Origin: Pseudomonadota bacterium
Lineage (GTDB): Bacteria; Pseudomonadota; Gammaproteobacteria; Burkholderiales; Thiobacillaceae
Direction of reading: 5' to 3'
Assembly (NCBI GenBank): GCA_030653935.1
Contig: JAURYL010000097.1
Span: 1-40,807 of the forward strand
DNA length: 40,807 nucleotides
Part shown: positions 1 through 40,807 of the stretch, piece by piece
Layout: each line of letters begins with the position of its first letter
Numbering within the stretch: the stretch's first letter is position 1
Translations under genes and position numbers: made by a program
Notes under the pieces: model-generated
What the model was told of the DNA's origin: nothing
What the model saw: the letters and a program-made list of their open reading frames with translations, nothing else
Databases searched by the model: none

Positions 1-139
1 GGGCTCTTCACCTTGGTTGGAGCCCATGCCAAAGCGAGCCAATCACGATGCTGAAACCACCAACTGGAGAGCCGTATGCGGGAGAACCGCACGTACGGTT
101 CGGAGGGAGGGGAGGGCGTTAGTCCTTCCCTACCCCTAT
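1..139 (+). ncRNA. Group II intron, 3' end (domains V and VI), partial
   Basis: Positions 69-101 form a 33-nt hairpin with the conserved group II domain V pattern: it opens with GAGCCGTATGCGGG, contains the AGC catalytic triad at 70-72, and closes with CCGCACGTACGGTTC. Positions 102-136 form a G-rich/C-rich stem typical of domain VI, with an unpaired A at 132 as candidate branch point, 7 nt before a 3' terminus ending in AT at 138-139. The 5' part of the intron and any reverse transcriptase lie outside the window. An open frame runs through domain V up to a stop at 120-122, but coding through domain V is a known annotation artefact, so I do not call it a gene. The intron class cannot be assigned from this piece. 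Confidence 0.85.
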
Positions 140-146
140 CCTCATC

Positions 147-521
147 ATGAAGCTACATCTTTCCCGCAGCGCCGATAGCTACCAGATCAACGGCCATGGC
201 CGCGACCATGTTCTGGTGAATGGAGTGCGCCATGAAACCAGCCTGATCGTGTTGCCCGATGAAGTCGTCACCCCCTGGGTCGTTCGTTTCGAGGACTTGT
301 CGGCGCAGGATTTCGATGTCGTGCTGATGCGCGCGCCGGAAATCGTGCTCCTGGGCAGCGGCGCCCGCCTGCGTTTCCCCGCCCCCGCACTCTACGCGGG
401 GCTGCTCAAGGCGCGCATCGGCGTGGAAGTCATGGACACCGCCGCCGCCTGCCGCACTTACAACATCCTCGCCGCCGAGGGTCGGCGTGTGGCGGCGGCG
501 TTGATCATTGATGCGGGGTGA
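147..521 (+). CDS. Mth938-like (DUF498/Xcc1710-type) domain protein
   Basis: This is a 124-residue soluble protein that resembles the Mth938/Xcc1710 family: small single-domain alpha/beta proteins of unknown biochemical role. Its length is normal for the family. It ends with the typical segment in which a predicted new strand (GVEVMDTAAACRTYNIL) precedes a final helix rich in alanine and arginine. It has no signal peptide or membrane segment. The ATG lies only 7 nt after the 3' end of the group II intron, so its native leader and ribosome-binding region are either interrupted by the intron or supplied by the 5' exon after splicing. Family identification is from overall sequence character; no function can be assigned. 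Confidence 0.8.
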   Translation: MKLHLSRSADSYQINGHGRDHVLVNGVRHETSLIVLPDEVVTPWVVRFEDLSAQDFDVVLMRAPEIVLLGSGARLRFPAPALYAGLLKARIGVEVMDTAAACRTYNILAAEGRRVAAALIIDAG

Positions 522-535
522 GGCCGCGCGGCGGC

Positions 536-607
536 TCAGGGTTCGACCCTGATCTGACGCAACTCGTCCGGGTCGCACATGTACAGGGTCTGCCCTTTGA
601 TGGTCAT
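536..607 (-). pseudogene. C-terminal fragment of a Crp/Fnr-type regulator gene
   Basis: A 23-codon frame (MTIKGQTLYMCDPDELRQIR, then VEP and TGA) matches the last 22-23 residues of the intact Crp/Fnr protein encoded about 1 kb downstream, which ends IQGQTLYMSDDADSMRQIR then IES. The shared part is the tail just after the helix-turn-helix. Nothing upstream in the same frame resembles the rest of the family, so this looks like the 3' remnant of a paralogous gene. The two DNA sequences are clearly diverged, so it is not a recent copy. It could still be translated as a micropeptide, but I see no evidence for that. Confidence 0.6.
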
Positions 608-652
608 GGTGCATAACCTCGGTTGATCCCGCATCCTACGGTTGACCTCGTC

Positions 653-728
653 GTAGGAGCGGGCTTGCCCGCGATAACCACGCTTCCACTCCGTGCCAGC
701 CGCGCATTGCCGGCAAGCCCGCTCCTAC
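653..728. repeat. REP-like inverted repeat (GTAGGAGCGGGCTTGCCCGC type)
   Basis: Arms beginning GTAGGAGCGGGCTTGCC and ending GGCAAGCCCGCTCCTAC enclose about 40 nt. The arrangement, with a short hairpin in each arm, is that of bacterial REP/BIME-like intergenic elements. A sister copy with slightly different arms is at 5938-6014. It fills the gap between the Crp/Fnr remnant and hicB. Confidence 0.75.
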
Positions 729-766
729 CGAAAATTAAAGGCGCCGGGTTCTTGCTCCCTTCTCCA

Positions 767-1099
767 TCATGCATGTACTGCGTTTTTCAGCACTTCCGTG
801 GCCCATTGATTCAGGCTTTTTCCTGCTGATTGTGCCGCGATCAGAGCAGCGCTATGAATTTCCGGTGGTACGCGCAGCATCAATTTTCCGGAAGTCGGTT
901 TTTCGGGAGTGACGCCCTGATGCAGGCAGTCGTTCAGGTAGTCCTCGACGGCCGCCACGAATTCCTTGCGTAGTTCGTCGACGGTCTCGCCATGGAAGCT
1001 GATCATGGCGCGCAATCCAAGAACGCGTCCAGCGAAGAGGTTGTCGCGCTCGTCGTAATCGATGCGGGCGGTGTAGCCCTTGTGGGTCATAGTGTTCAT
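767..1099 (-). CDS. hicB: HicB-family antitoxin
   Basis: This 110-residue protein has the two-part HicB architecture. Residues ~5-55 are the partially degraded RNase H-like HicB fold (KGYTARIDYDERDNLFAGRV, then GETVDELRKEFVAAVEDYL). Residues ~70-108 are a ribbon-helix-helix-type DNA-binding region (GKLMLRVPPEIHSAALIAAQ and following). It overlaps the end of hicA by 4 nt, the usual toxin-first arrangement. By family knowledge it should bind and neutralise HicA and repress its own promoter. The protein looks intact, unlike its toxin partner. Confidence 0.9.
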   Translation of the reverse strand: MNTMTHKGYTARIDYDERDNLFAGRVLGLRAMISFHGETVDELRKEFVAAVEDYLNDCLHQGVTPEKPTSGKLMLRVPPEIHSAALIAAQSAGKSLNQWATEVLKNAVHA

Positions 1100-1464
1100 G
1101 GTGTGATTCCTGTTCGTTCCAGCAGTTCTCTCGCTTCTTCGACTTGAGGGCGCATCGAAAAACCCGTCATTCCCGCGAATGCGGGAATCCAGTGTGTTGA
1201 TTTAACTGGGTTCCCGCATTCGCGGGAACGACGAATTAGGAGTTTTTCGAGGTGCCCTTGATAGCGTTTTGCCTCCTTGCCGGGGTGGGGGCGGTGGCAT
1301 CGCCACTGCTCACCATGCAGGAGAATTTTCACGCGGGAACCTTCACGCTCTATGACCTCGCCGCCCATCGCGACAATCAGCGACTCGATGTCCGAGAAGA
1401 CGATGCTGGGCGACGTCGGTTTGGTGAAGATGGCGCGGAGCGTTTTGCGGTTCTTTGCGTTCAT
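1096..1464 (-). CDS. hicA: HicA-family mRNA interferase, interrupted in frame by a MITE-like element
   Basis: HicA toxins are small double-stranded-RNA-binding-fold RNases that cleave mRNA. The N-terminal part here is canonical: MNAKNRKTLRAIF, then the catalytic-histidine region GGEVIEREGSRVKILLHGEQ, then HRPHPGKEAKRYQ. At that point 38 codons (114 nt) intervene before the normal C-terminus VEEARELLERTGITP. The extra codons are exactly a 110-bp inverted-repeat element plus a 4-bp target duplication, and the frame is kept open. I start the gene at ATG 1464 because the upstream GTG at 1485 only adds seven non-family residues. No convincing Shine-Dalgarno sequence is visible. The insertion lies before the C-terminal helix and probably impairs folding or HicB contact. 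Toxicity is therefore doubtful. Confidence 0.8.
   Translation of the reverse strand: MNAKNRKTLRAIFTKPTSPSIVFSDIESLIVAMGGEVIEREGSRVKILLHGEQWRCHRPHPGKEAKRYQGHLEKLLIRRSRECGNPVKSTHWIPAFAGMTGFSMRPQVEEARELLERTGITP
1148..1257. mobile_element. MITE-like element inserted in hicA, with 4-bp target duplication
   Basis: The element is 110 bp with 16-bp imperfect terminal inverted repeats: GGGCGCATCGAAAAAC at 1148-1163 and its counterpart GTTTTTCGAGGTGCCC at 1242-1257 (14 of 16 matching). It is flanked by TTGA at 1144-1147 and 1258-1261. It encodes no transposase. Its interior (1165-1233) is a 69-bp core of two hairpins, the first matching the ATTCCC-N8-GGGAAT pattern known in Neisseria as dRS3. The same core recurs at 5839-5907. 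Confidence 0.75.
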
Positions 1465-1569
1465 GCTAGCGAATTGTGCTTGCACTTAAAAGCGATACTT
1501 GTCGTCCCATGTGAATCTGCGATGGGTACAAGTTTCCTGTCATTGCCAGTTCTCTCGGCCTTGCATGGT

Positions 1570-2268
1570 TCAGGATTCGATTCTGATCTGGCGCATGCTG
1601 TCCGCGTCGTCGCTCATGTAGAGCGTTTGCCCCTGGATGTCGATAAAGCCCTGGTCGGATAGTTTGTGCAGCAGACGCGAGAGCGTTTCCGGCTTGACGC
1701 CGATGCGTGAGGCGATGACCTGCTTGGGGGCTTCCAGTTCGACTTTATGGCGGCCGGTTTCGTCCGGGTCGGAATGGTCGAGCAGGTATTGCAGCAGGCG
1801 GTCGCCGCCTTTCATGAGGGTAAGTCGGTCGATTTCGTTGACCAGTTTGTGCATCCGCGCGCTCATTCCGGCCATCAGTTTGAAACAACGACTGGCGTCC
1901 TGCGCCAGCCAGGCCTTGAATTCCCGACCGTTGATGGCGACCAGGCGCACCGGTGTCTGCGCCGCCGCGTTGACCGGGTAATGCCCCCCCATGAACAGCA
2001 CCGCTTCGGCGAACAGGCGGTTGGCGCCGACCAGTTCGATCACTTTCTCATCACCCTGCGGCGAGGCGCGAAACAGTTTGATGATGCCTTCCGCCACCCA
2101 GTAAAAGGCCTCCACATTGTCGCCCTGGCTGAACAGCAATTGGCCCGGCGCCAGATGCACCGGGGCGGCATGGCCGATGGCCTCCAGGTATTCGTCATCC
2201 TGTAGACCGGAAAACAGATAGGAGCGGCGCAGCGACTCGAAATCGGATTTGTTCAAAGGTGGAATCAT
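1570..2268 (-). CDS. Crp/Fnr-family transcriptional regulator
   Basis: This 232-residue protein has an N-terminal cyclic-nucleotide-binding-type beta-roll (~residues 15-130), a long dimerisation helix (MSARMHKLVNEIDRLTLMKG) and a C-terminal winged helix-turn-helix whose recognition region reads APKQVIASRIGVKPETLSRL. It lacks the N-terminal cysteine cluster of FNR, so oxygen sensing through an iron-sulfur cluster is unlikely. The ETLSR recognition helix resembles that of Dnr/Nnr-type NO-responsive regulators, but ligand type cannot be decided from sequence. I chose ATG 2268; the frame is open further upstream but that extension would run into the inverted-repeat element at 2281-2439 and has no family similarity. 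Confidence 0.88.
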   Translation of the reverse strand: MIPPLNKSDFESLRRSYLFSGLQDDEYLEAIGHAAPVHLAPGQLLFSQGDNVEAFYWVAEGIIKLFRASPQGDEKVIELVGANRLFAEAVLFMGGHYPVNAAAQTPVRLVAINGREFKAWLAQDASRCFKLMAGMSARMHKLVNEIDRLTLMKGGDRLLQYLLDHSDPDETGRHKVELEAPKQVIASRIGVKPETLSRLLHKLSDQGFIDIQGQTLYMSDDADSMRQIRIES

Positions 2269-2280
2269 GGCGCGTCCTTG

Positions 2281-2439
2281 GGAGCCGTAAACGAATAACC
2301 AGAACGTTCTGGCCGTGTTGGCGGGCGCGCCGCAGCGTTGCCGGTCCCTTGCAGGGAACGGCCATGCGGCGTGCCCGGCGTCTTGCGGCGCATCCCGCCA
2401 GCACACCCATAATCGTCCAGGTTATTCATTTACGGCTCC
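2281..2439. repeat. 159-bp element bounded by 20-bp terminal inverted repeats
   Basis: GGAGCCGTAAACGAATAACC at 2281-2300 and GGTTATTCATTTACGGCTCC at 2420-2439 are inverted copies with one mismatch (19 of 20). The 119 bp between them contain no plausible gene. The right end abuts the TAA stop of yrfG. No clear target duplication is visible. A non-autonomous transposable element is the simplest reading; a pair of operator sites for the adjacent Crp/Fnr regulator is a less likely alternative. Confidence 0.6.
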
Positions 2440-3114
2440 TTAGCGGGTGGATGGGATCGGCAGGATGTCACCAAAACGGCGAATCGCGGGGAAATCGGCG
2501 ACATCCTTATCCGGTTGGCGGGTGTCCGGTTGCAGGACTGCGAGCAGGTGGGCGATGCCATAGTCGCGGGCGGAGCGTAGTACCGGCAGACTGTCATCCA
2601 CCAGCAGCGTGCGCGCCGGGTCGAACGACTCCGACATGCGCAGCGCCGCCCAGAACGCCGGGTCTTCCTTGGCCAGACCGTAGGAATGCGAGCTGTAAAG
2701 CGCATCAAAATGCACCGCCAGGCCGGTACGGTCCATCTTCAGGTTAAGGCTTTTGTGGTGGGCGTTGGTGACCAGGGCCACGCGCTTGCCGGCCTGCCGC
2801 GCTTCACTGAGAAATTCCGGTACATCGGGATGCACCTGGATGAGGTGGGCCAGCTCCTCCTTGAGCCGGACGATATCCAGTTCAAGTTGTTCGCTCCAGT
2901 AATCGACGCAATACCAGTCCAGCGTGCCGGCCTTGGCGTTGTAGCGGCGGACACACTCGGCATGCGCCGCCACCGGCTCGATGCCATGCTTCTCGGCGAA
3001 TTTCTCCGGCACGTAGACCTGCCAGAAATGGTTGTCGTAATGCAGATCGAGCAAGGTGCCATCCATGTCGAGCAGGATGGTGTCGATCTCGGACCAGGGC
3101 GGAACAAAATGCAT
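2440..3114 (-). CDS. yrfG: HAD-superfamily GMP/IMP nucleotidase (YrfG-like)
   Basis: This 224-residue haloacid dehalogenase-type phosphatase carries motif [15 protein letters not shown], with nucleophile and acid/base aspartates near residues 16 and 18. Motif II is [12 protein letters not shown] and motif IV is [13 protein letters not shown]. The YDNHFWQ and [13 protein letters not shown] segments closely match the Escherichia coli YrfG family, which dephosphorylates purine nucleoside monophosphates. I start at ATG 3114 because the HAD motif then begins at the usual distance; the 19-residue upstream extension has no family character. It is divergent from yajQ and ends exactly at an inverted-repeat element. 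Confidence 0.88.
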
Positions 3115-3154
3115 TGACTCGACCTTGATGGAAAAACGGCACTTTAGCAGGCTG

Positions 3155-3184
3155 TTGAAACGCGCGGCCAACGATCCATATGAA
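3155..3184 (+). promoter_or_regulatory. Candidate sigma-70 promoter for yajQ
   Basis: TTGAAA at 3155-3160 and TATGAA at 3179-3184 are separated by 18 nt, in the gap between yrfG and yajQ. An AAGGA ribosome-binding site follows just before the yajQ ATG. Assigned by pattern only. Confidence 0.45.
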
Positions 3185-3247
3185 AACCTCGACCGTGAAG
3201 TGACACAATCCGGCCGTAATCAGTCATTCGTATCCAAGGAAGAAACC

Positions 3248-3733
3248 ATGCCATCATTCGATATCGTCTCCGAAGTAGACAAGACCGAAGTCAAGAACGC
3301 GGTCGAGCAGACCAACAAGGAAGTGAGCAACCGCTTCGATTTCAAGGGCTCCGACGCCCGCGTCGAGCAGGCCGAATATGCCCTGACCGTCTTCGCCGAC
3401 GACGATTTCAAGCTGGATCAGGTACAGGAAGTGCTGAACGGCAAGCTGGCCAAACGCGGGGTCGACGTGCGCTGCCTGGAGACGGGCAAGAGCGAGAAGG
3501 TCTCCGGCAACAAGGTGAAGCGCCTGACCACGGTGAAGCACGGCCTGGAAACCGAGCTATGCAAAAAAGTGGTGCGGCTGATCAAGGATTCCAAGCTCAA
3601 AGTCACCGCCAGCATCCAGGGTGAAAGCGTGCGCGTCTCGGGCGCCAAGCGCGACATGTTGCAGGACGTCATCGCCCTGATGCGCAAGTCGATCACCGAC
3701 TTTCCCTTGCAGTACGAGAATTTCCGGGACTGA
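3248..3733 (+). CDS. yajQ: YajQ-family nucleotide-binding protein
   Basis: This 161-residue protein has the normal length for the YajQ/UPF0234 family and its hallmark start [19 protein letters not shown]. It also has the [13 protein letters not shown] segment and the C-terminal [19 protein letters not shown]-like region (here [19 protein letters not shown]). Members fold as two RNP-like domains; some, such as the Xanthomonas homologue, have been reported to bind cyclic di-GMP and act as effectors. I chose ATG 3248, preceded by AAGGA. It is a single-gene unit with its own candidate promoter. The c-di-GMP link is of interest because of the signalling island downstream, but direct binding by this protein is inference. 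Confidence 0.93.
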
Positions 3734-3743
3734 GCGCATCTCA

Positions 3744-3839
3744 CCCCCCTTTTTAAGGGGGGCAGGGGGGATTTAGCGACGGTTGCCGTTGCTCAACCCT
3801 TGTGGAAATCCCCCCCAGCCCCCCTTTGATAAAGGGGGG
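3744..3839. repeat. C-rich/G-rich inverted repeat (CCCCCCTTTTTAAGGGGGG type)
   Basis: Two hairpins, CCCCCCTTTTTAAGGGGGG at the left and CCCCCCTTTGATAAAGGGGGG at the right, flank a spacer that itself begins GGGGGGATTT and ends AAATCCCCCCC. The whole forms a nested inverted repeat between yajQ and minE, two convergent genes. Related copies lie at 40422-40670. Confidence 0.8.
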
Positions 3840-3848
3840 AGCCAAGGC

Positions 3849-4130
3849 TCACAGCACGCGCTGGTTTTCCGGCAGGGTGATGTTCAGTTCCAGCACGTCG
3901 TATTCGCCATGTTTGTCCAGTTGTACCTTGATCATCTGGCGGTCGATGTGGATGTACTTGGCGATGACTTCGAGCAGTTCTTCCTGCAGCGCGGGCAGGT
4001 AGTCGGGGGTGGCGGCGCCACGGCCGGCGCGTTCGTGGGCGAGGATGATCTGCAGGCGTTCCTTGGCGACGACGGCGGTTCTTTTTTCTGGGCCGCGCAG
4101 GTAGTCGAGCAGGTTATCGATCAGGGACAT
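3849..4130 (-). CDS. minE: Cell division topological specificity factor MinE
   Basis: This 93-residue protein begins MSLIDNLLDYLRG, the membrane-targeting amphipathic start, followed by the MinD-stimulating region (TAVVAKERLQIILAHERAGR) and the C-terminal topological-specificity domain (PALQEELLEVIAKYIHIDRQ and following). Length is normal. MinE stimulates MinD ATPase and drives pole-to-pole oscillation so that the division septum forms at mid-cell. A GGAGG ribosome-binding site precedes the ATG. It is the last gene of minC-minD-minE, one nucleotide after minD. Confidence 0.96.
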   Translation of the reverse strand: MSLIDNLLDYLRGPEKRTAVVAKERLQIILAHERAGRGAATPDYLPALQEELLEVIAKYIHIDRQMIKVQLDKHGEYDVLELNITLPENQRVL

Positions 4131-4131
4131 A

Positions 4132-4944
4132 TCAGCGGCCTCCGAATAGTCGTTTGAGCAGGCCCACCTTTTCGGCTGTGACGAAGCGCATCGGGATGTC
4201 TTCGCCCATGAAGCGGGCCACCACGTCCTTGTAGGCATCGGCGACATCGCTCTTTTCAAGATGGATGGCCGGCGTGCCCGAGTTCGAGGCTTGCAGCACC
4301 GATTCCGATTCCGGGATGACGCCGAGCAGCGGGATACGCAGGATTTCCTGGATGTCGTCCACCGACAGCATCTCGCCCGCCGCCACCCGTCCGGGGTTGT
4401 AACGGGTCACCAGCAGGTGTTCCTTGACCGGGTCGAGTTTGTCCACCGCGCGTTTCGACTTGGCGGCGAGGATGCCGAGGATGCGGTCTGAGTCACGCAC
4501 CGAGGACACTTCCGGGTTGGTCACCACCAGGGCCTCGTCGGCGAAATACATGGCGGAGAAGGCGCCGTGTTCGATGCCGGCGGGCGAATCGCAGACGATG
4601 TAGTCGAAGGTTTCCTTCAACTCGTTGATGATCCGCTCCACCCCTTCCAGGGACAGCGCGTCCTTGTCGCGGGTCTGCGAGGCGGGCAGGACGAACAGGT
4701 TGTCGCAGTGCTTGTCCTTGATCAGGGCGCGGTTCAGGTTGGCGTCGCCGTTGATGACATTGATGATGTCGAACACCACGCGCCGCTCGCAGCCCATGAT
4801 CAGGTCGAGGTTGCGCAGGCCGACGTCGAAGTCGATCACCACGGTTTTGTTGCCGCGCAAAGCGAGGCCGCTGGAAAAGCTGGCGCTGGTGGTGGTCTTG
4901 CCCACCCCGCCCTTGCCGGAGGTCACTACGATGACTGTTGCCAC
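4132..4944 (-). CDS. minD: Septum site-determining ATPase MinD
   Basis: This 270-residue deviant Walker ATPase of the ParA/MinD family has the signature P-loop SGKGGVGKTTTSASF near residues 9-23, the switch II region CDSPAGIEHGA, and a C-terminal amphipathic helix (AEKVGLLKRLFGG) that anchors ATP-bound MinD to the membrane. It recruits MinC and MinE. Translation starts at a GTG (4944). It lies between minC (55-nt gap) and minE (1-nt gap) in the usual order. Confidence 0.97.
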   Translation of the reverse strand: MATVIVVTSGKGGVGKTTTSASFSSGLALRGNKTVVIDFDVGLRNLDLIMGCERRVVFDIINVINGDANLNRALIKDKHCDNLFVLPASQTRDKDALSLEGVERIINELKETFDYIVCDSPAGIEHGAFSAMYFADEALVVTNPEVSSVRDSDRILGILAAKSKRAVDKLDPVKEHLLVTRYNPGRVAAGEMLSVDDIQEILRIPLLGVIPESESVLQASNSGTPAIHLEKSDVADAYKDVVARFMGEDIPMRFVTAEKVGLLKRLFGGR

Positions 4945-4999
4945 TTGTGCTTATCCCTCACCAAAGAAAACGTTGCGCATTATCACCGGCTTCGCCATT

Positions 5000-5791
5000 T
5001 CAGCGAACCGCCCCGAGAGCGGCCAGCTTGATGCTCTCGCCATCGAGGAACACCTGAACCGGCTTGCTGCGCTGCGCGGCCGGGATGCCGTCCTCGAAAA
5101 CCTGGAAATAACCAGCGATGGAAACCAGTTCCGCCTCCATGCATTGCGCGTAGATGCGCGCGGCGGTGTCGCCACGGGCGCCGGCCAGGGCGCGGCCGCG
5201 TAACGGGGCATAGACGTGGATGTCGCCATCGGCGATCAACTCGGCGCCGGCATTGACGATGGCCAGCACCACCAAGTCGCCGCCCTCGGCATGAATGCGT
5301 TGCCCGGTGCGCACCGGCTTGTCGATTACCAGGGTAGGGCGGCGCGTCGGAGGCGTTTCGGCCGCCTCCTCGATCGCCACCTCCGTGAGCACCTCCGTGA
5401 CCACCTCCGGTTCCGCTTCTGGTGCCACTTCCGGCACGATCTCCGGTTCGGCTTCAACGACCTTGCGGGCGGCGCGCGCTTCCGGGAACAGGCCCAGGCC
5501 ACAATCCTGGGCGGCGCGGCGTTGCTGCTCGGAGCCGCCGATGATCCCGGCAATGGCCATGCCGCGTTGCCGCATGAAAGCAGCCAGGTCGGCGAAATCC
5601 GGCGTCGCATCGACATCGGCGATGGCCGCCAGGCCCAGCGCCACCGGCGCGCTGGCGAAAAAGTCGGGCATCTTGGCGAGATGCGCTTCCAGCTGCTGCT
5701 TGAATTGATCCATGTCCGGTGTCATCGCATGGAGCACGAACAGCGGCAGATTGGCGTTCTTGATCTTGAGAGCCGGGGTTTCTTTGGGCAT
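5000..5791 (-). CDS. minC: Septum site-determining inhibitor MinC
   Basis: MinC blocks FtsZ assembly away from mid-cell. The N-terminal FtsZ-interacting domain (~residues 8-105, ALKIKNANLPLFVLHAMTPD at its start) and the C-terminal MinD-binding beta-helix domain (~165-263, PVRTGQRIHAEGGDLVVLAI, then GNVHVYAPLRGRALAGA-like DIHVYAPLRGRALAGARGDT) are both present. Between them is an acidic linker with repeated E-V/P-E-V units (for example EIVPEVAPEAEPEVVTEVLT). I chose ATG 5791; a TTG at 5809 would add six residues. Neither has a strong ribosome-binding site. It is the first gene of the min operon, just downstream of a mobile-type repeat. Confidence 0.94.
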   Translation of the reverse strand: MPKETPALKIKNANLPLFVLHAMTPDMDQFKQQLEAHLAKMPDFFASAPVALGLAAIADVDATPDFADLAAFMRQRGMAIAGIIGGSEQQRRAAQDCGLGLFPEARAARKVVEAEPEIVPEVAPEAEPEVVTEVLTEVAIEEAAETPPTRRPTLVIDKPVRTGQRIHAEGGDLVVLAIVNAGAELIADGDIHVYAPLRGRALAGARGDTAARIYAQCMEAELVSIAGYFQVFEDGIPAAQRSKPVQVFLDGESIKLAALGAVR

Positions 5792-5826
5792 GGCGTTATC
5801 GAGAAACAACAGGTGTGTAAGGGAAG

Positions 5827-5926
5827 CGCTGATTATTCCGTCATGCCCGCGAAGGCGGGCATCCAGATTGTTGATTTAACTGGGTTCCCGCTTGCGCGGG
5901 AACGACGGATGGGGAATGAATCAGCG
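5827..5926. repeat. MITE-like element containing the same 69-bp core as the hicA insertion
   Basis: CGCTGATTATTCC at 5827-5839 is matched in inverse by GGAATGAATCAGCG at 5913-5926 (one gap). The interior 5839-5907 shares its length and layout with the core at 1165-1233: two hairpins separated by a segment containing TGTTGATTTAACTGGGTTCCC. The outer ends differ from those of the hicA element. It sits directly upstream of minC and may contain or displace its promoter. Weaker matching may extend the termini outward to about 5818 and 5935. Confidence 0.6.
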
Positions 5927-5937
5927 TTTTCTTAGCT

Positions 5938-6014
5938 GTGGGAGCGAGCTTGCTCGCGATGGCAAGGGCACCCATCCGAGCAACTGTTGCCATCGCCGGC
6001 AAGCCGGCTCCCAC
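5938..6014. repeat. REP-like inverted repeat (GTGGGAGCGAGCTTGCTCGC type)
   Basis: Left arm GTGGGAGCGAGCTTGCTCGCGATGGC and right arm GCCATCGCCGGCAAGCCGGCTCCCAC pair over the whole element, with a short central loop. This is the second copy of the family seen at 653-728. It lies between minC and the aminotransferase gene. Confidence 0.75.
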
Positions 6015-6040
6015 GGAATATTTCAGTAATTGGCGGCGCA

Positions 6041-7387
6041 TTATCGTTGAAGCAGTGGCTTCAGTGCAGCCGCGATGCGCGCGAGGGCGATCCGGATGCG
6101 TGCGCTGGAGGTAGTGTAGGCGAAGCGCACATGCCGCTCAGCCTGGTGGGTGCCGAAATCGGTACCCGGGGTGATGGCGACGCCGGCTTCCAGCAACAAC
6201 TTCTCCGCGAAGGCTTCGGAATCCATGCCGAACCGGTCGATGCCGGCGTAGATATAGAAGGCGCCCGCCGGTTCCACCAGAACATCGAAGCCCAGGCGGC
6301 GCAATTCCGGCAGCAACAGGTCGCGGCGCGCGTGGAGTTCCAGCTTGCGCGCTTCCAGCAACACCCGTGTTTCTGGCCGCAAGGCGGCGAGGGCGGCGTG
6401 CTGGGCGACGGTGGGGGCGGAGAGAAACAGGTTCTGCGCCAGCTTGTCGATGGCCGGCATCAGCGTAGGCGGCGCCAGCAGCCAGCCCAGGCGCCAGCCG
6501 GTCATCAGGAAATACTTGGAGAAACTGTTGATGACGATCACGTCGTCGCCGAGGCTGGCGGCGCTGGGCTCCTTCGAGTAACCGCCGTGTATGCGGCGCT
6601 CGAAGTTCCCCTCTCCCTGTGGGAGAGGGGCTAGGGGTGAGGGGCCGTAGATCAGTTCGTGATAGATCTCATCGACGATCAGCCAGCCACCGCGCGCTTT
6701 CACCACGGCATGAATAGCGCGCAGTTCTGCTTCGGCGATCACCGTGCCGGTGGGGTTGCCTGGGTTGGCCACCAGCACGCCGCGAGTGCGCGGCCCCCAA
6801 TGTTGCTCCACCAGTTGCGCCGTCAACTGGAACGCCGTCTCCGGCCCCACCGGCACGCCGACCCCACGCGCTTCCACGACGCGGGCGAAGTGGCGGTTGC
6901 AGGGATAGCCGGGGTCGGCCAGCAGCACTTCGTCACCCGGATCGAACAGCGCTGCCATCACCAGCAGCAAGGCGCCGGAAGCGCCGGGGGTGACGCAGAC
7001 GCGGCCGGGGTCGATCGCGACGCCGTGATGCACGCCGTAGTAATCGGCGATGGCGGCGCGTAATTGCGGCAGCCCCAGCGCCGGGGTGTAGTGGGTGTGG
7101 CCGGCGCGCAGGGCGGCAATGCCGGCCTCGACGATGGGTTCCGGGGTAGGAAAGTCCGGCTCGCCCACTTCCATGTGGACGATGTCGCGGCCCTCGGCTT
7201 CGAGCGCCCGCGCCCGCGCCAGGATGGCCATGACGCGGAAGGGTTCGATGTCGGCGGTGCGTTTGGCTACCCGTGGGAAATGCAGCGGTGGTTGCTCACG
7301 CTCGATGTGGAAGCCAGGCTCGAATTCGTCGAGCGCTGCTTCGAGGGGGTGCCAGGTTGCGTCGGTCCGGGAGAGGGGGGGCTTCAT
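6041..7387 (-). CDS. Pyridoxal-phosphate aminotransferase, class I/II, with in-frame repeat insertion
   Basis: This fold-type I aminotransferase shows RTADIEPFRVMAILARA near the start, HMEVGEPDFPTPEPI, the substrate/PLP region ANPGNPTGTV, the aspartate of WLIVDEIYHEL, the PLP-binding lysine in NSFSKYF, and the C-terminal arginine in HVRFAYTTS. Amino-acid specificity cannot be read from the sequence. Between IYG and SLGDDV about 25 residues, including SPLAPLPQGEG, are extra. They are encoded partly by a palindromic repeat at 6607-6644 and stay in frame. The loop probably lies at the surface, so activity may survive. I start at ATG 7387. Family members usually begin near RTADIEPF, so up to about 40 N-terminal residues may be non-native or not translated. 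Confidence 0.83.
   Translation of the reverse strand: MKPPLSRTDATWHPLEAALDEFEPGFHIEREQPPLHFPRVAKRTADIEPFRVMAILARARALEAEGRDIVHMEVGEPDFPTPEPIVEAGIAALRAGHTHYTPALGLPQLRAAIADYYGVHHGVAIDPGRVCVTPGASGALLLVMAALFDPGDEVLLADPGYPCNRHFARVVEARGVGVPVGPETAFQLTAQLVEQHWGPRTRGVLVANPGNPTGTVIAEAELRAIHAVVKARGGWLIVDEIYHELIYGPSPLAPLPQGEGNFERRIHGGYSKEPSAASLGDDVIVINSFSKYFLMTGWRLGWLLAPPTLMPAIDKLAQNLFLSAPTVAQHAALAALRPETRVLLEARKLELHARRDLLLPELRRLGFDVLVEPAGAFYIYAGIDRFGMDSEAFAEKLLLEAGVAITPGTDFGTHQAERHVRFAYTTSSARIRIALARIAAALKPLLQR
6607..6644. repeat. Palindromic repeat inside the aminotransferase gene
   Basis: CCCCTCTCCC TGT GGGAGAGGGG is followed by CTAGGGGTGAGGGG. This is a hairpin-plus-tail repeat of a type common between genes in many GC-rich bacteria. 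Here it is read through in frame as PSPLAPLPQGEG on the minus strand. Confidence 0.75.
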
Positions 7388-7427
7388 TTTTGCGAGACGT
7401 TTCCAGGGAAAGCGAATGGCTCGTTTC

Positions 7428-7475
7428 GGGACGCCGGAGCGTCCAGGAATTGCTCCCACGCTGGAGCGTGGGAGC
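7428..7475. repeat. Half copy of the four-hairpin GGACGCTGGAGCGTCC/CCCACGCTGGAGCGTGGG element
   Basis: One GGACGCCGGAGCGTCC hairpin, the spacer AGGAATTGCT, and one CCCACGCTGGAGCGTGGG hairpin match the right half of the larger elements at 17861-18140, 26056-26163 and 32517-32624. It lies between the thioredoxin stop and the aminotransferase start. Confidence 0.75.
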
Positions 7476-7511
7476 AAGGGTAAACGGTGCACGCGGCACC
7501 CCCCACGGCCA

Positions 7512-7895
7512 TCAATCCAGGTGCTTCTCGATGAACTCGCGCACGAAGTGTTCCGGCTTGGCGGAGTGGAAGCGGTCGACTTCCACGCCATTTTTGTACA
7601 GGACCACGGTGGGGAAGCCGCGGGCGCCGTGGCGGCCGGCGATTTTCATGTTGTCGCCTTCGTCCACTTCGACCTTGGCCAGGCGCACGCGGCCGGCGTA
7701 GCTGGGGACGACTTTGAGTAGCACCGGGGTGAGGAAATGGCAGGGGCCGCACCAGTCGGCCCACATGTCGACCATCACCAGATGGTCTTTCGAGGCTTCG
7801 ACTACATCGGCTTCGAAGTGGTGGGTGTCGGTATCGAAAATGCACTTGTCGCAGGTGTCGTGCGCGTGCTTGTGGTCATGTATCTGCAATGTCAT
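7512..7895 (-). CDS. Thioredoxin-family protein with His/Cys-rich N-terminus
   Basis: This 127-residue thioredoxin fold has the redox active site DMWADWCGPCHFLTPV near residue 64 and the cis-proline region GARGFPTVVLYKNG, so it is expected to be a dithiol-disulfide oxidoreductase or thioredoxin-like chaperone. It has no signal peptide and is probably cytoplasmic. The first ~25 residues are unusual: HDHKHAHDTCDKCIF contains five histidine/cysteine ligands followed by THHF, which could bind a metal, as the zinc-binding N-terminus of thioredoxin 2 does. That is inference. The start ATG 7895 has a GGAG site and overlaps the end of mtfA by 20 nt, so the two are co-transcribed with mtfA first. Confidence 0.88.
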   Translation of the reverse strand: MTLQIHDHKHAHDTCDKCIFDTDTHHFEADVVEASKDHLVMVDMWADWCGPCHFLTPVLLKVVPSYAGRVRLAKVEVDEGDNMKIAGRHGARGFPTVVLYKNGVEVDRFHSAKPEHFVREFIEKHLD

Positions 7896-8652
7896 AAAAC
7901 CGCTCCATGGGGTCTTGCCGGTAGAACCGGCGCATCTGTTCATACACCGCCGGGTACGCTTCGATCAGCGCCTCCGGCAAATCGAAAAAGTATTCGGTCA
8001 GCACGGCGAAGAATTCGGCCGGGCTTTCTCCCGCATAGGGGTCGATTTCCGTTTCTTCACCGGCATCGAGGCGGCGGCGGAAATCTTCATAAGCGGGGTT
8101 GAACGCCGCCGCCCAGTCTTCCACCCGCATGTCGCCATGCAGAGGTGGCAGGCCGTTGACGCCGCCTTGGCCGTTCATGTCGAGCTTGTGCGCGAATTCG
8201 TGGATCACCACGTCGTAGCCCTCGCCGCGACCTGATCCTTGCAAATCGTCCAGCGACAGGATCAGCGGTCCGCCAGCCCAGGCCTCGCCACTGCGCACGT
8301 GATGCATGGCGTGGACGATGCCGTGCTCGTCCACTTCTTCCCCGTCATGGATGAACTGGGCGGGGTAGAGCACCACTTCGCTCCAGCCGCGATACCAGGA
8401 CACGCCCAGCCTGAGGATGGGCAGCGCCGCGCGCAGGGCGATGCCGGCGATGTCGGCGCCCGTGGGTTGGGCGTCAGCCACCGGGGTAAAGGTCTTGTCG
8501 GCCAGGAGTTGCTCGGCCAGGGTTTGCAGGTGCTTGTAGTCGTCGTCGCCGAAACCCGCGAACAGCGGCAGGCTCAATGCCCGGTCCCAATCCGCCGCAA
8601 CCGGCGCGGGCACCGGTTGCGGTTTGGCGAACAGGGTTTGCAGGAGGCTCAT
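7876..8652 (-). CDS. mtfA: Zinc-dependent peptidase, MtfA family (M90)
   Basis: This 258-residue protein carries the gluzincin motif VVIHEFAHKLDM (HExxH near residues 150-154) and family segments such as WSEVVLYPAQFIHDGEEVDE and AEFFAVLTEYFFD, where the downstream glutamate contributes to zinc binding. E. coli MtfA binds the repressor Mlc and has aminopeptidase activity; whether that partner exists here is unknown. It is cytoplasmic, with no signal peptide. It overlaps the downstream thioredoxin gene by 20 nt, and a palindromic repeat separates it from typA. Confidence 0.92.
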   Translation of the reverse strand: MSLLQTLFAKPQPVPAPVAADWDRALSLPLFAGFGDDDYKHLQTLAEQLLADKTFTPVADAQPTGADIAGIALRAALPILRLGVSWYRGWSEVVLYPAQFIHDGEEVDEHGIVHAMHHVRSGEAWAGGPLILSLDDLQGSGRGEGYDVVIHEFAHKLDMNGQGGVNGLPPLHGDMRVEDWAAAFNPAYEDFRRRLDAGEETEIDPYAGESPAEFFAVLTEYFFDLPEALIEAYPAVYEQMRRFYRQDPMERFYDIADT

Positions 8653-8666
8653 GGCAATTTCAATTC

Positions 8667-8700
8667 GCTACGCGGCCAGCCGGCTGGAAGCCGGCGCTAC
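8667..8700. repeat. GCCGGCTGGAAGCCGGCGCTAC repeat
   Basis: A compact hairpin (CAGCCGGCTGGAAGCCGGC with a flanking GCTAC at each side) between typA and mtfA. Two inverted copies of the same unit form the larger element at 40274-40354. Confidence 0.7.
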
Positions 8701-8704
8701 ATTT

Positions 8705-10543
<1,839 letters not shown>

Positions 10544-10658
10544 GGTGGGGCAACCGTTAGAAAAAAGCCGCACATTCTAGCACGGCGCGCAATTCGACTT
10601 TGTTACCGCCGCGCCGCGCGGCAATTTACGCGAGCTCCGGGGCGTATCCGCACGCGGG

Positions 10659-13600
10659 CTACGCCGGGCGTTCGCGCAGCCATTGCTCGAATTCGGCCGC
10701 CGGAACCGGCCGGCTGAACAGGTAGCCCTGGTATTGCTCGCAGCCGAACTGCCGCAGCAGGGCCAGTTGCTGTTCCGTCTCCACGCCTTCCGCCAGGACG
10801 TCCAGATTCAGGCTGCGTCCCATGGCGATGATGGTGGCGGCGATTTCCCGGTCGTCGTCGCTGTCTTCCAGGCCCTGCACGAAGCTGCGGTCGATCTTCA
10901 GCTTGTCGATGGGGAAACGCTTGAGATAGGCCAGCGACGAATAGCCGGTGCCGAAGTCGTCGATGGCCAGGCGCACGCCCAGCGCCTTGAGGGCATCCAG
11001 GGTGGCGATGGCCTGGTCCGCCTGCTCCATGATGACGCTCTCGGTCAGCTCCAGCTCCAGGGATTGCGCCGGCAGGCCGGTTTCAGCCAGCACCATGCGC
11101 ACCAGTTCCACCATGTCAGCGGCGAGAAACTGGCGTCCGGACAGATTCACCGCCATCACCAGCGGCGGCAGTCCGGCATCGAGCCAGGTGCGCGCCTGGG
11201 CGCAGGCGGTGCGCAATATCCACTCGCCCAGAGGCACGATCAGGCCGGTTTCCTCGGCGATGGGGATGAACTTGTCCGGCGGCACCAGGGCTTCCCCCGG
11301 CGGCTGCCAGCGCACCAAAGCCTCGACCCCGACAGCGCGGCCGCTGTGGGCGTCGATCAGGGGCTGGTAATGCAGGATGAATTCGCCCCGTTCCAGGCCG
11401 CGACGCAGTCGTGTTTCCAGGGCCAGGTGCTCGTTGGCCGCCGTGGTCAGGGCTTCGGTATAGAAACGGTAGGTGTTGCGGCCCTGCTCCTTGGCCTGAT
11501 AGAGGGCGGCGTCGGCGCTGCTCACCAGGCGCATGGCATTGTCGGCATCGTCCGGGAACAGGCTGATGCCGATGCTGGCGCCGATGAATACCTCATGGCC
11601 GCCGCTGAGCTGAACCGGCGCGGCGAGCACCTGCAACACATCCTGGGCGACGATGGCGGCCATCTGTGCCTCGTCCAGTTGCTCCAGTAGCACGACGAAC
11701 TCGTCGCCGCCCAGCCTCGCCAGGGTGTCCTCGTCGCGCAGCCGGTCGCGGATGCGCTCCGCGACCGTGATCAACAGTTCGTCGCCGGCCGGGTGGCCGA
11801 GGCTGTCGTTCACCGTCTTGAAACGGTCCAGATCGAGGAACAGCAGGGCGATGCGCTGACCATGGCGTCGGGCTTGCTCAATCGCATGTTCCAGGCGCGA
11901 AGTGAACAGCAGGCGGTTGGGCAGATCGGTGAGTACGTCGAAGTGGGCCAGATGCTCCAGGCGTGCCTCGGATTCCTTGAGGTGAGTGATGTCGGCGAAC
12001 AGGGAGACATAGCGCACGATCTGTCCCTCGGCATCGCGCACCGCGCTGATCGACAGCCACTTGGGATAGACCTCGCCGTCGCGGCGCCGATCCCACACTT
12101 CGCCCTGCCAGCGGCCGGTCTCGTTGAGGGCGCGCCACATGGCCTGGTAGAAGGCGGCGTCATGCCGACCCGACTTGAACTTGGATGGTGTTTCGCCGAG
12201 TACTTCCGCTTCGTCATAACCGGTGATTTCGCAGAAGGCGGGGTTGACCGCGAGGATGCGTGCGTTGCGGTCGGTCACCATGACGCCTTCCTGGGCGTTG
12301 TCGAACACCACGGCGGCCTGATTCAGTTTTTCTTCCGCCTGGATTCGTTCGCTGATGTCGTGGGCCAATGCCGGCATGAGCCGCTGGCCATTCAGTTCGA
12401 TGCAACTCACCCGGATTTCCACCGGGAATGTCGTGCCCTCCTTGCGCCGGTGATGCCCATGAATGGTCACTGTGTGGCCAGGTTGTAACGCCGCCCATAC
12501 CGCCGTGGCGCGGGCCAGATCGAAGTCCTGTTCCACTTCCAACACGTTCAGGGCCAATAATTCCGCCCGGGTGTAGCCCAGGGTGTCGCAAGCGCGCTGG
12601 TTGACATCCACGATGTGGCCATACAGGTCGGTGATGAACAAAGCGTCCGCCATCTGATCCACCATCAATCGGTAGCGCGTTTCGGTCTCCATCAGAGCCT
12701 GGTGCGCCTGTTCCAGATCGGTAAGGTCGCGCGAGGCCACGATCACCCCGGTGATGCGGCCATCGTCATCCTGATAGGGGGTGTAGGTCACATCCACGAA
12801 GCGACGTCCTGTTACCGGAAAATCGAACCAGTCGCTGTAATGCACCCGCTTCCCGGCCAGGCAGCGGTCCAGTTTTTCCTTTACCAACGTGTCGAATAGG
12901 GTCTGCCCCAGCAGTTCCGCCACGCTGTGGCCGATGATGTCCTCGCGCGCCAGGCCGTGGTGTTGCAGATAGGTGTCGTTGACCGCGAGGTAGCGGTAAT
13001 CCCGGCCGAGAACGGAGAGATGGTCCGGCATGCAGGAAACCATGCGTTCGTACATCCGCAGGGCGTCGCTGTGTCGCTTGCGTTCGCTGATGTCGCGCGC
13101 GACCACGAGAATGTGCGGCCTGCCGTCAATGTGAAACTGCCGCATGTTCACTTCCATCCAGAACAGACGGCCGCTACGATGCCTGGCCAGCCATTCGAAG
13201 ACGGGCGTTTCGACCGCGCTGGCACGGGCCACCCAGCCCATGGCCTGTTCCTGGCTATAAGGCGCGTAGCCGGCGCTCATATCGTTGACGCTCAGTTCGA
13301 GAATCTCCTCCCGGCTCCAGCCGTACATCTCGGCCACGCGCGTGTTGACGTTGAGGATGCGGCCGGTTTCGCCGTCATGCAGGAAGATGGCATCGTTCGC
13401 GCCGTCGAAGATGGCGCGAAATTGTTGCTCGCTGGCGCGCAAGGCCTGCTCCACGAGCCGCCGCGCATGCTCGCCACGGCAGGCCGCGACGAGCTGGGCA
13501 CAGGCCTCGACCACCGGGCGTAGTTCCGCTACCAGATTTTCATCGTAGCCGCCCGCGCGGTTGGCCAGGCCGATGCTGCCGAGAATTTCCCCACCGCGCA

Positions 13601-14363
13601 GCAGCGGCAGGCCGAGGAAGGCATCGAGGGAAGGGTGGCCGGGCGGCAGACGGCCGCAACTACGCGGGTCGTGGGCGGGATCGTTGGCGATCACCGGGGC
13701 GCCATCGAGCACGGCGGCGGCCAGGCTGTCCCTGGTGCTGAAACGGAAGCCGGAAGGCGCGTTCTCGTCGTAGAAGCGGCGCGCCGACGCGTCCCAATCC
13801 ATCTTGGTGATGGCCAGCGATTGCAGGTAGGGGCTGCCGTCCGTCTCGTGCTTCAGTTCCGCGATGAAGCCATATTGGCTGCCGGTGAGACGCAGGATGT
13901 CGCCGAGGGCGGCGGTGAATACCGCTTCGGCGTCGCTGTCGCGCACATACAGGGCAAGTAGTCGACTGACGCATTCGAGGATTTCGTGGTTGCGCCGCAG
14001 CCGTGCTTCCGCCTGTTTACGCTCGCTGATGTCCACGGCCAGGCCGCTGATATGGGGCCGCCCCTCATGCTCCACCGGCAGGCCGGTGCCGTAGAAGGTG
14101 CGGCGGCCACCATCGGCGGCGATCAAATCAAATTCGATGGTCACCGGGGTGCCGCCCAGAACGGTGGTGAAAGCCTGCTGCACATGGGCCATCTGGTCTG
14201 GCGGCACGACGTCGAGCGCACGGAAACTCACCATGTCCGCGGTGGTAAGCCCAAAGGTTTCCAGATAGGTGCGGTTCCAGCCGGCGAAGCGGCCTTCCGC
14301 GTCGAACATGAAATAGATGCCGGGGGCGGCATCGAGAATGAGGTCGACTTGATTGGGCGTCAT
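10659..14363 (-). CDS. PAS/GAF-containing GGDEF-EAL cyclic di-GMP enzyme 1
   Basis: This 1234-residue soluble protein has the following domains, in order: PAS (~5-117), GAF (~125-300, with SQYGFIAELKHETDG and GLPLLRGGEILGSIGLANR), PAS (~310-430), PAS (~435-555), PAS (~560-675), PAS (~680-795), GGDEF (~805-965) and EAL (~985-1230). Both enzymatic signatures are intact: GGDEF at residues 885-889, with an RxxD inhibitory site (RDED) five residues before it, and EAL at 1014-1016, with the downstream DDFGTGYSSL motif. It could therefore both make and degrade c-di-GMP; the net activity is unknown. No membrane segments are visible, so signals reach it in the cytoplasm. It is transcribed in the same direction as the second GGDEF-EAL gene, separated by a hairpin repeat. 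Confidence 0.93.
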   Translation of the reverse strand: MTPNQVDLILDAAPGIYFMFDAEGRFAGWNRTYLETFGLTTADMVSFRALDVVPPDQMAHVQQAFTTVLGGTPVTIEFDLIAADGGRRTFYGTGLPVEHEGRPHISGLAVDISERKQAEARLRRNHEILECVSRLLALYVRDSDAEAVFTAALGDILRLTGSQYGFIAELKHETDGSPYLQSLAITKMDWDASARRFYDENAPSGFRFSTRDSLAAAVLDGAPVIANDPAHDPRSCGRLPPGHPSLDAFLGLPLLRGGEILGSIGLANRAGGYDENLVAELRPVVEACAQLVAACRGEHARRLVEQALRASEQQFRAIFDGANDAIFLHDGETGRILNVNTRVAEMYGWSREEILELSVNDMSAGYAPYSQEQAMGWVARASAVETPVFEWLARHRSGRLFWMEVNMRQFHIDGRPHILVVARDISERKRHSDALRMYERMVSCMPDHLSVLGRDYRYLAVNDTYLQHHGLAREDIIGHSVAELLGQTLFDTLVKEKLDRCLAGKRVHYSDWFDFPVTGRRFVDVTYTPYQDDDGRITGVIVASRDLTDLEQAHQALMETETRYRLMVDQMADALFITDLYGHIVDVNQRACDTLGYTRAELLALNVLEVEQDFDLARATAVWAALQPGHTVTIHGHHRRKEGTTFPVEIRVSCIELNGQRLMPALAHDISERIQAEEKLNQAAVVFDNAQEGVMVTDRNARILAVNPAFCEITGYDEAEVLGETPSKFKSGRHDAAFYQAMWRALNETGRWQGEVWDRRRDGEVYPKWLSISAVRDAEGQIVRYVSLFADITHLKESEARLEHLAHFDVLTDLPNRLLFTSRLEHAIEQARRHGQRIALLFLDLDRFKTVNDSLGHPAGDELLITVAERIRDRLRDEDTLARLGGDEFVVLLEQLDEAQMAAIVAQDVLQVLAAPVQLSGGHEVFIGASIGISLFPDDADNAMRLVSSADAALYQAKEQGRNTYRFYTEALTTAANEHLALETRLRRGLERGEFILHYQPLIDAHSGRAVGVEALVRWQPPGEALVPPDKFIPIAEETGLIVPLGEWILRTACAQARTWLDAGLPPLVMAVNLSGRQFLAADMVELVRMVLAETGLPAQSLELELTESVIMEQADQAIATLDALKALGVRLAIDDFGTGYSSLAYLKRFPIDKLKIDRSFVQGLEDSDDDREIAATIIAMGRSLNLDVLAEGVETEQQLALLRQFGCEQYQGYLFSRPVPAAEFEQWLRERPA

Positions 14364-14392
14364 GATTTATCGGCGCCCCGTTGTGCCGGCGT

Positions 14393-14467
14393 CGTAGGTT
14401 GGGCAAAGCGAAGCGTGCCCAACATGGCGGCGGGTTGTTGGGCACGCTGCGCTTTGCCCAACCTACG
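14393..14467. repeat. CGTAGGTTGGGCAAAGCG-type long hairpin repeat
   Basis: CGTAGGTTGGGCAAAGCGAAGCGTGCCCAACA pairs with TGTTGGGCACGCTGCGCTTTGCCCAACCTACG across a short loop. This is a widespread class of intergenic hairpin. It separates the two GGDEF-EAL genes and could attenuate read-through transcription, which is inference. Confidence 0.8.
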
Positions 14468-14490
14468 CCTGACTTCGTGAGTTGCGGCGG

Positions 14491-17400
14491 TCATGCTTGC
14501 GTGCCCCGCTGTTGCAGCCACTGCTCTAAAGCCGGCGCGGGGATGGGCCGACTGCGCAGGTAGCCCTGATAGGCATCGCAACCGTGAATTTCCAGGAAGG
14601 CGAGTTGCTTCTCGGTCTCCACCCCCTCGGCCAGCACTTTCAGGTGCAGATTGCGCGCCATGGCGATGATGGTGGCGGCGATCTCCATGTCGCTCTGTTC
14701 CTGGGGAATGTCGCGGATGAAGCTCTGGTCGATCTTGAGCTTGTCGATGGGGAAGCGTTTCAGGTGGGCGAGCGAGGAATAGCCGGTGCCGAAATCATCG
14801 ATGGAAATCGTGATACCCAGTTGCTTGAGCTCGCGCAGGGTGGCGACGGCTCGATCCGGATTGTCCATGATCGCGCTTTCGGTGATTTCCAGTTCCAGTC
14901 GTTCTGGCGGCAGTCCGCTGGCATCGAGCACGGCGCGGACATGGGCGGCCAGATTGCTCTGCCGGAACTGGCGCGGCGAAAGGTTCACCGCCATGCTCAT
15001 CCCGGGCATGGCGGCATTGTCCAGCCAGGCCTTGGCCTGAGCGCAGGCGGTCAACAGCACCCACTCGCCGAGGGGGACAATGAGCCCGGTTTCCTCCGCC
15101 AGGGGGATGAAACGGGCCGGCGAAATCAGACCGGAGGCGGGATGGTTCCAGCGCACCAGGGCTTCCACACCAACGATTTCGCCGCTGCCGACATCGATCT
15201 GCGGTTGGTAATACAGGAGAAATTCCTGCTGCTCGATGGCGCGCCGCAGGTTGGTTTCCAGGGTCAGGCGCTCACGCGCGGAACGCGTCATCGCCGCGTT
15301 GTAGAAGCGATAGGTATCGCGCCCGTCGTCCTTCGATTGATGCATGGCGGCGTCGGCATTCTTGAGCAGGGTGGCGGCATCCTTGCCGTTCTCCGGATAG
15401 GTGCTGATGCCGATGCTGGCGCCGACGAACACCGTCTGCGCATCCAGCTCGAAGGGCCGGGTCAGCGCGGCGAGCAGCTTTTCCGCCATGGCGGAGGCCA
15501 GGGTGGCGCTCCCCTCCCCCTCCAGGGCGATGGCGAACTCATCGCCACCCAGACGCGCCAGGGTGTCTTCCGCGCGCACAGACAATTGCAGTCGCCGTGC
15601 TACTTCCTGCAATACGCGGTCGCCGGCGGGGTGACCAAGGGCGTCGTTGACGGTCTTGAACCGGTCCAGGTCGATGAACAGCAGCGTCAGCAGCGTGCCA
15701 TCCCGCTCGGCGCGCTGGATGGCGTGATCCAGGCGGGCGTTGAACAGCAGCCGGTTGGGCAGGCCGGTCAACGGGTCGAAGTGGGCCAGGCGCTCCCGCT
15801 CGGCCTCGGATTGCTTGATCTGGCTGATGTCGCTGAATACGCCGACGTAGTTCGTCAACTTGCCGGCCATGTCGGTCACGCTGCTGATGGTCAGCCACTC
15901 GGGATAGATTTCGCCGTTCTTGCGTCGATTCCAGATCTCGCCGCTCCAGGAACCGGTCCGCGCGATGCTGCTCCAGAGCGCCTGATAGAACAGCTTGTCA
16001 TGGCGTCCGGAGTTGAGGATGCGCGGGTTTCTACCCAGCACCTCCGCTTCCGAATAGCCGGTGATTTCGCTAAAGGCGCGGTTGACCGCGATCATGTTGC
16101 CCGAGGTGTCGGTGATCGAGACGCCATCGGTGGTGCTCTCGAATACCTTGGCCGATTGCCGCAGCCTTTCCTCCGCCGCGCGTCGTGCGCTGATGTCCAG
16201 GAAAGTCACCACCGAGCCGATCACCCCACCGTCCCTGCGCATCGGGTAGGACCAGTATTCCACCGGAAGCGCGCTGCCATCGCGGCGCCAGAACACCTCA
16301 TCGTCGACATGGATGCCGCGATCCTCGGTATAGGCGCGGTAGGCGCGGCATTCCCGGGCGGGGTAGGCGCTGCCATCGGTGTGACTGTGATGGATGATTT
16401 CGTGGATATGGCGGCCGAGCAGCTCCTCGGCCCGCTCGTAGCCGAGCAGGCGCAGACCGGCGGGATTGACGAAGGTGCAGTTGCCGTGGGTATCGACGCC
16501 GTAGATGCCCTCGGCCATCGAGTCGAGCAGCAGGTTGATGTGCTCCTCGCGCTCCCGCAGCAACTGCTGCGCGCGCCGGCGCTCGCCGACATCGCGCATG
16601 ATGCCGATGAACTGGCGCTGGCCGGCGCCACCGCGTTCGCCGATGCTGACCTCGACCGGAACCTCATGCCCATCCCGATGCAGCAACACGAAGGCCAGCT
16701 CGCGCCAGGGCATGCGCGGTTGGCCGTTGTTCAGATAACGGTTGAATCCGGCCTCATGCAGGTCGCGATAACGTTCCGGCATCAAGTCGGTGAGCGGACG
16801 GTCCTGGAGTTCCTTGTCGCTGTAGCCGGTGAGCCGGCGGATGGCCGGGTTGGCAAACACCACCCGGCTGGCTTCGTCCACCACCAGAATGCCGTCCACG
16901 GCGGTATCCAGGATGGCGCGAATGCGCGACTCGCTCTCGATCAGGGCGGCCTCGGCGCGTTGTTGCCCGCTGATATCCAGGCCGGAACTGAGCACGCCGC
17001 TGACGTGGCCATCGGCATCGCGCAGCGGCGTGTTGTGCCAGATCAGGTGGCGCTCCTCGCCGGAACAAGTCAGCACCGGGTTGTCGTGGCCGAGGGAAGA
17101 ATCAATATCGTCCGCCAGCACCCGTTGGAACAAGGCGCGAACCTCGTCACGCGCGCGCTCGGGAATGAAGCGTTCGATCCAGGGTTGCCCCAGGATGTCG
17201 GCCTCCGCGCAGCGCAGAATGGCGCAGCCCGCCGGATTGACGCGGGTGATGCGGGCCTCGCGGTCGAGCACCAGCATCATCGCCCCGGAGACGGAAAGTA
17301 GTTGCTCGGCGTAATCGCGCGATTCGCGCAGCGCCGCCAGGGCTAGTTTGTGCGCCGTGATGTCGCGCACCAGCGCCTGTAGCAGCGGGCCACCGGGTTG

Positions 17401-17745
17401 ATCGACGCGGTTGAGCCGGACTTCCACCTCGAAAATGCCGCCATCCGGCCGCTGGTGCCGCCATTCGAAAAACTGTGGCTCGCCGTCCAGTGCCCGCTGG
17501 ATGTTGGCGCGCGCCATAGCCTCGGAGTCGCCGCCATTCGCTTGCCGGGGAGGCGAGAAATCCCAGGGCGCCTTGCCCAGAATCCCCGCCTCGGGGCCGC
17601 CATACAAAACCAGCGCGCTGGGATTGCAGGCCACGAAGTAAAAACCATCGAGCAAAAACATGGCATCCCCCGCCGCCTCGAACAGGGCGTGGCAATCCGG
17701 CACGAAAGTGCGGAAAGTGGAAATGGGGAAGGCCGGATCGCTCAA
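14491..17745 (-). CDS. Multi-PAS GGDEF-EAL cyclic di-GMP enzyme 2
   Basis: This 1084-residue soluble protein has five PAS domains (~15-130, ~140-265, ~270-390, ~395-520 and ~525-645), then GGDEF (~655-810) and EAL (~830-1080). GGDEF is intact at residues 733-737, with an RAED inhibitory site upstream; EAL is intact at 861-863, with DDFGTGYSSLAHLKRFPIDK downstream. It is homologous to the neighbouring gene in its catalytic half and last PAS domain, so the two probably arose by duplication, but the sensory parts differ (five PAS here; PAS-GAF-PAS x4 there). Translation appears to start at a TTG, supported by an AGGAG site 6 nt upstream. It is divergent from the HD-GYP regulator gene. Confidence 0.92.
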   Translation of the reverse strand: MSDPAFPISTFRTFVPDCHALFEAAGDAMFLLDGFYFVACNPSALVLYGGPEAGILGKAPWDFSPPRQANGGDSEAMARANIQRALDGEPQFFEWRHQRPDGGIFEVEVRLNRVDQPGGPLLQALVRDITAHKLALAALRESRDYAEQLLSVSGAMMLVLDREARITRVNPAGCAILRCAEADILGQPWIERFIPERARDEVRALFQRVLADDIDSSLGHDNPVLTCSGEERHLIWHNTPLRDADGHVSGVLSSGLDISGQQRAEAALIESESRIRAILDTAVDGILVVDEASRVVFANPAIRRLTGYSDKELQDRPLTDLMPERYRDLHEAGFNRYLNNGQPRMPWRELAFVLLHRDGHEVPVEVSIGERGGAGQRQFIGIMRDVGERRRAQQLLREREEHINLLLDSMAEGIYGVDTHGNCTFVNPAGLRLLGYERAEELLGRHIHEIIHHSHTDGSAYPARECRAYRAYTEDRGIHVDDEVFWRRDGSALPVEYWSYPMRRDGGVIGSVVTFLDISARRAAEERLRQSAKVFESTTDGVSITDTSGNMIAVNRAFSEITGYSEAEVLGRNPRILNSGRHDKLFYQALWSSIARTGSWSGEIWNRRKNGEIYPEWLTISSVTDMAGKLTNYVGVFSDISQIKQSEAERERLAHFDPLTGLPNRLLFNARLDHAIQRAERDGTLLTLLFIDLDRFKTVNDALGHPAGDRVLQEVARRLQLSVRAEDTLARLGGDEFAIALEGEGSATLASAMAEKLLAALTRPFELDAQTVFVGASIGISTYPENGKDAATLLKNADAAMHQSKDDGRDTYRFYNAAMTRSARERLTLETNLRRAIEQQEFLLYYQPQIDVGSGEIVGVEALVRWNHPASGLISPARFIPLAEETGLIVPLGEWVLLTACAQAKAWLDNAAMPGMSMAVNLSPRQFRQSNLAAHVRAVLDASGLPPERLELEITESAIMDNPDRAVATLRELKQLGITISIDDFGTGYSSLAHLKRFPIDKLKIDQSFIRDIPQEQSDMEIAATIIAMARNLHLKVLAEGVETEKQLAFLEIHGCDAYQGYLRSRPIPAPALEQWLQQRGTQA

Positions 17746-17860
17746 TGCGGCTCCTGGGGAACGCGGGATGGAAAGGGGACGGCGCGACTGATAACGGCAA
17801 GTAGCCGTATATCTTTAGTGCAGTTTTAAGGTGAAACAAGATTGCGTCGGGAAGCCCCCG
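17746..17860. other. Leader side of the divergent intergenic region
   Basis: The gap between the TTG start of the GGDEF-EAL gene and the HD-GYP gene totals 469 bp. This first 115 bp holds the AGGAG site for the minus-strand gene and an AT-rich patch (about 17805-17835, including TATATCTTTAGTGCAGTTTTAAGG) that is the only promoter-like stretch here. I could not fix -35 and -10 boxes with confidence. The remainder is taken up by the tandem repeat element and a 75-bp leader with a GAGG site before ATG 18215. Confidence 0.4.
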
Positions 17861-18140
17861 GCCGAGGGCTGGTTTCTGGTTCCCACGCTCCAGCGTGGTA
17901 ACCGGCCTTGGACGCTCCAGCGTCATCGCGTGGGACGCTGGAGCGTCCAAGAATTGCTCCCATGCTGGAGCGTGGGAGCCAGGTGGGACGCGTGGGGGCC
18001 AGGTGAGGCGACGGCCGAGGGCTGGTTTCTGGTTCCCACGCTCCAGCGTGGTAACCGGTCCTGGACGCTCCAGCGTCATCGTGTGGGACGCTGGAGCGTC
18101 CAGGAATTGCTCCCACGCTGGAGCGTGGGAGCGAGGTGGG
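17861..18140. repeat. Two tandem copies (127 bp each) of a four-hairpin element
   Basis: Copy 1 (17861-17987) and copy 2 (18014-18140) have identical length and nearly identical sequence, at an offset of 153 bp. Each contains four small hairpins in the order CCCACGCTCCAGCGTGG, GGACGCTCCAGCGTC, GGACGCTGGAGCGTCC, CCCACGCTGGAGCGTGGG (copy 1 has one change in the last). The whole unit is therefore also one large inverted repeat. Related copies are at 7428-7475 (half), 26056-26163 and 32517-32624. Confidence 0.85.
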
Positions 18141-18214
18141 GTAGCCAGGCAGTGCCCTCAAGTTTCCCCAAACCCTGCCGATACTCCAGGGCATACACCC
18201 GAGGTTTTTCATTT

Positions 18215-19312
18215 ATGCCGGAAAACAAGGTAGCCACACTCCTGATCGTCGATGACGCCATCGAGAACCTTTCGGTTCTTGATGCGCTCCTGCGGCCCCG
18301 CCACCAAGTGCTCGCGGCCACTTCCGGGGAGAAGGCGCTGCGTATCGCCCGCGGCGAGCCGCGGCCGGATCTGATCCTGCTCGATGTGATGATGCCGGTC
18401 ATGGACGGCTACCAGGTGTTCGAGCGGCTGCGCGCCGATGACGCCACGCGCGATATCCCGGTCATCTTCGTCACCGCGATGGACAGCATCGATGATCAGT
18501 TGCGCGGTTTCGATGTCGGCGCGGTGGACTACATCAGCAAACCCGTCGTGCCGTCCGTGCTGCTGGCGCGGGTGCGTACCCAACTTGAATTGAAAGGGGC
18601 GCGCGACCGTCTCGCCGACCAGAACACCTGGCTGGAAGCCGAGGTCGCGCGGCGTCTGGCGGATAACGAACTCACCCAGGAAGTCAGCATCCGCGCGCTC
18701 GCGCATCTGGCGGAAACGCGCGACCCGGAAACCGGCAACCACATCCTGCGCACCCAGGGCTATGTGCAACTCCTCGCGCAGCGCTTGCAAGGCCATCCTC
18801 GCTTCAGCGGCACCCTGAACGACCGTTACATCCAGCTGCTGGCCCGCTCCGCCCCCCTGCACGATATCGGCAAGGTCGGCATCCCGGACGCCATCCTGCT
18901 GAAGCCCGGGCCGCTCGACGCGGAGGAATGGCGCGTGATGAAAACCCATGCCCGCATGGGTAGCGACGCCATCGAAATGGCCGAGCGGGACGCCACGCAA
19001 GCAGTGGAATTCCTTGCCCTGGCCAAGGAAATCGCCCATTGGCACCATGAAAAATGGGACGGCGGCGGTTACCCGGACGGCCTCGCCGGGGAAGCGATTC
19101 CTGTTTCAGCCCGGCTGATGGCCATCGCCGACGTCTTCGACGCCCTGATCTCGCAGCGCGTCTACAAGCCGCCCATGTCCTTCGAGCAGGCGCGCGAAAT
19201 CATTGCCGCCGGTCGTGGCAGCCACTTCGACCCGGACATCGTCGACGCCTTCCTGGCCGGTTTCGATGAATTCGCCGGCATCGCCCAACGTCATCGCGAC
19301 GCCCCGGGATAA
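18215..19312 (+). CDS. Response regulator with HD-GYP cyclic di-GMP phosphodiesterase domain
   Basis: This 365-residue protein has a receiver domain (~8-125) with the acidic pair in LLIVDDAIENL, phospho-acceptor Asp57 in LILLDVMMPVMDGY, and the conserved lysine in DYISKPV. A coiled linker (~130-165) follows. The HD-GYP domain (~170-355) has H216-D217 in LHDIGKVGIPDAILLK, the HHEKWDGGGYPDGL segment with GYP at 285-287, and ADVFDAL. HD-GYP enzymes hydrolyse c-di-GMP to pGpG or GMP, usually under control of the phosphorylated receiver. ATG 18215 has a GAGG site upstream. It is the first gene of an apparent operon, 5 nt before the sensor gene, and is the only stand-alone response regulator in the window. 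It is thus the natural candidate target for the HPt domains encoded downstream. Confidence 0.94.
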   Translation: MPENKVATLLIVDDAIENLSVLDALLRPRHQVLAATSGEKALRIARGEPRPDLILLDVMMPVMDGYQVFERLRADDATRDIPVIFVTAMDSIDDQLRGFDVGAVDYISKPVVPSVLLARVRTQLELKGARDRLADQNTWLEAEVARRLADNELTQEVSIRALAHLAETRDPETGNHILRTQGYVQLLAQRLQGHPRFSGTLNDRYIQLLARSAPLHDIGKVGIPDAILLKPGPLDAEEWRVMKTHARMGSDAIEMAERDATQAVEFLALAKEIAHWHHEKWDGGGYPDGLAGEAIPVSARLMAIADVFDALISQRVYKPPMSFEQAREIIAAGRGSHFDPDIVDAFLAGFDEFAGIAQRHRDAPG

Positions 19313-19317
19313 TCCTC

Positions 19318-21531
19318 ATGTCGACAAACGACCCCGCTGGAACCCATCGCTTCGCCCTGCGCGCCGCGCTGTTTTACGCCCTCCTGGGCGGGGTCTGGAT
19401 CGTCTTCTCCGACCAGGCGGCGGAATGGCTGACCAGCGACCCGAAGTTGCTTGTTTTCATCAGCATGTTCAAGGGCCTGGCCTTCGTCGCGGTCACCGCC
19501 CTGGTCTTGTGGGTGCTGTTGCTGCGCGGCGAAGGGCGACAGGCCGCACCAGCCGGCGAGAACGTGGAGGGCATGGACAGCCGCGCGCGTTTTCCGAGGC
19601 TGCTCATGCTGCTGCCGGGACTGCTCATCCTCGTTCTCACCGCCGCTGGTGTCTCGCATGTTTTACGGCAGCAGGAAAATGAGGGCATGGCGGAGTTGCG
19701 CGCCATTGCCGACCTGAAAGCGCGGCAGTTGACCGACTGGCTGCGGGAACGCGAGGAGGATGCCCGTTTCATCGCCGGCACCCGTCATCTCGGCGAGGAT
19801 TATCAGCACTGGCAAACGCGTAAGGATGCGGCGAGCGGCGAACGGTTGCGGCGGGATCTGCGCGAATTCGTCAAATACACCGGCTTTCACAGCGCCCAGG
19901 TGCTCGATGCCCGGGCCACGCAAATGATCTGGGATTCTGAAAAACCACCAGGGGCCATTCCCGCGCCGGTGCACGCCGCCGCCGCTCGGGTCTGGTCCGA
20001 AGGCAAGCCGATCCGGGTCGGCCCCTACCGCGATGCCGATGACCGTTTGCACCTGGATTATGTCGTCGCCCTGCCGGCGGCAAGCAGCGGCGCCGTGGCC
20101 GTGCTGCATATCGATCTGTCCGAGACCCTGTTTCGCCTGCTGCAAACCTGGCCACGTGCCAGCGGCAGTGGCGAGGTCGTCTGGTTTCGCCGCGACGGCG
20201 AGGAAATCCTGTTCCTCAACGAACTACGCCACCGCACCGATACGGCGGTCAGGTTGCGCCTCTCGGTGCGGGAAACTCAGGCACTGGCAGCCCAGTTCTT
20301 GCGGGGGGAAGTGAAGCTGGGGCAGGCGGTGCGTGGTGTGGACTATCGGAATACGCCGGTGTTCGGCGTGATCCAGGCCGTGCCCGGCGGCGACGGCTTC
20401 GTGCTCGCCAAGGTCGACGAGGCGGAGCTGTACACCGACGCCTATCAGGAGGTCGCCTGGGTACTCCTGGCCGGCCTGCTGGCCTTGCTGGCGCTGGGCG
20501 TCGGTTTTCATCTGGCGCGGCAGCGCCGGGAACTGGCGATCACGGAAGGTGTGCGGCACTCGCAGGAAGAACGTCTGCGCGCGCTACGCCTGCTGGCCAG
20601 CATCGCCGACAGCTCAGCCGAGGCCATCTTCGCCAAGGACCTCGAAGGACGTTATCTTCTGATCAACCGGGAAGCCGCCCGGATTATCGGCAAGACCGTC
20701 GAGGAGGCGTTGAACCGGGACGACACGGCGCTGTTCCTCCCCGCGCAGGCTGAGATGCTGCGCGCCAACGACCACCGCGTGATCGCCGAGGATCGGGTCA
20801 ACACCTACGAAGAGACGTTCATTACCGCGCAGGGAGAGCGCACCTTCCTGGCAACCAAGGGGCCGCTGCATGATGACCAGGGCCGGGTCATCGGTCTGTT
20901 CGGCGTCTCCCGCGACATCACGGAACGCCGCCAGGTGGAACTGGCCCTGCAACGCGAGCGGGATCGGAACCAGCGTTACCTCGACACCGTGCAGACGATC
21001 ATGGTCGTTTTCGACAGCGAGGGGCGCGTCACCATGATCAACCGCAAGGGTTGCGATCTCCTGGGCTACGCGGAAGCAGAATTGCTCGGGCGGAACTGGT
21101 TCGAAACCTGCCTGCCGCAACCGGAAGGCCTGGAGCAGGTCTACCCCGTGTTCCGGCGCATCATGGCCGGCGAGCTGGATACGACGCAGTACTTCGAGAA
21201 CGTGGTGCTCTGCCGCGACGGCCGGCAACGCCTGATCGCCTGGCGCAACGCCTATTTCAGCGATGACGCGGGCAACATCATCGGCACCCTGAGTTCCGGT
21301 GAGGACATCAGCGAACGCAAGGCCGCCGAGGACATGCTGCGCCGGCAGACGGAGGAGCTGAAGAACCGCAACGCGGAACTGGAACGCTTCAACCGCGCCA
21401 CGGTGGGACGCGAGCTGGACATGATCGAACTCAAACGCAGAATCAACGCGTTGTCGCGTGAGCTTGGCCGGGAAGTGCCTTATTCCCAGACCATGTTCGA
21501 CACCCCGGCGGCGCCCGAGGGCGAATCATGA
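19318..21531 (+). CDS. Membrane PAS sensor protein without kinase domain (sensor 1)
   Basis: This 737-residue protein has two N-terminal membrane helices (~13-31 and ~46-65, including [19 protein letters not shown]), a third at ~99-120, a large extracytoplasmic Cache-like ligand domain (~125-375), a fourth helix (~385-405), PAS (~424-545), PAS (~548-670) and a charged coiled-coil tail (~674-725) reading [20 protein letters not shown], then [17 protein letters not shown]. No HisKA, HATPase, GGDEF or other output domain follows the tail. The stop overlaps the start of hybrid kinase 1 by 4 nt (ATGA), implying coupled translation. I infer it delivers a signal to that kinase through the tail. A nearly identical tail occurs in sensor 2. 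Confidence 0.88.
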
Positions 21532-24500
21532 GCACGGCCAAACCCGGATGGGTCGCGGCGTTCGCCACCCTCCTGGTGTGCTTGAGCCTCTTGCTCATGA
21601 CCGGCGCCTGGGCGGAGCAGGCTGTTCCGGCTGTGGCGACGCCACCCGCGATGACCCTACCGGCGACCCTGACCGAGGAAGAGCGCGCCTGGCTGCGCGC
21701 GCATCCGGTCATCCGCGTGGCCCAGGACCCGGGCTGGCCGCCGGTCGAATTCGCCGATGCGCGCGGCGCGCCGTCGGGCATGTCCGACGATTACCTGAAA
21801 CTCATGGAGCAGCGCCTGGGGGTGAAGTTTGAACGCGTGCGCGTATCGAGCTGGCAGGAGGCCTATGCAGGGCTGAAACGCCGGGAGATCGATATGACCA
21901 CCTCGGTGGCGGTGTCACCGGAACGGGCCGAATTCTGGGCCTTCACCAAGCCGTATATGACGATTCCCATCGTCATCGTCACCCAATCGAACGTGACCTA
22001 CATTGGCGCCATGCGGGAATTGGCGGGGAAGCGAGTCGCCGTGGTGGAAAACTATGCGGTCAGCGACTGGGTACGGCGAGACTTCCCGGATATCCGCCTG
22101 CATTCGGTCAAGTCAGCGCGGGAAGGACTCGAAGCTTTGCAGCGAGGCGAGGTCTTTGCGCTGATCGAAAGCATGCTCGTCTTTGACTATTTCCAGACCA
22201 AGCTGGGCATGACAGCGCTCAAGATCGCGGGGCAAACCCGATACATGAACGTGCAGTCCATGGCGGTGCGCAAGGATTGGGCAATCCTGGCCGGCATCCT
22301 CGACAAGGCGCTGGATTCGATCAGCGAGACGGAGCGCGCCGCGATCTATCGGAAATGGCTCCCTGTCCAGTATGAGCCGCCATTCAACAGCACCCGCTTC
22401 TGGCAGATGCTTGCCTTGTTCACCGTGGCACTCCTGGGCTTGCTGTTATGGATACGCAAGCTGAACAGCGAAATCCGGCGGCGCAAACAGGCGGAAGCGG
22501 CCACCCGCAAGAGCGAACAACGCTTCGTCCGCTTGTTCCAGGAAGCGCCGTTGCCGCTGTGTTATGTCGACAAGGACGGCGTACTGGTGGATATCAATCG
22601 CCGCTTCGTGGAAACCCTCGGCTACGACCAGTCTGATGTGCCGACCCTGGCTGAATGGGGGCCGCGGGCCTATCCCGACCCGGTCTATCGCGCCTGGGCG
22701 CTGGAAACCTGGAACGCCGCCGTGGCGCGCGCCGTTGAAACCGGCGCGGATATCGAGCCGATCGAATATCGGGTTACCTGCAAGGATGGCGCGCAACGCA
22801 CCTTCCTGATTTCCGGCATCACGTTGGGCGACGACATTCTCGCCACGCTCTTCGATGTCTCTGAGCGGGAGCGGGCGGAAGCGGCGCTGCGGGAAAGCCG
22901 GGAACAATTGCGGTTGTTCGTCGACCACGCGCCGGCCGCGCTCGCCATGTTCGACCGCGAGATGCGCTATCTGTATGTCAGCCAGCGCTGGATGGCGGAC
23001 TATGGCCTCGGCGAGCGGGACATCATCGGTCGATGCCACTACGACATCTTCCCGGAGATACCGGAACGCTGGAAGGCGATCCATCGTCGCGCCCTGGACG
23101 GCGAGGTCATCCAGGCGGACGAAGACGCGTTCGAGCGCGCGGATGGCACGGTGCAATGGCTGCAATGGGAAGTGCGGCCCTGGCATGGCGGGGACGGCGC
23201 GGTGGGGGGCATCGTCGTCTTCACCGAGGACATCAGCACGCGTCGGCGAGCCGAGCAGGTGTTGCAGGAACAACAGACTACCGCCCTGGAAGAACAGCGC
23301 CAGTCCCAGCTCGCGGCGCTGAATCTGCTGGAGGATGCCGTCGCCGCGCGCCGGCAGACCGAATCCACGCTTGCCGCCCTGCATGACAGCGAGCAGATGA
23401 TGCGGGGCATTTTCCGGGCCGCCCCGACCGGCATCGGCATGCTGGTGGAGCGGACCTTCATCGAAGTCAACCAGACCTTCATCGACATGCTCGGCTATAG
23501 CCGGGATGAATTCATCGGCCAGTCCTCGCGCATGGTCTACCCCGACCAGGAAGAATATGAGCGCGTCGGTAGGGAGAAATACCGGCAGATTGCCGAGCGG
23601 GGCATGGGCAGTCTGGAAACCCACTTAAGGCACAAGAACGGGCAGGTGCTCGATGTGTTGCTGAGCAGCACGCCCCTCGACCCGGAGGACCTCGCCAAGG
23701 GCGTTATCTTCACCGCCCTGGACATCACCGAACGCAAGGCTGTGGAGGCGCAGTTGCGCAAGCTCTCGCAAGCGGTGGAGCAAAGCCCGGAGAGCATCGT
23801 CATCACCAACCTGGACGCCAAGATCGAATATGTGAACGAAGCGTTCCTGGCAGCAACCGGCTATGACCGCGAGGAAGTGGTCGGCCAGAACCCGCGCATC
23901 CTGCACTCGAACAAGACGCCGGCGGAAACCTACGAATCGCTCTGGGTCGCCCTCAGCCAGGGGCAGGCCTGGAAAGGCGAGTTCATCAACAAACGCAAGG
24001 ACGGCAGCGAATACGTCGAGTTCGCCATCATCACGCCGCTGCGCCAGGCCGACGGCACGATCAGCCATTACGTCGCGGTGAAGGAGGACGTAACCGAGAA
24101 GAAACACCTGGGTGAGGAACTGGACCAGTACCGCCACCATCTGGAAACGCTGGTCGCGGAACGCACCGGCCAACTGGCCGAGGCCAAGGAGGCGGCGGAA
24201 GCCGCCAACCGCGCCAAGAGCGCCTTCCTGGCCAACATGAGCCATGAGATCCGCACGCCGATGAACGCCATCCTCGGCCTCACCCACCTGCTGCGCCGTG
24301 ACGGCGCGACACCGATGCAGGCCGAGCGCCTGAGCAAGATCGGCGGCGCCGCCAAGCACTTGTTGTCGATCATCAACGACATCCTCGACTTGTCCAAGAT
24401 CGAGGCCGGCAAGCTGCAACTGGAGCAGAGCGATTTCGCCCTCTCCGCCGTGCTCGATCATGTTCGCTCGCTGATATTCGACGCGGCCCAGGCCAAGGGC

Positions 24501-26018
24501 CTGAGTGTCTCGGTGGACGGTGACGAGGTGCCGGTGTGGCTGCGCGGCGACGCCACCCGCGTCCGCCAGGCGCTGCTCAACTTTGCCGGCAACGCGGTCA
24601 AATTCACCGAGCGCGGCGGCATCAGCCTGCGCGCGCGTTTGCTCGAAGACCAGGGTGAGCAACTACTGCTGCGCTTCGAGGTGGAAGACACCGGCATCGG
24701 CATTGCCCCCGACATCCTGCCCAGGCTGTTCGCCGCCTTCGAGCAGGCGGACGCCTCCACCACCCGCCGCCATGGCGGCACCGGCCTCGGCCTGGTGATC
24801 AGCCGCCACCTGGCGGAACTGATGGGCGGCGAAGCCGGAGTGGAGAGCACACCCGGGCGCGGCAGCACCTTCTGGTTCACCGCGCGCATGGGCCGCGGCC
24901 GCGGCGTCATGCCGGCGGCGCCGGAGCCGCCGCTGGAAAGCGAAGCGGAATTGCGCCGCCGCCATGCCGGCGCCTGCCTGCTGCTGGCGGAAGACAACCT
25001 GATCAACCGTGAAGTGGCGCTGGAACTGCTGCATGCCGTCGGCATGGCGGTGGACACCGCCGTGGATGGCCGCGAAGCGCTGGAGAAAGCGCGCGTGGGC
25101 GACCACAGCCTGATCCTGATGGACGTGCAGATGCCGAATATGGATGGGCTGGAAGCCACCCACGCCATCCGCGCCCTGCCAGGCTGGCGCGACAAACCGA
25201 TCCTGGCGATGACCGCCAACGCCTTCGACGAAGATCGTCGCGCCTGCCTCGATGCCGGCATGAACGACTTCGTCGCCAAACCGGTGGACCCGGAAGCACT
25301 CTATGCCGCGCTGTTGCAATGGCTGCCGGAGACGGCTTCGGTCGCGCCGACGGTCGCCAGCGCCGCAATCGTCCAGCGCAATGCCGGCTTCGTCCTGGCG
25401 AGCTGGCCAGGGTTCGACCCGCGACGCTGCCTGCTCAGCCTCGGTGGCCGCGCGGAAAAAAGCATGAAGCTCCTGCACAAGTTCGCCGAAGCGCACCACG
25501 ACGACGCCGAGCGTCTGCGGGTGTTGCTGGAAACCGGCGCGGTGGTGGAAGCGCATCGCCTGGCGCATACCCTCAAGGGCGTCGCCGCGACCCTGGGTCT
25601 GATCGACGTGCAACAGCAGGCGGCGGCACTGGAACAGTTGCTGAAACCCGCCGCCGAGGACGCCGCTCCGACTCCGCCCTGTACCGACCCGCTGGACGAA
25701 CTGGCGCGGGCGCTGGCCGAGGCGGTGGCCCACATCGCCAATCTGACGCTGACGGCGGAAGTCGAACCGGAAGCCGTTGCCACTTCACCGGCGTCGACGG
25801 CGGCGGCCCTCGCGCAACTACGCGGCCTGCTGGCGCGCAGCGACACTCGCGCCGTCGAGCTTTTCCGGCAACAGGCGCCGCTGCTGCGCACGGCCCTGGG
25901 CGGCAAGTGCGAAGCACTGTCCCGCGCGGTCGAGGCCTACGACTTCGAGACCGCGCTGGCCTTGCTGGCGGCCGGGTCGGAGCACGACGCGCCTCCCGTG
26001 AACAGTGGCGGCGACTGA
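21528..26018 (+). CDS. Hybrid sensor histidine kinase HK1 (SBP_bac_3, PAS x4, HisKA-HATPase-REC-HPt)
   Basis: This 1496-residue protein has a signal peptide (~1-29) followed by a periplasmic solute-binding family 3 domain (~45-285; [19 protein letters not shown], then [20 protein letters not shown]), a membrane helix (~292-311) and PAS domains at ~329-452, ~454-580, ~624-742 and ~743-865. HisKA carries phosphorylatable His906 in [14 protein letters not shown]. HATPase_c has the N box [11 protein letters not shown] and G boxes DTGIGIAP and [14 protein letters not shown] has Asp1199 in [13 protein letters not shown], and HPt has His1347 in [13 protein letters not shown]. Binding of a small polar metabolite in the periplasm is expected from the family. 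All phosphorelay residues are present; no DNA-binding output exists, so phosphate should pass to a separate regulator. From the first PAS onward it is nearly collinear with HK2. Confidence 0.95.
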
Positions 26019-26055
26019 CGCATGCGCGGCGCGCCGTCAATGCTCGCCCCCTGGT

Positions 26056-26163
26056 GCCCACGCTCCAGCGTGGGCACGCTTCTTGGACGCTCCAGCGTCC
26101 AGAGTCATGGCACATCGGGACGCTGGAGCGTCCGGACTTGCTCCCACGCTGGAGCGTGGGAGC
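26056..26163. repeat. Four-hairpin repeat element between HK1 and sensor 2
   Basis: It contains the ordered hairpins CCCACGCTCCAGCGTGGG, GGACGCTCCAGCGTCC, GGACGCTGGAGCGTCC and CCCACGCTGGAGCGTGGG, as in the tandem element at 17861-18140. It occupies most of the 188-bp gap between HK1 and the next sensor gene. A duplicated counterpart is at 32517-32624. Confidence 0.85.
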
Positions 26164-26206
26164 GAGCGGTGCAAGCGTTTTGTACCCACACGACATGGGC
26201 TGAGTC

Positions 26207-27943
26207 ATGACACCCGCCACTAAGCCGCTAGGCTGGAATCCCGTCAGGAGTTGGCCGCGCTGGTCGCTTTATGTCTTCGCGGCCACGATCACCCTGGCGA
26301 TGCTGCTGGTTCGAATGCAGTTGGCGCCGTCGTTTGGCGAGCGGCCGCTGTTGATCCTGCTCATGCTGCCCATCGTGCTCAGTTCCCTGCTCGGGGGCTT
26401 GGGACCGGGGCTGCTCGCGACCGGCATCGCCGCCAGCGCTTCGGCCTGGTTCATCCCGCCCGCCACGTTGCTCGGAATCGATGCCGGGCATGACCAGTTC
26501 CAGTGGAGCATCCTCATCATCAACGGCGTGCTGGTCAGTCTCCTGGCCGGTTGGTTGCACCGCACCCGCGGTCAAGTGGAGGCCGACCGGCAGGTGCAGG
26601 CGGAACAATTACGTGCACTGCGACTGCTCGACGCCATCGCCGAGGAATCGGCGGACTGCCTCTTTGCCAAGGACAGCGAAGACCGTTTCACCCTGTTCAA
26701 CCGCGCCTTGGAACGGCTCAGCGGCAAGAAGGCGTCAGAGGTCCTGGGCCGCGACGAAAGCGCGATCTTCCCCGCCGAGCTCGCGGCGCAGATCAAGGCC
26801 GACAACCGCTTGGTGATGGCGGAAAACCGCAGCCTGAGCTTCCAGGAAAACCTGGTCACGGCACAGGGCACGTTCGCCTACATGACCACCAAGAGCCCGT
26901 TGCACGACGCTGACGGCAAGGTCGTCGGCCTGTTCGGCATCGCCCGCGACATCACCGACCTGAAACAGGTCGAGCTCGCCCTGCGGGAAAGCGAAGGTCG
27001 ATTCCGTGCGCTGGTGGAGGAAACGCTGGCCGGCATCTACATCATCCAGGACGACCACTTCCGCTATGTCAACCCGGGCTTTGCCGCCATCTTTGGCTAC
27101 GACACGCCGGAGGCGCTGATCGACCGGGTGCCGGTCGCCGATCTGGTCAGCCCGGAACACCGTGAGCGGGTGGCCGAGAATCTTTGTCGTCGCCTCGAAG
27201 GTGAGATCGTCGACGCGCAGTACACCTTTACCGGTCTGCGCCGTAACGGCGAACGTGTCGACGTCGAGGTGCATGGCCGCGTCTTTGTGTATCAGGGAGA
27301 GCCGGCGGTCATAGGCCTGCTCATGGATATCAGCGAGCGCAAGCAGGCTGAGCAGGCGCTGGCCGAGAGCGAGGAAATCTTTCGCGCCATATTCGAGCAG
27401 GCCGGCGTCGGCGTCGCGCTGATCGACAGCAACACTGGGGCTTTCCTTCGCGTCAATTCGCGTTATGGCGAGATCGTGGGACTGGGCACGGAAGCGATGA
27501 AGTCGACCGATTTTATGGCCATTACCCACCCGGACGATTTGCGTACCGACCTGGATTACATGGCGCGTCTGCGCGCCGGAGAGATTCGAGCCTTCAACCT
27601 GGACAAACGTTATTTTCGCCATGACGGTGTCACGGTCTGGGTCAATCTCGCGGTCACGCCCTTGTGGCCGCCCGGCGCGCCGCCCAACCGCCATGTCGCG
27701 GTGGTGCAGGACATCAGCGAACGCAAGGCCGCCGAGGAAATGCTGCAGCTTCAGGCGGAAGAACTGAAAGCCCGCAACGCGGAACTGGAGCGCTTCAACC
27801 GCGCCGTCGTGGGACGCGAGTTGGACATGATCGAACTCAAGCGCCAGGTCAACGAATTGTCGCGCGAGCTCGGCCGGGAGCCTCCGCATGCGCTGTCGTT
27901 TCCCGATTCGCCAGGGGCGCCTGACGAGAAGGGCGCGCCATGA
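26207..27943 (+). CDS. DUF4118 membrane PAS sensor protein without kinase domain (sensor 2)
   Basis: This 578-residue protein begins with a KdpD-like DUF4118 four-helix membrane module (~18-112; [20 protein letters not shown] is characteristic). PAS domains follow at ~138-260, ~262-380 and ~388-510, then the coiled tail (~513-565: [37 protein letters not shown]) shared with sensor 1. There is no catalytic or DNA-binding domain. Its stop overlaps the start of hybrid kinase 2 by 4 nt (ATGA). Residues 1-~380 are collinear, without gaps, with the N-terminus of hybrid kinase 3, where the same input module is fused to a kinase. That is good circumstantial evidence that this protein feeds a kinase. 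Confidence 0.88.
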
Positions 27944-30900
27944 ACCACGCATCGGCGCCCGTGCCGCGCGAGGGCATCCCGCTGCGGACCTTCCTCACTC
28001 GCCTGATCTGGCTGTGTGTGTTGCCACTGGTATTGCTGGCGGCGTACCTGGCCTTCGACCATGTACGTGCCCAGCGAGCGGAGCACGATCTGGCTGCCGG
28101 TAACCTGGCAAAAAACTTCGCCACGGCCATCGACCAGTACCTCGATGCGCGCATCAAAGCCCTGAGCGTTCTCGCCCTGTCGCCTCTGGTGGATGACACC
28201 GCGCACTGGCCCACGCTCTACCAGGAGGCGCGTGGCATCCAGCGGAGCTTTGGCAGCCACGTCATCTTCGCCGACACGGACCTGCGCATGTTGTTCAATA
28301 CCCGCGCGCCCTACGGCGCCATTTTGCCCAATCTGCCCCGGCCCAAGGGGCGCGCGGCTGCGCCGACGGCGTTGGCGACCGGCAAGCCCGCCGTCGGCGA
28401 TATCGTGTTCGGGCCGGTCGCCAAGGAGTCTCTGGTCGCCATCGCCGTGCCGGTTACGCGTGGTGGGCATTCCACCCATCTGCTGCTGTCCATACTCGAA
28501 ACCCGATTGTTCCAGGCACGCCTGGAACAGGTGTCGCTTCCTGACGGCTGGTCCCTCAGCCTGCTCGACAGCGAGGGTGGGGTGATCGCTCGCCGCGCGC
28601 CGCCCGGGCTGAATCCGGCCCGGGATGTCGATGCGGCCGGGCGCTTCGTCGTCAAATCGAAGCTATCGCCCTGGTCGGTGCGTTTGGAAATCCCGCGCGA
28701 TGCTTACCAGGTACCTCTGTACTCGGCGGCCGCCGGCTTGGCGCTGGCGATTCTGGCCGCGACGCTGATCGGCGTGCTGGGCGGACAATTGGCCAGCCGC
28801 CGGCTCGGCCGGTCGGTGGCGGCGCTGGCGGAAATGCCGGCAACCGGGACATCGATCCTGAATATCCGGGAAATCACGGCGGTGCGCGGCCTGCTCGAAC
28901 GGACGTCGGCGGCGCGCAAGACGGCCGAAGCGACCCGGAACGAGAGCGAGCAACGCTTCGCCCGGCTGTTCCAGGAAGCACCGGTGCCGCTGTGTTATGT
29001 CGACAAGAACGGTGTGCTGGTGGATATCAATCGCCGTTTCGTGGACACCTTCGGCTACGACCAGAACGATGTGCCGACCCTGGCTGAATGGTGGTCACGC
29101 GCCTATCCCGACCCGGCCTATCGCGCCTGGGTGCTGGAGACATGGGGCGCCGCCGTGGCGCGTGCCGCCGAGACCGGCGCGGATATCGAGCCAGTCGAAT
29201 ACCAGGTCACCTGCAAGGATGGCGCGCAACGCACCATCCTGATTTCCGGCATCCCCCTGGGTGAGGATTTCCTTGCCACGTTCTTCGATTTCACCGAACG
29301 CCGGCGGGCGGAAGAAGCAGTGCGCGAGAGCAAGGAGCGATTCCGGCGGGCGCTGGAGAATATCCCGGACGTGGTCGTGATTTACGACCGCGACCTGAGA
29401 ATTCAGTACATCAACGAGGCCACGCGCCAGATCACCGGGCGTCCCGTTTCCGACTTCATCGGCCGGCGCGAGGAGGAAATCTGGCCACCGGAAATTTACG
29501 GGTTGTATCTACCCGCGCTCAAGGAGGCCCGCGCGACCCGGAGCCGGCGCGCGCTGGACTGCGAGCTCGTGTTGCCCGACGGGTCGAGGCGCTACCTCCA
29601 TATCACCTGTGTGCCCCTGATCGACCCACAGGGCGAGGTCAGGGAAGTCCTGGGCATCACCCATGACTTCACCGAGAGCAAGCAGGCCGAGTCAACCTTG
29701 CATGAGGCGCAGGCAACCGCCCTGGAAGAACAGCGCCAGGCGCGGCTCGCGGCCCTGAATCTGATGGAGGATGCCCTTGTCGCGCGTCGCCAGACCGAGG
29801 TGGCCAACACGGCGTTGTGCGAGAGCGAGGAACGTTTTCGCCGCGCGGTGTTGTACTCGCCGTTTCCCATCCTGCTGCATGCCGAGGATGGAGCGATTCT
29901 CCAGGCCAGTAATTCATGGTGCGAAATCAGTGGTTATGCGCCTGAGGAACTTACCACCACCGACGACTGGACCGAACGGGCCTATGGCGAAAGAAAGACA
30001 CTCGTACAGGCGGACATTGATCGGCTTTACGGTCTGGATCATCGTGTAGCCGAGGGCGACTACACCATTCGTACCCGATCCGGGGACACGCGCATCTGGG
30101 AGTTCAGCTCCGCGCCGCTGGGCCGCTTACCGGATGGTCGGCGCCTGGTCATGAGCATGGCCATGGATGTGACGGAACGGCGCGCGGTCGAGGATCAGTT
30201 GCGCAAGCTCGCCCAGGCGGTGGAGCAAAGCCCGGAGAGCATCGTCATCACCAATCTGGACGCCGAGATCGAATATGTGAACGAAGCGTTCCTGACGGCC
30301 ACCGGCTATCGCCGCGAGGAGGTGGTCGGCCAGAACCCGCGCATCCTGCACTCGAACAAGACGCCGGCGGCAACCTACGAATCGCTCTGGGCCGCGCTCA
30401 GCCAGGGGCGGGCCTGGAAGGGCGAGTTCATCAACCAGCGCAAGGATGGCGGCGAATACGTGGAATTCGCCATCATCACACCGCTGCGCCAGGCGGACGG
30501 CACGATCAGCCACTATGTCGCGGTGCAGGAAGACGTAACCGAGAAGAAACGCCTGGGCGAAGAACTGGACCAGTACCGCCACCACCTGGAAGCGCTGGTC
30601 GCGGAACGTACCCGACAACTGGAACAGGCCAAGGATGCCGCCGAAGCTGCCAACCGCGCCAAGAGCAGCTTCCTTGCCAACATGAGCCACGAAATCCGCA
30701 CCCCGATGAACGCCATCCTCGGCCTTACTCACCTGCTGCGCCGCGACGGCGCCACCCCGGCGCAGCGCGAACGCCTGGGCAAGATCGGCGGCGCCGCCAA
30801 GCACCTGTTGTCGATCATCAACGACATCCTCGACCTGTCCAAGATCGAGGCCGGCAAGCTGCGATTGGAGCAGAGCGATTTCGCCCTCTCCGCCGTGCTT

Positions 30901-32484
30901 GACCATGTCCGCTCGCTGATATTCGACGCGGCCCAGGCCAAGGGCCTGAGTGTCTCGGTGGACGGTGACGAGGTGCCGGTGTGGCTGCGCGGCGACGCCA
31001 CCCGCGTCCGCCAAGCGCTGCTCAACTTTGCCGGCAACGCGGTCAAGTTCACCGAAAGTGGCGGCATCAGCCTGCGCGCGCGGTTGCTCGAAGACCAGGG
31101 CGAGCAACTACTGCTGCGCTTCGAGGTGGAAGACACCGGCATCGGCATTGCCCCCGACATCCTGCCCAGGCTGTTCGCCGCCTTTGAGCAGGCGGACGCC
31201 TCCACCACCCGCCGCCATGGCGGCACCGGCCTTGGCCTGGTGATCAGCCGCCACCTGGCGGAGCTGATGGGCGGCGAAGCCGGGGTGGAGAGCGAGCCCG
31301 GGCGCGGCAGCCTGTTCTGGTTCACCGCGCGCCTGGGTCGTGGCCACGGCGCCATGCCGGCGGCACTGGAGCCGCCGCCGGAGGCCGAGGCCGAGCTACG
31401 CCGCCGCCATGCCGGCGCCTGCCTGCTGCTGGCGGAAGACAACCTGATCAACCGGGAAGTGGCGCTGGAACTGCTGCATGCCGTCGGCATGGCGGTGGAC
31501 ACCGCCGTGGATGGCCGCGAAGCGCTGGAGAAAGCACGCGTGGGCGACCACAGCCTGATCCTGATGGACGTGCAGATGCCGAATATGGATGGCCTGGAAG
31601 CGACCCACGCCATCCGCGCCCTGCCGGGCTGGCGCGACAAACCGATCCTGGCGATGACCGCGAACGCCTTCGACGAGGATCGTCGCGCCTGCCTGGATGC
31701 CGGCATGAACGACTTCGTCGCCAAGCCGGTGGACCCGGAAGCACTCTACGCCGCGCTGTTGCAATGGTTGCCGGAGAAGGCGGAGTCCGCCGCCGCGCCG
31801 CCATCCGAGCATGAGGCCGACGCGCCCGACATGACCGACATGAACGGCATCGCCGCGATCCTGGCGCGCTGGCCCGATTTCGATCTGCGCCGCTGCCTGA
31901 CCAGCCTCGGCGGCCGTGTGGATAAATGCCCTAAGCTGCTGATCAAGTTCGCCGACGCGCACCACGACGACGCCGAGCGCCTGCGGGGGTTGCTGGAAAC
32001 CGGCGCGGTGGTGGAAGCGCATCGCCTGGCGCATACCCTCAAGGGCGTCGCAGCGACCCTGGGTCTGATTGACGTGCAACAGCAGGCGACGGCGCTGGAA
32101 CAGTTGCTGAAACCCGCCGCCGAGGATGCCGCGCCGACCCCGCCCTGTACCGACCCGCTGGACGAACTGGCGCGGGCGCTGGCCGAGGCGGTGGCCCACA
32201 TCGCCAGTCTGACGCTGACGGCGGAAGTAGAGCCGGAAGCCGCCGCCACGACCCCGGCGGCGACGGCGGCGGTGCTCGCGGAACTGCGCGGCCTGCTGGC
32301 GCGCAGCGACACCCGCGCCGTCGAGCTCTGCCGACAGCGGGCGCCGCTGCTGCGCGCGGTCCTGGGCGGCAGGCACGAAGCGTTGTTCCGCGCGGTCGAG
32401 GCCTATGACTTCGAGACCGCGCTGGTCGTGCTGGCGGCCGGGTCGGAGCACGACGCGCCTCCCGTGAACAGTGGCGGCGACTGA
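27940..32484 (+). CDS. Hybrid sensor histidine kinase HK2 (Cache, PAS x4, HisKA-HATPase-REC-HPt)
   Basis: This 1514-residue protein has membrane helix 1 (~22-42), an extracytoplasmic double-Cache-like domain (~45-255; [18 protein letters not shown] at its start), membrane helix 2 (~262-285) and PAS domains at ~337-460, ~463-590, ~628-750 and ~755-880. The kinase has His917 ([14 protein letters not shown]), N and G boxes as in HK1, REC Asp1210 and HPt His1365. The kinase and REC parts are almost identical to HK1, with a constant DNA offset of 6445 bp. The extracytoplasmic input domain is unrelated (SBP_bac_3 in HK1), so the same output has been given a different sensor. It is translationally coupled to sensor 2. 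The REC-HPt linker carries 21 nt more than in HK1. Confidence 0.95.
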
Positions 32485-32516
32485 CGCATGCCCATCCTCC
32501 TCCTCCCCTCCCTGGT

Positions 32517-32624
32517 GCCCACGCTCCAGCGTGGGTACGGATCTTGGACGCTCCAGCGTCATGCCGGTACTACGGGACGCTGGAGCGTCCGTCCGGACTT
32601 GCTCCCACGCTGGAGCGTGGGAGC
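32517..32624. repeat. Four-hairpin repeat element between HK2 and HK3
   Basis: It has the same four ordered hairpins as 26056-26163, at nearly the same distance behind the kinase stop codon and before the next DUF4118 gene. Copies and flanking genes therefore appear to have been duplicated together. No gene lies in the 215-bp gap. Confidence 0.85.
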
Positions 32625-32699
32625 GAGCGGTATGGCGTGCGCCGTGCCTACCCCAGCCGATGATCAGCACCCGGCCCGCATCCACCAGGAATGCCGAAG

Positions 32700-35600
32700 A
32701 TGACGCACAAACCCTTTGATTCCGCCGCCGCTGCTGCCAGGCGCTGGCCGCGCTGGTCGGTCTACGCGTTCGCGGCGCTGATCACCCTGGCGATGCTGTT
32801 GCTGCGGATGACGCTGGCGCCGTCCTTCGGCGAGCGGCCGCTGTTGATCCTGCTGATGCTGCCCATCGTGCTCAGTGCCTTGCTCGGGGGCATGGGGCCG
32901 GGACTGCTCGCGACCGCCATAGCGGCCATCGCTTCGGCCTGGGCTTTCCTGCCGGCCACGTTGCTTGGTATCGATACGCGGCATGACCTGTTGCAGTGGA
33001 GCATCCTCATCGTCAATGGCGTGCTGGTCAGCGCCCTGGCTGGCTGGCTGCACCGCGCCCGCGAGCAGGTGGAAGCCGACCGGCGGGCGCAGTCGGAACA
33101 ATTACGCGCCCTGCAACTGCTCGACGCCATCGCCGAGGGGTCCGCCGATTGCCTCTTCGCCAAGGACAGCGAAGACCGTTTCATCCTGTTCAACCGCGCC
33201 TCGGAACGACTCAGCGGCAAGCAGGCGTCAGAGGTCCTGGGCCGCGACGAAAGCGCGATCTTCCCCGCCGATCTCGCGGCTCGACTCAAGGCCGACAACC
33301 GTATGGTGATGGCAGAAAACCGCAGCCTGTGCTTCCAGGAAAACCTGGCCACGGCGCAGGGTACGTTCGCCTACATGACCACCAAGAGCCCGCTGCGCGA
33401 TGCCGAGGGCAAGGTCATCGGCCTGTTCGGCATCGCCCGCGACATCAGCGAACTTAAACAGGCTGAACTCGCCCTGCGCGAGAGCGAAGGCCGCTTCCGC
33501 GCGCTGGTGGAGGAGACGCTGGCCGGCATCTACATCATCCAGGACGACCACTTCCGCTATGTCAACCCGGGCTTTGCCGCCATTTTCGGCTATGACACGC
33601 CAGAGGCGTTGATCGACCGGGTGCCGGTCGCCGATCTGGTCTGCCCGGAAGATATCGAGCGGGTGGCCGAAAATATCCGCCGCCGTCTCGAAGGCGAGAT
33701 CATCGACGCGCATTACACCTTTACCGGCCTGCGCCGCGACGGTAGCCGCGTCGATGTCGAGGTGCATGGCCGTATCTTCGAGTATCAAGGGCGCCCGGCC
33801 GTTATTGGCCTGCTCCTGGACATCAGCGAGCGCAAGCGGACCGAAGCCAGTCTTGCCAGGGAACGCGGCCTGCTCAAGACTCTGTTGCAAACCTTGCCGG
33901 ACCTGGTCTGGCTGAAGGATACGCAAGGCGTTTATCTGGCCTGCAATGCCCGCTTCGAACGGTTTCTCGGTCGCGCGGAGGCGGACATCCTCGGCAAGTC
34001 CGACTACGACTTCTTCAACCAGGAACTGGCCGAGTTCTTCCGCGAAAAGGATCGCGCCGCCGTTGCCGCCGGCAAACCCACCCGCAACGAAGAGGAAGTG
34101 GCCTTCGCCGACGACGGTCACCGCGAGTGGCTGGAAACCATCAAGACGCCGATGTTTGATGCCGACGGCACTCTGATCGGCGTGCTCGGCATCGCCCGTG
34201 ACATTACCGCCGCCCGCCAGGCCCAGGAGACGCTGCTCAGGCAAGGCAAGTTGCTGGCGGAGTCGCAACGTATCGCGCACATCGGCAGTTGGGAGGCCGA
34301 GCTACCGCTCGGCGGCATCACCTGGTCGGAGGAGCTATACCGGCTCTATGGCGTGTCGCCGACGACCTTTACGCCTTCCCATGAAACGTTTCTGCCCCTG
34401 GTTCATCCGGAGGATCGGGACAACGTCCTGGCCTGGTTGGCCGCCTGCATGGTGGGTGAGCATCCCGGCGACCTCGAATTCCGGGCGCGCCGTCCCGATG
34501 GCGCGGTACGCATCATCAGCGGCCGTGGCGAACTGGTGTGCGATGCCGACGGCCAGCCGATCCGCATGGTGGGCACGGCGCAAGACATCACCCAACGGAA
34601 ACAGGAACAGGAGGCGCTGTGCGAGAGCGAGTCGCGGCATCGCGCCGTGCTCACCGCGCTGGGTGAGGGCGTGTACGGCATGGATAGGACGGGCCGCTGC
34701 ACTTTCGTCAATGCCGCCGCCCTGACCATGCTCGGCTTCAGTGAAGCGGAGATGCTGGGGCAGAACCAGCACGCGCTGTTCCACCATCACTACCCGGATG
34801 GCCGGCTCTATCCCAGCGCCGAATGCCCGATCTTCAGGACCTTGCGCGATGGCCAGGCGCGCAGCCAGGTGGAGTGGTTCATTCGCAAGGACGGCACGAT
34901 GTTCCCCGTGGAAATGATCGCCACACCCATGTGCTCCGGGGGAGAGCAGGTGGGCGCGGTGGTGTCTTTCCAGGACATCAGCGCGCGCCTGGAAGCGGAG
35001 AACCAGATCCGCAAGTTGTCCCTGGCGGTGGAGCAGAGCCCGGAAAGCATCGTCATCACCAACTTGGACGCCGAGATCGAGTACGTCAACGAGACTTTCC
35101 TGCGCGCCACCGGCTATCGCCGCGAGGAGGTGATCGGGCAGAACCCGCGTCTGCTGCACTCCGGCAAGACGCCCCGGGAAACCTATGCCTCCTTGTGGGC
35201 GGCCATGGCGCGGGGCCAGCCGTGGAAAGGCGAGTTCATCAACAAGCGCCGGGATGGCGGCGAATACGTGGAGTTCGCCAACATCACCCCCCTGCGCCAG
35301 GCGGATGGCCAGATCAGCCATTTCGTGGCGGTGCAGGAGGACATCACCGAGAAGAAACGCATCGGTATCGAACTGGATCAGCACCGTCACCATCTGGAAA
35401 ACCTGGTGGAACAACGCACCGCCGAACTACAGATCGCCAAGACCCAGGCGGAAGCGGCCAGCCAGGCCAAGAGCGCGTTCCTGGCCAATATGAGCCATGA
35501 GATTCGCACCCCGATGAACGCCATCGTCGGTCTCACCCATCTGTTGCAACGGGCCGGGGTGACCCGGGAACAGGCTGATCGTCTCGGCAAGATCGACAGC

Positions 35601-37001
35601 GCCGCCCACCATCTGCTTTCGGTCATCAACGACATCCTCGACCTGTCCAAGATCGAGGCCGGCAAGCTGCGGCTGGAAGAGACCGATTTCGCCCTGGGCG
35701 CCGTGCTCGACCATGTGGGTTCGATGATTGCCGAAGCCGCCCGAACCAAGGGCTTGCGCGTGGAAGTGGATGGCGATGCCGTGCCGCTGTGGCTGCGCGG
35801 CGACCCCACCCGCCTGCGCCAGGCGTTGCTCAATTACGCCGGCAACGCGGTCAAGTTCACCGAACACGGTGGCATCGCCTTGCGCGCCCGGCTGCTGGAA
35901 GAAAACAACGCCAGGCTGAGGGTGCGTTTTGAGGTGGCGGACACGGGCATCGGCATCACGCCGGAGGCGTTGCCCAGATTGTTCGCCGCCTTCGAGCAGG
36001 AGGACACCTCGACCACCCGCCGCTTCGGCGGCACCGGCCTGGGGCTGGCGATCACCCGCCATCTGGCGCGCATGATGGGCGGCGAAGCCGGCGTGGAGAG
36101 CGTGCCGGGGCGGGGCAGCACCTTCTGGCTCACGGTACTGCTGGCGCGCGGCCACGGGGTGATGCCGCCCGCGACCGTGGCGGAACCGGAGGCCGAGGCC
36201 GAACTGCGCCGCCGCCACGCCGGTTGCCGCGTGCTGCTGGCGGAAGACAACATGATCAACCGCGAGGTGGCGCTGGAACTGCTGCACGCCGTCGGCCTGG
36301 ATGTGGATACCGCCGAGGATGGCCAGGAGGCGCTGGAAAAAGCCGGCGCGCACGACTACGCGCTGATTCTGATGGATGTGCAGATGCCGAGGCTGGATGG
36401 CCTGGAGGCGACGCGCGCGATTCGCGCTCTGCCGAGCTGGCGCGAGAAGCCGATCCTGGCGATGACCGCGAATGCTTTCGACGAGGATCGCCAAGCCTGC
36501 CTGAAATCCGGAATGGATGATTTTGTCGCGAAGCCGGTGGACCCGGAGGTGCTCTACGCGACCCTGCTGAAATGGCTGCCGGCGGCGGGGGAGGGCGCGC
36601 GACCGCAGGTGTCGCCAGCGCCGACAGGGGGCGCGACCACGCTGGAGTGGCTGGCGACGTTGCCGGGAATCGATCTGAACCTGGGTTTGGCGGTATTGCG
36701 CGGCAACGCGGAAAAGTATCTGACCCTGCTGCGCTTGTTCGCCGATACGCACCACGCCGACATGGCGCGCATCCGCGAGCATCTGGCCGCGAATCAGGGC
36801 GTGGAAGCCCAACAGCTTGCCCACGGCCTCAAGGGCGTGGCGGCGACGCTGGGCGCGACCCAACTCGCGGCGCATCTGGGGCGCTTGGAAGTGGATCTGA
36901 GACAGCCGTCTGGAGCGCTCGACACAGCGGCTTCGGTCGATGCCCTTGAGGCGGAACTGATCGCGTTGACGACGGCGATCCGGGGTGTTGCGAAGCGGTA
37001 A
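32700..37001 (+). CDS. Hybrid sensor histidine kinase HK3 (DUF4118, PAS x6, HisKA-HATPase-REC-HPt)
   Basis: This 1433-residue protein has a DUF4118 membrane module (~15-112), six PAS domains (~135-260, ~262-380, ~385-510, ~515-645, ~650-770 and ~775-895), HisKA with His933, HATPase_c ([20 protein letters not shown]), REC with Asp1226 ([13 protein letters not shown]) and HPt with His1375 ([13 protein letters not shown]). The first ~380 residues match sensor 2 with a constant 6493-bp offset. This places the start at ATG 32700, with AGGA 9 nt upstream, rather than ATG 32691, where AGGA would abut the codon. The kinase core is homologous to HK1 and HK2 but clearly more diverged. It probably shares their phosphorelay target. 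Confidence 0.94.
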
Positions 37002-37030
37002 CGCGCACCGCGCCGGGATTCGCCGGTGGC

Positions 37031-38236
37031 TTACGCCTTAACCGGCTTGACCCGCCGCGCCGCTTCCTTCGCCCGCGCTCGCGCTTCGTCGATGTCCTTG
37101 CCTTCGGCCAGCGCCACGCCGACGCGGCGGTGCGGCGATACCGTGGGCTTGCCGAACAGCCTGAGGTCGCTGCCGGGAACGCGCAGGGCCTCGGCGATAC
37201 CTTCGTAGCGCGGGCCGCTGGTTTCCATGCCGCCGTAGATGACGGCGGAGGCGCCGGGGTTGCGCAGGCGGGTGTCCACCGCCAGGCCGAGGATGGCGCG
37301 GGCGTGCAGTTCGAATTCGCTCTGTCGCTGGCTGATCATGGTGACCATGCCGGTGTCGTGCGGGCGCGGGCTGACTTCGGAGAACCAGACCTGGTCGCCC
37401 TTGACGAACAGTTCGACGCCGAACAGCCCCTGGCCGCCGAGGTCGCCGGTGATGGTGGCGGCGATTTCCTTCGACCGGGTCAGCGCGGCGGCGGACATCG
37501 GTTGCGGTTGCCAGCTTTCCACGTAATCGCCCTTCACCTGGAGATGGCCGATCGGCTCGCAGAAATGCGTTTCCACGGCGCCGTGTTCATTCAGGGCGCG
37601 CACCGTGAGCAGGGTGATTTCATAGTCGAAGTCGATGAAACCCTCGACGATCACCCGGCCCTTGTCGACGCGGCCGCCGGTGGAGGCGTAGTGCCAGGCG
37701 CCGGCGAGGTCTTCCTCGCTGTCGATCTTGCTCTGGCCCTTGCCGGAGGAGGACATCACCGGTTTCACCACGCAGGGAAAGCCGATGCCGTCGCGGCCCT
37801 CCACCGCCTGGCGCAGAGCTTTCAGAGAATCGGCGAAGGCGTAGGACGAGGTCGGCAGTTTCAGCTCCTCGGCGGCGAGGCGGCGGATGCCTTCGCGGTT
37901 CATGGTGAGGTGGGCGGCACGGGCGGTGGGGATCACCCGGCAGAGGCCGGCGGCTTCCAGTTCCACCAGGGCTTCGGTGGCGATGGCTTCAATCTCGGGC
38001 ACCACCAGCAGCGGTTTCTCGGAGTCGATGAGGCGGGCGAGGACGTTGCCGTCGGTCATGTCGATGGTCTGTGAGCGGTGCGCCACCTGATGGCCGGGCG
38101 CACCGTCGTAGCGGTCCACCGCGATCACCTCCACGCCCAGACGTTGCAGGGCGATGATGACTTCCTTACCCAGTTCGCCCGCGCCCAGCAGCATGACGCA
38201 GGTGGCGGAGGGCGTGAGCGGTGTGCCGATGTTCAT
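37031..38236 (-). CDS. purT: Formate-dependent phosphoribosylglycinamide formyltransferase PurT
   Basis: This 401-residue ATP-grasp enzyme converts GAR to formyl-GAR using formate and ATP in de novo purine synthesis. The N-terminal pre-ATP-grasp domain has [20 protein letters not shown]. The ATP-grasp core has [17 protein letters not shown] and [20 protein letters not shown], and metal-binding residues appear in [20 protein letters not shown]. Length and motifs are those of typical PurT. It is convergent with HK3 (29-nt gap) and divergent from the LysM-FecR gene. Confidence 0.97.
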
Positions 38237-38241
38237 GTGCT

Positions 38242-38269
38242 TTGCCTTATGGGTTTCAAGTCATATAGT
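38242..38269 (+). promoter_or_regulatory. Candidate sigma-70 promoter for the LysM-FecR gene
   Basis: TTGCCT at 38242-38247 and TATAGT at 38264-38269 are separated by 16 nt, 30 nt upstream of the ATG, with a TAGGAG ribosome-binding site at 38289-38294. Assigned by pattern only. Confidence 0.5.
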
Positions 38270-38299
38270 CGGAGCACAAGCTTACCGGTAGGAGTATCC

Positions 38300-40166
38300 A
38301 TGCGCACCCCGTCATTATTTGCGACCTTGCTCGCGGCCTCGTTCGTATTGCCCGCGCAGGCGGCGGATTGGCTGTATCTGACCGTGCCCGGCGATACCCT
38401 GAGCCAGATTGGCCAGACCTATCTGAGGAATATGCGCGACTGGCCGAAAATCCAGTCCGCGAACAATGTGCCCATCCCTCGATATCTTCAGCCCAATACC
38501 CGGCTGAAAATACCCGTGGAACTGCTCAAGGTCACGCCGGCGTCGGTCATGGTGACGGCGGTTACCGGCAATGTCCGTTACAAGAGCGAGGGTGGCCAGT
38601 TTCGAGAAACTGGCCGTGGGCACCCAACTGAACGGCGGCGAGAGCGTGCTGTCCGGCCCGCGCAGCAGCGCCAGCTACCGATTCGCCGACGGCACCGCGT
38701 TGACGCAACAGGCGGTCAGCAAACTTTCTTTCGGTCGCCTCGCCGCCTATGGCAAGACCGGCATGGTCTCGACCGAACTGTCGCTGGACAGCGGCCGTCT
38801 GGAAGCACGTGCCGGCAAGCAGATCGCGCCGGCGGGCGGCTTCCGGGTGCGGACGCCGGTGGCGGTGGCCGGGCTGCGCGGCACGAATTTCCGCTTGAAC
38901 ATGTCCGAGGACGGCAAGACGCTGAGGAACGAGGTGATGGAAGGCGCGGTCGGTGTTTCGGCCGAGGGCAAGGAGGTGAAGGTGGAAGGCGGCTACGGCA
39001 CCCTGGCCGAGGCCGGCAAGCCACCCGAGGCGCCGCGCCGCTTGCTGCCCGCGCCCGCCGCTGACGGGCTGGATGTCCTGATCGAACGCTTGCCGCTGTC
39101 CTTTAGTTGGCAGGCGGTCGCCGGCGCCGGCACCTACCGTGCCCAGGTGGCGCGTGACGCGGATTTCACCGAGGTGCTGCTCGACGACATCACGACGGAG
39201 CCCGGCATCACCTGGCGGGACAACCTGCCTGATGGCCGCTATCTGTTGCGGCTGCGCGCCATCGATAGCGCCGGCCTGGAAGGCGCCAACCGCGACCATG
39301 GCTTCGAGCTGGATGCGGTGCCGTTGCCGCCGGCGCCGCTCGCGCCGGCGCTGGGTGAACGCTTGTACCGGCTCGACGTGGCCTTTTCCTGGGCCGCCGC
39401 CGCCGAGGCGCACGGTTATGTTTTGCAAATTGCGCCGACGCCGGAGTTCGGCAATGGCCTGATCGAGCGCCGTCTGGCCGCCGTCACTCGTCACGAAGAG
39501 ACGCTGGCCGAGGGCGACTGGCACTGGCGCGCCGCCAGTCTCGATGCCGCCGGCAAGCTGCATGCCTGGAGCCCGCATCGCGCCTTCCGCGTGCAGTTGC
39601 CACCGAATCCGCCCGCCGCCAAGGCGCGCGCCGAAGCCGGCCAGGGCCAGTTCATCTGGAGCGAGGTCAAGGGAGCCGCGCGCTATGGCCTGGAGCTGGG
39701 CGTGGCGCCCGAACTGAAGGCGCCGGAGGTGAAGCGGGAAACCACGGAAACCACCCTGACCGTGCCGCTCAAGGCGGGGAATTATTACTGGCATGTGCGT
39801 GGCATCGAAGCGGACGGCCAGGCCGGCCCGTGGGGCGCCACCAGTCCGGTGATCGTGCCGCCGGATGCGCCTGTCGGCCTTGCCGCCCAGGTGACGGACG
39901 GCAAGATTCTGGCAACCTGGAAGGGGGACGCGCCCTCCTGGAAGATCGAATTGAGCGCCGACGCGAGTTTTGCCAAGCCCCTGCTCAGCCAATTGGTGCG
40001 CGACACCCGCGCGACCTTGCCGCAACCGGAAGCCGGCGACTACTGGCTGCGGGTCCGAGGCATGGGCGTCGAGGGTGTGGAAGGCCCGGCAAGCGCGGCG
40101 GTGGCGGTGAAAGTGGAAGCGTTTAAACCCTGGTGGCTGATGTTGCCGCTGCTGCTGATTCCTTGA
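38300..40166 (+). pseudogene. Exported LysM-FecR-type protein gene with a 1-nt frameshift
   Basis: Two overlapping frames make one protein of about 620 residues. The first (from ATG 38300, with TAGGAG upstream) has a signal peptide cut near AQA-AD and a LysM-like domain (DWLYLTVPGDTLSQIGQTYL, then NNVPIPRYLQPNTRLKIP), then enters a FecR domain (VTGNVRYKSEGG). It shifts at 38600-38602. The second frame continues with FEKLAVGTQLNGGESVLSGP, the rest of FecR (GGFRVRTPVAVAGLRGTNFR), fibronectin-III-like repeats (~residues 270-590) and a hydrophobic C-terminus (WWLMLPLLLIP). Removing one T from CAGTTTCGAG restores a continuous frame. As written, the first frame ends at 39064. Homologues are predicted periplasmic or surface proteins of unknown role. 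A sequencing error is possible. Confidence 0.8.
38594..38615. repeat. Perfect 10-bp hairpin at the frameshift
   Basis: GGCCAGTTTC, GA, GAAACTGGCC: arms at 38594-38603 and 38606-38615 with a 2-nt centre. The extra T that breaks the reading frame is in the left arm and makes the palindrome perfect. Confidence 0.85.
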
Positions 40167-40176
40167 TATCACCGTC

Positions 40177-40196
40177 ATTCCCGCGCAGGCGGGAAT
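40177..40196. repeat. dRS3-like 20-bp repeat (ATTCCC-N8-GGGAAT)
   Basis: ATTCCCGCGCAGGCGGGAAT fits the ATTCCC-N8-GGGAAT consensus described for Neisseria dRS3 repeats. It also resembles the first hairpin of the cores at 1165-1233 and 5839-5907. It stands alone here, 11 bp after the stop of the LysM-FecR gene. Confidence 0.75.
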
Positions 40197-40273
40197 CACG
40201 TTCCAACCCTTCGCTAAGGCTCACAAGCAACACATTTCAACCAACTGATTCGAAACGAAGTTTTAGCGAAAAT

Positions 40274-40354
40274 GTAGCGCCGGCTTCCAGCCGGCGTCTT
40301 TCAAAACAGTCAGCCGCCTTTACTGTAAAGCCGCCGGCTGGAAGCCGGCGCTAC
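40274..40354. repeat. Long inverted repeat of two GTAGCGCCGGCTTCCAGCCGGC units
   Basis: GTAGCGCCGGCTTCCAGCCGGCG at the left and CGCCGGCTGGAAGCCGGCGCTAC at the right are exact inverse copies around a loop of about 35 nt. A single unit occurs at 8667-8700. This is part of the 570-bp gap after the LysM-FecR gene, in which I see no gene. Confidence 0.85.
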
Positions 40355-40421
40355 ACGCAAGGTGCATCGGTCGTGTTTCTTCGACGCGATTTGCGGCAGA
40401 TGGCCGATGGGACGGTGGCTT

Positions 40422-40670
40422 CCCCCTTTTGCAAAGGGGGATTGAGGGGGATTTCTCCAAGGGTGGTGCCCGTTCAAGCGTCCGCAAATCCCCCCTAACC
40501 CCCCTTTGCAAAAGGGGGGAACCTTGCTGATATCAGCCCGTAGAGGTACGAGCGGGTGATCTGCGCGTAGGCCGATGGGAAGGTGGCTTCCCCCTTTTGT
40601 AAAGGGGGATTGAGGGGGATTTCTCCAAGGGTTGAGCCAGTTCAAGCGTCCGCAAATCCCCCCTAACCCC
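40422..40670. repeat. Two tandem C-rich/G-rich inverted repeats, the second truncated by an IS
   Basis: Copy 1 (40422-40519) runs from CCCCCTTTTGCAAAGGGGG to CCCCCCTTTGCAAAAGGGGGG. Copy 2 begins at 40590, is almost identical (including the flanking GGCCGATGGGA and TTCTCCAAGGG segments, offset 168 bp), and stops abruptly after CCCCCCTAACCCC at 40670. The sequence then switches to IS-like DNA. The family is that of 3744-3839. Confidence 0.8.
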
Positions 40671-40807
40671 AATGCTGTTCATTTAGCATGATTTTTGCTT
40701 CTTCCTTCTCCATTACTCATCAGATGGAGGGAAGAGACATGGCACGAACGAAAGCAAAGCTGCCTGGTGGGGCGCGGCTGGCGGATCATCTGGCGCTTGG
40801 GTACTTG
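40671..40807 (+). mobile_element. Left end of an IS4-like insertion sequence, partial
   Basis: The element starts at about 40670/40671, where homology to the intact C-rich repeat ends, with AATGCTGTTCATTTAGCATG as the presumed terminal region. A transposase-like start follows. The right end lies outside the window, so neither the inverted repeat pair nor a target duplication can be checked. Confidence 0.6.
40739..40807 (+). CDS. IS4-family transposase, N-terminal fragment
   Basis: The frame MARTKAKLPGGARLADHLAL continues with GYL to the window edge. This resembles the conserved N-terminus of one group of IS4-family transposases, which begin with a similar basic stretch followed by LPxGxRLxDxLxLG. 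A GGAGGGAAGAG purine-rich site precedes the ATG. Only 23 codons are visible, so the catalytic DDE residues cannot be seen and the assignment rests on the N-terminus and IS-end context. Confidence 0.6.
   Translation, partial: MARTKAKLPGGARLADHLALGYL

Follow-up and report, generated by a model that had tools for sequence, protein, structure and literature searches.

A conserved C-terminal tail and an inter-domain helix as a candidate connector between kinase-less sensors and hybrid histidine kinases

How could a membrane receptor without an output domain pass on its signal, and could the histidine kinase encoded directly behind it be the recipient? This question is raised by a gene cluster in a ~3.8 Mb draft genome of the Thiobacillaceae, on one entire contig of 40,807 nucleotides, which is the window analysed here. 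On the + strand, it contains in this order a REC-HD-GYP ORF (17831..19312), which heads the cluster and whose true start probably lies within the ORF, sensor 1 (19318..21531), HK1 (21528..26018), sensor 2 (26207..27943), HK2 (27940..32484) and HK3 (32691..37001). HK1, HK2 and HK3 are hybrid histidine kinases with HisKA, HATPase_c, REC and Hpt domains, all above the Pfam cut-offs. Sensor 1 consists of a membrane sensor (with a weak dCache_1 match, below the cut-off), two PAS domains and a tail, without a kinase domain. Sensor 2 (578 aa) has a DUF4118 (TM) domain, three PAS domains and a tail; its membrane location is based on DUF4118 and inspection, and it is not a hybrid histidine kinase, as HisKA and HATPase_c are absent (Pfam, E 0.01). 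The stop of sensor 2 and the start of HK2 share the ATGA at 27940..27943 (+ strand), the 4-nt overlap already given in a preliminary description of this DNA. A second pair in the window, which that description does not mention, is made up of sensor 1 and HK1, with a tail as in sensor 2 and a 4-nt overlap as between sensor 2 and HK2.

The tail, which we refer to as the plug, has the consensus ELERFNRxxVGRELxMIxLKxxxN and is common to both sensors. It is encoded on the + strand at 21364..21492 in sensor 1 and at 27773..27901 in sensor 2, where it measures ~44 residues and is part of a predicted helix after the last PAS domain. At the DNA level, the tail region is the sole blastn match between the two sensor genes (178 nt, 86%, E 1e-10). 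Among 3,655 pairs of tail proteins, the mean identity is 65.2% in the tail and 16.8% in the preceding 146 residues, a contrast that is inflated because the loci were picked by their tail. Judging from these alignments, the tail is a shared cassette. It contains the invariant polar residues R, E and K, with the signature RE..K..N. A third tail protein of the same genome is encoded on contig C108, between a REC-HD-GYP gene and a putative phosphonate-type binding-protein gene (read by inspection) that overlaps a hybrid kinase gene. The tail in G044 (L006, same genus) is identical to that of L040, a locus named Thiobacillus denitrificans, which makes Thiobacillus the probable genus.

The tail scan covered one genome per species, and the best 80 of 132 confirmed loci were analysed. 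These are mostly proteobacterial, with others in MAGs named Lentisphaerae, Verrucomicrobia, Omnitrophica and Chloroflexaceae. A search at the phylum level used a longer alignment (A1) that included the PAS end and gave many PAS false positives, and the hand-picked matches reaching the tail columns that were followed from it (40 stretches) form an uneven sample. The best 80 loci yielded 87 tail ORFs from 79 loci, L038 being left out as it gave no tail ORF. The tail forms the C-terminus in 87/87 of them, with 1-27 residues beyond the profile match. Pfam was run on 72 tail proteins, comprising sensors 1 and 2 and 70 of the 87 (near-duplicates and proteins >1,000 aa were dropped), and a kinase domain was absent in 69. 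Their input domains differ: DUF4118 was detected in 13, dCache_1 in 7, and MASE1, 5TM-5TMR_LYT, SBP_bac_3 and HAMP in one tail protein each. There was no tail-specific Pfam model among the matches of these 72 proteins (E 1e-5) and no tail-specific NCBIfam model among the matches of sensors 1 and 2 (E 0.001). One whole-kinase model of NCBIfam, NahK, scores far under its threshold with an alignment that extends through residue 554 in sensor 2. A reading of the tail as a degenerate HisKA was rejected, as hhalign of the tail against HisKA profiles gave no similarity and Pfam placed no HisKA there.

The genes encoding tail proteins are tightly arranged with kinase genes. In 67/87 tail ORFs (best 80 of 132 loci), the following ORF has a start codon exactly at -4, while 9/87 have no usable next ORF; according to our own HMMs, the following ORF encodes a kinase in 61 cases and a further tail protein in 6. 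Pfam detected HATPase_c in 44/46 and HisKA in 44/46 of the next proteins scanned. These 46 are HK2 and 45 of 47 picked proteins (closed ORFs of 300-1,700 aa, no tail proteins); left out were L093, a kinase by our own HMMs, and L032, where the next ORF has only PAS and is followed by a HisKA-HATPase ORF (own HMMs). By a second method, a 4-nt overlap with the following domain gene was found for 61/88 tail genes and for 37/214 other signalling genes of the same loci, and a kinase came next in 62/88 and 30/214, respectively. Genes without a domain gene within 200 nt (14 tail, 100 control) were dropped for the Fisher test, leaving 61/74 against 37/114 for the overlap (8e-12) and 62/74 against 30/114 for a kinase next (4e-15). 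Tail genes also occur in tandem, followed by a kinase (e.g., L039, L069, L078 and L083). The preliminary description had taken sensor 2 for a detachable input subunit of HK2 and would have given this up if other genomes showed no conserved pairing; the -4 arrangement, the kinase domains in the next proteins and the kinase genes behind tail genes point the other way. Genomic data thus give good support to sensor 2 serving HK2 as such a subunit, and the interpretation overall is partly supported.

The kinases of the two pairs have an element of their own in common. HK1 (SBP_bac_3-TM-PAS-PAS-motif-PAS-PAS-HisKA-HATPase-REC-HPt) and HK2 (sensor domain-PAS-PAS-motif-PAS-PAS-HisKA-HATPase-REC-HPt, with a weak dCache_1 match below the Pfam cut-off) carry the inter-PAS helix motif AALNL(M/L)EDAxxAR, encoded as LAALNL(M/L)EDAxxAR, at 23289..23396 and 29725..29832 of the + strand, respectively. 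In HK2 this motif, the putative socket, is the mid-part of a predicted 73-residue helix separating two PAS domains. In HK1 it overlaps an 89-nt island with 86.5% DNA identity to HK2 near position ~600, amid PAS stretches without a blastn match. Across 62 kinases with the motif pattern, the core, which served to select them, has a column identity of 0.81; in the flanks, which did not serve for selection, this value falls to <0.2 past about 30-40 residues on each side. The residues A, A, E and D are invariant. In both HK1 and HK2 the motif separates two PAS domains, and in some simpler kinases it comes directly before HisKA (e.g., L146 and L203). The tail and the motif have no similarity to each other, no motif-specific model was found in Pfam, none in NCBIfam was among the matches listed for HK1-3, and a search of PDB chains at E 0.1 gave none matching the tail or the motif.

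The strict motif pattern was found in 34/76 kinases directly downstream of a tail and in 25/68 control kinases. For 24 of these 25 control kinases, a same-strand tail precedes them by no more than 5 kb, and for the remaining one the distance is 5,019 nt. In operons, the kinase right after the tail is often motif-less, the motif then being present in a second kinase further down. In loci L016-L095, 49/51 motif-bearing kinase frames, compared with 42/58 motif-less ones, have a same-strand tail no more than 5 kb upstream. Tails of the W type, as opposed to the F type (an assignment made by eye), go with kinases that have no match to our motif profile, A6, or that carry the variant ALLS(M/V)(L/I)ED.

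The distribution of the motif was determined in whole genomes with this profile, built from 13 kinases and used at a threshold of E 1e-4, in samples of the order, the family and the class that share some genomes. As A6 was trained on tail-operon kinases, part of the association between motif and tail is explained by inheritance of whole operons. In the order, the tail was present in 16/300 genomes and the motif in 10/300, all 10 of them tail-positive (hypergeometric 6e-15, ignoring phylogeny); 9/10 of the motifs follow a same-strand tail at a distance of <=3.5 kb, whereas in G668 the two elements are on separate contigs. In the family, the motif was found in 7/61 genomes, each of them one of the 8 with a tail and each with a distance of <=3.5 kb, and in the class in 2/276, both among the 9 tail genomes. 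Tail genomes without a motif match at E 1e-4 numbered 6/16 in the order, 1/8 in the family and 7/9 in the class. The six of the order have either W-type tails, as typed by eye (G762, G895, G812 and G914), or an HD-GYP output (G369 and G724). As a control, an equal-length S-helix segment from 11 of the 13 A6 kinases was searched. It was detected in 158/300 genomes of the order, compared with 10/300 for the motif, and in the own genome at 14 places, HK3 included, compared with 2. Considering that the S-helix control occurs in 158 of the 300 genomes and the motif in 10, all tail-bearing, it is the motif, and not the kinase core, that tracks the tail.

Natural fusions also join the two elements. 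In 15 proteins with an internal tail followed by a kinase, the sequence AA(L/M/I)S(L/V)AED or AALNLAED is present between the two in 15/15, 16 to 216 residues past the tail. The spacing between tail and motif is longer in 10/15, and 8/10 of these match a pattern for a putative PocR-like domain there, recognised by inspection. Three further fusions come from other genomes: L188 and L193 match the pattern, while L195 reads HAISLAED at that place. Overall, the order tail, motif, kinase is kept by pattern in 17/18 fusions, and the exception, L195, differs by one residue. Two tails per chain were observed in six proteins (L129, L130, L143, L145, L149 and L150). To judge by their domain order, these natural fusions support a coupling of tail and kinase, and the tail-keeping proteins of other genomes, rather than HK3, are the informative ones.

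Structure prediction was done on monomers only, using 81 of the 89 tail segments and 52 of the 56 segments with the motif. AlphaFold2 predicted the C-terminus of sensor 2 (81 sequences) as a PAS domain running into one 51-residue helix (~504-554, pLDDT 96-98), with an unstructured end after the tail helix. The HK2 segment (52 sequences) was predicted as one unbroken 73-residue helix followed by a PAS domain, with pLDDT 97-98 around the central motif. After correction for kinase relatedness, tail and motif showed a weak, non-significant co-variation (partial Mantel 0.16, p 0.053, 53 pairs).

We propose that the sensor tail, as a plug, and the kinase helix, as a socket, couple kinase-less sensors to a kinase in trans. 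We consider such a coupling probable, with the contact itself inferred from these patterns. Sensors 1 and 2 would be kinase-less membrane receptors translated together with the following kinase, and their output would be non-catalytic. The last PAS domain would extend into a tail helix of ~51 residues that ends the protein, and the two tail helices of a sensor dimer may dock side by side on the AALNL(M/L)EDAxxAR helix of the partner. A shift in the sensor PAS could then alter the pitch or the stability of the signalling helix and, in whichever direction, the balance between kinase and phosphatase. The kinase would thus take input, for presumed ligands, from the sensor domain in its own chain (SBP for HK1, possibly Cache for HK2) and, via the socket, from a separate sensor as well (sensor 1 with a possible Cache domain, sensor 2 with DUF4118). 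Where two or three tandem tail proteins precede one kinase, several receptors might feed one phosphorelay. A wider proposal is that bacteria have a standard plug-and-socket, in which the tail adds varied membrane or soluble sensors before a kinase with an AALNLMEDA helix, so that sensors can be daisy-chained, swapped or fused with the kinase unaltered; for this we see about an even chance.

The preliminary description had arrived at the coupling by another route, reading HK3 (DUF4118-PAS(6)-HisKA-HATPase-REC-HPt) as a natural fusion of sensor 2 to a kinase. The gapless N-terminal match that it reported holds and spans sensor 2 residues 16 to ~380: identity in 40-residue blocks is 75-92.5% across residues 41-360, 57.5% in residues 1-40, 47.5% in 361-400 and 5-12.5% beyond 400. 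Nucleotides 39-1138 of the sensor 2 gene and 48-1147 of the HK3 gene have 87.0% DNA identity (1,102 nt), far above chance. The C-terminal part of HK3 is also as described, with HisKA, HATPase, REC and HPt, after further PAS domains (Pfam). Sensor 2 itself had been described as DUF4118-PAS-PAS without output; it indeed has no kinase domain, and it carries a third PAS domain and the tail that HK3 does not have. The fusion reading fails on these, as only the first two-thirds of sensor 2 are common to both proteins. HK3 is without the third PAS and the ~44-residue tail of sensor 2, runs on into different PAS domains and, by pattern check, has no motif, although its kinase core is related to that of its neighbour HK2. 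On this comparison, HK3 is a domain-shuffled paralogue sharing a front module with sensor 2, and, being a shuffled paralogue without the third PAS, tail and motif, it is weak evidence for the coupling of sensor 2 and HK2. PAS and DUF4118 modules are promiscuous, which also weakens the HK3 argument, and DUF4118 is present in 24/46 of the scanned partner proteins (Pfam). The conclusion of the preliminary description on sensor 2 thus stands on the pairing in genomes and not on HK3. That sensor 2 is a truncated HK3, or HK3 a sensor 2 with a kinase added, is suggested by the long gapless match, but we find it hardly plausible, since the common front end shows only module shuffling. A related idea, that sensor 2 is a broken kinase with a decayed HisKA stump, would fit the position of the tail after the last PAS, where HisKA would begin. 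Unlike a relic, the tail shows the highest conservation within these proteins, and it does so as well in loci that bear the names of other phyla (loci being picked by the tail); we regard this idea as barely conceivable.

The tail could alternatively act on the c-di-GMP branch, i.e., on upstream REC-HD-GYP or GGDEF/EAL proteins, the kinase being incidental. An HD-GYP gene is located just upstream of the first tail gene in 32 of the 80 loci (best 80 of 132), tails precede an HD-GYP gene in G724 and G369, and in L185 the tail is fused to PAS-HD-GYP. On the other hand, 48 of the 80 loci have no HD-GYP gene just upstream (some loci are perhaps cut), a kinase follows 62/88 tail genes, and the HD-GYP-linked tails match the tail profile only partly; we judge this reading to be very unlikely. 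A further alternative is that sensor and kinase are operon neighbours without contact, the tail stabilising the sensor by homodimerising as a coiled coil, and the 4-nt overlap keeping co-inherited genes in step. Overlaps of 4 nt are indeed common in these loci (37/114 control pairs), the co-variation does not reach significance, the two elements could be passed on jointly as one inherited operon, and many tail operons are motif-less. However, the motif tracks the tail (10/300, all tail-bearing) while the S-helix control is found in 158/300, and HK3, beside HK2 and with a related core, is motif-less. Besides, the fusions keep both elements in a fixed order (17/18 by pattern), and the invariant polar R, E and K are not obviously needed by a mere dimer spacer. 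Neighbours without contact are in our view an improbable explanation.

The plug-and-socket reading would have several consequences. Database models see these sensors only as DUF4118 and PAS ('PAS domain S-box protein'), i.e., as receptors without output, and, if the reading is true, the partner of such an orphan receptor could be told from sequence. It would also provide a natural exchangeable connector between sensor and kinase, for study and for sensor building, and a testable case of one kinase reading two separate transmembrane receptors. We found no description of the tail, the motif or their pairing in the open-licence literature, searched also with the literal tail and motif strings.

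Among known elements, the S-helix is described as a conserved helix of ~40 residues between sensory and output domains, with an ERT signature (PMC1592074). It resembles the tail and the motif through a polar signature residue that occupies a core position of the coiled coil (PMC1592074). However, the S-helix is almost always located between two domains of one protein, while the tail ends the protein (87/87 ORFs) and reads RE..K..N, not ERT (PMC1592074). The tail, predicted to be helical, falls outside the S-helix definition by being C-terminal and by its RE..K..N signature; the motif, an inter-domain helix, falls outside it by its invariant A, A, E and D. The tail-system kinases carry an ordinary S-helix besides the motif.

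In the GacS multi-kinase systems, signals are reportedly integrated with a second sensor kinase as the partner. In those systems both proteins are sensor kinases, while the partner here is without a kinase domain in 69/72. RsbT, another protein acting on a linker helix, is not known to be a membrane sensor. In B. subtilis, it acts on the linker coiled coil of RsbU and switches its dimeric output, and the authors propose exchangeable sensors across output families (PMC12143880). In that system, RsbT is released from sequestration by stress and the output of RsbU is a serine/threonine phosphatase (PMC12143880).

The DctA-DcuS pair of E. coli is similar in that the C-terminal helix 8b of DctA docks on the TM2/PASC linker of DcuS and controls this sensor kinase (PMC8307970). 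In the system described here, the conservation of the pairs and the 4-nt overlap show a second membrane protein encoded with the kinase. That a C-terminal helix of this partner would act on an inter-domain linker of the kinase is, for the plug and socket, our proposal by analogy with DctA and DcuS. The tail and socket sequences are other than those of DctA and DcuS, a distinction made without a sequence alignment of our own to these proteins. The 4-nt gene coupling and the natural fusions are features of the tail/motif system, unlike DctA-DcuS. DctA is described as a transporter and structural co-regulator, with sensing staying in DcuS (PMC8307970), while the partner here is a receptor that has PAS domains and a sensor domain of its own.

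The 3' halves of the hybrid kinase genes HK1 (positions 23739-26018) and HK2 (30184-32484) are 90.7% identical over about 2,300 nt, while the HK3 gene shares about 79% identity with both over about 1,600 nt. The likeness between HK1 and HK2, as judged from the nucleotide sequences, probably reflects a recent event, either a duplication or gene conversion. At 7455-7475, 17859-18140, 26048-26169 and 32515-32624 lie REP-like palindromes (CCCACGCTCCAGCGTGGG with GGACGCTCCAGCGTCC); the last three precede the genes for HD-GYP, sensor 2 and HK3, respectively. With up to three mismatches allowed, the 21-nt pattern matched 11 times, against 0.01 expected. Besides, a multi-PAS-GGDEF-EAL protein encoded on the minus strand (14491-17745) adjoins the sensor/kinase cluster in opposite orientation.

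The order HD-GYP, W-type tail protein, hybrid kinase is common to four genomes, drawn from the genus and the family: the genome under study, on contig C108, which bears its third tail protein (L004), and those of loci L179, L180 and L181. All four hybrid kinases contain the variant segment ALLSMLEDQ. At these loci there is space for one gene between the tail and kinase genes, and at L004 that gene probably encodes a binding protein.

Tails also occur in other architectures. In three proteins (L028, 5646-8180; L045, 5475-8189; L062, 6027-8165), HisKA-HATPase-REC lies ahead of the tail, which is thus the end of the hybrid kinase itself. At L165, L184 and L185, HD-GYP outputs, not kinases, adjoin or are fused to tail-like segments. 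Single chains at L129, L130, L143, L145, L149 and L150 carry both an internal and a C-terminal tail, and these double-tail proteins resemble two fused sensors.
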